64,000 nucleotides of DNA from contig JARGXX010000068.1 of the NCBI GenBank assembly GCA_030374765.1, forward strand, positions 4,898,001 to 4,962,000, given 5' to 3'. This DNA is from Agarophyton chilense (Eukaryota > Rhodophyta > Florideophyceae > Gracilariales > Gracilariaceae). Position numbers and translations under genes: made by a program. Below the pieces are notes generated by a model. The model saw nothing but the letters and a program-made list of their open reading frames with translations, had not been told where the DNA came from and made no database searches. Shown piece after piece: positions 1 through 64,000 of the stretch; position 1 is the stretch's first letter; each line of letters begins with the position of its first letter.

Positions 1-783
1 AAGGAAGCGGTGGGAAGGGGACGCGGAGAGTTGGAATGCGTACTCGGCGTATCAGCGATCAACAGCGTTTGTCAAGTAGTGCAACAGGCGGTGGCAGTGA
101 GGGCCGGAGGACATGTAGCGAATGCAATAAGCGATGGGGAGAGCGGGGAGGTTAAGGCGCAGCAGCGACAAGCACTGGGTGATGGCGGCGGGCGGAAATG
201 GACGGACGGAGCGAGGAGCAGCCGCGCGACGTGATCAGCGAAAGGAGAGAGCGATGTTGGTGCGTTGACGGGTGGATGAAAGACAAGGCGGATCAGGTGC
301 GACTTGACGCGCATGGCGCGCGCAACATGAATGGACGACAGTCTGCGGTGCATATCTGTGCAGATTTTTGTTGTGAGGTAAGTTGGAAAAGATATTTTTT
401 GGAACGGCGCATCGACTGCACACTTGGACCAATGACTATGCTGGGTGAAATATCTTTGCTGGCGTGCAGTGCTGGGGTGGTTGACGTGGCTTGTCGTTCA
501 CGTGAGTCGGGGCTGGTTTGGTGGCTGCGTGGCTCTCTGCATCTGCGTCACGTGCACGTGCGTTTGAGCGTGGCCACGTGGAGACGCCGTCGGTCGAAAC
601 GAAGCGATCTTGTAGCACGAGGCTTGCAATCACCTCCACCATACGCACCATCGGTATTTACGAAGTGGGAGTTCGTTACGACGCCGTGACGTTGCTCAAC
701 TTTCCGCACCGGGTTTGCGTTTTGCCTGAGTGCGAGTCACGGAAGTACTCTGGCTGCGAGCGACCGCGCCATTGACAACGACT
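1..783. other. Left edge, no supported gene
   Basis: GC-rich sequence with no reading frame I can assign. On the minus strand one frame from about 200 down to a TGA near 52 looks protein-like (Leu/Cys/His-rich, with an internal ATG in MSSGPHC), but it is short and matches nothing I know. It could be the edge of a gene transcribed leftward, or leader sequence of the gene that follows. Confidence 0.4.
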
Positions 784-1521
784 ATGCTCTCCCCACGACC
801 CCCCTCTGACGCGATGCAGATGCATCAAACCCCTGCCGAAAACGACGCAGATGGAGCTCAGCTACAACATGTGGAAAGCCTACTCATGGAGCGCCTCATG
901 AACCGCTCCCTCCCCGCCGCCTCGCCCTCTTTTACCGTCCCTGAGCCGCCCAGTGTCACTTTCCACCACCAAACTCGTCGCGAAAGGCGTCAAAACAAAC
1001 AAGGGAAGCGACCGCGTACCGATCGCCTCCGCATCGAAGCCTTTCGACATTTGGTTGCGCGAAAAGAAACAGCCGCCAAACAAGCCGCGTTGGCCATTGC
1101 CACCGTCCGTCCGCGGCGAGTATCCCCGCCACCTCCGACCTCTACACCGTCTGCACCAACGTCGGTCGCGGCAGTCCCCACCCTCGTCGTCAAGCAGCTT
1201 TCGCCCACGTTGCCGTCGTCGAACCGCCGCAAACTGGCCTCTGATAGCACCCCCTTGGACCATACCCTCGTTGATGCCGCCCATTTCGTCAACGCTCACC
1301 GAACTGAGGTTGGCGACTTTGGGTCTCAAGCGTTGCGTCGGCGCGATCGAAAAAAATATCACACCGCCAAGCTTGTCAAACTTGGCTGTCGCCCGCCAAA
1401 GAATCAGAAGATGCCAATCGGTCTTTTACAAAAGCGACGGAAGCGTGAGAAACTTAATGCACAAAAGCAAAAGAAACGCGATCTTGCAACCGGTATGCTA
1501 CTTCGCATCAAACGAAGATAG
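784..1521 (+). CDS. C1orf131/DUF4602-like nucleolar protein (ribosome biogenesis)
   Basis: Predicted basic protein of 245 aa. I chose the ATG at 784 because the longer frame upstream opens only with GTG. The first half is low-complexity (Pro, Ser, Thr, Arg). The last 80 residues hold the conserved part: VDAAHFVNAHRTEVGDFG, then RRRDRKKY, then LGCRPPKNQKMP and a Lys/Arg-rich coiled tail. This order (A..F.....EV..FG, basic linker, LG.+PPKNQK.P) is how I recall the DUF4602 family, whose human member C1orf131 is a component of the nucleolar small-subunit processome. The gene converges on riboflavin synthase with only 69 bp between the stops. The family call rests on remembered motifs, not on a search; another basic nucleolar protein is the alternative. 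Confidence 0.6.
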   Translation: MLSPRPPSDAMQMHQTPAENDADGAQLQHVESLLMERLMNRSLPAASPSFTVPEPPSVTFHHQTRRERRQNKQGKRPRTDRLRIEAFRHLVARKETAAKQAALAIATVRPRRVSPPPPTSTPSAPTSVAAVPTLVVKQLSPTLPSSNRRKLASDSTPLDHTLVDAAHFVNAHRTEVGDFGSQALRRRDRKKYHTAKLVKLGCRPPKNQKMPIGLLQKRRKREKLNAQKQKKRDLATGMLLRIKRR

Positions 1522-1590
1522 ACCCCATCTTGCGTTTGACAAGCCGTTAGGAGCGTCCTGTTGCATTTTGGTTCCTTGCCTTCTCTCCTT

Positions 1591-2379
1591 TCACGACATG
1601 CCCTTTACTGCAAGAATTCGTTCTATGTATTTCCCGGTTATGTCAACTTCGATGTTCACCTTATCCCCCACCTCCTTCAGAGCTGTCACAACCTGAGCTT
1701 GAGTAAAGGGAATCATCATAAACGTAAACCAATTTTTCTCATCCATCACATCGCACACCGTTAAACTAGTTCCATCCACTGCCACATACCCCTTCTCCAC
1801 AATATACTTCATATGCTCAGCTCCGATGCTTATTGTGTACCAAATGGCATCCTTCTCCCTCTTGATATCTACAATTGTTCCAGTACAATCCACATGGCCT
1901 TGCACGACATGCCCGCCAAATCGCCCGTCGGCAGCTACGCTTCGTTCCAGATTCACCTTGCTACTGGTCTGCAGCTCTCCTAGATTCGTTCTCCGCAACG
2001 TCTCCGGCGCAAGCCCAAAAGTAGCATAGTTATCTTCTAGGTGAGTTACTGTTAGGCATGTGCCATTTACAGATATGCTATCGCCTAATTTGACCCCTTC
2101 CAACGACTTGTCAGCTTTCACGCTCAGATTCACGCCTCCCTGTTCCGATTCAAGGTTTTCAATTGCTTGAACGGTTCCCATCTCCTCCACGATCCCGGTG
2201 AATACCATTCTGAAAGATTGGCGGGAAAACCTTCGGCCTTGGATCAACCGCGCGCAGGCGCGTGATGTCGCATTTCCGGGCCTGTTGGCTGGCGTTCCGC
2301 AAATAGATGCTCGCTTTGCTGTCAGGAGTCGGTCCTGGAATCCTACCACGACAAACGAGGTGCTGGTGGTCCTCATCAT
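1591..2379 (-). CDS. ribE: Riboflavin synthase alpha chain, likely plastid-targeted
   Basis: Riboflavin synthase dismutates two 6,7-dimethyl-8-ribityllumazine molecules to riboflavin plus the pyrimidinedione, the last step of vitamin B2 synthesis. The mature-like part begins at MVFTGIVEEMG (residue 58, nt 2208) and is 205 aa long, normal for the family. Two lumazine-binding barrels are visible: the first with SVNGTCLTVT and GGHVVQGHVD, the second with VAVDGTSLTV and a closing NIEVDITGKYIERIL. The first ATG of the frame (nt 2379) adds 57 residues rich in Ser, Thr, Arg and Ala with almost no acidic residue and Phe near the start (MMRTTSTSF). That is typical of a plastid transit peptide, and plant and algal enzymes are plastidic. 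The longer frame to 2643 opens with TTG and is not used. No intron is needed. Confidence 0.93.
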   Translation of the reverse strand: MMRTTSTSFVVVGFQDRLLTAKRASICGTPANRPGNATSRACARLIQGRRFSRQSFRMVFTGIVEEMGTVQAIENLESEQGGVNLSVKADKSLEGVKLGDSISVNGTCLTVTHLEDNYATFGLAPETLRRTNLGELQTSSKVNLERSVAADGRFGGHVVQGHVDCTGTIVDIKREKDAIWYTISIGAEHMKYIVEKGYVAVDGTSLTVCDVMDEKNWFTFMMIPFTQAQVVTALKEVGDKVNIEVDITGKYIERILAVKGMS

Positions 2380-4352
2380 CTGAAGCTCGGATAGAGTAGG
2401 TGTTTCAAGGTTTCCAGGTCGTTTCTCACAAGTGAGATGACAACGAACCTCTCCTTGATGCGCTACGTAAGATACACCTAAAAGAGCCCAACAATTACAC
2501 AAACTATGGATGGCTGCTCGTGTGGCGGGAGAAATACATTTGCTCACCTGATTATGAGATGAGCAATTTTCCTGAAAATCATCACTCGTGTGTTCGCGGC
2601 GTTGTTCCCGAAGACTATCTTGGACAAACCACCCGTCGTCCAACCCATTTTCTCAGCAGGATATGTACTTCTGACCCATCCTACTCCCTCCCCTTCTCTG
2701 TAAATGTCAATTGACACCGAACAGGAAGCTGAAACGACGACATGAACATTCAAGAGTGCTCTGGACTTGTTGCTAGTCATTTCTATTCAGAGAGGGAAGT
2801 TTGTGTGTTTTGCTGTCGGAGCTCCCCTGACGATTTGAAGATTTTGCAAAATCTGCTTCGTGATAAGCAGCATCTGTAATTCTGTCGGGCAGTTTTTTGT
2901 CTCAGTGAACAGTCATTTGGCTCGGTACAATTTCCCCCGGCAACCGATCTCTTTCCACATTGTAGTCTTGTTTGGTGGCTTGGTTGGGGGGAAATAGAAG
3001 AATGACAGTTTCCACAATCAAGCCGCACGGCAGCTTCGCAAATCATGTACTTTAATCGAGTTCTTTTGTTTCAAGAAAGCGTTTCCCTCCGTTCACGAAA
3101 ACACGGATCCTCAGAACATTTTCCGTTTCAGATTCTTTATACATTTCAAGAAGAGCAAATCCTTTTGATTCTGGAACTTGAAACTTTCTTGCAGCGTCAT
3201 ATCTTGCTGTGATTGCTAAGGTCACACACGCCCAAATCCTTCACAATCAAACGACCGTTCAAGAATCCGATCATGAACTGACCGACACCTGCTTATCACG
3301 ACGTATGACAAGCAGATGTTGGTCTATGATTCATAGGGATGTACTATATTTTGCGTTATTGAGTACGGATTTGTTCTTCCAAAAAGGGTCAACTATCTGT
3401 GATAAGACTTATGAGCCCTCAGAATCACTGGTAACAGACCGCAACGAAATAAAGAATGTGGAATCCTTATTTTGTTTCATACTGCGGATATATTGGAGTG
3501 ATGCTTGGCCCAATCTCGTCACTCAAAGATGAAAGACGACCCAAAGTTTTTCAAGTAAATTTTACTGATCCCAACTTTGATGGTTGCGTATATGAAAGAG
3601 CATAAGAGAGAGAGAGAGAGAGAAGCTCAAGCTGGCCCACCGGAAAGTGTCCTTCCCGCCTTCTGACACTGGTGACCCCCGAAGACCAGGCTCCCTTCTC
3701 CCAGCTCTCAGCGCATGGGCTTTGAGAGGAGCGTAGCGTCTCCGGTGGAAACTTTCCGGAATCTTTGCCCTTCTCTGCTTCCTTTACCTCCATACGAATA
3801 TAGGTGTCCCTTTTTCAGTCACCACCCCATTCTTTATGCGTGTGCCATGCACCCGAGGAATTCATATTACACTCTCTAAGCGCGGGAAGTGAAGAGAAAT
3901 GTTCAGCACGTGATGTGCATGGGTTGTGAATACTTGGAAATTACTTGAACAAACAAATATAGGCCTGATTTGATATGACTCACGAGAGAGACAACCAAGG
4001 ACTACTCAGATATCAGTACTCCTATAACTGTCACGAACAATGTGTTGAAATGAAAACACGTCACGTGGAGAAAAAAAGGGGTGAGCCCGGAGAACGCGTG
4101 AGCGGTGAGGAGTAGAGTATGTTGATAGGCCGTTGAACGTGTCGGGTTATTGCAAGAATATCAAGAACGATGGCGTATATCTTGAGTGTTTAGTTCGGTG
4201 GCAAAATGCAGATTGCTTGAGAGTGAGTGAGATTCAGCGAGGGTACCGAAAGTTCCAGCGACAAAAAGTGAACCGACATGCAACAAGGCCGAAATGACAA
4301 GTTTCAGTGGCAGCCAACAGCGGCCAAACGGCCAGAAAACAGACGCGCGGCC
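2380..4352. other. Intergenic, no gene recognised
   Basis: About 2 kb between riboflavin synthase and the PRKRIP1-like gene. Frames here are short and have no recognisable domain. It contains an (AG)n run near 3605. The part next to riboflavin synthase presumably includes its promoter. Confidence 0.5.
3605..3623. repeat. (AG)n microsatellite
   Basis: A simple dinucleotide run of about nine AG units. No function is inferred. Confidence 0.9.
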
Positions 4353-4898
4353 TCACGGAGAGCACACGCGCTTGCAATCGTTCTGCGGCGCGGGGTGCGG
4401 CGATGCATGAGAAGGGGGGCGTCTACGTTGTCTAGCGCGAAGTTTCTTTCTCGCGCGGCGCGCGGCGCGACGGGCAGTTTGCGCAATCTCCTTGGCACTT
4501 CGCTGCTCGGCGGCGCGGGAGAGGCGCAAGTCGGCGTCGGCTTGCTCGGCAAGCTTGAGCATGTTTTGGACGCGTTCGAGTTCGCGGCGGCGCTGGTGGC
4601 GATAGACGTGGAAATCGCCGCTGCTGGCACCGGCGGTGCTGCCTGACACGTTCTTCGGTACGACGTTGCGTGGGTCCGTGTCGCACGCGGCGGGCTTGTT
4701 GGTGGCAGCGTCCTTGGCGGCGACATCCTGGCAGGCGACGTCCGAGGCGGCAGGCTCTCCGGCGGCCGGCTCTCCGGCAGCCGGCTCTCCGGCGGCAGGC
4801 TTTCCGGCGGTAGGCTCTCCTCCTACGGTAGGCTCTCCTCCTACGGTAGGCTCTCCTCCTACGGTAGGCTCGCCTCCGGCGAACTCATTACCGTGCAT
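4353..4898 (-). CDS. PRKRIP1-like (DUF1168) spliceosomal protein
   Basis: Predicted 181 aa. The core GSTAGASSGDFHVYRHQRRR followed by a long charged helix (LERVQNML... RSAKEIAQTARRAARRARKK) matches the PRKRIP1/DUF1168 family, where [20 protein letters not shown] precedes a coiled coil. PRKRIP1 is a nuclear protein of the catalytically active spliceosome (C complex). The usual family N-terminus is not seen. In its place are about 50 residues of GGEPTV and GEPAA repeats encoded by a minisatellite. The start used is the ATG at 4898; an upstream start or exon is possible. The C-terminus is Arg/Pro-rich. It lies on the same strand as beta-tubulin, 567 bp downstream of the tubulin stop. Confidence 0.8.
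   Translation of the reverse strand: MHGNEFAGGEPTVGGEPTVGGEPTVGGEPTAGKPAAGEPAAGEPAAGEPAASDVACQDVAAKDAATNKPAACDTDPRNVVPKNVSGSTAGASSGDFHVYRHQRRRELERVQNMLKLAEQADADLRLSRAAEQRSAKEIAQTARRAARRARKKLRARQRRRPPSHASPHPAPQNDCKRVCSP
4753..4878. repeat. Coding minisatellite (15- and 18-nt units)
   Basis: Inside the PRKRIP1-like gene. About four 15-nt units encode GEPAA-type pentapeptides, followed by three near-identical 18-nt units encoding GGEPTV. All units are multiples of three, so copy-number change keeps the frame. Confidence 0.9.
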
Positions 4899-5465
4899 GC
4901 GGAAGAGAGGCGCGGGAGGCCGCGCGAAACGGAAGCGCGACGAAGTGACGAGGGTGCAAGAGGAGAGTGACTTTAGTTACAAAAACCGAGCGACAGACGC
5001 CGCGCAACTCGGCACCAAACGCAGCCACGCATGCCACGTGGCGACGGCTCCGCAAGAAGCTTTCGCGCTCCACAGTGAATGTTACCCTTCGTACATCTAC
5101 CAAACGTTGTTAAACTACAGTCAAAGGGGGGGGGGGATGCATCTACAAGGGAGATGAGTACTTGTGGGTACCTTAGTAGCCAGCAGCGCAACGTGCCACG
5201 CGCGCGTCGGAAACAAACGCGATCGATCCACTGCGACGGCACGCGGCTGCCGCTATAGCCGCCTCCGAGTCTCCCCTCCCTCCCCCATCCCGCGCGCCAC
5301 GCACACAGATGCGACAGCCGAAACCAACTGCACTCTCTCTCTTTCACTCTGTGTGTGTGCCGGTGTGGTGTGTGCGCGCGCGCATGTGTCAGCGTGTCGT
5401 GTGAGCGTGTGTGTGAGTGAGTGAGTGAGTGTAAACAAGAAGAAAAACAAATATAAAGGCGCGCT
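4899..5465. other. Intergenic with simple repeats
   Basis: Spacer between beta-tubulin (downstream side) and the PRKRIP1-like gene (upstream side). Holds a G10 run near 5127, a CT-rich run near 5330, GT/GC dinucleotide stretches around 5350-5415 and GTGA tetranucleotides near 5420. Promoter of the PRKRIP1-like gene is expected here, but no specific site stands out. Confidence 0.5.
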
Positions 5466-6833
5466 CTACTCCTCCTCCTCCTCCTCCACGCCGTTCCCAT
5501 ACTCGTCCGCGTACTCGTCCGCATGCTCGTGCGGGTCGGCGGTCGCCTCCGAGTACTGCTGATACTCCGACACCAGGTCGGCCATGTTGGACTCGGCCTC
5601 AGTGAACTCCAGCTCGTCCATACCCTCGCCCACATACCAATGCAAGAAGGCCTTCTTCTTGAACATGGAGCGGAATTGGTCGCCCACGCGAATGAAGATG
5701 GACTGAATCGCAGTGGTGTTTCCAATGAACGCCGACGAGATCTTCTCCCCCTTGGCCGGGATGTCACACACGGAGGTTTTGATGTTATGCGGGATCCACT
5801 CCACAAAGTAGGCAGAGTTTTTGGTTTGCATAAGTGCCATTTCGTCTTCCACCTCCTTTGTGCTGACCTTTCCGCGAAAGTACACAGCGGCAGTGAGATA
5901 GCGGCCATCGCGCGGGTCCACCTCAGCCATCATGTTGTTTCGATCAAACATCTGTCCCGCCAACTCGGGCACGGTGAGCGAGCGGTAGCTCTGCGAATCT
6001 GGGGCGGCTAGCGGCGCGTGACCCACGGCGAAAAAGTGCAGACGCGGGAACGGGATTAGATTGACGGCCAGCTTGCGCAGGTCGGCGTTGAGCTGCCCGG
6101 GGAAGCGCAGCGAGCACGTGATGCCGGACATGACGCTGGACACGAGGCGGTTGAGATCCGAGTACGACGGTTTTTCCACGTGCAGGCTGCGCACGCAGAT
6201 GTTGAACAGCGCCTCGTTGTCGATGGCAAATACGGCGTCAGCGTTCTCTATGAGCTGGTGGATGGACAGGGTGCAGTTGTAGGGCTCGACGACGGTGTTG
6301 GACACCTTAGGCGACGGCAGCACCGAGTAGGTGCACATCATGCGGTCGGGGAACTCCTCGCGGACCTTGGACACCAGTAGCGTGCCTAGTCCGGAACCGG
6401 TGCCGCCGCCCAGTGAGTGGGTGACCTGGAAGCCCTGCAGCACGTCGCAGGTCTCGGCCTCGCGACGAATGACGTCGAGGCACATTTCCACGAGTTCGGC
6501 GCCCTCGGTGTAATGGCCCTTTGCCCAGTTGTTACCCGCGCCCGACTGGCCGTACACAAAGTTATCCGGACGGAAGAGACGTCCGCGCGGCGAGTTCTTG
6601 ATCCCGTCTATGACGCCGGGCTCGAGATCGACCATCGCGGCGCGCGGGACATAGCGACCGTTGGAGCTTTCGTTATAGTAGACGGCGATGCGTTCCAGCT
6701 GCTGATCGGGCTTGTCTCCGACGAAGGAGCCTTCGGCGTCGATGCCATGCTCGGCGGAAATGCCCTCCCAGAAGTTTGCGGCGACCTGGTTTCCGCACTG
6801 TCCGGCCTGCAAGGAGACGATGCTGCGCGTCAT
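5466..6833 (-). CDS. tubB: Beta-tubulin, divergent, single exon
   Basis: Full-length 455-aa beta-tubulin, the GTP-hydrolysing subunit of microtubules. Seen: QAGQCGNQ at the N-terminus, the tubulin signature GGGTGSG at residues 142-148, [22 protein letters not shown], and an acidic tail ending in six Glu. Numbering runs two ahead of animal and fungal proteins because of small N-terminal insertions. Unusual points: it begins MTRSIV instead of MREI, the tetrapeptide needed for cotranslational tubulin mRNA autoregulation in animals. Residue 169 is Tyr (standard Phe167) and residue 200 is Ala (standard Glu198), both classic benzimidazole-resistance changes. Upstream on its strand is a long pyrimidine-rich leader (6834-6960). 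Confidence 0.97.
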
Positions 6834-7514
6834 GGTTGAGGCTGGGGGGGGGACTGCGAGCGGGGAAGAGGGGGTGGGAGGGTAAAGGGGGGGGGGGAGT
6901 GGGGGTGGGAGAGGGGCGGGGGCTGTTAAAGGGAAAGGGGCGATTAAGGCGGTGGAAGGCTCGAGCGGTATTGGTCGGGGGTACGTGGCGCGCCCGGGCG
7001 TGGCTGGGCGCCGCTGGCTGACGCGGGCCCGTATCGCAGGGCGGTAGGCGGTGCGGGGAGGGCTTCGTTAGTAGCTGGCGTGCGGTGCGGGGGATGAACA
7101 AGGGCATGAGAATGAGAAAGTTTCAGTGGCGAGTTTGCAACCCGCAATTGCGGAAAGAGCGCGCCAATTGCCAGTTGCAGCAATTGGGAACTGCGAACTG
7201 GGGGCAAACGAACAAAAACAACTCAGCCCAGCAATGCAGTGACCATTAGGTGACATCTAATTGTAAATTACAACATCTTAAACTCAATTAACACTTTGTA
7301 CCTTCTCTAATGCGACCAATTAAGTTGTGCACTTCTCATTCCCCCTTGTGACCATTTAAATGTACCGACCAATTAAGTCTTGTGGACTACACACCTTAAT
7401 AATAGTACGAGAGTAGCTTATAGTGCTACGATAGTATAGAAGCATATCATTACGTGTTGGGCGTGTGGGGTGGTGCTCTCAGTCCAAGTTGACGACAATA
7501 TGGTAAAGGATCGA
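6834..7514. other. Beta-tubulin upstream region
   Basis: On the tubulin strand the first 120 bases are almost pure pyrimidine (long C runs), as in TC-rich core promoters or leaders. The rest has no recognisable gene. The EA element begins at about 7515. Confidence 0.45.
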
Positions 7515-7746
7515 TGTGGCAGGTTCAGAGAACAAGAAAAAAGAAGCTTGACCGATAGTTCGGTGGTTTAATCTAGACTGGAGCGGAGGGTATCTACCAA
7601 GCTGTTAACCCAACCATATGGTCTCACAGCTGCTTTTTTTTCTCTTAGCGGCACGCTACACCACCCGTTTGGTATATTAATTCATAAAATAAGTCTAGCG
7701 GTTAAACCGATAAGGTAACTACTGTAAAACGGCATTATCGGTTACA
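7515..7746 (-). repeat. EA 3' LTR
   Basis: 232 bp, starts TGTGGCAG and ends CGGTTACA on the + strand. It shares long blocks with 11214-11438 (for example TTGACCGATAGTTCG and GGTCTCA/GAGCTGCT). An A/G-rich tract (AAAAAGGGAGTG on the minus strand) next to the integrase stop would be its polypurine tract. Confidence 0.7.
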
Positions 7747-7756
7747 CTCCCTTTTT

Positions 7757-9463
7757 CTAAAGAGCGAGAATGAGACGTGCTTTGCGGGCAAGACCAGAAA
7801 GCGTATTCTTGCGAAAAAATAGACGTTCAAACATTTGTGGCACATCTTTATAAACCCTTTCGATTGGTTCTAGATAATTTTCCGAATTCGGTATGGCCTT
7901 GCAACGGACGGCAACAAATAGACCGTTATCGGTTTCTTCCAGGTTCAAAAGTCTAGTTACCACTACACTGGTTTCAATAGTGATTACATGAGACATTACA
8001 GATTTTTTTCGAGAGAACTGTCATTGTAGAACTTGAGTCGAGTAAAGCGCAAGTCCTCAACTAAACCGTTACGGAAATCTTCTACTTGATAAAAGTAGTC
8101 GTTCATAGCTTTGATAATTCGTCGTGGCCCGCGGCAGCGTAGAGCTAGTTTTTCACCAGCAAATCATTCTTCTCTCGCAACCAAAACGTAATCATCTTCT
8201 GTAAAGTTCGGTAGCTGCGCCTGTGAAGAAGACGAACGGTGACGCTCACGATTAGACCGTGCGGTATACTGTACAACAGGGTGTAATTCAACCATTCGGT
8301 TCTTCAGTTCTTCTACATTGAGGACCCTCTCACGCTGCGCTTCCTCAACAAATACAGGTGCAATAGTATCTGACCTCACAAAGGTGGAAATGGTTGTCGT
8401 GGGCTCACGACCAAAGAATGTCGTGATAGGTGCCACGTTACCCTTTTGCGGTGAGACAGCGTTGTTCAATGCGCTCTGAACCAGCTACAAAAGAGCTGGC
8501 CACTCCTCGAAAGGAATTTTTTGCTCTAACACGACCGATCGGAAGACTCGAAGAAGTTCTTTGCCGAGTTGTTCAACTGCTCCGTTACTTCACGGAGTAT
8601 ACGGAAGCGTAAAATGATGGGGGAATTTCAACCTCTTTGCGACTAACAGTACGGTCTCATTTCAAAAGTGCGTGGGACCTTCGAACTTTAGACCTTTCGG
8701 TACGTCAAACGCGGCGCACCAGTCTATGATTGCTACGGCAGCGTTCTCAGCTGTAGTATCATTGAACGGAAAAAACCAGTTGTAGTCTCTATGATCGTCC
8801 CAAAGCATCAGGTCATATTCTTCACTGTCGGTACTTGGTCCAACCTCGATGTAGTCGGACTGCAGAAGGTCTTTCGGTGCTGTACCATGGACAGCCGGAC
8901 CAAATGAACTCGGTAAGTTCCCCACCTTCGACTGTCGATAAACAGTAGATGGAAAAGCAAACAAAAGACCGGATGTCGGTAGACAAAGTAGACCAGAAGA
9001 AAGCTTTTTTCAAATACCGTTCGGTTGAATTACTTCCACGATGACCGCTGCGACCGGTATGTGCGATGACACACCACCGAAGTTGTAAGTCTGCAGCTGT
9101 ATCGGGGATCCAAATAGGACCGTCAAGTTTACGCCAAAGACCGTCGGTCTCGACGAGATCTTCAGAGCGTGTAGACGCAGCAAAGGACTGCACAGCATGA
9201 ATGACCATTGCTGTAGGACACTCAAAATTCTCAGAAGAGGATGAAGGAAGTGCGGAAATACGAACATGTCTCCGAACAGTTGTAGGTGCAGACCATCTAC
9301 CGAGTAGGTCAGCACAGACGTTGTCAATTCCTTTGATGTGGAAGCAAGTGTACTCGTACTTGCTTAAACGTACGGCCCAACGTAAGACTTTACGCAGATA
9401 GGACTGCGTTAGGTCTGGCACAACCGAAAGCGGATCGAAAAGAAAAATAAGATTATTGTGATC
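7757..9463 (-). pseudogene. EA RNase H end, integrase and C-terminal chromodomain-like module
   Basis: Read 9463 to 7757. First the end of RNase H (TDHNNLIFLFDP... ADLLGRW), then an integrase zinc module (AHTGRSGHRG, with two cysteines about 30 residues on). Next comes the core (DLLQSDYIEVGPS, YDLMLWDDHRDYNWFFP, NGAVEQLGKELL), then ALNNAVSPQKGNVAPIT, then a basic region. Last is a C-terminal module, ARLLNLEETDNGLFVAVR... LEPIERVYKDVPQ, shaped like a chromodomain. In-frame stops interrupt it near 8636 and 8581, after the REE motif near 8161, and before the last module. The second catalytic Asp region has decayed. The copy is therefore dead. RNase H is cut at 9463 by an LTR insertion. Confidence 0.8.
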
Positions 9464-10790
9464 TGTAGTATCCGCTCTAACGGAGAGAGCAGACACCTGC
9501 GACAACGTTCGGGACTGCCGAATGGGTGCTTGCGGCTAAGGGGAAGATGTTATAGAGCACAACACTAGCGAGCTAGATTGGGGGTTGTAAGGCCCCAATC
9601 GCCAATGACGGTGTTTGGTACTATGGAATGGACAACTACTTGTTGTAGCTCGTTCGGATCTCCGGTTAAGGAATCCTGAACAAGAAAAAAGTCGGTTGTG
9701 AACCCGTTCGTTGTCTCCTTTACTTTGCAGTCGGCGCTCCCCTCTTGGCCTTATGTACTTTGCATAGGGGTGAGCGCCGCACATGATAATATCTAGATAT
9801 AAACTTCGTCAGCCAATTAATTCCTCTACAGTACGAGATAACTAGCTCTAAATGGGGGTCCGCCTACGAAGGGTAGGCGTGGTTGCCACGTGGCTACTCA
9901 CTATATGCGCCGTTGCCAATCCGTTATTTCCCTACAAAGGGTCGAATCGGATGCGCCGTTGCAGATCGAGATCCAACGTGTAACAAACCACCTCACGCAT
10001 TATCTGCGGGGTGCAGCTTCATAACTTCATCCTAGCCGTTGCACTAACTTATGAGTATCATCATACTTAGCCAAAAAAAAAATATTCCATCGGCATTCCT
10101 GTAGTATCTGCTCTAACGGAGAGAGCAGACACCTGCGACAGCGTTCGGACTGCCGATGGGTCGCTTGCGGCGAAGGAAAAGGGGTGGTAGAGCTACAACA
10201 CCAGCGAGCTGGAAGTGGGGTGTAAGGCCACCACTCGCCAGCGAGGGTGAACAGTGCAACTGTAAAACGTTGATGGAACGTAGGTACGAGACGGCTCGTG
10301 AAGTGGTTGGGGGCTGACTATCTATTATAGCTCGTCCGGATCTCCGGTTAAGGAATAATAAGCGAGGAACCGTATAGTCATGATGCCCATGTTGTCTCCT
10401 TTACTTGGAGTCGGCGCTCACCTCTGGTGCACTATATACTGTGTGCCAGGGTGAGTGCCCAAATAAATATATAAATAATACCCAGTGGTCAGCCACTTTG
10501 CCCAACCACTGTATGGCTATGGTCCCTGATAGACGTCTAGCTATAAAGGGTATTAAAACCAGCCACGAGGATCGCCACTACATGCGCCGTTGCAAGCCAG
10601 TCCACTCGTGATACCACGTGTCCCACTAATGTACCCTGCCTCCTGGCATCCTACGCAGTGTGCCGTTTCATATCACAAGTTTGATGACATCACTCACTTA
10701 TGAGTTCCAACCGCGACTTCGCGAAAAATCATCCCATCGGATTCCCCGACATAGTAGAATACTACAATTCCGACTATGTAGAATACTACA
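9464..10790 (-). mobile_element. Diverged E1-like LTR, split by a younger solo LTR
   Basis: Begins TGTAGTATCCGCTCTAACGG at 9464 and ends GAATACTACA at 10790, matching the two ends of the E1 LTR. The middle is clearly diverged. It is interrupted at 10100 by a solo LTR of the same family. The 5 bp on its two sides (TGATC and ACTGC) do not match, although it sits inside EA between RNase H and gag, so the LTR is probably a hybrid formed by recombination between two insertions. Confidence 0.75.
10095..10771 (-). mobile_element. Solo LTR of the E1 family with target duplication ATTCC
   Basis: The LTR occupies 10100-10766 (667 bp, the length of the E1 LTRs), TGTAGTATC... to ...GAATACTACA. It is flanked by ATTCC at 10095-10099 and 10767-10771, a perfect 5-bp target-site duplication. 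No internal element sequence remains, so it arose by LTR-LTR recombination. Confidence 0.92.
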
Positions 10791-11075
10791 ACTGCGTAGA
10801 ATCGTAGCGGTAAGGGTGTCATAATCATCAGCATCCGGGATGAAACCAAGGCTCAAAGCGAAGTCCAAAGTTTCTGGGTTACTACAGAATTTGAGATTAA
10901 CGGGACGGATGGGTTCCGTCGTGGAACTACCCGATACGGTCTGTTGACTTGCACGAGCAGTAATCTCCTTGCGGTACTGATCGTACTTACGAAGGAACAC
11001 CCGAACGGACTCGGCGTCCATGCGGACCAGCGTTGGGTGATCAACCAAAGTGGTGACAAAAGATGCAGCGTGCAT
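10791..11075 (-). pseudogene. EA gag N-terminal remnant
   Basis: From the ATG at 11075: MHAASFVTTLVDHPTLVRMD, FLRKYDQYRKEI, then TEPIRPVNLKFC and LSLGFIPDADDYDTL, running into the LTR at 10790. The pattern (Leu/Phe-rich start, FL..YD.Y, basic RPV.LKFC) fits the gag start of the same oomycete/alga-like gypsy group as the EA integrase. The rest of gag is lost. Confidence 0.6.
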
Positions 11076-11213
11076 CTCAACCGCTGAGGTTTGTCACTGT
11101 GCCATATTGACCGAGCGGAATCAACGTTTTCTTCGGTGAGCGTAGAAATGACCGGGTTGGTTCAACAACTTCCTGTTGAATCTGAACTAATAGTAGTGAT
11201 CACTGTGGCAGAA

Positions 11214-11438
11214 TCAGGGAACAAACAAAGGGAAAGTTGACCGATAGTTCGATTGTTTACTCTAGTCTGTAGCGTACGGTAGCTACCAGGCTTATAACCC
11301 AACCGTACGGTCTCAGAGCTGCTTTGTCTCTCTGAAACGCTCAGCCACCTGTTCGGTATAGTAGTTCAAAGTGTAAGCCTAGAGGCTATGTCGAAAGCAA
11401 ACGCATATGCATCTGTCGTATCTAAACTGATAAGGTAC
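11214..11438 (-). repeat. EA 5' LTR, truncated
   Basis: Starts TGTGGCAG like the copy at 7515 and follows it block by block up to CTGATAAGGTAC. The remaining ~30 bp are replaced by the E2-family LTR that begins at 11439. Confidence 0.7.
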
Positions 11439-12325
11439 TGAAGGGCAATGCCCCTCAAGGGGGTTTCTTCCCAGTACTTAGAGATTTCGCTCGCTTGAGG
11501 ACTAGCTTGGTCTATGACAAGCGATACCGCTATTGCGTGCCGACGGCCGGTTAGGACCGGAAGTGCACACTGGTGGAAGACGTGGACTGCACGGATCCCG
11601 ACGCTCGAGTGCGAGGCGTGCCACACGTGGCCCAGAATCTACCTAATGGTTAGTATTATTTAGTAATTTTCAGTATTTATTTAGCTACACTATCGCTATT
11701 TAGTGTCTAATTTTCGGGCACGCGCCGACTGTCAGGGGCCGCGCGCCACACTACTTAGGAGGTTGAGCACTGCTCCCCAGTAAACACCCTCGTGAGAGAG
11801 ACCAAGGAGGAAGTCCTGGCTCTGAACTTTTTGACTTCGGCGCGTCTTCACCGCATGCTGCGTGAGCGCCCGTCGCACGTTAGTTCATCGACCCCTCTGT
11901 CGACCAGCGCGCTACCACAACCGTGGGTTCATATTTAATCGCCGACACTTGTCGTAGTCTCGCCCCTATACCGGGATTCGACCCTGTTTCCTCTTGTTCT
12001 CCTTTTTGGCTTTCGTGAGTGGCCGCCCCACTCACCCCGCTCGTCCACCTCATACGAGTGTTTCCTCGCTCTTTTTCCGACAATCGCCGTGGTACCGCTC
12101 CGCCTAGGATTGGTCACACCCCGGACTGTCCCGTTCTCACCTAAATACTCTAGGTATATCCCGCCGGATTGGCCTCGGTCTTACACCCGACTCCGTCGTG
12201 CCTTTCCAGAGTGGCTCTGTTTCTGTGCTCCGCTGGGACGCGTCTCCTCCGCCTAAGGCGTGTCTCTCAAGAGAGGAAGATCCCGAACATCTTCGTGGTT
12301 TCTCCGCTTCAAGCGTTGTCCTACA
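11439..12325 (+). mobile_element. Solo LTR of the E2 family
   Basis: 887 bp, TGAAGGGCAATGCCC... to ...GTTGTCCTACA. It is co-linear with the E2 LTRs at 50418-51303 and 60648-61452. Flanks GGTAC and TTCAC differ, so either the target duplication has decayed or one side was rearranged after insertion. Confidence 0.9.
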
Positions 12326-12420
12326 TTCACCTACACGGTATAGGTTAGTTGCCCCGCCGTTTGCCCCTGTTGGTTTAAACGGTGCCCTGTTACCATCGAG
12401 GTTTATTACGTCTACCTTCT

Positions 12421-12520
12421 AAGGTTGAGCGTCACCACGTTCCCTAAGGTTGAGCGTCACCACGTTCCCTAACGTTGAGCGTCACCACGTTCCCTAACGT
12501 TGAGCGTCACCACGCTCCCG
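12421..12520. repeat. Minisatellite, 4 x 25 bp
   Basis: Four head-to-tail 25-bp units containing GTTGAGCGTCACCACG. Units differ at only a few positions (AAGG/AACG start, last unit ends CTCCCG). The repeats lie between the solo E2-family LTR and the inverted E1-family LTR. Confidence 0.95.
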
Positions 12521-13082
12521 AGACAAGACAGTAGAAGACGCCAGAGGTGATTGTACGACAGTACTCCTCGCAACTCCACAATTCCACTGCCTTCGTTCCA
12601 GTCCCAGCCTGTGCCACTTTCCCTCAACAATTCGTGCATGTTCTTCCCGTCGTCTTCGTTCAAGTACCAAGGCGTACACAAGTACCACTAAAATGGCTTT
12701 TGTTTAAAATGTAGTATTCTACTATGTCGGGGAATCCGATAGGTTGGTTTTTCGCGAAGTCGCGGTTGGAACTCTTAAGTGAGTGTTATCATCAGCATTG
12801 TGATATGAAGCGGCATCCCGCATAGGATGCCTAGAGGCAGAATGTCTTAGTGGAACACGTGGCGTCATGGGTCGAGTGGCTTCCGACGGCGCGCGCATAG
12901 TTGCGACCCTTCCTAGGGGAATGCCATATTGGCAACGGCGCATGTAGTGGCGATCCACGTGGAGGGCTTTACTACTCTTTGAAGCTAGACGTCCATTATG
13001 GACCATAGCCATACAGTGGTTTGGCTAAGTGGCTGACCACTGGGTATTATTTATATATTTATTTGGGCACTCACCCTGTTAC

Positions 13083-14273
13083 ACAGTTGTGACGCAACGC
13101 GCCGGGCCCTTATTGAGGACAAGTAGCCACCCTCCTCCGACCTCCTTACACTATGCGGTGACGACGCCGTAGTAGCTGGCATACTGCCAGGATGGAATAC
13201 CGTGCATGGCGCTAGGTGTCATACGTGTGGCAATGGCCGGCAGCTAGTTCGTGTGGTTGGCACCATACAGTGCTCTGCACTGCTGCCTTGAAATTCTTAA
13301 TTTTATTTATTAGTTGTAATCTATCGTAATGGCTAACTGCTAAGCGGCCGGCGGTACTTGAGCGCCGGGTCGCCGGGTCCAATAGACCGAAGTAAAGTCC
13401 AAGGCGTGAGTGACGCCTCCGAACTACTAGTTCGTGTCTTGAGACTATAGGGTTATCAGACCTTCGTTCCCAGTCGACGCCGACAAGACAGACAGCAGTC
13501 TGATCAACTGCTGCAGAGGTATCTCTCGCGTTTTAGCCTATCGAGTATTCCCCGTCCAGTCCTTGCCCTCACGGCCATCGGTCGCCGCGTGGCGCATTGC
13601 ACTTTCGCTCGGTCTATTGGACCGCTGGCAGTTCTACTGCCCGAGCAGATTGTAGACCCGTATCCGTTGGATACCGAGGTGTGGATCGGGAGCCTCGGAT
13701 AAGTGAGTATCACTTCCAGGTGCAGCTGGTATAGCCAGGCAGGCGCATTCGTCTGGGAGCTGGTTCAATCCCAGGGCTTGCCCTGCTTTGCTATCGTCAC
13801 CCGTTGGGTGTGAGTGATTACCACTTTGTGGCGCCAGTCGCCATAGCCAAGTAGACGCTCTCGTCTGAGCTCTGGTACAATCTCAGGGCTTGCCCTGCTT
13901 TGTTATCGCCACCCGTTGGGTGAAGTGGTTGGTGCGTCGTTGCCGACGTTAGGGTCGTGGCGCTCGTCCGGGCTCTGGTACAATCCCGGGGCTCGCCCCG
14001 GCTACTCGTCATACGCGGCGTATATCCAGGCCGATCACTTCGGTTCGTGTCGGATCGACACCACTCCGAGCACGTCTTCCGGACGCCAAGAGCTCCCGTG
14101 GAACGATAGGAGTCTGTGTCTAGTCGACACTCCTCGCCTGTGAGACGACGCCTCTCTTGAGTCGTTGCGGACTCTAGGGCCAGATAGCCGACCCCGGCTT
14201 TCTAGGCTCTGCCTGTGCGTAGCTCTCGCCGCCCGCGGCTGGTCTCCCGAGTAGCGCATTGCGTTACAACAGT
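13083..14273. mobile_element. 1181-bp insertion with TG..CA ends, probably a solo LTR of another family
   Basis: The insert runs 13088-14268, between two ACAGT copies (13083-13087 and 14269-14273) inside an E1-family LTR. Its ends are TGTGACGCAACGC and GCATTGCGTTACA, imperfect inverted repeats of each other. A 5-bp target duplication with TG..CA fits a solo LTR best. It carries no coding capacity and has three imperfect internal repeats. Confidence 0.75.
13725..14010. repeat. Three imperfect ~110-bp internal repeats
   Basis: Each unit has a segment like CTGGTACAATCTCAGGGC followed by TTGCCCTGCTTTG, and the first two continue into a CACCCGTTGGGTG palindrome. They lie inside the 1181-bp insertion. 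Confidence 0.6.
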
Positions 14274-14611
14274 ATATAATGTACCAGAGGTGAGCGCCGA
14301 CTCCAAGTAAAGGAGACAACATGGGCATCATGACTATACTGTTCCTCGCTTATTATTCCTTAACCGGAGATCCGGACGAGCTATAATAGATAGTCAGCCC
14401 CCAACCACTTCACGAGCCGTCTCGTACCTACGTTCCATCAACATTTTACAGTTGCACTGTTCACCCTCGCTGGCGAGTAGTGGCCTTACACCCCACTTCC
14501 AGATCGCTGGTGTTGTAGCTCTACCACCCCTTTTCCTTCGCCGCAAGCGACCCATCGGCAGTCCGAACGCTGTCGCAGGTGTCTGCTCTCTCCGTTAGAG
14601 CAGATACTACA

Positions 14612-16439
14612 TAAAGCCAGGAAGTAGATCATGTCCACCCGCCAGCTCTCTCTTACACGCCGTTTCAATCACCATTCCTCCATGAAGTAGAGCGAGACAC
14701 TGAGTGTTCTGCAAACAGCAGAGTTCTTTCCAACTCTTCCACTTCCACCTCCGCTACCGCCCATGGAATATCGCCACCGTCACCCCTCTCCCAGATGAAC
14801 AATTCCCGGTTTCTTCCTGGCGTGCGCATCAACCGTTCCCCTGTCAACGCCGCTGGGTACGGGCGGCTTCCAGCGGGCACCGCCGACTCCATTCGCCGCC
14901 GGACCACCGGAAGACAGGATAACCGCCATGGGGCGGCCGGCAAGAACAGCAGTCGTGCGCGTAAGCACAGAAGAGCTAATCAGATGGCTGTAATGGGGGT
15001 GGCCGTGGATCTACGTTTACAGAAACAGACTTAAAAAGTTTTACAGCTGTTTAAAGAACACCTTGCTGTCGGTGCTGAACAGTGAGACACGGTCGCCAGG
15101 ATTAACAAGACGAAGTATCCTGATGAAAACCGCTCTACAGACTTCTTGAAAAGGGAGTCTGTAGAACTCCTGGTGAAGTACCATGCAAGCTCAAGAGCAA
15201 TACATTGAACAGCTGTCATTGAGCAGAGTCGTCTTCGACGGCATCGTCTAGCCGGGGTAAGTTTTATGTTTCCGTCAATGCTTTAGGGAGAAAGCGCTCA
15301 TGAAAAGGCGGCGAAAAGTTTAAAAAGAAACCGCATTGATCGATGGTCAAAACCGCTTTGAGTTAGAAGAGCTTGATCCGAGCCGCATTTATACAGAAAT
15401 GCAAACGCAGAGAGGCTGGGCTGCAAAAGATCACAGCGTGGAATGGGGTGATCTCTCCGCTGACGATCATCTCTCGAAATAGTGCTGCGAAACAACAATC
15501 GCCTCGTCATCCTAGAGACTTCGAGCAGCAAGGTAAGACGTATTAGAAACATGAGGATGGCCCTGCCAGGTAGATATGGTGTGAACAGATATACGTACTT
15601 TACAGAAATCCTAATGTTTTCTGTGCGAACGAACAATTTGTGTAATGTATCTTTGGACTATAGTGCCAAAAGTTGTGCCTACGTAAATTGTTTCCAGCAG
15701 TCTCCCAGTACTGCAGAAGAAAGAGTTACTATTGCAAAATTGAAAGGAAAGTGTCCTTTGAACGCGTGTGTTGCGAAATATTGCGCTTCGCACGTAACAC
15801 AATTTACGTGAATTTGTGAAGGCAATCCAACGGTGATGGGCAGACAGAGGCCAACGCGTCTCTTCGCGCTTGTTAGTAAAGATGTCGCAAGACGTTCTTT
15901 ACTATTTTTCCTCTTATCCCCCTTTTCTTTGTGTCTACGGCGTTAGCGCCGCTACGTTATAACGTTGCGAGAGCGCTTTGCCACTAATTGGCAAGGCGAA
16001 ATGTGTGACTCAAAATAAATAAAATATCTAAAAATCCGAGCTCGTGGTGCACCTCCAATCAAAACGAGATCACTGCACCGCAATGAAACACCACGACGCC
16101 AACAGAAAGAGCAATTCGACGTGGCTAATGTAACTTGTTTTTTGTGGTCTAAAACAAAAGTATATTGTGAAAAACGATCGGTGTCTTTCAGTCTTTTCTT
16201 TGACCGCCGCTGAGGATCATTTCGATCTGAATCGAATCTCGTGAATCCGATTATTTTAACTCATGGAAAATCACTATCTGCAAGTGCCGATAATGAGACC
16301 GCTTAATGAAAGGCATTATAGCTCCTCAAGCATGGGGTGAATGGGTGGAAACGAAGACGTAGAAGGATCTCACCAGGGCTCGTGCCCATCAACTACTGAA
16401 CTACTTTGTTGCATTCACGATTTACGTAATATGTTGAAG
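14612..16439. other. Intergenic, no gene recognised
   Basis: About 1.8 kb with only short unconnected frames and no LTR, tRNA or domain signal that I can support. It separates the nested retroelement block from the glutaredoxin gene. Confidence 0.5.
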
Positions 16440-17315
16440 TCATTCTGCACAGTAGTCGTACAACGGGATCTCAGCCACGGTTGAGTGATACTCGAGGTAA
16501 TCTCGGATTTTTGGAGGCAGTAGCAGACCCTTAATGATCGTCATAGACCGCAAACGCGGGAAGAGTACAATATCATCGTACGACAAGCCCTGCGGCGAGC
16601 AGCAGTAGGGCGAATGAATCATATCCCCCAATCGCTGAATACTGCTCTGAATGTGCGCAATGTACTCCGGTGATTTTTCTAGGTTGTCATCGTAGCTCGT
16701 CGGGTCCTGTAGAGGATGATTGCGCACATAAGCTTCCCTAGCGTCTCTAAACACAAACTCGGGCAGCGGCGCACGTGCAAAGCGCACGCGTGTAAGACGA
16801 CGCAACGGCATGGCAAATTCTTCCATCCAGCGAGTAATGTCCGTACGTTGAGATGCAGGCTTTAGCAAAGCGGAATCTCCGAAACGGCTGTCAGTATCAA
16901 CGGCGGCGCATATATCGAGACTTTCTGGGTATGCGGGACCGGAGGGACCATCTGGCTGGAAGATTGGTACCACCTTACGACCGACGAGCGCGGTAGGTGT
17001 GGAGACGTCGTCGTTGGCTAGCCATACAAGATTGTGTTTGATGTTCTTGAGGCCGAGCACGTGGCGCACACGCACGCAGAAAGGGCAATGGTCGTAGACA
17101 AACAGCTTGGGAAGGGGGTTGAGCACTACGCGGGGGGGAAGAGGGCGCGCGGTGGCAGTCGCTGACGAGGAGCTGCAAATGATCGCATGATGCGCAAGCG
17201 AGGGAGAAGGATATGCTCGGCGGCGAAGCAGTGCGGGAGCCGCAACGAAAGCCATCTCACAAGCAGTACTGTTAATGCGATTTCTGAGGAGATCGGGGTC
17301 CCCGGTCAAGAGCAT
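16440..17315 (-). CDS. Glutaredoxin 2 (GrxB-type) with N-terminal extension
   Basis: 291 aa from the ATG at 17315; a second ATG at 17255 (MAFVAAPALL) is equally plausible. After a 65-70 residue Ser/Ala/Arg/Pro-rich leader comes a bacterial Grx2 fold: KLFVYDHCPFCVRVRH with the redox CPFC at residues 77-80, GLKNI, ND..TPT.LVGRKVVPIF and YPESLDI. The C-terminal helical domain has SYDDIVLFPRLRSMTIIKGL near the end. This follows E. coli GrxB along its whole length, a GST-like glutathione-dependent oxidoreductase. The leader has the composition of an organelle transit peptide, with Phe at position 3 of the second start. I infer that the gene came from bacteria and was later fitted with a targeting signal. 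Confidence 0.88.
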   Translation of the reverse strand: MLLTGDPDLLRNRINSTACEMAFVAAPALLRRRAYPSPSLAHHAIICSSSSATATARPLPPRVVLNPLPKLFVYDHCPFCVRVRHVLGLKNIKHNLVWLANDDVSTPTALVGRKVVPIFQPDGPSGPAYPESLDICAAVDTDSRFGDSALLKPASQRTDITRWMEEFAMPLRRLTRVRFARAPLPEFVFRDAREAYVRNHPLQDPTSYDDNLEKSPEYIAHIQSSIQRLGDMIHSPYCCSPQGLSYDDIVLFPRLRSMTIIKGLLLPPKIRDYLEYHSTVAEIPLYDYCAE

Positions 17316-20300
17316 TTTGGAGCTCTCACATAAAGGTCATCAGATGTTTTTGGACCTCAGGTTACTGCAGTGGCAAGAGCCGAAACACACGGCGTCGCCA
17401 ACGTACGGCAGCTTTCCCAATCAGAAACGTGGCCTCAACATGTGATATTCATTACATAAATTGACACCTTTCTCCATATCTCGTTTACTCCCCATCATCA
17501 CTCAAAATCATCCAGAGGCACTAATTAAAATAGTACTGTAGCCTCAAATCAAATCGCATACAGAGTCATTGCATATGCGCTTCCATGCAGACAAAGTCAC
17601 CAAGCTGAAATTGAGTGGAAACCAATTGCGCACGAATAGGAAACAACGAAAGCACTTCTTTGTCACAAACTGAATCGTGCTTCTAGATGTATTAAATTGT
17701 CGGAACAATCACCCAACAAACCACATCCGAGAACATATTCTGAAAAAAGAGTAAAATGAAAAAGTGTTGTCCAGGGAGGCTACAACACTTTCTTCTCGTT
17801 TCAATCAAATAAATAACTTGCGAGCATGCTCCATATTTATTCTTATAAACTCCGGATTGCATATTTTTGATTATGTTAAAACAATGTTGGCCATGAACAA
17901 ATGCTAAGCTTCTTTCACTACCATTTTAAAAACGCTTAACAAAAGCTCTACAACGATATGAGCCTTAGCCGTGCAAGAATTCAAAGATCTACAAACCATT
18001 CGTTGGCACAAATATGCTAATGTTTTTTTAATATAGACTACATATCAATCTTTTTTTATTATTGGTAGCGCAAAAAAAGAATTAAACAATCCGGCAAACG
18101 TGATCAAGTCAGCACTATTGAAAATAATGTTTTCTATTATTGTTTGTAACCCCAGTGTGATATAAAAGCTGTGCTGGTCAGCTTAAAAGAATTGCTCTGT
18201 TTAAAAACTAAGTTTACCTCTAGAACGCAACAGCAAGTATTTTGAAAAACAATTTATTCCAAAAAAACTGTGACTACTGCTGAAGTTTATGTACACATCT
18301 GAGACCCACTCTAACAAAAAAAACCGCGAAATACATAAAACACTTCAACAGTTACTTATACGATAATCACTCGAAATCTCCTGCGCATTAACTGAATTAG
18401 AAACTTGTGTTCAACTGTGACACAGAGAGCTTTTGCTGTTAGTTAAAGTCACCATTTTTGAAAACAACCATTTTACATGAAATGCTGCAGAGCACAAACT
18501 ATTACATATTTAGACTCTTTTCAGAAAATGTTCATTTGAGAAAAAACGCAATATGTCACACAATATAGGGAACCCCGTTATCATATTTCAAGAGGTCCAT
18601 AGTTGATTTGCTTAATTGGCTGTCAGATCTTGGGACAATTTCAAGCATCCTACTAAACAGTTTTTGAAACTACGAACAAAAACTAATTCATGACCAAGGG
18701 CATGATTAGGCATGGTTTCATGGTAGAAATTCTGTGTAAAAGTGATATAAGAATCATTTGGTTGCCATTTTGCACTAACCACTGAAATTGCAATCATTTC
18801 TCAACCAAAGATCAACCCTAAAAACAAAATCTTCCAAAAAGCCTTTCCTTGGTTAGCAACTCAACTGTTTGTACTGTTACAGTCAGTACGACACGCTATA
18901 ATAAGTGTCTCTACCGGCATTACAAATTCAATGTTTTAATGTAGGATTATTAGGCTGTTCGACACCTTTTACAATAGGCGCATCTACGTAGAGTAGGGAT
19001 CAGTTAGGGGCTGTGACCAATCCTAGGGGTGGTTAGTTGAGGGGTTTTTCAATCATTTTTACTCCAAGTCATTCTGCAGGTAATCATCATTACATAAGGT
19101 GACACAGTTGGATTGAAACGCAAGACGGGTGGAGACACTCAAACAATGCAGCATTTGCCTTCTCTTTTTAATGATGAGTGTGATGGTGATAAAGAGTGCA
19201 TTTGCGTGTGCTACATATCTCTTCTCGGACACAGAATACTTCAGTAGCTCACGCTAACAAGTAAATTGACTCCAACATTCACCAGCTAGAACTACATGAT
19301 ACTCTGAGTGTAGATTTGTAATTATAAATATCTCGCAATCACCTCGTTCGTTCAGCAGGCAACTGATCGAGCGGGGCACAAAGAATGCTACTCAAAGTCA
19401 TTTTGCGGGAACTAACAAAGAGCCACAAAGGCCGAGTTGTATCCTTTCCGGTTATGGTTCTAAAAAAGTTTTTGTTTGTATCATTCGACTTCACATGCCC
19501 AGCAAGCTGGACTTCCTCACAAGACCCCGGCATTCATCATAACACACCAAAATATGAACAATAGAGAATGTATTCAAACAGGCCACACTCTAAAATGGCT
19601 ATTGTATAATCCTCTCATCGAACCCCGCTGGCGCTGCCTTTTTTCTCCCATTCGAACTCGACTTAGGTTACCGCTCCTTTTGAACAGTAGAATACTGTTT
19701 TTAAGTAGAAGAAAGCTCAGAATAGCTTTAAGACCCCTCTTTGGTGTCTCCAAGGCATGGAAGCCTTTTTCTCCGAAGCTACGTTGAAAATGTGTCACTA
19801 CACAAGTACGAATAGGATATATTGCATATTTTCTTGTAGCCTGACGACTAGTGTATTGGGACATGGATGAATTTCGCGGAGGAATGTGATGGAAGTACAG
19901 CCCATCCTATATGTGGATAGATCTACAAGGATGAAACGGGATATGGAGGTACATTTGTGCATAGGCAGTTTCATTATTGTTTTAGAAACTGATCTGCATA
20001 TGAAAATGCGTAGAAAGGAAAAGGCGAGCTATCGTGATCTACAGTGTCATGATTTCCCTCCTCTGTGAAAGCTTTATCGTTTTAATTATAAACAAACTAA
20101 ATGGAAGAGGGGACTACAGAGTCTAGTCAACTTTCCTACAACCTTTGAATTCTATCTACCTTGACCGATAAAAGCAACATAATTTACTTTAATCGTGATT
20201 TTTGTAAAATCTTTATGACAAAATGTTTTAGTTGTGGCTGGCAATTTTTCACATTGATGGTACAAAAATATAGAGTGGGCTTGTATTCTTACTGTTTCGT

Positions 20301-21190
20301 TGAATACAGACATTTTTTCTATTTTACCGCACAGACTTTCAGCACTTATCTGTTTATCGCGAAACCACTCATTGCAGTATGATTAGAAATCAAAATAACT
20401 TTTACTTCAAATCGGGCCTGTGTTCGTAAGGAAAGCAAGTTACATAAATATCTCGTTCGATAGTGGGTCAGTGGATTTTCAATATACAGAAAACAAAACA
20501 GTTTTATTATGTCAAAATTATTTGCGAAATTATTCTCCTCATGCTTTTGTCAAGAATGTTTTTTACTATGTGCTTGTTTTGGCAAAAATAGAGCAAAACG
20601 TTTAGGTTTTTACGGGTTTCTCATATCGTGCACGTATTCTCTGAAGGTCAGATAGGTTTTGTGGTACTTAAAATTTTAATACAGGTGCTAACGGCGACAA
20701 TGATGAAAATCTGCCCAGATCCACCATCTTAGAATTAAATAGAAATTTTCTTATCATCGTAATGAAGCTTGAACACTTTCTTCGAGCTCCAAGAGAAGCG
20801 AACACAGTTCGTCTTGAAGCGTGGGTTCGGGGCTCCCTCACGATTAGGTTTTGTGATGAAAAACGTTTCTCGGTTGTTGATCGGCAAGGACGATAAAAAT
20901 GCAATGTTGCGGATCCTAATGTTTTCTGTATCAGAATAAACTCATTTCCCTCTATTCATTTTTTTTCTTGCTCTGTTGTAAATATAATCTCTGCTTCTCA
21001 TGCAGACGGTGCATTTTTAATTGCGACCTGATTCATACTTGACATTCAGCTGAGGATACAAACCCCGCAGTCCTCATAGAGTCTAAGTTTGCACCCCCAG
21101 ATGATTCCGTCATTCCATCAAACAATTGAGTAGACCTTCCAAAAATACGCACAGGTTCCGGCAAAAGCAGTTCAACCCTCCAATGGAAAG
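17316..21190. other. AT-rich intergenic region
   Basis: Nearly 4 kb, distinctly richer in A and T than the gene-bearing sequence, with frames that are short and lack any motif. I see no RNA gene and no repeat shared with the rest of the window. Confidence 0.5.
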
Positions 21191-21934
21191 CTAAAACCTG
21201 CATCTATACGGTCCAAGTCGAATCCTCCTGCAAGTCATCTTCTCACAGCATTGATCCGTGCTGCTACACCTTGTTCCTTCCGTGTAGCATTTTCGGCATC
21301 GTTTCGGCCCCAAACGAATCCCATAGCACCCGAGTCGTGGACAACATTCTTCGCGATCACCGCACCTTGTGCTCTCCACCAAACAACTTCTGCATCTATG
21401 AGGACCCAGCTTAATAGGTCTGCACGAGTTGTCTCCACAACATTCGTTTCGACGACTACACCTCTCGTCTGCCTCCTTGCAGCTTGGAGTCCCGCTCGGA
21501 CACTGGCCCAAATTGAGCTTGTTCAAAAACTCTCCGCGTCGACCACTGTCTCCATTGCCACACGCTAGGCAAGATGTTGAGCCGCCCCGAACGTCAGCAT
21601 AAAACAACACTTTTTCAGTGACCAAGTCCCACCAGATTCCGAGTTTGCCACTCAGAGAAACCTCTTCACAGCGGCAATTTGTGCAGTGACCGTTGCACCC
21701 TGTGCCATCGCATACCATCCATGTGGGTTTTCCAATTTTACCGAGAGGATCACAAGGGGTGTTCTCGTCCACACGCCCCGCGTTGACCAAGCACCCGAAC
21801 GTGGTGCACTTTTTGCAGCAATTGCTGCTCGACAAAGGCGTCGGCTGATAGCATTGCTTTGCATTTACCGTGTACAAACAAAGCACCGCCGAAAAAGTAG
21901 GAACAACGAAAAAAACCCAACGATCTCCGCGCAT
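21191..21934 (-). CDS. Secreted protein with three tandem cystine-knot (ICK-type) modules
   Basis: 247 aa from the first ATG (21934); the longer frame opens with GTG. An N-terminal signal peptide is clear: MRGDRW, a hydrophobic core FFVVPTFSAVLCLY, then VNA with likely cleavage before KQCYQ. Residues 26-150 are Cys-rich without a family I know. Residues 152-247 are three copies of an exact 32-residue unit with spacing C-x6-C-x5-CC-x4-C-x9-C, each with an LGPxRCR end. That spacing is the inhibitor cystine knot pattern found in many unrelated secreted peptides (protease inhibitors, antimicrobial peptides, channel-acting peptides). Function cannot be read from the fold; I make no claim of toxicity. 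It stands alone, with no close neighbour gene. Confidence 0.85.
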   Translation of the reverse strand: MRGDRWVFFVVPTFSAVLCLYTVNAKQCYQPTPLSSSNCCKKCTTFGCLVNAGRVDENTPCDPLGKIGKPTWMVCDGTGCNGHCTNCRCEEVSLSGKLGIWWDLVTEKVLFYADVRGGSTSCLACGNGDSGRRGEFLNKLNLGQCPSGTPSCKEADERCSRRNECCGDNSCRPIKLGPHRCRSCLVESTRCGDREECCPRLGCYGIRLGPKRCRKCYTEGTRCSSTDQCCEKMTCRRIRLGPYRCRF

Positions 21935-23362
21935 TTCTGTCGAGAAGAAGGGATCGCGGAAATTAGGAAGTGACACCGATCGTCAATAGCTAGAGGGAGA
22001 CCTTGAGCTCGATCTTTCGTTGAACCACTTGCAGAACGGCTGTCGACGAAATGCAGGACTGGAACTTTTAAAAGAGTGCTGACTGTGTAAAAGGGGCGGA
22101 GGGTCTTGGGGGAGCGTTCAAGAACGTATAGTAGTTTTGCTGAGCAGAGGTTATCGTTGTCCCCCGTAGATAGCCAGGATGGTACTGGAACTCTCCCTTA
22201 AGTACCGACCATGTAGCATCCTCTCCTAGTTGTAACGACCAAATGCTACGTAATGAATTGACGAAGTCTAGTGCCACGTACTAACACTAGGAGAGTAAAC
22301 GCAACGCACTGAATTGCTGTGCTGAGAATATCGGTAGTGCAAAATAAATATCTACTTATGATAAGCGGCCACGCAAACATAATAGCTAATGCAGTATGCA
22401 ATTCATAGACTTTTTGTTTAAATAGGCAATACGAAGCTCTGGTTGTGCTCGGGACATAATTATGGCAAACTCGTGAAAAGTGACTCTCCACATAGAATTC
22501 GCTCTCATGATAAATAATTCATCATGCGGATTCAAAGAGTTTTCGCCGATGTCCTCGTAAGTCTGCCTTCTTCTATATTGAACACACGTGATAAAGTCTG
22601 ATGTTCGCAGTCGTCGAGGTTGCTCATGTTGGGGTAAAATGTTTCAAACAGCATTACAGTACAAGCAACTAGAGATAAGAACAACGACGACGACAAACAC
22701 GAAGTAAAGACGATTTAGTGCCTTCCTCTCACAAAGGTGATCATTTATCGAAGTTGATGAGTGCCTATGTCTCCACGGTCCTTGCATATCACACTCCAAC
22801 CAGGGTAATATCTAGAAAGGCGACTACCAGCATATTTATTATTGATGAAATTTTGCTGGGCGAATGTCACGGAGTCAAAAGCGAGGTGCTACAGACAAAT
22901 TTTGCTATATCAGAGAGCACTCCAGAGAAACAAACATCTCAATCTATGACGAAACTTACAAATGCTCGCAAGTGATATAGCAAAAATCTTCCATTGAGTT
23001 TTTCTTTACCGGCAACTTATTCAATGACCAGCCAGCGTTCCATAAGCGAGTTAATGCCACAATTCTTGTGCTCATATCGTGTCACTTTATTGAAAATTAA
23101 AACGCTCGCCTTCGTCTCCGGCCTGTAATTTGACGACTCGTGCCCCATTATTAGCTCTCGGTCGTGGATATAACTCAAACATACGCACGCTAGTGGTAAA
23201 ATATCTTGTAAAAAAAGATTCCATCCTTTACGAAGATTTATCTGGAGAGTCTAAAGAATACTACGATGTTTCGTTTCGAAGATCTGAGCGGAAAACGTGT
23301 TATTGTTTGCCTTGGAGAGAGATTTTTGAGGTCTTGAAACATCTATCTTGCCTTCGTGTAAC
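21935..23362. other. Intergenic, no gene recognised
   Basis: Includes the upstream region of the cystine-knot gene. Frames are short and unsupported. Confidence 0.45.
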
Positions 23363-23807
23363 GCAATGACTGGTGGTCAGCGTACTGGTCTCAATCTGCG
23401 GTAGCGTGATACAGCGGGTCCTAAGGTTCGTATGCTTGACAAGAGCATTCCCAGAGTACTTTGTGCAATTGGCTGGCGTTTACTGCGTCGTCCTACAGGT
23501 CAGAACTACTGAAACGATGGTTTGAAGACCAATTGGTGTAACTAATGTACCAAAGAGGGTAATGTAGTATCCTAACGGCGCCTACCTTACTCAAAGGGAG
23601 AAGCATCACTCGAACCAAGTACATAGCAATGGAGACGCACTTGAATCCCCCCAAAACTGTAATGCTAATCTATTACACTAAATAAAATAAAACAATAATC
23701 TAAATGAGCCCAGACGAGATCGGGCAGTCCACGTGGCGTCTGTAAGATCCCTCAGGCTTGGCGGCTTACAGAACTCAACCGTTATCGTTGTTCCTTTACA
23801 TATCTCC
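23363..23807 (+). repeat. R3 dispersed repeat, copy 1
   Basis: About 440 bp, similar along its length to the reverse complement of 42847-43290. Shared blocks include GGCTGGCGTTT, GAAGACCAA, GTATCCTAACGG and GGCTTACAGA. Near its start GCGGTAGCGTGATACAGCGG followed by AAGGTTCG resembles the A and B boxes of a tRNA promoter, but spaced much closer than in a tRNA. Confidence 0.75.
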
Positions 23808-24237
23808 ATTCTAAAACTTCGACCGTCATGGCGAAGTCCAGATTGCCTCATAATTGAACAAACGGGCGTGTGCGCTTAGTCGCTCCCATTACCATTGGAT
23901 GCGACGGAACGTCGCGTCGTCATCACCTGCGGGGGTACGAGCAAGCGTGGGCTAACCAATGGCGCCGGGGTGGCAATAAATCTGTCTAAGGACTGAAACT
24001 TAAGCGCGCCGTGAGCACTGGCCATAGGTGCATTGCCGTTTTATTCCTTCTGTCGCGTTGTCGAGATGTTTCCTTGGCATTTTCTCCCTTGACGGTCATT
24101 GGGGACTTCCTTAGTCTCCGTCCTTCCGTTGGAAACCCTCCGCGCTTCGTCCACCGTAATTTAAGTCTTTCAATCCTCTCGGGTCAATTCCGTCATCTCG
24201 TCTTCCTATCGTGGTACTTTTCCATTGGTCGCGCGAG

Positions 24238-26367
24238 ATGTCGAACTCGCTTTATAAGCCCGTCGGATACTCTATTCTCCCTCCGGACTTTGTCTCTTAC
24301 GTCGGTTTTCTTGCCAATTTCCCGACGGACAAGCCTGTGGGCAGCGGCATTATGGCTTCGAACAACCAAGCGGGGAGCTCCTCGGGACACGAAGTGGCTT
24401 ATGAGCGCCCCGGGGACCGCTATGACCATACCATCAGACGAAACCTGCGTGAAGTGGGTCATGCCATTCTTCCGTCCTATGTGGAAGAATACCAAAGTTT
24501 CTGTCATATATATCTCGACGCCCGGAGGTTCGCTAAGATACCCAATTTCCGGAGGGGCAGTAAGAACGCGCGCAGCATCTCGTAGTATAATCGATGGTTG
24601 CATTTTCCTGTCGTTCTGCGTTCGGCGACGCGCTATCGCACCCTCATCCAAGCGGACATGCAGTACGTCCGCCGCGAGGAGGAAGCCGAGTACTAGTTAA
24701 TGGTGAAGAAACTCCTTTCGGACCTATACGTGGACGCCATCTCGCCTCATGTGAGATTTCCTCCGCCCGGTCAGAACCTCTTGGCGCTCATGCGCTTCCG
24801 ACCGCCGTATGACCGCCTGTTTTGGATGTCCAATAGGGTCTATTGGAACGAGATGCATGAGCCCGATGGTCGTTTGGGTCAATCCCTGGAGTTCTTCTTC
24901 TGTTGGTACCAGGTGAAGTTTCTCGGCATGAGCGCAGACAAACTTCCTCCATTATATCTCTCGCTTCCCCGCGTGAATAAGAACCAATGGGCCATGTACT
25001 GGCGTATCTCACCGCCCGCTCCGTTTTGTTCCCACGCCGTCCGTAGTGGCGTACCATTTGACCGAAAGTCTTGGTTTTCCGGGCAGATACTATTGGTTGA
25101 GCTCGGCGTGATGTCCCTTATGGCCTTCCTGTATACCGCAAAGTACGGAGTCCGTGGTAATGCCCTTTCGGATGATAGGAGGGTATGGCACGACGAGAAC
25201 ATACCCGGTTCTCGAGGTCGTCTTATCCCGCTCCTGGACATCATGATTCGTTTCTTAAGGAACCTGGGCATCCAGAATATCGTCCGTGGGACCCATTTTG
25301 CCTTCGAGGAGGCCAAGGACCTTTTGGGTCATGTCCTACATTTGGAGTGGGGCAAGTCTCCCGGGTTCTTTTGGTATGAATACGATACTGAGTCGTTCAC
25401 ACCGACTCCGATACATCCACAGGGTCGGGAAGACGCTCGTATCTATCCCGCCAAGCCTTTGAGGAATCAACCATCGGACACTACGAGGCGTCATGTGTCT
25501 GACTATTACCCGATGGCCATTGGTTTCGATTCCCTTTGCCTCGAGCCCGACTTGGAGGCCACGCCGTTCGTTCCTGCTGGTATGTCCGACGGAGAATACA
25601 TCGTTGAAGATCCCTTCGTCCTCCTTGTGGAGGGCGTTAATCCTCCGGTCGAGTTCGCTGTTCTGTTGCCGACCGCCTCCCCTCCTCCAGCTCCTCCGGG
25701 CGCTGCTTCTCAGGATAAACTCTCATATAAACCGCCCGTCGCCCAAGCGGACATCCCTCCTGGCGAGGTTACTGTCGAAGCAGAAAGTCATGTAGGTGAT
25801 GCGCTGTCTCAGACGTCCAATTGGGGCGTCGACATCGCTCCGTTCTCTCCATTGCCGCATTTTTTCCCTTCGGTTACGGCTGCAGCCGCAGATCTCCGTC
25901 ATGTCTGCCGTACCGTTGATATTACTGCCTCAATGAACATTGCGATCGTCCTGAGAAAAGCTTGCTCCAGGACGCGTCGCTCGGCGTGCTACGCCGCGGT
26001 TGTCCAACAGGGTCAGGACCTGAATACCGCCATGGTCAATATCCTGCAGCAGTTTCCCGAGGTGATGTCTCAGACGATTACTGCCGACTTGAATGCCCGG
26101 AATGGTCCAAATTTGAGCAACCGGGAGGCTTCCGATGGTGACAATAGTTCTTCAGGAGAATCTTCGCCGAAGAAGCGTGCTCGGCTCGCTGGGGCTGGTC
26201 CAATTGGTACAGTAGGCTCCTCGGGTGACCCTAGTCCCGGTGGCGCTCCTTTAGGTTCCAATGAGGACGACGGGGTTACTCCTTCGCCGCCCCAGGGAGT
26301 GCTGTTGGTGTTCGGAGCGATTTTGGGAACCTTGAGGTCATGGCAAGGGCGTTTAGGCCTCTTCTAG
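24238..26367 (+). pseudogene. Antisense ORF of E0 (aORF-0), most divergent copy
   Basis: One frame from ATG 24238 to TAG 26367, broken by TAG at 24583-24585 and TAG near 24694; the part from 24700 is open for 555 codons. Homology to the other three copies is visible in order: ILPSYVEEY (matching IPDEFGFD), RTLIQADMQYVRREEE (RPIIHADFRHLRRE in E2), LVELGVMSLMAFLYTAKY (VLTEWAVRAAAYILWEAY) and FEEAKDLLGHVLHLEW (ADEAQKLIDIIGRVDW). The C-terminal third is Pro/Ser-rich and adds about 200 residues not shared with E2. The protein belongs to no family I know. It ends 199 bp from the chromodomain of the opposite strand. The long open part could be read as a host gene, but position and homology argue for the retroelement family. 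Confidence 0.7.
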
Positions 26368-26374
26368 TTACTCA

Positions 26375-26380
26375 AATAAA
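26375..26380 (+). promoter_or_regulatory. Possible poly(A) signal for aORF-0
   Basis: AATAAA 8 bp past the aORF-0 stop, enclosed by the short inverted repeat TTACT / AGTAA. Confidence 0.35.
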
Positions 26381-26565
26381 GTAATGCTTGTGCTTTCACA
26401 AAATTGCTCCTGTATTTTTCAAACATGCATGCCCTGGAACGGCGTCCGACCCTTGAGAGCGTCTCAGGTCTTCCTTAGGTGTCGCCTGAGAACTGACTTT
26501 GTTCCCTGACGCGGGAGCTACGGCGAACCATCTTGTCTGGAGTCGATTTGGGAGGCGTTTTGGTA

Positions 26566-26766
26566 CTATTTGGGACAATTGATGCCCCCCCCCTGAAGGC
26601 TGCGCTCCGTGCTGCCGATTTTGCGCCAATGGCGGTCGATAAAATAAGCCGGAATGGTTTGAGGCTTTTGCCAAGTGTCTTCCTGAGGGGTGTAGCCGAA
26701 TAAAAGGACGCGATAGCGCAGAGTTCCAGCTTTTCCCTGACCGGCGGAGATGCTGCACTCAATCAT
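26566..26766 (-). pseudogene. Chromodomain remnant of E0
   Basis: From ATG 26766 the frame reads MIECSISAGQGKAG then LRYRVLLFGYTPQEDTW and IPAYFIDRHWRK. This aligns with the E1 chromodomain (LLYRVRWYGFPPEADTW, IPRSQLVRYHRR). The first Trp of the core is lost. Chromodomains at the integrase C-terminus direct chromoviruses to histone-marked chromatin. Confidence 0.75.
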
Positions 26767-26931
26767 GTATTCCGGTTGGTGTTCATTTCACACCCCCTTA
26801 GGCAGTTTCCGAGGACCCGACTAGCCCCATGGACCCAATGGTCAATGCCAATGACGATGACCCATCTCTTCCAACCGACTCCAATGGATTCGCCCCTCTG
26901 GACCACACTCTCCTTCCGGAGCTTAGACTTT

Positions 26932-27053
26932 CATTGTGGTGGGAGATGCCGTTCGTGGATGAGATTCAGTCCCACTTTGGTGTCGAGTACCCTCGTTAGA
27001 GGGCACATGACAATGGAACGCAAACCGACGGAAAGGCGCACTTTGTAGTTCGC
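26932..27053 (-). pseudogene. Protease (pol start) remnant of E0
   Basis: A minus-strand frame reads NYKVRLSVGLRSIV then LTRVLDTKVGLN and HERHLPP, ending at a stop. This is co-linear with the E1/E2 protease starts (NYKVYADLG, LTALDTGAGPN, LPP). The DTG site survives only as DTK. Just after it the element jumps to the chromodomain, which places one deletion boundary. Confidence 0.65.
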
Positions 27054-27090
27054 GCTCTTTCAGAGTACGACAGAATGATCCGAAAGGTGT

Positions 27091-29345
27091 TCATTTACAA
27101 TATAAACTGAGATCAGCTCTTTCGAGTCGTATGTGGGATCTTTGCCGTCCGGTTGTGTGAGGCACTCTGTACCTGAACAGTCGTGTACCTCTACCAACCA
27201 TTCTGTTCGTTTTCCAAATTCGGTCGGTGTTCGTCAGTAAAGAACACAGGGAAGGTGTCTTGTGCTCCAACGTTCGGATTCGTAAGTACCCTGCAGCCTG
27301 TATTTTCTCGACCGGAGTTCGGCGTATTGCCGTTTGGACCACGTAACCGAGAACGGTAGTAACCCTCGTCGCGTCGCTGCATATAGTTAGCCTCGCGAAT
27401 GGCTAACAAAGCCGAACGGACTTCAGCAGTTAGCACTTGACAGTGATTGGGTTGTCGTGAAAGAGAAATCCGACACGGTCTGTTCAGGAATTGCTCAAAT
27501 TTCGGCACGTGTTGGGGTGACTCTGCGAGGCGGGGCAAGTGGTTGCGTAGGGATAGAAACCATACGGCGGGATGTCGTAGACTTTGTAGGCGTCGTCGGA
27601 ATAGACGAGAACGAAATGGGTCAGGAGAAGGTCATCATATGCTCGTTGTTATCCGAATCGGTTCAGTCCGCATCGGAAGGGCTTTGGACGCTCATAACTG
27701 ACCTCGAGGTGGAGTGCCGAGCGGTTTTATCTGTTGGGTTGACCCGAACAAACCGTCGCCATGACGTACAGTGGGTATCATTGTACGATTCTGCGTACCA
27801 CGCGAGCACGTCTTAGCCGAGAGCAAGATGCGTCGTGAGTTGGTTGCGCACCTTAGACCGTATGGCGAGGAGATGCCCTTCGACGAAAATGGACTTCAAA
27901 CGCAAATTGGAAAAGACGTTACCACACCGGGTTGCCTTTGTCAACAGCTTCTGGGAAAATTCTGTTGCGAACATACCCAACGGCTGCCAGTAAAAGATGC
28001 CTTTGGCGTACGCATCGGCAATGATCTCGTCCGTCGCATACGTAATCGACCAAAAGTTGATTACTTCCGAATAGGAGTTGAGGTACTCACAGCGCTGTAT
28101 GTCTACAGTACCGGACTTCCCCAGGATCCGGGATTACACGAGCGCGCGCTCCGGATCTGTATGGAAAAGCTGGAAGCACCAAAGCGCAGCCGCTTCTGTG
28201 AGTCCGTTCTGGTTGCATGAGGTCTTCACCCGCTGGAGGAAATTCAGAACCGATGTCTGGTCTGAGCCAAAGAAGGAATGTCCCTTCATCTGGACAATCC
28301 CATTCTTCTGGTAACGGGGGATCTTCCGAGCCAGCCGGCAGTCGTATTTATCCGAACGATTAAACAGGCGGTACCTACGGTAGTCCGCCACCTCGGCGAA
28401 CAGCTTGTTAAAGGGCTTCATACGCATAAACGTAGGCCTACTCGGGCGGGAACGATACCAGTTGGATTTGCCACGTGTAAAACTTAGGGAATCGGCGTCG
28501 CTGTCCACCTTTGAATCTATGTTCGAAGACAGCATCAGGCAGGAGGCTGAGTCCGAGTCAGAAGATTTGTGCCTCTTGCAACGTTTGCGGTTCTTCCGTG
28601 CACGGTTTTTGCGATCAGGATCGTATAGGTCGTCCGACTTGCTGCGGCGGCCGCGGTGGTTCCTCCCATCTTCAGAAGAATTGTATGACTCTCCGAGTGG
28701 ATAGCTCCGAGGTGGGACTGCCGCAAGTTACATGGCCGGTCGGACCATCAGCGGTTCTCTGGCATCCGGTTGGTCCCTATCGGCGCGTTTGGGTGCCATA
28801 TCCGTTCGGCATGGAATGAATTTGGAAAGGGGTGGCTGCTCGATCGCATCCAGAAGAGCAGACACTCGGCCACTCTGAGCATCCCGTTCGGTAACCTCGG
28901 GGTTTTTATTCGGAAAGAAACTGCAGAACTACCGGGCGGATGAGCGGTGGGAGATCCTTCCGCGAAAGGCCAGGAACCCATTCGTTTATGTACTTCTCAA
29001 CCGCCATGGGTACACGGACACGAATTTCCGTGCGGAGTTACGTGAGCACATAGGGCTCGAGCTCCTCCCATAGCGCGTATGTGGGGCGAGTCCCGAATGG
29101 TATTTGCTGCGCAACGCGTTGCCCAGAGTGGGACAACCTGAAGCCCTCGCGGCGAGCGTCAAATTCTTTCCGGATGGCGGAGCGGGGATGCGAGAAGAAC
29201 CCGTACGGAATAGATACTCAGGACTCTCGAGCGGGCAGGCGCGGGCTTGCACGGAGCTTCGGAAGTCCCGGGGGCCAACCAAAGCGATCTCAGCAACTCC
29301 GTGCGAGGGAGCTGAAGCGGACGGGGAGGGGTTTTTGTCAGCCAT
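27091..29345 (-). pseudogene. gag of E0, degenerate
   Basis: Starts at the ATG in 29345-29343 (MADKNPSPSASAPSHG). Parts seen: an Arg/Lys/Ser/Asp-rich segment (28.7-28.55 kb), KPFNKLFAEVADYRRYRLF, IVQMKGHSFFGSDQTSVLNFLQRV, and FSQKLLTKATRCGNVFS with IFVEGHLLAIRSKV. E1 gag has YSSRLKKASVRCGNVHS and LYIDGLDPSIKSLV at the last place. A decayed C-terminal part lies at 27538-27191. Several frame changes and stops make it a pseudogene. Confidence 0.65.
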
Positions 29346-30012
29346 TGTATTATCCACTCTAACGGAGAGAGCAGACACCTGCGATAGCGTTCGGACTGCC
29401 GATGGGTCGCTTGCGGCGAAGGAAAAGGGGTGGTAGAGCTACAACACCAGCGAGCTGGAAGTGGGGTGTAAGGCCACTACTCGCCAGCGAGAGTGAACAG
29501 TGCAACTGTAAAACGTTGATGGAATGTAGGTACGAGACGGCTCGTGAAGTGGTTGGGGGCTGACTATCTATTATAGCTCGTCCGGATCTCCGGTTAAGGA
29601 ATCCTAAGCGAGGAACAGAATAGTCATGATGCCCATGTTGTCTCCTTTACTTGGAGCCGGCGCTCACCTCTGGTACACTATATACTGTGTGCCAGGGTGA
29701 GTGCCCAAATAAAAATATAAATAATACCCAGTGGTCAGCCACTTAGCCAAACCACTGTATGGGTACGGTCCCTAATTGACGTCTAGATACAAAGGGTAGT
29801 AAAACCAGCCACGTGGATCGCCACTACATGCGCCATTGCAAGCCACTCCACTCGTGATACCACGTGTCCCAACAATGTACCCTGCCTCCTGGCATCCTAC
29901 ACGGTGTGCCGTTTCATATCATAATGCTGATGATATCACTCACTTATGAGTTCCAACCGCGACTTCGCGAAAAATCAGCTTATCGGATTCCCCGACATAG
30001 TAGAATACTACA
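29346..30012 (-). repeat. E1 3' LTR
   Basis: 667 bp, TGTATTATCC... to ...GAATACTACA as read on +. It matches 39631-40294 almost throughout. E1-family LTRs also occur at 9464, 10100 and 12710. Confidence 0.95.
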
Positions 30013-30025
30013 TACCCCCCTCGTT
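30013..30025 (-). other. E1 polypurine tract
   Basis: Minus strand ACGAGGGGGGTA directly before the 3' LTR start, the priming site for plus-strand DNA. E2 has a similar tract (AAGGAGGGGGATA). Confidence 0.8.
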
Positions 30026-30180
30026 GAGCGCGAACCATGGGGGACCCAAGAAGCGTTTATACGCAGTCGGACCGGTGTTTCGGGTACTCATCGTCATCAC
30101 GAATTCCTCGCCGCCCGACCAACTCTTACAGTTCTCAACAGCATTCTGTTCCTCACCGCTCTTCAGCTTGATCTCTCGGG

Positions 30181-32266
30181 ATGGATCCGAACGCCGGGTC
30201 CAACCCGTTTCAGCCCTTTTCTGAGGATGGGCCTTCTGGGGCTCCGTCCAACACTGCTGGTTATGCGTCGCAGCCTACTGCTCAACTCGGTCCATATCGT
30301 TCGTTCCCCACACCTTACACCGGATTCCGTTCGGTACCGTTACCTCAGCCAACCGTGGCTCCGATGCCGAACGCGGCTTACGTCGCCTCTGCGGGTGTGA
30401 TTCGAGCTCCTTCTCGTCGTGCTCAGCGGAGCTACCCGCACCCTGCGGATTTCTATGGACGAGATCCTCTCGACAACATTGAACTTTTCGCGCAAGCGCC
30501 CTGGTTTGATCCAGTTGCATTCCGCGATGACGCGTTGATACAACAGTATGTACACTGTGGGTACTTCCCCGACGGTATTCAGGAACACGCGATTCATAGC
30601 GACGACTGGGTGAGCCATATTGCTTTGCCAGACAACGCGATTGCGCAATATTCAACGGAAACCTTGTTCGAAGCCCGTACGCGGTTCACCAAGCTGATTT
30701 GCCAGCGTCTTCACCGATTTATCAGTACGGTTCTCCTCCCGCAGGACTGGGAACTAGATACCTGGAAAGCCCGTACCGACGGTGAAGGTTACTCGTATAT
30801 CGAGACACTCGTTGAAGTCGATGTTAGCGGTTGGCGCGGTGTGCGCGGTGTGCGTGATGCAGCTCTCTGCTTTCAGCAACCTCTTCTCCGCGCGGAGTTC
30901 CGCTTCCTTCGAAAGCGTGATATTCCCTATTGGGATTATCCCCGTTGGGAAGGTCGTACTCGATCACTTCCCCGACGGTATTCAGGAACACGCGATTCAT
31001 AGCGACGACTGGGTGAGCCATATTGCTTTGCCAGACAACGCGATTGCGCGATATTCAACGGAAACCTTGTTCGAAGCCCGTACGCGGTTCACCAAGCTGA
31101 TTTTCCAGCGTCTTCACCGATTTATCAGTACGGTTCTCCTCCCGCAGGACTGGGAACTAGATACCTGGAAAGCCCGTACCGACGGTGAAGGTTACTCGTA
31201 TATCGAGACACTCGTTGAAGTCGATGTTAGCGGTTGGCGCGGTGTGCGCGGTGTGCGTGATGCAGCTCTCTGCTTTCAGCAACCTCTTCTCCGCGCGGAG
31301 TTCCGCTTCCTTCGAAAGCGTGATATTCCCTATTGGGATTATCCCCGTTGGGAACGTCGTACTCGATCACGTTTGGGCTATTTCGTGCCGTATCAAATGA
31401 TCGAGATTGACCGCATCCGGCGGAACGCGCGCTTCGGGCGCTACATCGGTATTCCGGAGCATTGGGCGGCGATCGAGAGTCCTCGTGGTTGCCCTGTAAA
31501 GCTCCCACCGGCGATCTCCTACATCGGGTCCGCGTTGGTTGACGACCCGTTCTCGGGATATTGGACGGTGGTTTATACCGAGTTTATCGCCAAAATGGCC
31601 GTCTTCCTCCTGTGGGATGCTTATGATACCTTTAGAGTTTGGTAAATGTCGCCCACAGCGCGAAAGCATGCGAGAGAACTCGATCTTTCCCTTGTCCTGG
31701 GATCCCGTGCGAACCATGCCGACTTCCTCTATCTCGTGGATTTGATCAACAGTGTCCATTGGTCTGGAGTGCCAGCTGATCAATCCGCTCGCGCAACCCG
31801 TGCAAGACACTACGACCATTCTCCTTGACGAACAGCAAGTGCTGGAGATTTTGTTTGGTACGACACCTGGATGCGCTAGTTGATCACCTCCGAGCAGGCT
31901 CGCTTTCTTCGGGAGAACCCGCGTGACATGCCACCGAACCAGCTTACTGGATACGTGTACGATGCTACTCCATCCGAGAACGGAGAGGAACCGTATGAGG
32001 GAGCGCCGGGAGCTGAGGCTGAACTCGGTTACGAGGACGAGCCAGAGCTGGCAGGCGTAGCGACTTCCGTCGATCAATTCGCAGCGGCGGGAGTTGCTCA
32101 AGAGAACTTTCATGGGTTTACCCAACCACCGAGTGCAGTGATGGTTGAAGATCCAGGCTTGGATCCGCTGAGGCAGTTCCTCTTAGATGCAAGCTTTCCC
32201 GTAGACCAAGTTGAGGGTGATCGCGCACAGCTTCTCGCAAACCTGCGTGCTCGCACGTCTCTTTGA
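30181..32266 (+). pseudogene. Antisense ORF of E1 (aORF-1), broken
   Basis: Starts MDPNAGSNPFQPF at ATG 30181, on the strand opposite to pol. Shared with E2 and E3: WFDPVAFRDDALI, RT-GE-Y region, QPLLRAEFRFLRKRD, FVPYQMIEIDRIRRN, FGRYIGIPEHW, SPRGCPVKLPPAISYIGS, SGYWTVVYTE, LLWDAYDTFRVW, then LDLSLVLGS and SVHW, then a C-terminal AGDFVWYDTW and EQARFLREN segment. It is inactivated four times: a 403-bp tandem duplication shifts the frame, and in-frame stops follow at 31643 (TAA where E2 has Tyr), 31826 and 31877. It ends LANLRARTSL at 32266. Function unknown; no recognised domain. Confidence 0.8.
30563..31368 (+). repeat. 403-bp tandem duplication inside aORF-1
   Basis: 30563-30965 is repeated at 30966-31368 with only a few differences. 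The unit is 134 codons plus one base, so the second copy is in another frame. Confidence 0.95.
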
Positions 32267-32304
32267 TGATCCTAGAAAAGACTCCTAGTCAACACCCTTT
32301 CGGT

Positions 32305-32324
32305 GGTATCTTGATACCAATAAA
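32305..32324 (+). promoter_or_regulatory. Hairpin plus AATAAA after aORF-1
   Basis: GGTATC-TT-GATACC, a perfect 6-bp stem with a two-base loop, followed at once by AATAAA, about 40-55 bp past the aORF-1 stop. It suggests 3'-end formation for an antisense transcript. E2 has a hairpin of the same form (GATCCC-TT-GGGATC) at its aORF stop. Confidence 0.4.
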
Positions 32325-32374
32325 ACTCCGGTGACTTCGTGTCTTCACGTTCCCTTCTTATCTTCTAGTCTTCA

Positions 32375-32490
32375 TCTCTTCTCGCGTCTCGAGTTCTTAA
32401 CTTCTTCTTTTCGCTTCTCGAGTTCTTCAATCCTTCTTCTCGCTCTTCGAGTTCTTCAATCCTTCTTCTCGCTTCTCGAGTTTTTACTAC
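32375..32490. repeat. Purine/pyrimidine tandem repeat between aORF-1 and pol
   Basis: About three units of ~29-31 bp built on CTTCTCGAGTTCTTCAATCC. On the pol strand the tract is purine-rich. E2 has a purine-rich spacer at the same place. Confidence 0.75.
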
Positions 32491-32505
32491 CTTTGTAGCC
32501 CATAC

Positions 32506-35500
32506 TTAGAAATGGGATGTGCCCATGAGCCCGACTATCGAGGAGTTGATCTCCCTGGGGAGTGGTAATCGCATGCGTCGATGATATCGCACGAGTTGCG
32601 AACGGGGGATATGAGCTATAGGTTCCCACGTATCCGCTTCCGGAGGAAAACCGTACCAACGGACTCGATACAGTAATTCTCTAGTATCTTCATGCTCGCC
32701 ATGTTCACATATGCGATCCATAACATATTCCTGGGCGTTTCCCAATGCTTTCGCTGTTGGCGCGAGACTCCTGTTAACAGGTTTGAAATGCCTTAGGGCT
32801 GACCCAAGCGTCTCTGTGTTAGCAGTCTCAGCGTCGCTAAGCGTTCGCTCGTCGACTAACTGTCGTACTGCCCGCAGGGGCAGTGTACTAATTCCTTGAG
32901 AACCTTTCTCATATAAAGAGCTATCCTGTTTTACAGGTTCCATAGAAGCGTACTTCTTGCTACTTCTCAATTCCATTCGTGGATGAACTTCCTTCGGTTT
33001 ATCCGATTCTGACCGCTGTTCGGTGGACGATAGTGCTTGCACCACGACAGGAGGCGATATCTGTTCTTCTTCCTTCCCACGAGGGATGGGAGCCGATATC
33101 GGCGGAACAGCGAGTGGCGCTTCACCTGACGGTTCAGCCTGAAGCGGCACCGGCGCGTTTTCGCGTGCACTCGTTTTCAAGTCCGTAGGGCCAACGTCCA
33201 AAACATCTTTCCTGCTTTCAGGTTCCATTTCTGTACTTACGGGTGTGCGCGTGCCACGGGGCATATCCCGATATTTCGGAAGCTGTCCGTGATTGGCGTA
33301 CGCAACCGCCGGCGGTGGGAGATCAGGATCTTTCTCCTCCGCTCGAGCCATTGGTGGTGGTTCACTCTCCCCAGAGTCACTTGGGCTTCTGTCTTGACGT
33401 TCCGTCGCACTTGCCTCCTTAGTTCTACCAGATACCTGGACTTCCACTTGCGGGTCAGGCGCGACTTCAACGCGATCGCGCGATACACGTTCAACTTCCT
33501 CACCTCTCTTGATGACCACTGTGTCTTCATCAAGGTCCACCACTTTGAAGGGTCCAGCCGCTATCGGCAACAACTTATGACGATATTCTTCCTGTTTGTC
33601 GGGTCTTTCGACTCGCACGAAGACGTGACCTCCTACTCGGATTGCCGGATTTCCTCTTCGCCTTCTGGCGTCATAGTTTCGCTTATAACGAGCTTGCGTC
33701 TTTGATAACTCCTTAGCGACTTCTTCCGCTCTGGCCTTCAGGTCATTCCTCCATTTCAGATGGTACTTAGCCGGGGTCAGCGCGTCCAATTCTGTCTCGT
33801 CGTCGAGCGCAACCGGTAAAGCCGGAGGGTTACGTGAGAGCACGAGGTCGAACGGTGCCGTCTTTGTAGAGGTATGCACTTGCGTATTGTACGCGTAGCA
33901 CAGAGTATCTGTAAACATGTCCCATTCTTTCGGGTGGTCCGCGATGTAGTGTCGTAATGCTGCTATCAGCGTGCGGTTGAAACGCTCCACCTGACCGTTG
34001 CATTGCGGATGATAGGTCTTGGTAAACACGTTTCGAATGCCCACAATGCGGCAAACATTCTGAAAGAACTTCGCAACGAATTGCTTCCCATTATCTGATA
34101 ACAGAACTTCTGGTGGTCCCTATAAAAATACCCAGTGTTTGATAAACGCCTGTGCGATTACGGTTGCGGTTATCCGCTTCAGCGGCACAGTCCACACTAG
34201 CTTCGAGAAGCGGTCGGTGATTACCAATAGGTAGCGATAACGTCGCCTTGAGCGAATCAATTCCCCTAGGATGTCGATACTGACGTATTGTAAAGGCGCC
34301 TTCCCCTGGAATAACGTCATCGGTTTCCGCTTCCTGCAAAGCTTCACGCGATTCTTCGCCCATGTTGTACACAACCTCACTGTAGCATGGTAGTCCATTG
34401 CCAAAGTAGGCCAGTAAAAATCTCTTCTTAGAGTCATGAACAACTTCGTTCCTCCTGCGTGACCAGACAGCCTGCTGTAGTGTGCCAGATGGAGTACTCG
34501 ACTCTTCAAGACGTGTGGAATCACGATTTGACCATGCTTTTCGACATGTCTTAACAGTATTCCTCGTGAATCGAGTGAAAAGGGGAGCTCCTCCCCCCCG
34601 TTAAGACGAGAGCGTTTCGACGCATAAAACGTATCGGCGTGTTGCTCATTGAGGAGCTCAGTGCACGAGATTCGCTCGAGTTGAACTGAAGGGTCAGTGT
34701 CTGCTAATGCAAGGAACGGGTCTGCATCCGAATAATCATCAAGGGTCTCTTGTTCCTCTTCTTCAAAAGATGGTGAATTGGTCTCCATGTAGAAGCAAGG
34801 TATCTCTTCATCGATTTCGCCTTGGGTTTCGCCCAGTGTTTTGAGTCGCGATAGCGCGTCAGCTTGGACATTGGCCAATCCCTTCTTATACCTCACTTCG
34901 AAATCCAATTCAGTAAGGCGTGAGCGCCATCGTGTGAGACGACCAGACGGGTCTGTAATGGACAATAACCATCGTAGAGACGAATGATCTGTGTTGACGG
35001 TAAAACGTTCTCCTTGGAGATACGGTCGCAATGTGGTTAGAGCCCAAACGACTGCAAGGCATTCCTTTTCTGATACTGAATACTTCTTCTCAGCTGCGTT
35101 CAGCGATCTTGAACAGTAACCAATGGGTATGCGTTCACCATCAGGATGTGTTGGAAAAAGGGCACACCCTACTTGGTACTCGCTAGAGTCGGTATCCATT
35201 GAGTCGAACGCTTCCACTTCAGCTTGTCTGAATTGTTCCAGCTGTACTGGTTGTCCTTTACGCAGCTTTGCGTTGAGCGGTGCCGCTATATGCGAGTATC
35301 GCGGCACGAATCGTCGGTAGAAGTTGAACAAGCCGAGGAAAGAACGCAATTGCTTCTGTGTCGACAGAGGTTGTACTTCGCGGAGAGCCGCTGTTTGTGC
35401 CTCTTGAATGGCAAGCTGTCCTGGCTTGATCACATGTCCTAAGTACCGGACGGTGCCAGCGAAGCATTCGCATTTATTGAACTTCAAGGTGATACCTGCG

Positions 35501-37221
35501 CTCTGTAGTGCTTTGAGGATCTTCTTGACATGCCGTAAATGGCTTTCCACCTCCTGGGAAAAGATGATCACATCGTCCAAATAGACTAAACAAGTCTTCC
35601 ACTTGTATCTTGAGAGCAGGATGTCCAGAGTACGCTGGAAAGAAGCCGGTGCATTCGTTAAGCCAAAGGGCATCCTTTTGAAACGGTAGAGACCGGCGTG
35701 ACACGCAAATGCGGTTTTATCTTGGTCTTCTTCCGCTACAGGCACCTGCCAATAGCCAGAGTTGGCGTCCAACGTGGTGAACACGTTCGCTTCTCCTAAG
35801 CTGTCAATACATTCGTCCATTCGAGGCAACGGGTATGTATTTCGAGCTGTAACTGCGTTCAGTTTTCGATAATCGATACAGAATCGTAAAGAACCATCAT
35901 TTTTTGGGACCAGCACCACTGGTGAGGCTCAAGCAGATTGAGCTGCTTCGATTACTTTTTCTTCCAGCATTTTTCTGACATTCTCCTCCTCGATTTGGCG
36001 AGTTCGCGGTCCCGCTCTGTAGGGTGGTTGGGAGATGGGTCGTGACCCTGGGACCAAATCAATGTGGTGTTCCGTAGCTGAGATCTCTCCTAGTTTTACA
36101 CTCCACATGGATGTATACTTCTTCAGCATAGACCTGATCTTCGTTCTGTAGTTTTCCGACACATGTGCTAAGTCTAGCTCATCGACCAGGCTCTCTGGAT
36201 CCTTTGCCGTTTGCAATTGATCTCCAGACGGAGTTTGCAGTTCTTCGTCTGTGTCACCGACATGGGTTAATCCCAATACTTCTGCAGTAGAAATATGAGT
36301 AGGGACCACCACTGTGGGATGAGGCAAAGCTGTTGCAACAACCTGATTCTTCGGTATCTGATAATCGTTATCGGTGAAGTTACTCACTAGTATCCAAAAG
36401 GGGCTACCAGGATCGCCCTGAACAATGCCGTTAGCGACTAGCAATCCACGGGATTCTTAAATCCGAGTATTCGGTTGAATTACCACGAGTCCGTGTCGTT
36501 CTGTTCTTACTTGAACCCAAGTTTGGGTTTGCGCCTTCAGCATGGCACTCTTCGCTACTCGAATCCTCGGCGAGGCCCGTCCTCGGGATTTCCCGTATTC
36601 CATAGATGGTGGAAGTGGAGGTGCTTCGGGGCAACGACGCATTGGCTTGCGAACAATTGGTACCATTGATCCATCATCTAGTTCCACAATTTTTCTTCTC
36701 GGGCGAATGGCTTCGACAAACTTGTCGCAATAACCACATCCCAGTACCACTGGTTCACCTAACGTCTTACAGACGATGAAGTCGACTAGGACTAAAAAGC
36801 GTCCCAAACGCACCACGAGTCGAACTGTTCCCAGTGTCTTCACAGCATTTTTGTTGGCATCCCGGATGTCCTGTAAAAGACCGTATCGAATACGTTCTAA
36901 GTCAGCAGGAGCGAGCTCCGATTCCCGTTTAAAATTCGGACCAGCACCTGGGTCCAGGATAGTCAGTCGGCGAGATAACAGATTCCTGTCAGAGCCGATG
37001 TCAGCATAGACCTTATAGTTTCTTTTAGACACTACCATGAGGTAACTTTCCCGTTTTGATGGACAAGTATAACGTCTCCCAGGACGATGTAACTCCCAGT
37101 CAAACTGTACTCGCTTTCCGTCCTGCGGATTGATTCCGTACGGCGGAAATTTCTGAGGCCTCAAGAGAATCTTGGGTTTCCAAGCGCGGGAGCAGGGAGG
37201 CGAGCTCTCCCTGTTCAGCAC
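32506..37221 (-). pseudogene. pol: E1 pol: protease, RT, RNase H, integrase, chromodomain
   Basis: One reading frame from about 37221 to 32506. Protease: NYKVYADIG then LDPGAGPN, where the catalytic DTG has become DPG. RT: PIGVLVPKNDGSLRFCIDYRK-type start, MPFGLTNAPASF and CLVYLDDVIIF. RNase H: TDSSEYQVGCALFP, YSVSEKECLAVVWAL, TDHSSLRWLL. Integrase: zinc module HYSRLSGHAGG..., core VSIDILGEL, SDNGKQF, CNGQVERFNRT. A GPF/Y region and Pro-rich linker follow, then a chromodomain at about 32735-32570 (ELLYRVRWYGFPPEADTWEP). Stops: TAA 36457, TGA 35929 (Trp in E2) and TAG 34120 (Tyr in E2). Pol lies in the -1 frame relative to gag. Confidence 0.92.
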
Positions 37222-37268
37222 TACGGGATCGACTAGTGCCGACCCCCTAGGGGCTCCCTCCCTTAGTT

Positions 37269-39418
37269 TTACGGTTGCACCGGCTGCTTCGCCTCAAAGG
37301 CGCCTCTTCCTACCGGGGTTCCGGGGTGTAACACTTCAGCATTCTGAGCAACCGGCTTGTCCGTCCGGCGCATTGGTGTCTGAGAAAACCAACTTTTGTC
37401 TTTCCAATACATGCCCGCCGGTACGCCGCTCCTTTCCTCTTCTGAGAGTGCTTCGTAATTCGTCATGATACGACTCAGATCCTTTGCAGGAAGCGTGCAT
37501 TCTGCACTCAAATGGTGTTTTCCATAACATGAATAACATATCAAACCGTCACGAAGGTTGGTCAACATCGGTTGTGAACGGTATGCCGTGCAAGTATCCA
37601 CCCATCCGTGTTTCCCGTTCTTAAAACCTCCTTGTGGTGGCACCGTGTAGAGACGGTACATAGGGCGACGGCCCTCCATAGCCATTAGGGCTTCCTCGTC
37701 CTGAGACTCCGAGTGTGGGAGATCCACTGTAGGTACAGAAGAGTCCGTATATTCCATTAAATGGACCGCCTCCTCATGCGAGTCACTCCCTTTGGGTGCC
37801 AACGACAAATCTCGTGAGTCAACTGGAGATTCCAGATGTAGCAGTTTGCTGCGCTGATTAACTCTGGCGGAGATCTTTCCCTTACCCATTGAGATTCCAA
37901 AAGCCACTGAACGACGGGGGCTACCACGCGCTCTGGCCGCGTCTCCCTCAGCTTTCGCAAACTGAACTAACTCCAAAAAGGAGACTCTTCCATGCTTCTC
38001 TTGATATTGAGCTACCAACGACTTGATGCTCGGGTCCAGCCCGTCGATGTACAAGGTAATCTTGTCCTCCGTCGAGTGGACGTTTCCACAGCGGACTGAA
38101 GCTTTTTTAAGCCTTGAGCTGTACTCAGCTTCGCCCTCCTCAGGCTTTTGGGTCACATCCCTTAGGTCCAGGATCGCCTGACGTATCGCGTTTGAAGTCG
38201 CGTAACTGCGCAGCAAATACTGCACCGCCTCTGGCCATGAGGTAACGCCGCCTTCATCGGCTGTAAATGATCCGCATACGGAACGATCTTGCTCTAAAGC
38301 AAACCCCTTCAGGAAGTGTTGTAAAGACACAAATGCCTGTGTTTCACTCATATCTAGAGTGTCTGCTTCGGCAACGAATCGAGTGAGAAACTCGATAACG
38401 AGAATGGGGGTTTTCCCATCAAATGTTAAATCAGTAAGGCCGATCTTCAATCGTTTGATGTGATCCTTCACCTTCGCGGTTTCGCGTCCTGAGCGCTTCT
38501 TGCTCTTCACCTTCAGACGGTACTACCTGTAATTCAGGACCTTCCGATAAAGCGGATTCGTGCACGGGAGCACCTTAAATCCTCTGTAAGGTGAGCCCTT
38601 TTTTCTCATTAACCACGAAGACGTGTTCTTCTTCCGAGATCGGGACTTTCGATGACCATCATCACTGTCGTCGTCATCTGACGTATCTGAATCATCAGAA
38701 TCACCAATACTGGAACTGAAGCCCTCCGTACTTGAAGATTCAACACTCGTATCAAGTGCGGACTTCCGCTTCTTACGTCGTGACTTCGACTTCTTCGAAC
38801 GAGCTTCCTCCAAAGGAGCTCCTTCCTCTTCCAGCACGACTGGTTTAGCAGCAGTCTGCGCATGAACTGCCGCCTCCAGGCGTTCTAAACGAGGGTTAAC
38901 TCGAGTGGAGACTTCCTCTACATCCACGGTAAATCCGGGTAGTGCATCGGGCGTATTCCCGTACCTCTCCCGTAGATGGTTCAAATCCTCACGTAGTGTT
39001 TTCACTGATGCAGAGACCTGCTTCCCATCGTCTTGACGAACGAGTGCTTGGTGCGCACTGCGTAATTGTTCGACGTCAGCGATAAGAGCAGCGATCTGCG
39101 ATTCCAAGGCAACCATGCGCACACGCAAAGCGCTTGACTCAGACTTGAGACGGCGCAATTCCCTGCGCAAATCATCCTCTTCTTGAGGTCCGACGACCTC
39201 AGGGTCAACTAAGGCTTATGTGGTGGCCGTGACTGCCACTTCCACAGGGGCCGGTATATCCGAAAGATCTCGTTCATCATTGACCGAGAGTGAGAGCGAC
39301 ATCGCTTGACGATACAGCCGCTCTCCGGCTTCAACAGATTAGGAGAGCCTCGGTTTCGGGGTGGTGCCGCAGGACCGGGGCGACCAGTACTCGACAGGCT
39401 TCGGGTCTTCGGCATCCT
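37269..39418 (-). pseudogene. gag: E1 gag
   Basis: N-terminus MPKTRSLSS at 39418 in one frame; from about 39200 a coiled-coil region (RRELRRLKSESSALRVRM) continues in another, then a Lys/Arg/Ser/Asp-rich segment. After a TAG at 38523, where E2 reads Tyr, comes the capsid-like core (LVIEFLTRFVAEADTL, WPEAVQYLLRSYATS, YSSRLKKASVRCGNV, LYIDGLDPSIKSLV). It ends in a Cys/His segment ICYSCYGKHHLSAEC that fits a zinc knuckle (CX2CX4HX4C). One frameshift and one nonsense codon make it inactive. Confidence 0.85.
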
Positions 39419-39610
39419 AGACCAAACCTGAGTCCAGGTGCGAACCAAATGGTGTCTTCGACTTCTCGACCACGTGTTCAACCACGATGAATTCCGCAAT
39501 TGCCGGAGGTGGTTCGATAAACAATAACTGTAGTGATTCCACATCTTCCAAGTATCGATATCAATTCCACGTTCCAGGAACGAATTGTTCAGTGCAGCTG
39601 ACCACAGTGG

Positions 39611-39628
39611 TTCTAAGTCGGGAGACCA
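39611..39628 (-). other. E1 primer-binding site
   Basis: Minus strand TGGTCTCCCGACTTAGAA, two bases after the 5' LTR. E2 has the identical 18 bases. The TGG start fits a tRNA 3' CCA end; I could not assign the tRNA. Confidence 0.85.
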
Positions 39629-39630
39629 CT

Positions 39631-40294
39631 TGTATTATCCGCTCTGACGGAGAGAGCAGACCCCTGCGACAGCGTTCGGACTGCCAATGGGTCGCTTGCG
39701 GAGAAGTAAAAGGGGTGTTAGAGCTACAACACCAGCGAGCTGGAAGTGGGGTGTAAGGCCACTACTCGCCAGCGAGGGTGAACAGTGCAACTGTAAAACG
39801 TTGATGGAATATAGGTACGAGACGGCTCGTGAAGTGGTTGGGGGCTGACTATCTATTATAGCTCGTCCGGATCTCCGGTTAAGGAATCCTAAGCGAGGAA
39901 CAGAATAGTCATGATGCCCATGTTGTCTCCATTACTTGGAGTTGGCGCTCACCTCTGGTGCACTATATACTGTGTGCCAGGGTGAGTGCCCAAATAAAAA
40001 TATAAATAATACCCAGTGGTCAGCCACTTAGCCAAACCACTGTATTGGTACGGTCCCTAATGGACGTCTAGCTACAAAGTAGTAAAACCTGCCACGTGGT
40101 TCGCCACTACATGCGCCGTTGCAAGCCACTCCACTCGTGATAAATCGTGTTCCACTAATGTACCCTGCCTCCTGGCATCCTACGCGGTGTGCCGTTTCAT
40201 ATCACAATGCTGATGATATCACTCACTTATGAGTTCCAACCGCGACTTCGCGAAAATCAGCTTATCGGATTCCCCGACATAGTAGAATACTACA
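39631..40294 (-). repeat. E1 5' LTR
   Basis: 664 bp, same ends as the 3' LTR. On the element strand TATATAGTG near 39965-39973 is a possible TATA box; that is only a suggestion. Confidence 0.95.
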
Positions 40295-40299
40295 GCCAT

Positions 40300-42846
40300 G
40301 ACCGTAAGGTTGCATGCGAGGTGGTGCAGTTGCGAAATTTTGATCGATTATAAGTCTGGAGCTGAACTCGAATGGTTGCTGATCTGTGCAGACGGCAAAG
40401 GCGAAGAGCTAGGCGTGCTTACCGTGTACAGCCAAGGATGGCAGTCAAGCTTGGGTGGTTAGGGGCCCCGAGGCTCAGGTCCTACTGTAAATCCTACCAT
40501 ATTCTACTTAAAAAATAAACAATTTCTAAAAGCTGCACTAGTATTCATCCACGTACACCCGTGCCGTGGTTGCGTTATCTGTTCTGTAGTGGAATGTTCC
40601 TTCCCCTCCCATTGTCTACTTGTCCCGCCACCGCATCTCCGTCCGGGTTGGCGGCAGTCCCACGTGGGCGCGTGGCCGTCAACTGATTGTTTTTCAACAC
40701 TGCCGTCCGTCCGGTATGCCATTCTCGCTCATCCGCACGGTTCCGCCACTCTACTACAGTAGAGGTCACGGTCACAAACTACCTCCAAACGAGGATGTGG
40801 AGCTCTCTCTTTCCCGTTCATAATTCCTTGCAGTCCTTTGGTGTAAGCATTCCACTGCCAACCAGCACAATCTAGAAGAACCAAACATCTAGGGAACCAC
40901 GCCATTGAGAGCTGTTTCTCAAATCAGTAAATTTAATTAGTCTGGGGTGTATGAAAGTAGTTCTCTTCCACCTTGTCGACAATGGCGGAACAAAAAGCCG
41001 AAACAGACTGTAGAGACGTTGATTCCCCCAAATAAAAGGTCTCGTCCATTCTATTAGCATAGTACCCATACCCAAAATATCTTAAAGCTGCTACCATCTA
41101 GAGCAGAAGAGATACGCCGTACCTCCCTATACAATAGGGACGCATTCCAGCTCTCAAGTACGCACTTTTATTCAACACTTCGTTAAAAAGTTTCCTGAAA
41201 TTCGTTTAGGGTATCCGAAAACGACGCTCGAAATTCTCCACGGGATATACGGAGCCTTTTCATTCTGACTCATCAATGCGATTTTCGTTTTCTCTCGAGA
41301 AATCGTCCACCATCAATCCCAAGTGGGTCTCACCAAAGTCGCGGAACACATTACAACTTCTTCTCAGACTTGATATCTTTTGCTTGCCTCGTTGAAGAAA
41401 AAGGTAGCAACAGCAGTCATCTGCATCTCATTCCAGATCGCCACTGTCAGCTCGTTCTCATCATCTTCGCCGAATGACAGGAGCCTGACCATGTTCTTGG
41501 CTACCCTTCATACTGGACTTAAAAGCAAATCCAGCAGCGGAGGACGTGAAAGTAATAGAGTGGGGGTGCGTTGACATGGCAAAAGACGGAAAGGCGACGT
41601 GTTCAAAAACAGCAGAGACGCCTTTCCAAATTTTTCCTCAGCCAGCAGAGGTTCGAGGGCGTGAAGCTAAGACGTGAGGATTTTATCGGTACGACGGCAG
41701 CAAAGTGCGAACTATTTCTTTCGTAGACACGGTGGTGCACGGAGAAGGTTTGCAGCTCGCGTTGATGCCCAAAGAGCTCAAGCGCTCACCGAGGTGAATG
41801 GGGTGTGCGTGAGGACTTCCACCCGAAACTATAGCTTGTGAAGTATGCACTGGGGGACGAAGCAGAGCAGAGTGTGGCAGGTGGATAGCACCTTATGGTT
41901 GGAACGCACCGAGAATTATATGGAACGATTGAAGTTGTTTGCGGTGATTGAAGCGACGATAAATGCACACAGCACGGAGCATGAGAGGGTGCGTATGTAA
42001 ATGAAGGTGGAGGAGATGGCCCGGGACGTGTTTGGGGGAGGAGCATGCGGAGAGGTTACGTAGAGATCTCAGGTGGCGGGGGTTGAGAAAGCAGTGGATG
42101 TAACGGAAGTGATTGAGAAAAAATAAGCACTGAACGTTGTAGTAGAAGGATTGGCTGAAAATCCGGATGCAAAGTAGGGGCTGAAAAGCCGGATGAAAAG
42201 TAGGGGCTGAACGCCGGGGGGTGAAGGTGGCGGGAGTTCGAAGACACAAAAGGATGCTTAGCACCAGAAAGATCAAGGTAATCAAAATGCAATAGTGTTT
42301 GAAGACATTTCGCACCTGGGAGATCAAGGAGATCGGAGTGCAGGAGAGTGAAAAGGCGCTAGGCGCCGGGGAGATAGATCTGGGGGCGATGGTAGCGGTT
42401 TCCGGTTTCTTCACCGTCTCCTGCGTTGAGCAGATGCGAGGGTGGCGCGGAAAAGATATTCAATTCTGGAAAGGCGTTGGAGACAGAGCACGTACCACTG
42501 GGCTCATTCTGAAAAGCCGAAGAGTCAATCTAAAATCAGTTGAAGCGGAAAAATCGAGGTAGTGTTACATGCTCCGGCGTCCAATGAAACACAGTCCATG
42601 CTTGGATCGTTCAATTCGTTGGATCCTATCGTTGAAAAAGCTCTTATGAAATCCGTCGAAACACGAAAATTCACAAACCAAACTGAAACACTGTAAATTA
42701 AATATTGTCTTTGAAATTTCATTATTTTTTGGCATTATGGATTACACCAATTAAGGAGACAGAAGTATTACTTAATAGCCTTGCCGATGATACCATCTAT
42801 GAGGATGCGCATCTATGCGCGCAAATGCAGAAAAACATGAAGAAAA
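40300..42846. other. E0 leader side and unrecognised sequence
   Basis: Directly right of E1 this must be the E0 leader, since E1 split the E0 gag ATG. Further right, frames such as 41893-42414 (minus) are low-complexity and have no domain I can name. A short GTAGGGGCTGAA repeat occurs near 42175-42215. I found no copy of the sequence left of aORF-0, so the E0 LTRs remain undefined. Confidence 0.4.
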
Positions 42847-43290
42847 GAGATGTGAAGGAGCGGTGATAGCGGTTGAGCTCTGTAAGCCGCAGGGCCCTGA
42901 AGGATCTTGCAGACGACACGTGGACGGGTCGACCTCAGGTGGACTCGTGTAGATTATTAATTTGTTTTAATTAATGTAATAGATTAGCCTTACAGTGCCG
43001 GGGAGATCCCAGCGCCTCGCCAGTACTATTTAGTTGGCTCGAGTGACGCTTCTCCCTTAGAGTTTGGGAGGCACCGTTAGGATACTAAATAACCCCCTTT
43101 GGTTTATTAGTTCCACCCTTTGGTCTTCAAGCCATCGGTTCCGTAGCTCCAACCTCTAGTACTACGCAGCAAACGCCAGCCCATGGCACTAAGTACTCTG
43201 GGAATGCCGCCTTCAAAGATTCGAACCTTAGGCCCCGCTCTACCACGCTACCACCGGTCGAGACCCGCACGCTGACCCAACAGTCATTGC
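42847..43290 (-). repeat. R3 dispersed repeat, copy 2 (inverted)
   Basis: Reverse-complement partner of 23363-23807. On the minus strand GGTGGTAGCGTGGTAGAGCGG is followed closely by AAGGTTCGAATC, giving a better match to tRNA A- and B-box sequences than copy 1. No anticodon arm fits between them. Confidence 0.75.
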
Positions 43291-44302
43291 GGTACAAAAG
43301 ACTATTGTCTGAGAGTTTCGCTCGGCCCCCGAGGGCGGGAGAGAAAATGGAGGCACGTGCTTTACTTGTAGGCTATCGGGAAGTATGTAGTTATGTTCGT
43401 TCTGTTGATTGTAGAGTTAATACAACCTAGAAAATCGTACTATAGCCTTCACGTATATATGTGTGACATAGCCAACGGCTATAGTGGTTTCGCATAACCG
43501 TAGTAGAGCTTAAAATAGTTCAACAACGAACTGAATTAATGAAAATCCAATAATAAATGTTAACAACCTTATTGTTACAATCGCTCTATCCTGGTTCGTA
43601 GATGTCGTACTCAAAAGAAAAAGGGTGAGAACGGCCTCTTTGACGTTTCGTTGCGCCGTTTCCACAAACCAGACCACTTCGTCCTTTTCTTTGTTTTTCA
43701 AAAGAAATAGGTAGCATACGCGCTGTTTAAATGATTTGCGCGCAAAAATTGCTGCGCATTTCTGTTCAGCTGAACAATATCCATCGTAAACAGTTTTTAA
43801 CGGTCTTTCATTGTCTTTGTGGAATCTGCAGAGCGTGAAAGCGTAGAAAACGCCCCGTACATAGCGCATAGTATCTTTGAGTTGTAAGCGAAAAAACACT
43901 GGCCTCAGACGCGGGCTCTGGCGAAAAGAACCGAGAAATCCAGGTCGCATCTTTTGTGGTAGCATTTTGTGGTGCGTGAAGAATTCTCTCTGTTCCAACC
44001 ATTGCGGGTTCTTGAAAGTTTTTGAGAGGCTTCTTTCGGTTCTGTCCGTCACCTTTGTGGTTCTTGTTCGTTGCGGCGGAGTAGACGTACTTCCGAGCGA
44101 TAGCAACCATCGTATTGCTGCCTGAAATGTACTCCATGGCTGCTTTGCGTTTTGTGCAAAAGATTTTCAACGGGCGGGTGAAGAAGTTGCCCGGATTATT
44201 ATCCAAACACCGATTGCTAAGGCGGTAAGTGAGCAAACTCTTGGCAGTTAGAGTTCACTACAACTCTAAAGTATGTAGAATAGAATCTTATGATGACAGC
44301 GA
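43291..44302. other. Two overlapping minus-strand frames of unknown nature
   Basis: Minus-strand frames at 43808-44236 (142 codons) and 43510-44106 (198 codons) overlap and show no motif I recognise. They lie where the end of the adjacent gypsy pol would be, so decayed retroelement sequence is the likeliest reading. Confidence 0.35.
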
Positions 44303-45700
44303 CTACTGGAGTGGTGCCCGAAACATGTATGAGACAGATTGAATGGAGTTCCTCGATAGAATTTCTGTTTGATGATGGTCAGCGGTTGTAATTTTGCAGC
44401 GGATATTGAGCATTTCCATAAGGGAAGTCCGAGTGCGGGAGGAAACCTTCAGGTCTCTGTTGGAAACGAGTGTGTAAATTATTCTGTGTTTCGAAAAGAT
44501 AGGCCTCTTGAACAAGTGAATGGTCTTCTGAGCAGTGGAGGTCTTCGTGGTTGGAACGAAGATTTTCATTTTTGAGAAATTGCTCACGACCACGAGTATA
44601 GCGTCGAACCAGTGTTAAGAGGACTGCAGTTTCGCTAGGATGTCGAAAGTGAATATATTCCAGCGCCTAATTGGGATGAAGAGAGGCTCTTGGAGTCCAT
44701 TGCGTGTTCGGATGTTGGTCTTATTAGGTTGACACGCCCAACAAGAGCGGGTGTAATGGAGTAACTCTTCGCACATGTGCCGCCAATAGATGCATCTGAT
44801 CACACAAAAAGTCTTTTCCGATTTTTCTTTTCCAGTACTATGGAAGTAGGTGAGCATCTGGTTGCAGAGCGGCCGAGCGGGGATGTAGAGTCGGAGCTAG
44901 CCAGCTACTTTCCAATAGATGAGTCACTTTAGTATATTGAAATTTGTGGTTGCTCGGTTATTGGCTAGAGCGGATGCGCCTGAGGTTGGTTGAGAAGTTG
45001 TTTGAACGTGTTCAGTGGACTCTGACGTTAGAATATGCGCGGCGAGGACGCTGGTAGCCAATTAGTCGTTCCTGTAGAGCTGGTGGGAGCTTTTTAAGTA
45101 TGTCCGCCAGTTGAATGTTGAGGGAGTTGAACTGGATGGAAGCGTGGATAGGTCTTCGGCTGAGGGCGTCCTGTCGGATATTCTTTTTCCAGGGATGTGT
45201 TGTACTTCGAAAGAATTTTCCCCGACTTCGTCCAAACAACTTCATTATCTGCCGCTTAGTTTTGTTTTCGTCTGCAGGTAGGGTTGGGTCATGGTCGCCG
45301 TGAAGAGTGATCCAGCGGCCTAGTATTTACGGGCTCCACATACAAACAGCTATTATCACTTCAAAATGCTCCTGGTTTGCTATGCCATAGTCGTTCTCTG
45401 CCGGGGAGAGGCGGTGAGAGAGGAATGCGATCGGATGGCCGTTTCGTAATAAGTTTGCTCTTATGGAGTGTTTAGAGGCATCAGTGGCCAACATGATCGG
45501 TTTAGAGGCGTCAGGGTGGGCCAGAATGGGAGCGAAGATAAGGGCCAACCTATTCTAGCCAATTTTTAACTACTGCAGAGGCGTCTACTCAACTGAATGA
45601 GAGCGGAGAAAGTCGGAAAAAACTCGGAGCATGGCAGCGCAGCCTCGAACAAACCTCCTGTAAACGTTTTTGAGTCCAAGTAATTGTTTAAGTATTGAGC
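44303..45700 (-). pseudogene. Decayed gypsy pol fragment (RT end, RNase H, integrase)
   Basis: In order on the minus strand: an RT-RNase H link with a YRRFVRG-like motif near 45660; RNase H (PILAHPDASKPIMLATDASK, HPIAFLSHRLSPAENDYG); a DALSRRP motif near 45170. Then an integrase zinc module (YWRHMCEELLHYTRSCWACQ), and a core with NFSKMKIFVPTTKTSTAQKT and SNRDLK near 44450, where functional enzymes have SDRD. Many frame breaks. It is a more conventional gypsy type than E0-E3 or EA, cut at its RT side near 45700. Confidence 0.75.
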
Positions 45701-45976
45701 AATATTCGTTTACTGAATGAGATCTGAGACAGCTAGGGATGCTTGGTAGCTTTGTGTGTTAGTCAGATGACTCCAAGTAGCATACAGTTGTGTTTATATG
45801 CTAGTACGAAAACTTTCACGTAATACAGTTTGAATACAAATAGATGTCTGGCCGGTTGCAATGTAATATCAGTTCTCTCGCATCGGTTACATGTCTGCCA
45901 CGACATCAGCGACATTGATATCCATCTTTCTTCCTTGCTGACCAAAATTGTCCTCCGAGCTTTTGGTTACCGATAC

Positions 45977-48960
45977 TTAATTAAAGTCGATATTTAGTCG
46001 ACCAGTGTATAGTGTCAACTGTATAGCATCAGTTAGACAAATATCTTTCTTCGCAAGGGGATCTGCTAAGTTGACAGATCCCGGTATCCATGAAATCGAT
46101 TCTACGCATCCAGTCTCGAACTCAAAGCGTATGCTGCTAACATTTCCTCCAATGGAATTGCCAATGGTGTTCCTTTGCGTGGCCATTGACGTAAACAAGT
46201 CTTGTCAATCGACTAGTATCTTCAGGCTGATGTCAACGTCCAGTAGCTCGCGATATGCGTTCTTTACGGTTTTCCCTTCTACGATGCCTTCAACAGGAGC
46301 GAAAATCTCTGTCGCGGGTACTCTGTTAACAGGGCGTTTAGCTTTGTGCGACGTCCACGATAAAACGTGATAGATGGCATCCTTCACTATCGGTCCAAGC
46401 AGTAGTCCCGTCACTATGACGAGCTTCCCAACGTCATCAATCCTTGATGCGTCGGAGAATACTAGAATAATTCAATCATATTTTTTGCGATCAGTAGGCC
46501 TTGGGTAGAAAATTGTGGTGCCTAGCTTCTTCAGCTTACCAACAGTATTGATCTGTTCGATCAAGTGCGATATTCGTAGGTCCGGTGCTCTTTGATGCAG
46601 ATAGCATAGCTACTGTAAGAATTACACATAGTGGAAGCTGCTGGGCCTATCCAGCTCACTGAGCTGTAAACGGAGGCATATGCACTTTCCTCGATCTTGG
46701 TGAGCGAACCATTATACTCCTTCCTTCTCGGACGTGATACTTGATTCTCTGCTACTCCGACCATTTTGTCGTCTGCGTTGGTCTCCACTATGAATTCATC
46801 ATTCTTTATCATATTCATACCAAAAAAACTGGGGTTTCCTGGACCTTTGCTGATCACTCCGAATATAAGCTTTTCGTTAAACTCTGCAAGAAAGTTTTCT
46901 GCTCTGTTGCCTTTGCCTCCAACTTCCAGATCATCAACGATCGTGGCTACTATAAGCAACAATTTTCAATTATGCTTTTTGTAGAATAATTGCGGGACAT
47001 ATACGGATTGAACTAAACCAATCTACCGCATCACACCGTCTGACGCATTCTTCCATTTGGCATTTGCGTTCACTAACCCATATGCTGCCTCCAGATGTAG
47101 CCACACATGCCTATATTTCAATCCACTTTCTTTGGGCGGGCGTACGTTTAAGTCTCTTTTGGCTGGTTCTATTTGCAGGAATGCTGTTGTGACATTTGGT
47201 TTATGCAGTGTCCATCCGTGCAGTGACCAGACGCTTTTTAGTATCTCAAATCCTGTGGGGAGGCACGTTGAGCAGTCTTTGCCCAACACATCTTTGAGTT
47301 CATCTTCATTTCCATGAGGCGCTATGCGCGCTTTGAATTTCAAACTTCCATCTTCGTCACGCTTAATTTTATTGAACGGGTGGATGCTGATAATATTGAC
47401 ACTAGGTGGCACGAATCTGCGAGCGCGGGCTTAGCAGTTTTTAAGAATCTCTCATCCTCCTTCTTGTAAGAATTCACCATTGGATATTGCTCGAAACCTT
47501 GAGCGTGGTGCTGCAAAAACTGCTTATTGCCTAAATGTTCAAGTGATCACTGCAACACTGTAGCCTCTTGGCTTTGCACTTCCAGTCTTTTTCGGATCTT
47601 GCATGAGCTTGCGGGAAGGCTTTGCGACAGACTTCCGGTATAATTTTAGAATTATTTGGTCCTGTCTAGTACTTTTTTACCGCCATCGTCATAGTGGACG
47701 TTCTTTTGTCCGTCGTCTTCAGCAGAGTGAATAACCCCAGGGTAGAACTGGTCGTCAAGTGGCCAGTAAATCTCTACGCGATCTCCGACATTTGCATCTT
47801 TGCCGGGATCGTCTTCTGCTTCGAAGTCAGCATCATTTTCAATCTTGTCATTGACATTGCTCTCAGAAGATGTCGACATGTTAGTGGCATACCTCTGTGT
47901 CATCACGTTGTCAGTGCCGACATCTTCGCTGAATGCATCTAATCCATCTTGCACTAGCTTGGAAAACCTATTATCTGGTAATTTCATGCGCTTGTCCTGA
48001 AAGGAGGCTGTCATGAGCCTGCCGTTCTCTTCTAGTACAGTGACGATCATGCCATCTTCATTGACATATCTCACTGTCTTTGAAATTGACCATTTACCTC
48101 GTCTCTCTTTTTTTAGCTTGAATTATACTTTGACAAGGTCCCCGAGTGGGAAAGGACACCTGTATTCGATTTTGTTTCGAGAATTCTGTTCAGCTTCCTC
48201 CTAGCTTTGAACTGGCCTCTTGCCTCGATTGCTTCTGCCGGCACTGCAGTGTCATGGGAAGTTGTGGCAATGGGCTTGGTGAACCCTCTTGCCATTTGGA
48301 ATGCAGGTAAATGCTTATTACCATACAAGTCATTCGAAATGCGTACCGCCTTGTACTCAGCATACGTTGCACTGAAAAAGTCACCTGTTGCAGCCTTCAC
48401 CCGCAGAAATACGCTTGAGATTGTCGTATGCTTACTTTCAATGGCATTCTGAGAATGCTGACGTGGCGGTGCAGTATTAAGTGGGATGTTCAGCGACTCA
48501 CAGTAGTCGCAGAATTCGCCGACAGTAAACGCTTTGTCGCCGCGAACTGCTGAAAGATACCAAAATTCAGGAACCCATGCCGCTTCAAAGCCAATTACAG
48601 CTTCACGCAGAGCTGTTGATCCAGCAACAAAAGCAGCTGAGTATCTCGAGATGAAATCCGTGGTATGCACAATGCATAAGTCATCGAGAAAAAATGATCA
48701 ATGCACAATAAGTCATTAAATGATTTTGAAAGTGTACTTATCGATTCGTTCCCGGTTGGTGGTGAGATGGCAGTTGATCTGCATGCATTGTATCCGTCCA
48801 CTAGCTCAGCCACTTACTTTGACAGTGCCAAGTTCCATAGTCCATTTATTTCAAGCAGAAGTTTGAAGTCGGAAAAGCACGCATGGCTGCAGACAAGGCG
48901 GGGTAATTTATCCACAATGGATTTGATGTCCGCCCAAGGCGACCTCTCGAGCGTTACAGA
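45977..48960 (-). pseudogene. Decayed Ty1/copia pol with Tudor-like domain
   Basis: In order on the minus strand: integrase start (FNDLLCIDHFF), core (FISRYSAAFVAGSTAL, RGDKAFTVGEFCDYC, SQNAIESKHTT). A Tudor-like module follows at about 47800-47660 (VGDRVEIYWPLDDQFYPG, VHYDDGGKKVL). RT begins KFKARIAPHGNEDELKD, TTAFLQIEPAKRDL; then VDDLEVGGKGNRAENF. RNase H: HVLSWTSHKAKRPVNR, SIRFEFETG, ISWIPGSVNLADPLAKKD. The order integrase before RT defines copia. Frameshifts and stops throughout. LTRs were not delimited. Confidence 0.8.
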
Positions 48961-50417
48961 TCATAAACGACCCAGCGTTGAGCCAAGATATTTGATCGAT
49001 GACGTGAACCTCTCGACGGATATGTAGCTAAGAAAGCCTACATCGATTAATCTGATCGAATCAGCTGCTCTTCCCGATTCAAAGCAAACGAAATTTTTGC
49101 CAAGGTGGACCATGTTAGTCCGACGAGACTCGTTTTGTCCAATCACCCACTGCGAAGAGCCTTCTGAGACTAGGTGGGTGATCGAAACGTCTAGTCTGAT
49201 GTCAGAAGTGGTGCGTAGGGTAACTGATCATAGAATCCTTCTTTTCGGGCTGGTTTGGTTCCCAGAGCCGTACTGCCAACGGTTGTGTCCTTTCAACGAG
49301 GGTCAAATCGGGTCCAACTGGGTATGGTTTGGAATCCCAAGTTTCGAACCGAGAACTTGCAACTTCACTTTGCCGATCGCCGAGTACGGCGCAGCGTCTT
49401 CAACGAGTGGCCCGAGCTTTTCTGGCATGGATCTCACGGAGTCTTTTGAATTTCAAAAGTTCCAGTGCTTGGTGCTGCCTATCTCTGGTTTGGGGGGAGA
49501 TAAAAACCAGTTTCCGGGACGTTCCCGTGGCCGCGCGTATGACTTCTCAAGTCGCAGGGTTAACAAACTCGTGGTTTTGGGCGGTGGTAACATAGAACTT
49601 TTTGAAGTGTAATCTTTTTAAGATGGAGCTTAACAAATTTTCTGAGGTATCTTGTGTGTTGGTCATCGTTCGCGTGAACTCGTATTCATCTCGAAGATTG
49701 GTTTCTGGGTTGCTATCCGTTAGCATAAGTGAACTTATCCGTCTTGACGGTCGTGAGTCGACCCGTGTAATTTCCACACGATGGTTGGGAGTACTGCAAA
49801 GCTTGGCGTGTTTTCCCGCGGCGTGTTTTGCATCTTCTCTTGATCCTTGTGTAACAACCTAATTTGTTCTTCGAAATTTGGGCTGAAATCTCTGAAAAAG
49901 GAGCAACTGATTTTACTTTCTGTAGCATTCTGGATGCACGTGAGTTCGACCGATCGAAATACTACGAAGTCGCGAAACGGAATTCATAAGCTATTGCTTG
50001 GGCTATACTCGATTACGAGAAGTTATGAGAAGAATAACTTCATGTAAAGATTTGGACAGAAGAAATTCAATTAAGAAGTAGTGTATTTAGTGTGCACTGT
50101 AAAGTGCCATCACCAAATGTTTTATTTGGTATTATTTAGATAGTTATGTAGTGGCACGCCACGTGTATGCCTTAATGTACATTACTTTCTTTGCCTTTTG
50201 GCACATTAAAGGGCGCAAGGCCCAGGTGAGGACGGCGGAGGCCAACCAACAACCAACGAACCGAAAAACACCATCTTGGTGAGTTCTAGAAATCCTAAAA
50301 TGTTTTACCACAAAGGGGCACCTATAGTATCAGTTCTTAACCGTTCTGAGCTATAGCTCTTGTTACGATGATTCCCTCTACTGTTGCGCGTTTACCACCC
50401 TTTTTTCTACAGCTGTC
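48961..50417. other. Probable copia 5' side, no gene recognised
   Basis: Contains a weak minus-strand frame at 48961-49146 that may be copia protease or gag, and a plus-strand frame at 49097-49612 with no motif. Copia 5' LTR and leader may lie here, but I could not match it to a second copy. Confidence 0.35.
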
Positions 50418-51303
50418 TGAAGTGCAATGCCTTTCAAGGGGGTTTCTTCCCAGGACTCAGAGATTTCGCTCGCTTGAGGACTAGCTTGGTCTATGACAAG
50501 TTATACCGCTATTGCGTGCCGACGGCCGGTTAGGACCGGGGGTACACGCTGGTGGAACACGTGGACTGCAAGGATCCCGACGCTCGAGTGCGAGGCGTGC
50601 CACATGTGGCCCGAAATTTTCCTAATGGTTAGTATTATTTAGTATTTTTTAGTATTTATGTAGCTACACTATCGCTATTTAGTGTCTATTTTTCGGGCGC
50701 GCGCCCACTGTCAGGGCAGCGCCCCACACTACTTAGGAGGTTTAGAACTGCTCCCCAGTAAACACCCTCTTGGGGGATCCCAAGGAGGGAGTCTTGGCTC
50801 TGAACTCTTCGCCTTCGGCGCGTCTTCACCGCATACTGCGTGAGAGCCCGTCGCATGTTACTTCATCCACCCCTCTGTCGACCAGAGTGCTACCACAACC
50901 GTGGATTCATATTTAATCGCCGACACTTGTCGTAGTCTCGCCCCTGTATAGGGTTTCGCCCCCGTTTACTCTTGTTTTCCTTTTTGGCTCTCGTGAGTGG
51001 CCGCCCCACTCACCCCGCTCGTCCATCTCATACGAGTGTTTCCTCGCTCCTTTTCCGACAATCGCCGTGGTACCGCTCCGCTTAGGATTGGTCACACCAC
51101 GGACTGTGCCGTGCTCATCTAAACACTTTAGGTATATCCCGCCGGATTGGCCTCGGTCTTACACCCGACTCCGTCGTGCCTTTCCAGAGTGGCTCTGTTT
51201 CTGTGCTCCGCTGGGACTCGTCTCCTCCGCCTGAGACGTGTCTCTCAAGAGAGGAAGATCCCGAACATCTTCGTGGTGTCTCCGCTCAAAGCGTTGTCCT
51301 ACA
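50418..51303 (+). repeat. E2 5' LTR
   Basis: 886 bp, TGAAGTGCAATGCC to GTTGTCCTACA. Direct repeat of 60648-61452 and of the solo LTR at 11439-12325. Confidence 0.93.
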
Positions 51304-51306
51304 AAC

Positions 51307-51324
51307 TGGTCTCCCGACTTAGAA
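51307..51324 (+). other. E2 primer-binding site
   Basis: TGGTCTCCCGACTTAGAA three bases after the LTR, identical to the E1 site. Confidence 0.85.
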
Positions 51325-51468
51325 GTTTGAGTCGGGCACACTCAGTCACGATTAATCGGAAAGAGGACTCACAAATTGAGGTTGATCTCAGTTGCCCTCT
51401 TTGAGGAAGTTTCTTGGCCCCACTAGCCGATCGGATTGGGATACTCACGTGTAACGGATTCTGATCTC

Positions 51469-53528
51469 ATGTCGTCCAAAGACCGTCCGAGGGCGCGGAG
51501 TCAAACCGGTGCACCGGAACCATCGCAACCATTCCGTATCCCTGTCCGATCACGGTCTCATACCGGTGGATCAACTGGCGTGCCAGGTGGAAGGACCTCG
51601 AGACCTCCTGTCTCTGATTCGACACCCCCAGGAAGTGGAGCAGGACCGGCGTCTGCCGCCGCCCAGATGCTCTTCCCTGCTAGGGATGTCACTTTCCATC
51701 CCAGCTTTGCAGCTGTGGAAGAGCAACTCCGCTCTACGCGGGAAGCTCAAGTCATCCTTGCAGAGGAGTTCGATTCCCTTCGCAAAAAGGTAAATGACAC
51801 TGATACGCAGGATTTTTCTGAGGACCTCCGTGTCCTCCGTGCGGATGTGAACTCGATTCTAGAGTCCCTTGGTGGACCCTCGGCCTTTGTCAAGGACGTC
51901 GCGGACAAGTTCTCGTGCGACCGAAGCCGTCTCGAGACGTTGGAACAAACCCTAATGTCGGGGGATGATCTGGCCGAGCCGGTTTCAGTATCCCACAAGG
52001 GAAATAAGGAAGAGAACCGCCAGGCTCGAAAGAAGCGAAGGAGCACGAATCCCGAACCGTCAGATTCCTCATCCTTGGAGTCCGACTTTTCCGATCATCG
52101 GTGGAAGTAGCTCGCCGTGAGCGTTCCTCACGCTCTAAGCGGTCAACAGCCACCCATGGTGTGATCCGCGCCCGCACGAAGGGAAGGAAGCACACAGGTT
52201 TGAAGGAGCTGAAACCGACCAATTCGCTCTTTAAGAAGCCCTTATCATACCGGTACTACCGTTTGGAGGAATTCTCTTTGGATCGTAGACCCCGTGGTAC
52301 GGAAAGAGTGAAGGACTGCATTAAGCGAATGCAGCTCTCACTACGAAACCAGTTGTTTTATGGAGAAGACCCAATATTGGTGTTGGATTTCTTGGCACGC
52401 TTTGTCGCGGAAGCTGACATCCTTGGAATGAACGAGGGACAGGCCTACATTGCCTTACCGTACTTCTTACGTGGGCTTGCAGAAGACCAGTATCACTCTG
52501 TCAGAGGTTCATCACGCGCCTCCGAAGGAGGGGTCACATGCTGGCCTGAAGCAGTTCAATACCTCCTGAGGTCGTATGCTACTAACTCCGCCATTCAGAA
52601 AGCTATACTAGCCCTGCGGGAAACTCGCCAACGTCAAGGCCAGTCGGAAACCGATTATTCGTCGCGCCTTAACAAGGCCTTCCACCGCTGTGGCAATTTT
52701 TACCCCGCTGATGAGCGTTGCACCATGTTTGTCGATGGTTTGGACCCGGCGATCCGGACTCTTGTTGCTCGACGTCGAGAAGATAGACCTGAAGCCACGT
52801 ATTTGGAACTAGTGCAGTTCGCTCGCGCAGAAGGTGAAGCCCTGCGCGCACACACTCCTGGATCCAGAGTTAGGTCCGCAAAAGCGTTGATATTACAACC
52901 GGGTACCGCGTCAGCTTCGATGATCGACGAACAGGACTCTCGAAGGGATTATGATAACGTGCAGCTAGCCCATAGCGACGTTCATTCCATCCCGACAACG
53001 GAGTTACCCTCAACCTTAGACGAGTCCCAATACGTGATTGAGGATGACACGCTACTCTATGCGGATAATGGTCGCGTTCGTGCGCCACGCGTCCCACACG
53101 AGAGTGGTAATGTCCGCTTTTCGCGTCCTGGTTGGAGAGATACCCGCCCCGCGGTGAATTTCAGCAAGCCTCGCCACCCAACACCGGCTTCTGGTCTGAT
53201 TTATCATCTCTGCTACAAACCAGGCCATACTTCTCCACAATGTGTGTTGTCTCTCCAAGAATGGGCACAAGTCGTAGTCAATTACGAGGCCCTATCCCCG
53301 GAGGACAAAGCAACTGTTCCAATTGCATCGTATATACGTGCTCGAACGGATGTTCCACGTCACGTGTCGCTTCCCCGAACTCGGGTGGTACCTGCACCGG
53401 AATCCCGTGTCACCGACGTGGTCGGTCACCCCACCGCTTCTGCGGTACCTTCTGGACCTGATGCCCAGGCGTTGCCCGCTCAACGCCCTGAGCAGGCGCC
53501 TACGGCGGAGCAGGCCCAGAAATACTAA
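51469..53528 (+). pseudogene. gag: E2 gag (one frameshift)
   Basis: ATG 51469 starts MSSKDRPRARSQTG, followed by a Pro/Ser-rich region and a coiled coil (EEQLRSTREAQVILAEEF). This frame ends at 52110. Homology to E1 continues in another frame from about 52101 (TKGRKHTGLKELKPTNSLF, LVLDFLARFVAEADILG, WPEAVQYLLRSYATN, YSSRLNKAFHRCGNF, MFVDGLDPAIRTLV) and ends with YHLCYKPGHTSPQC, a zinc-knuckle-like CX3HX4C that has lost its first Cys. A single indel near 52100 therefore separates two otherwise open halves. Confidence 0.85.
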
Positions 53529-53653
53529 ATGTGAGAGTCTCCTCTCAAGGAGGGGCGCCCTCAGAGTCGAGGTCGACGGCGCCCAAGGCGTCCAAGCCTC
53601 GATCCCCGGTCAAAATCTTTTCAAGGAAAGAGGCCGTCAATGACGTGAACTAG

Positions 53654-56600
53654 GAACACTTTAGTGTTCTGCGTCGTCCGTGGAAACGTGTCTCCCATAC
53701 CCGATACCCGGATAGAGTTCTGGTGATGGCCAAAAAAAACTACAAGGTCTATGCTGACCTTGGCCTTTCACCCCAGTTTATGGTGCGACACCTTACCGCC
53801 TTAGACACCGGTGCCGGTCCGAACTTTGTCGTGGAGGAAGTGTTACCGCCTGCTTTTCATTCTAGGATCCGCCGCGACCAAGTCCCGGAGGTCGCTGACG
53901 CGAACAACAACCCATTAGATACGGTGGGTTTCATAGAATTGGTAGTCCGCGTTGGCACTCGCATGGTGAAACTCGACTTCGTCCTATGTCGGAAACTAGC
54001 CGCCCCAGTCATCTTGGGTTGCGAATTTTGCGACCGCTTCGTCGAAGCGATCTTCCCCCGCCAACGGCGTGTCGAGATGGAGGATGGATCGTCCACTCCG
54101 ATCGTTCGTCGTCTGCTTAGGCGTGACACGAAGAAGCATGTCCCGCTACCGGCAGCACAGGAACCTGGACCGGATAACCCTGAATCTAATAAGCTCCGCG
54201 TCGCAGCGTCGTTGTGCGTCCCGCCTGAGTCCCAAAAGATGGTGAAAGTAACCTCCCGTCAACACGGTCTCCGGGTCTTTCAACCATTGTCGTCACCGTA
54301 TGACAGGCACATCCTCGCAATTGCGAATTGAATCGTCTATGTGGAGCCAAACCAACCGTTTCACGTGCTGATCGCCAATCTAGGCACTGTACCCCAGTAT
54401 CTGGTGAAGAACCAAGTGATAGGGTCCGTCATGCCGCACCCCATCGCTATGGTGCCGACAAAGCTGACCGCAGCTGACGTTCTCGGACTCGTTCACTCTA
54501 AGGAGGGGGACAGGCCGGAACCCGTTTCATCGCCGGTACCCGGGGTTCAACCTGTAACATCAGGGACGCAACCCGTTTCAACGAGTGGTGACCGCCCCGA
54601 TCCAGTCCAAGAACTCGAGGACCTGGATCTCAGCCACGTCCCGGAGTCATACCGCCATCGATTGCGAGAACTTTTAAGGGACTTCACCACTATGTGGGAC
54701 GGCTCCCTTGGTGAGATTGCCACTACGGAACACCGGATTGATTTGCTACCGGACACCAGACCCATCTCTCAGCACTCATACCGTGCCGGATCCCCCGCAA
54801 GTGCGGAGGAAAGGGCACAAATGGATAAAATGCTTCGAGCAGGAGTCATTGAACCGGCTCAGTCGCCGTGGGCTTCTCCAGTAGTACTGGATCCAAAGCA
54901 GGATGGTTCCTGGAGGTTTTGCTTCGACTACCGTCGGTTGAATGCCGTCACCGTCAAGGACGTGTATCCAATCCCAAGAATGGACGAGTACATTGACTCG
55001 CTGGGCACCGCTGCCGTCTTTACAACCCTGGACGCCAATTGGGGATACTGGCAAGTTCCGGTAAGGAAGAAAGACCAGGATAAAACCGCTTTCGCGTGTC
55101 ACTCCGGTCTCTACCGTTTCAAACGGATGCCTTTTGGTCTTACCAACGCCCCCGCTACTTTCCAGCGAGCCATCGACATCCTATTGGCCCGCTTCAAATG
55201 GTGTACCTGCCTGGTCTACCTGGATGACATAATCGTCTTCTCAGATAATCTGGACAAACATCTCACGCATGTGAGGGATATCATGACCACGCTACGAGAT
55301 GCGGGTGTCACTCTCAAGTTGAAGAAATGTGACTTCTTCACGGACACCGTGAAGTATCTCGGCCATGTTATCCGTCCAGGACGTGTTACAATCGAGGAGA
55401 CTCGTGTTAAGTCACTCAAAGAGGCTAAAGAACCGCGGACGCAAACCGAGCTTCTTTCCTTTCTGGGACTCGCAAACGTCTACCGACGATTCATCCCGCA
55501 CTTTGCGGTCAAAGCTGCACCGTTAAAAGGGATTTTGCGGAAAGGCCAACCACCAAAACTGGACCCCTTAACCCCCGTTCAAACGGAATCTTTCAACTCT
55601 CTTAAGGATTCTGTTGTCTCCGCCCCGATCCTCTCGTTGCCCAAGCCTGGAAGGCCCTTCACCGTAGATATGGACGCCAGCGACTACCAAGTAGGTTTTG
55701 CACTGTTTCAAACTGCACCCAATGGGGAAAGACGCCCCGTAGGGTACTGGTCCCGATCGCTCAAGGTCCACGAGAAGAATTACTCCGTCTCGGAGAAGGA
55801 ATGCCTTGCAGTAGTGTGGGCATTACAAACGTTGCGCTCCTATCTCATGGGTAATCATTTCACCGTTTTTACGGACCACGCATCACTTCAATGGCTACTC
55901 TCCATCTCGGAGCCTTCAGGCCCCTTGATGCGTTGGCGTCTAGCGGAATTTTTCTTTGACGTGCAGTACCGAAAAGGATCGTGCAACACCCAAGCCGATT
56001 CTCTCTTCCGCCTGGTCACTACTGGCGAAGCATTACTCGTGAAAGACGATGAAATACCCTGCTTTGCAGTGAATGGCGACGACGCTACCATCGAGGACGA
56101 GGAACGAGACACGGACTCTTCAGAATCCGGTTCCGAATTGGACGACTTTCTTCTCTCGGAAGATTCCGAGAAACCCTTACCAGGGAACTTCGTGCCTATT
56201 ACTCCAGAGGAGATGATACGGGAGCAATTCGCTGACCCGTTCTGCGCGAATGTCCGCGCTCAACTCAATGGAGGAGGTACTCTCCCCTTTCAGGTGAATG
56301 ACGCCGGATACCTTGTACGGACCGTCGGATCGCACCCACAAATCGTGGCACCACATAACCCCCAGTCGAGAGTCTTGCGGTTGTCGCACTACTCCAAACA
56401 GAGTGGCCACGTCGGGGGACGGAAACTTTACCTCACCCTACGCCGAAATTTCTACTGGCCTGCCATGGCAGTAAACTGCTACGCAACGGCGCCGTTTTGT
56501 ACCGATTGCGCTCGGAACCGTGTCAAGCTCCGCCGTCACGCGACCAAGTTGAAGCTGTTTCCAGCTCGCGCTCCATTGGAGTTTGTGACCATCGATATAC

Positions 56601-58531
56601 TCGGTCCCTTCCTTACCACTAAGCGGAATTACAAGTTCTTACTCGTAATTACGGATCGCTTCTCAAAGCTGGTCCGGACCGTACCGTTACGGAAGATCTC
56701 CGCTCTGAGCGTGGCTCAAGCCTTCGTCCTACCCTGGGTCTTCGTCTACGGTCCACCCGTCAACCTCCTCTCCGATAACGGGAGACAGTTCGCCTCTCGT
56801 TTCTTCGAGAATGTGTGTCGCATCTTGGTCATTAAGAACCTGTTCACGACCACTTACCACCTCCAAACTAATGGGCAGGCCGAACGGTTCAACCGGACAT
56901 TACTTGCGACACTCCGTTCTTACGTTGCAGACCACCCCAAAGATTGGAACTTCTTCACTGATGCGCTCACCTTTGCGTACAATACGCAGGTGCACAAGAC
57001 AACTGGATTAACGCCCTTCGAGCTGGTAATGTTCCGTACACCACCGCCCGTGGCGCTGGAACCACAGCCCACGCTGGATACCTTTCCGTCACCGACTGCT
57101 TACCGCGAAGCGTGGAAAACTTGGCTCACGAAGCTCGTTCCTGCCGCACGGCGTTCAATGGGCCGAGCCCAGGCCGCTTACAAGCGTGACTTTGATACCA
57201 AAGCCCCTCGCTCGCCGCGACGTCTCGCCCCCGACGGTTATGTATTCATGCGTAAGGAGTATTGGAACCCAGAGAAGGAGAAACGCCACAAGCTGTCACC
57301 CGTTTCCGACGGCCCCTTTCGGGTTATTTCGGTGGCTCCCGACACTGTCGTTGTTGAACTCGCTGGTAATCACGAACGCATCTCCCGCGATCGCGTGGTA
57401 TCGGCTCCTCCGCCGTTAAAATCCCAACCTACTGGTGTGACTGCTCCCGTTGAAACGGATTCATCTACCCCCTTACCCCAGGTCCACCCGCGTCCCTACG
57501 CCTTACCACACCCATCTCGGGGTTTGTCTGACCTTCCGCTACCCGCGGCGCCCAACCCGCAAGGAATCGTGTCGCGCATTCGGCGCTCCCCCCCGGTCCA
57601 CCTGACAGACAGCAACCCCGGTGCATCGTCTATGGAGGGGGAGGCGCCCGACAGCCGTTGTAATCCGGTCGCTACCGTCGCTGGAAACGCCGCACCGTCG
57701 CGTGTCATTCTTCGCCCATCAGGGGTGCCTGATACCGACGTCCTGCACGACTCGACGCAGCCGCTATCCAAACCTCGGAACGCAGCTGCGGATAACGCCA
57801 CCAACACTCGCCGAGGTGTCACCACACGTGCAACACGGGATGCAAATGCGCTCGACGCACCGCAGCCCGATACAGTACGAGTAGAAGACGCACCGCCAAG
57901 TACCCCGCACAGGGAGGCGGATACATCCACGGCGCCGACGCCGGACAGCCAGCCATTGGAACCCTCACGTGACTACACGGAACTTCGCCGTGGGACAGAG
58001 AGGTGCGACAATGCGCCACCGCCCCAGCGAATCTCACCGCCGAAGCGAGCTTCACCACGACGATTAGCGGAACGACCACCCGGGTTACCCGCTGGTGTGG
58101 GCCCTCCAACCGGAGTGGGAAGCGCCGAAACAAGCCCGGCACTTGGGGAAAATGAACCGCCGAAGTCGGGTCGACATTCTACTCAGCCGAAGGCTGCCTT
58201 GCGCGCTACACGGTCCGACCGAAGCGAAGCTGCCCAACGCGTGATCAATTCGGTATCCCCTGGCTCAGGACGGGTACCACCCGGAAATAGCGACACCGTC
58301 ATACGGGATAGCCGGGAAGTGTACCGACAATAGTTCGTGGTCGGACGCATTTTGGAGCACTCCTACCACCCAGAGGGGTATATCCAATACTTGGTCCGTT
58401 GGTACGGGTACGCCCCCGAATGGGATTCAGACGAACCGATAGAGCACCTACCTCGGTCAAAGGTGGTACAGTATCATCGTCGTACCGTCACGGCTTTGCC
58501 GGCTACCATAGACCGAGACCAAGTGGGATAA
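53654..58531 (+). pseudogene. pol: E2 pol: protease, RT, RNase H, integrase, chromodomain
   Basis: Frame -1 relative to gag, as in E1. Protease: NYKVYADLG, LTALDTGAGPN with intact DTG, LGCEFCDRFVEAI. RT: FCFDYRRLNAVTV, MPFGLTNAPATF, CLVYLDDIIVF. RNase H: TVDMDASDYQVGFALF, FTDHASLQWLL. Integrase: HYSKQSGHVGG with FCTDCARN, VTIDILGPF, LLSDNGRQF, NGQAERFNRT, so the DDE set is present. GPF motif SDGPFRV, then a long Pro/Thr-rich linker. Chromodomain at 58337-58531 (YLVRWYGYAPEWDSDEP), in which Ser replaces the second conserved Trp. Stops: TGA at 54329 between protease and RT and TAG at 58331 before the chromodomain. Confidence 0.92.
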
Positions 58532-58743
58532 GAAGACACCCGATGGGGATAAAGGAACAGAAGATCTGGATAAGGACCCTTGGAAGAAGGAGAAGATGCA
58601 CAGAAGACCTGGAGGAGGACACTCAGAAGAAGTGGAAGAGAAGAAAGAAAACAAATACGTCATAGACGGAAGCAGTTTACTATTTTCGAAGTTGCTGCAC
58701 ACACTACCGCACAGCGGGATATACTAAACAAGATCCCAAGGGA
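58532..58743. other. Purine-rich spacer between convergent E2 reading frames
   Basis: 58540-58670 is strongly A/G-rich on the pol strand. At the aORF stop the minus strand has GATCCC-TT-GGGATC, a 6-bp hairpin with a TT loop. E1 has both kinds of feature at the same place. Confidence 0.6.
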
Positions 58744-60408
58744 TCAGTTGGAAGAACCCGGATTACTGTGCGCGCCAGCCGAATCGCTAGCGGAGTTAAT
58801 CCCGCCGGCCAGGCGTGCCACGAGGGCGTCTCTCATCGTACCGATGTCGCCGCTCGCCGCTTGCGCGTTCAGTCCGACACCCCGAAAGAACTGGGAGATC
58901 ACGGCCGCCTCTGGGCGTATGGGAAACTCGATAACTTCCGGTTCATCCGGCAACGCCGCCGCCACTGGATCGATGACCGCACCTGCGTGAGTCGCTCCCT
59001 GCGCCGGCTGCGCCGTAGTATCGGCACCATTGGGGTCTCCCACGTCTTCCATGACCTCGTCGCCACGGTATTCGCCCTCCTCCTCCGGGACATCATCACC
59101 ACCATAGGCGTAGTAGAAGTCATCCGAGTTGACAAACCCCACGTGGTGCCCGTATGGTATGCCTCGCGGAGCCATCCGGAGTGCCTCCGCCTCCGCCTCG
59201 GAGATCTCTCGCTGCTCCCACGGGTTAACGAAGATGAAATCTCCAGCCAACGGCGTGCGATGCCCCGGAGACCGATCAGCCCCACCGGCTTCTTGACCAC
59301 GGCCGCTCTGCCGGACAGGCACGACAGCCCAGTCGACACGCCCAATGATGTCGATGAGCTTTTGAGCTTCATCAGCGTTATTGACACCTCCAAGAGGGAT
59401 TTGAAGGTCCAGCTGCCGGATGTAACCACGCAAACGCGGAGGAAGATACCACAGTCGACCCTGGTCGTAGGCTTCCCACAAGATGTACGCCGCGGCGCGG
59501 ACTGCCCATTCGGTTAGGACCACGGACCATAAGCCGGAGTGCCGATCCTCGATGAGGTACGAGCCCAGATAGGAGATTACTGGAGGCAACTCCACGTAAC
59601 ATCCTCGGCACACCTCGACGGAGGACCACCACTCAGGCAGGGGAACGTATCGCCCGAACTGATAGAAGGGACTAATCCGGTTTATCTCCTTGTTCTGATA
59701 AGGGACAAGGAACCCAAAGCGGGATCTGCCCCGACGCTCCTCGCGGATGAAGTTCTGTAACCACCGATATCGGGACTCACGACGAAGGTGACGGAAATCG
59801 GCATGAATGATCGGACGGACCGAGCAGATCGCTTCTTGACGCGCTCGCGATTGACCGCGCCATGCGTAAGTTTCCAACTCCACAAGGCGGTCACAATAGT
59901 TGATCTCACCCTGAGTCCGGTACATCCGTAGGTCGAAGCCGAATTCGTCGGGGATGGGGTATTGGAAGTTCGCCCGGCTGATCTGTGAGTAACCGATGCG
60001 GACGTATATACAATGCGCTTCTTCCGCCGACTCGCGCCTTCGCCGCAGAATCGCGTGAATGGGAACCGCCACACGGCGTCGCCAGTCCCACAAAGTGGTG
60101 ATCAAAGCCGGCAGCTCGCCCGGGAGACGCGCATTGCCATCAGCATACGCAACCACGAGTTCTTCGTCGAAGACCGCTGTCGGATGGAACCACAGAGCTC
60201 TCCGGAAAATCGCCGCATGTTGACGCCGGTTTAACCCGACGAGTTCGTCATAAGTGGGCCAGGTGTCCTCCGCAGGAGTGATGTGGCTTGAAGCTTCAGC
60301 GGGACCCCGGGATCGGCTCGGCACGGTTGACGAGGCACTCCCCCGCGGAAGGGGAGCCAAATGGAAACCGGAGAAGTAACCACGGCGGGGATTGTTACCA
60401 CCGTTCAT
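58744..60408 (-). CDS. Antisense ORF of E2 (aORF-2), intact, unknown family
   Basis: 554 codons without interruption, ATG 60408 to TGA 58744, on the strand opposite to gag-pol and between chromodomain and 3' LTR. Begins MNGGNNPRRGYFSG. Conserved with E1 and E3: WFHPTAVFDEELV; IPDEFGFD followed by YRTQGEINYCDRL; RPIIHADFRHLRRE; RSRFGFLVPYQNKEINRI; FGRYVPLPEWW; CRGCYVELPPVISYLGS; SGLWSVVLTEW; LWEAYDQGRLWYLPPRLRG; RQLDLQIPLGG and DIIGRVDW; then GDFIFVNPWE and ISEAEAEALR; acidic tail. Rich in Arg, Trp and Tyr; no signal peptide, membrane segment or metal-binding motif seen. I know no matching family. It stays open although gag and pol of this element are broken, which suggests recent activity or separate constraint. 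Transcription would have to start in or near the 3' LTR. Confidence 0.85.
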   Translation of the reverse strand: MNGGNNPRRGYFSGFHLAPLPRGSASSTVPSRSRGPAEASSHITPAEDTWPTYDELVGLNRRQHAAIFRRALWFHPTAVFDEELVVAYADGNARLPGELPALITTLWDWRRRVAVPIHAILRRRRESAEEAHCIYVRIGYSQISRANFQYPIPDEFGFDLRMYRTQGEINYCDRLVELETYAWRGQSRARQEAICSVRPIIHADFRHLRRESRYRWLQNFIREERRGRSRFGFLVPYQNKEINRISPFYQFGRYVPLPEWWSSVEVCRGCYVELPPVISYLGSYLIEDRHSGLWSVVLTEWAVRAAAYILWEAYDQGRLWYLPPRLRGYIRQLDLQIPLGGVNNADEAQKLIDIIGRVDWAVVPVRQSGRGQEAGGADRSPGHRTPLAGDFIFVNPWEQREISEAEAEALRMAPRGIPYGHHVGFVNSDDFYYAYGGDDVPEEEGEYRGDEVMEDVGDPNGADTTAQPAQGATHAGAVIDPVAAALPDEPEVIEFPIRPEAAVISQFFRGVGLNAQAASGDIGTMRDALVARLAGGINSASDSAGAHSNPGSSN

Positions 60409-60634
60409 CGGGAGTACTGGTCGCCGAGGTATCGGGGTGTGTTCGCTGGAAGTTGGCGTACGATGCGGAAGAACGCTCGAAGTTCGAGGAGTGGTTACCG
60501 CGTTGGTGCGTTTGTCGTTCGGTTGTGCAGCTCTGCCTTAGACAGTCGAGTGGTCGCTGGACGTGTTACGCGGCTCGCTTTTATGCCGGTTGGACTGTTG
60601 CCTCCCCGTCATGTCGACGGCGTGTTCGTCACCT

Positions 60635-60647
60635 AAGGAGGGGGATA
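60635..60647 (+). other. E2 polypurine tract
   Basis: AAGGAGGGGGATA immediately before the 3' LTR, similar to the E1 tract. Confidence 0.85.
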
Positions 60648-61452
60648 TGAAGGACAATGCCCTTCAAGGGGGTTTCTTCGCAGGACTTAGAGGTTTCGCT
60701 CGCTTGAGGACTAGCTTGGTCTATGACAAGCGATACCGCTATTGAGTGCCGACGGCCGGTTAGGACCGGAAGTGCACACTCGTGGAAGACGTGGACTGCA
60801 CGGATCCCGACGCTCGAGTGCGAGGCGTGCCACACGTCGCCCGGATTCTACCTAATGGTTAGTATTATTTAGTATTTTTTAGTATTTATGTAGCTACGCT
60901 ATCGCTATTTAGTTTCTATTTTTCGGGCGCGCGCCAACTGTCAGGGGCTGCGCCCCACACTACTTAGGAGGTTGAGCACTGCTCCCCAGTAAACAACCTT
61001 TTGGGAGAGACCAAGGAGGAAGTCCTGGCTCTGAACTTTTTCCCTTCGGCGCGTCTTCACCGCATGCTGCGTGAGTGCCCGTCGCACGTTAGTTCATCCA
61101 CCCCTCTGTCGACCAGAGTGCTACCACAACCGTGGGTTCATATTTAATCGCCGACACTTGTCGTAGTCTCGCCCTTGTATAGGGTTTCGCCCCCGTTTAC
61201 TCTTGTTTTCTTTTTTGGCTCTCGTGAGTGGCCGCCCCACTCACCCCGCTCGTCCATCTCATACGAGTGTTTCCTCAATCCTTTTCCGACAATCGCCGTG
61301 GTACCGCTCCGCTTAGGATTGGTCACACCCCGGACTTTGCCGTGCTCATCTAAACACTTTAGGTATATCCCGCCGGATTGGCCTCGGTCTTACATCCGAA
61401 TCCGTCGCCCCTTTCCAGAGTAGCTCTGTTTCTGTGCTCCGCTGGGACTCAT
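60648..61452 (+). repeat. E2 3' LTR, interrupted
   Basis: Starts TGAAGGACAATGCC and follows the 5' LTR up to GCTGGGACTC, where E3 begins. Confidence 0.92.
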
Positions 61453-62359
61453 TGTGGAGCAAAATCCGGCGACGGGAAGTGCTCTCAAGGTGTTCGAAGC
61501 CTTGCTCCCTGGGGGAGGCAGACTCAGAGACAGAGCCCTCCGTTCCACCCGTAGTGTGGGGTGTAACTCCCACGGGGGATTCCGGCAGTACCGACGGAGG
61601 TGAGGGGTAGAAACCGTGGATCGGGAATGGGTATCCCAAAGAATGGGGGAAAATCCGGCGAAGAGGAAAAACGGGGCGAGGGTCGGGCACTAACAGGCAC
61701 CGGACCCGAGAACCAGAAAAGGGGCGAAACAACAAAAGAAACCCAATACAGGGGCGAAAACCTGTCCTCGAAAGGAAACACAAAAAGCACGCAACAAGTA
61801 AGCAGAACCCCCACGGGGTATCGTGCACGCAGGTAGTCTGAGCGGTTCCAAGGGGGTGGTTGCACGGAACCCAAACGTGGGCACTCTCCAAGTGGAGTCG
61901 TGTCCCTACGCAGGCGTTGCTAACCAGAGCCCGTTCCGGGTTGTAAGGCCGAAACGATGGCGACGAAGAACCTCTAAAGGTATCGAAGACCAACCTTGGT
62001 TGTCATTTACTCTGAGCTCGGACTGTCAGATCTCGCCTCCCTAAGTAGGGCCCACTAACTAAACTCTACAGTAGTGCACACCTGCTCACGGCCATACACG
62101 TGGAGATCCCACTGCCAGGGCCCAAAAATCCAACGTTCTAACAAATATCCAAAATTCGGTGCCAAAATTAAGCCACGTGTATCACGGGGCCAATACAACC
62201 ATGGGCCATCCGAATTATCCCTTATAGGCGAAATATAACCAGAAAACAGTGCCACCTCAGCACACCATAGACGGGATCATAATCATAACCCTCGGAGGGT
62301 TCAATCCTCATTCTATGAGTTGCATCTTCAAGTATCCCCTAACTGGGCGTTGCTCTACA
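61453..62359 (-). repeat. E3 3' LTR
   Basis: 907 bp on +, TGTGGAGC to GCTCTACA; the ends are inverted repeats with one mismatch. Next to it the minus strand has a polypurine tract (GAGGAGGGGGAGA). The 5 bp before it are CTCAT, the expected target duplication. No second copy is in the window, so the limits rest on ends and tract only. Confidence 0.7.
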
Positions 62360-62373
62360 TCTCCCCCTCCTCA
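62360..62373 (-). other. E3 polypurine tract
   Basis: Minus strand GAGGAGGGGGAGA, close to the E2 tract AAGGAGGGGGATA and at the same place. Confidence 0.65.
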
Positions 62374-62569
62374 AGACGAGGAAGAACATTCCGAGCCGCG
62401 GGTGTCTAACTTCCCGATCACTATACATACTAATCTCCCAATGGGGTCCTTCACCACTTCTGAGGATCGCCACAAAACCGGCACATCGGTACAACTTTCT
62501 TCTACTCCTCCGACTTTCGGCGATACGCAACTTCTCGCAGCAGCGGTTTCGACTAGCCCTCTCAAGGGA

Positions 62570-64000
62570 ATGAACCCATAGGTCATCATTCCACTCTCGG
62601 GGCCATCGGCCTCCGCGCCGGCGGACAACGAAGCTCCCCAGCAGGGTGGATATTTCTCCGGTTTGGATGCGGCTCCGTCAGGTACCGAACCTTCCGCCTC
62701 GGCGGTCAACCGACATCCTCAGGAGGATTTGGACATCACCGCGGTGGCGTGGAACTCCGCTCATGCGATGCTCTTGGTAGCAAACTCCAGAGGTTGGATC
62801 TCAAACGAATCCTTTCGAAGGTGGAGTCCCCTTACCGATCCGGTGATATATTCCCGCGCTCCGTGGTTCCATCCGACAGCGGTTCGCGACGATGAACTCA
62901 TCGACTCCTACGTGGAGGACGGCTTATTGCCGGGTGGCCTACCTGTTGAGGTTGTACGTTCTCCCGATTGGAGGGCGCGGGTAGCCATAGAGCCTCAGTA
63001 TCTATACCGCAGTCGCGGGGAGTCCCTGGACAAGGCGCGCGCAGCGATGGCGGCTCTGGCCTACCAGCGATTGGAGAGGTCACGCTTTGACCATCTGGTT
63101 CCCCCGGAGTACGGGTTCGATGTCGCCTATTACCGCACGTACGGTGAGGTCTCCTACGGGGATAACCTGGCAGCGTTTCCCGAAGCCGAGTTCTGCGGAC
63201 CGGGTTTTCCTCTCCGAGAAGATATGCTCCAATGGAGTCGTCCCATCCTTCGGGCTGAATTCAGGTACCTTCAGCGGCAGTTTACCCAATATGGGTTCGA
63301 TCGACGCGTGCGCTTCGAGCGCCGCTCGCGCTCCCGTTTCGGGTGCCTTGTTCCGTATCCTCACGTGGAACTGGAGCGTATCCGTAACACGGCGAAGGTT
63401 GGGCGATTCGTGCCCCTTCCAGCTTGGTGGAGTAAGGTCGAGGTCCCCCGAGGGTGCTTTCCTGAACTGCTCCCATGTATCTACTATATCGGGTCTCGTT
63501 TGATGCACGACCCGAACTCGGGATACTGGGCCCTCGTTGCAGCCGAGTGGGCAGCCCACGTAGCGGCGCACCTCCTCTGGGATGCTCATGACCATTTCCG
63601 TATCTGGTATATTCCTCCGATGCTACGGACCATCATGCGTCAGATCGACCTTGTCCCAGCGTTTGGTTCGGCCAGCAACGTGCAGGACCTGTATCCAATC
63701 TTGGACGTGATCGACAACACCCAATGGGATCGAGTTCTAGTGGCAAATCAGCCCGCAGGGGAAGGATCCGCGCGAGACAAGTCTCCTGGCCGGTACGATC
63801 CGGGCTCCGGTAACTGGGTCTATTACAATCCCTTCGAAGGGGTTCGCATCAGCGCGGCGCAAGCACGGGCGCTGATGGACTCGCTTCGACCGATGCCGGT
63901 GGGACTCCCGACGGGGTTCATTTATACCGACGATTACGAGTACGAGCCTCCAGTAGACCTGGACGATCCAGCGTTGGATAACGAAGTGCCAGCTCCTAGT
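62570..64000 (+). pseudogene. Antisense ORF of E3 (aORF-3), partial at window end
   Basis: Frame from ATG 62570 (MNP) meets TAG at codon 4 (62579) and is then open for 473 codons to the window end. E2 starts MNGG at the same place, so the early stop looks like a point mutation; an ATG at 62768 could allow a shorter product. Shared motifs: GGYFSGLDAAP, APWFHPTAVRDDEL, PPEYGFDVAYYRTYGE, RPILRAEFRYLQRQ, RSRFGCLVPYPHVELERI, VGRFVPLPAWW, PRGCFPELLP, SGYWALVAAEW, LLWDAHDHFRIWYIPPMLR, RQIDLVPAFGS, then GNWVYYNPFEGVRIS and LPTGFIYTDDYEYE. By alignment with E2 about 100 residues are missing at the end. Function unknown. Confidence 0.8.

Follow-up and report, generated by a model that had tools for sequence, protein, structure and literature searches.

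Chromodomain-bearing Ty3/gypsy elements of a red alga carry, in antisense orientation between pol and the 3' LTR, a protein-coding gene (here the aORF) that is conserved specifically in its own reading frame and is linked to both pol and the LTR. The copies from which we started lie in a window of 64,000 nucleotides, the whole stretch of DNA analysed, and belong to four element families, E0 to E3 (Table 1). An earlier note on this DNA had supposed an algal host with chromodomain elements, and both suppositions were right. Contig C39 of the genome carries a set of phycobilisome genes, which points to a red alga, and the phycocyanin chains encoded there have their best PDB match in 2bv8, an entry from Gracilaria chilensis. 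A PF00385 chromodomain is present in E1, E2 and E3 and, for E0, in the copy at locus L026, so that all four families carry one. E2 shows the organization of a Ty3/gypsy element: two LTRs, a gag-like ORF (in which a Pfam scan found no match), pol and the chromodomain.

Table 1. Features of the four elements in the window.
Feature	Position	Strand	Remarks
E2 aORF	58744..60612	-	623 codons including stop; this copy has nonsense at codon 25
Polypurine tract of E2	60635..60647	+	Between aORF start codon and 3' LTR; named by position and composition
3' LTR of E2	60648..61450	+	Interrupted by the E3 insertion; presumed site of the antisense promoter
5' LTR of E2	50417..51303	+	93.2% identity to the 3' LTR across 803 bp
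Primer-binding-site-like stretch of E2	51307..51324	+	18 letters identical to those of E1; named by position
gag-like ORF of E2	52101..53528	+	Named by position and similarity among elements
pol of E2 (RT, RNase H, integrase)	54341..58333	+	Ends at an in-frame nonsense codon
Chromodomain of E2	58334..58528	+	In the pol frame, past the nonsense codon; PF00385, 1.4e-7
E1 aORF	30037..32266	+	Broken: in-frame stop, tandem duplication, further stops
3' LTR of E1	29342..30012	-	E1 element on the minus strand
gag-like and pol ORFs of E1, with chromodomain	32506..38510	-	
E3 aORF	62441..64000	+	Runs about 300 nt beyond the window; nonsense at codons 47 and 575
3' LTR of E3	61446..62363	-	99.0% identity to the partner LTR outside the window
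E0 aORF	24238..26367	+	Remote homolog; a convergent chromodomain remnant follows

All four window copies of the aORF are broken, and the long ORFs listed in the earlier note had to be redrawn to different degrees. Its 554-aa minus-strand frame opposite E2 pol (58744-60408) is open as described, but the gene starts upstream, the noted start being a later ATG below nonsense codon 25. The ORFs given for E3 (from 62570) and E1 (30181-32266) do mark homologous genes, although both begin earlier and neither is intact: E3 has its two nonsense codons, and in E1 an in-frame stop at 30169 is joined by additional stops and by a 403-bp tandem duplication (30563-30967 and 30966-31370; copies 99.3% identical), apparently recent, that shifts the frame. 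The E0 stretch was correctly delimited as a single frame, of 710 codons, but is not open, having in-frame stops at 24583 and 24694. Elsewhere in the genome, matched stretches without a stop were found for the E1, E2 and E3 aORFs; for E0, the query itself, a 555-aa stretch from the window, is the only such case among the matches listed. At L026 (positions 300-1000) a repeat of about 405 bp also lies in the region upstream of the aORF; it has at least about 40 matches in the genome and occurs in both orientations relative to its neighbour.

The proteins of E1, E2 and E3 are clear homologs, sharing 34-38% identity across 518-536 aligned codons (E2-E3 38%, E2-E1 and E3-E1 34% each). A tblastn search with the E2 aORF recovered E1 in pieces of 38.5% and 27% identity and E3 at 38%, and profile comparison among the three gave 100% probability. 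The E0 aORF is more distant: tblastn detected no similarity to E1-E3, and comparison with single-family profiles yielded probabilities of 38%, 0.5% and 6%. Against a profile built from the other families together with homologs from databases, however, it aligned over 203 columns at 17% identity with a score of 63 and 92.5% probability, compared with 17.8 when E0 was reversed and no more than 24.7 among 30 shuffles of the columns. By this profile comparison only, the E0 aORF is a remote homolog over part of the core. The earlier note's four-member family with ordered short motifs accordingly stands for E1-E3; E0 does not show the motifs as such and belongs only remotely. Over about 600 residues of pol, identities are 61% (E2-E3), 53% (E2-E1) and 54% (E3-E1), which makes E2 and E3 the closest pair for pol and aORF alike and shows that the aORF evolves faster than pol.

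These genes are abundant. In the 79.8-Mb assembly there are at least 78 matches to the E2 aORF, at least 78 to E0, at least 86 to E3 and at least 150 to E1. The 86 listed for E3 are 93-97% identical to the query, and 51 of them have no stop in the matched stretch. Searches of protein databases found 16 homologs; two are labelled with an organism, and both come from Gracilariopsis chorda. The ends of one record, P0015, resemble translated sequencing adapters, and its source may therefore be a library of assembled reads.

The position of the gene is equally consistent. Among fetched loci, a convergent pol end was found in 19 of 20 for E2, 20 of 20 for E3 and 10 of 10 for E0, and an LTR lies on the aORF start side in all 20 E2 and all 20 E3 loci, one of which (L009, E2) has only a 58-bp LTR match. 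Among the matches listed, the E2 integrase is downstream and convergent within 12 kb at 54 of 78 E2 aORF places, with a spacing of 1828-1903 nt in 51 of the 54 and another arrangement at 1 place; the E3 RT is convergent downstream at 50 of 86 E3 aORF places and otherwise arranged at 2. The pol lists behind these counts comprise 150 matches each, and an aORF place with no pol match listed was not counted as lacking pol.

At the other end, the gene begins almost at the LTR, in keeping with the earlier description of E1-E3 as carrying ORFs opposite pol beside the 3' LTR. The aligned start ATGs, at 60612 (E2, minus strand), 30037 (E1, plus) and 62441 (E3, plus), are separated from the edge of the LTR by 35, 24 and 77 nt, respectively. 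This ATG is conserved in 17 of 17 E2, 18 of 19 E3 and 4 of 4 E1 copies, counts that leave out indel-bearing copies (3 E2, 1 E3). The 400 nt upstream are free of ATGs in 12 of the 17 E2 copies. In E3, 18 of 19 copies have an upstream ATG at a distance of 124-126 nt from the start and one copy has it at 14 nt, and in E1 it lies at 91 nt in all four, such that a leader extending further would contain upstream ATGs. One E2 and one E3 copy were inspected for a TATA-like box upstream of the aORF, and neither showed one. The upstream ATGs and the missing box both count against the expression model favoured below. Because a gap of 24-77 nt leaves little room outside the LTR, the antisense promoter is most likely inside it.

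The E3 copy of the window sits inside the 3' LTR of E2, spans to about position 4969831 on contig C68 of the genome (loci L021/L022) and is missing the integrase region of its pol. Among the matches listed, the 50 E3 places with a linked RT have an RT-aORF gap of 3768-3918 nt in 39 cases; in the remaining 11, the window copy included, the gap is 2012-2521 nt. An integrase-less class of E3 thus seems to recur genome-wide, the loss itself having been read in the window copy only. The matched aORF stretch is stop-free in 9 of the 11 short-gap and 22 of the 39 long-gap places, small numbers judged by eye in which the window copy's own stops fall outside the matched stretch. The aORF is not the part that these derivatives have dropped.

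Two further features of the window concern the LTRs. The 18-base primer-binding-like stretch beside the 5' LTR is identical in E1 (39611-39628) and E2, which suggests that both may share one tRNA primer. In addition, LTRs of E1 and E2 type occur as isolated copies and as inverted fragments at 10100-10766, 11438-12325, 12709-13087 and 14269-14611, and are likely to be solo LTRs and rearranged remnants.

Both frame structure and substitution patterns identify the aORF as protein-coding. In three representatives its frame is free of stops, and each of the five other frames has 10-32. Between families, the BLOSUM score per residue is 1.45-1.82 in the aORF frame and 0.41-0.85 in the best other frame, the mirror frame, which has 36-47 stops in these between-family pairs. 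Within families we separated singleton variants, which mostly arose after insertion, from shared variants, which record the lineage of moving elements, in 17 of 20 E2 copies and 19 of 20 E3 copies (3 and 1 dropped for indels), the two families sampled. For E2, singletons comprise 319 nonsynonymous and 147 synonymous changes (dN/dS 0.85) and shared variants 65 and 55 (dN/dS 0.46; Fisher p 0.005). For E3 the figures are 148 and 84 (0.70) against 20 and 20 (0.40), a difference that is not significant alone (p 0.11); pooled, the two families give p 0.0013. The same test on the E2 pol tail, in 18 copies, returned 1.01 and 0.89, so the low aORF value is not a product of the method. Shared-variant dN/dS in the mirror frame (0.63 in E2, 0.39 in E3) resembles that of the aORF because their third positions coincide, and this frame can be told from the aORF only by its having stops and being less similar between families; the remaining four frames give 1.04-2.01. 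The earlier note had proposed that dN/dS near 1 between intact copies, together with a lack of antisense RNA in any data, would refute its reading; singletons do come nearer to 1, and shared variants lie well below it.

The product has about 600 residues. From the N-terminus, its predicted layout runs from a disordered region through a compact core (about 380 aa) and a second disordered part, a linker, to a short tail that is helical. Structure prediction renders the core as one confident domain (pLDDT 89.8, pTM 0.90), in which conserved Arg, Trp, Tyr and acidic residues abound. That no domain had been recognized by eye is borne out: there is no significant match to Pfam, PHROG or PDB, the few hits at E 0.2-1 lying below any cut-off, and no strong match to an unrelated host or viral family was found. 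PF04195, the domain of plant antisense ORFs, is absent from 12 of 12 family members at E up to 10 and from 4 of 4 proteins of this genome at E up to 5; a genome-wide search for it also gave no matches, but gave none in control genomes either and so carries no weight. Hydropathy analysis (19-residue window, Kyte-Doolittle above 1.6) showed no transmembrane-like stretch in 22 proteins except one, an E2 copy read beyond its usual stop (1.74). One group of homologs has, in tandem before the helical tail, a SUMO-interacting-like patch and a psi-K-x-E site. This tandem, spotted after the fact, is present in P0010-P0014, the five members of the group that reach the C-terminus, and in none of six window-genome proteins examined.

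We tentatively favour a reading of the aORF that we regard as plausible, if somewhat short of probable: a selected accessory gene of red-algal chromodomain Ty3/gypsy elements, expressed from an antisense promoter in the LTR, whose product is a nuclear regulator of element chromatin or transcription. Transcription would begin within the 3' LTR and proceed toward pol, yielding an mRNA separate from the genomic RNA. The protein would then act in the nucleus, an expectation drawn mainly by analogy with HBZ and Grande gene23, and might regulate the chromatin or transcription of the element, much as HBZ does for HTLV-1, for example by countering host silencing. The SUMO-like tandem of one homolog group is a hint in the direction of such an anti-silencing regulator. 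Nuclear products and antisense promoters in LTRs both have precedents, which have been reviewed (PMC7264820); among those described are a nuclear Grande gene23 product and an antisense promoter in the HTLV 3' LTR (PMC7264820), and HBZ is described as nuclear (PMC11963269). A bolder version, which we consider unlikely, makes the protein an undescribed class of retroelement nuclear antagonist with a new fold and bidirectional LTR drive, spread over red-algal chromodomain elements, that would keep the element active via the host SUMO/chromatin machinery; it would be needed in cis or prefer to act in cis, because integrase-less E3 derivatives retain it.

The main rival to a nuclear regulator is a particle-associated accessory factor, such as a Gag partner, a nucleic-acid chaperone, or a pre-integration or nuclear-import factor, with no part in regulating transcription. 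We find this doubtful but deserving of serious attention, since the high copy number of the aORF, its tight linkage to gag-pol and a compact core rich in conserved Arg, Trp, Tyr and acidic residues would all suit such a factor, and import of the pre-integration complex is among the roles raised for ORFs of this kind (PMC7264820). Antisense placement, however, splits expression of the gene from the genomic RNA that encodes Gag and Pol, and is a better fit to a regulator.

It is improbable that the elements took up a host gene and carry it along as a passenger, or that they make use of a family of host genes. Gene capture by LTR elements is documented (PMC11963269), but here the linked matches stand convergent with pol and at a fixed distance from it, E2 and E3 are the closest pair in both genes, and protein searches (8000 candidates scored in two of the three) revealed no unrelated host homolog. 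Even less probable is that the antisense RNA, rather than a protein, matters, with convergent transcription producing double-stranded RNA that limits copy number. The layout is indeed convergent, the ends of pol and aORF in E2 being about 200 nt apart, and non-coding antisense RNAs are described in other elements (PMC7264820); a pure RNA role is nonetheless disfavoured because conservation is frame-specific, and it would leave unexplained both why one frame is conserved across families only 34-38% identical and why shared-variant dN/dS is 0.40-0.46. An envelope-like or membrane-acting protein is very improbable: env-like ORFs are among the sense extra ORFs described between pol and the 3' LTR (PMC7264820), and transmembrane segments would be expected of such a protein, whereas the aORF is antisense, 21 of 22 of its proteins lack a transmembrane-like stretch, and its core is predicted as one globular domain.

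Whichever role applies, the red-algal aORF is a new system in which to ask why retrotransposons retain backward genes. With a start codon so close to the LTR, the gene yields a sharp prediction, an antisense promoter within the LTR, and the presence of several families in one genome, E3 with at least 86 matches, makes expression and function directly testable. Antisense genes of LTR elements are described mainly from flowering plants, one fungal group and some retroviruses (PMC7264820, PMC11963269). Another group of hosts now joins these, with a protein for which no kinship to the plant domain was detected and whose core is predicted with confidence and has no PDB match; this suggests that genes of this kind arose independently.

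One close likeness is to the aORFs of plant Tat elements (Grande gene23, RIRE2 and Retand ORF4 with PF04195), to which the earlier note had drawn a parallel. In those elements an antisense ORF in the interval from pol to the 3' LTR is described as established, occurring in most copies of several families and conserved at the protein level (PMC7264820, PMC11963269). Comparable features are found here: the antisense position between pol and the 3' LTR in E2 and E3 (in E0 the pol side was seen), presence in many copies, with at least 78-150 matches per query, and conservation, with a shared-variant dN/dS of 0.40-0.46 in E2 and E3. The parallel therefore holds for the arrangement, with no relation detected between the proteins. 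In Retand, 97% of the clusters studied are reported to have antisense ORFs bearing the TRP28 domain PF04195 (PMC11963269), whereas none of 12 red-algal members has it; Retand is described as a non-chromovirus, whereas the red-algal carriers have a chromodomain; and the Grande promoter is described upstream of gene23, whereas the red-algal start is only 24-77 nt from the LTR.

HTLV-1 HBZ, too, is an antisense gene, and for both it and the aORF transcription would be expected to begin in the 3' LTR. HBZ belongs to the bZIP proteins and has about 200 aa; the red-algal protein has about 600 aa and no significant Pfam match, bZIP included. Outside plants, a close case is that of the Boty elements, which reportedly carry an antisense gene, brtn (Zhao et al. 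2011). Compared by description only, brtn likewise occupies the interval from pol to the 3' LTR in antisense orientation. Boty of Botrytis and Sclerotinia is reported to have antisense ORFs there (PMC7264820), and the fungal retrotransposon BcGypsy1 is described with an antisense extra gene in that position (PMC8365987). Among the literature matches listed, none was a red-algal case. The earlier suggestion of a new family or a parallel case is supported on both counts: the arrangement, antisense between pol and the 3' LTR, was already known from Tat and Boty, and what look new are the protein family, the host group, the chromodomain carriers and a start codon set directly against the LTR.
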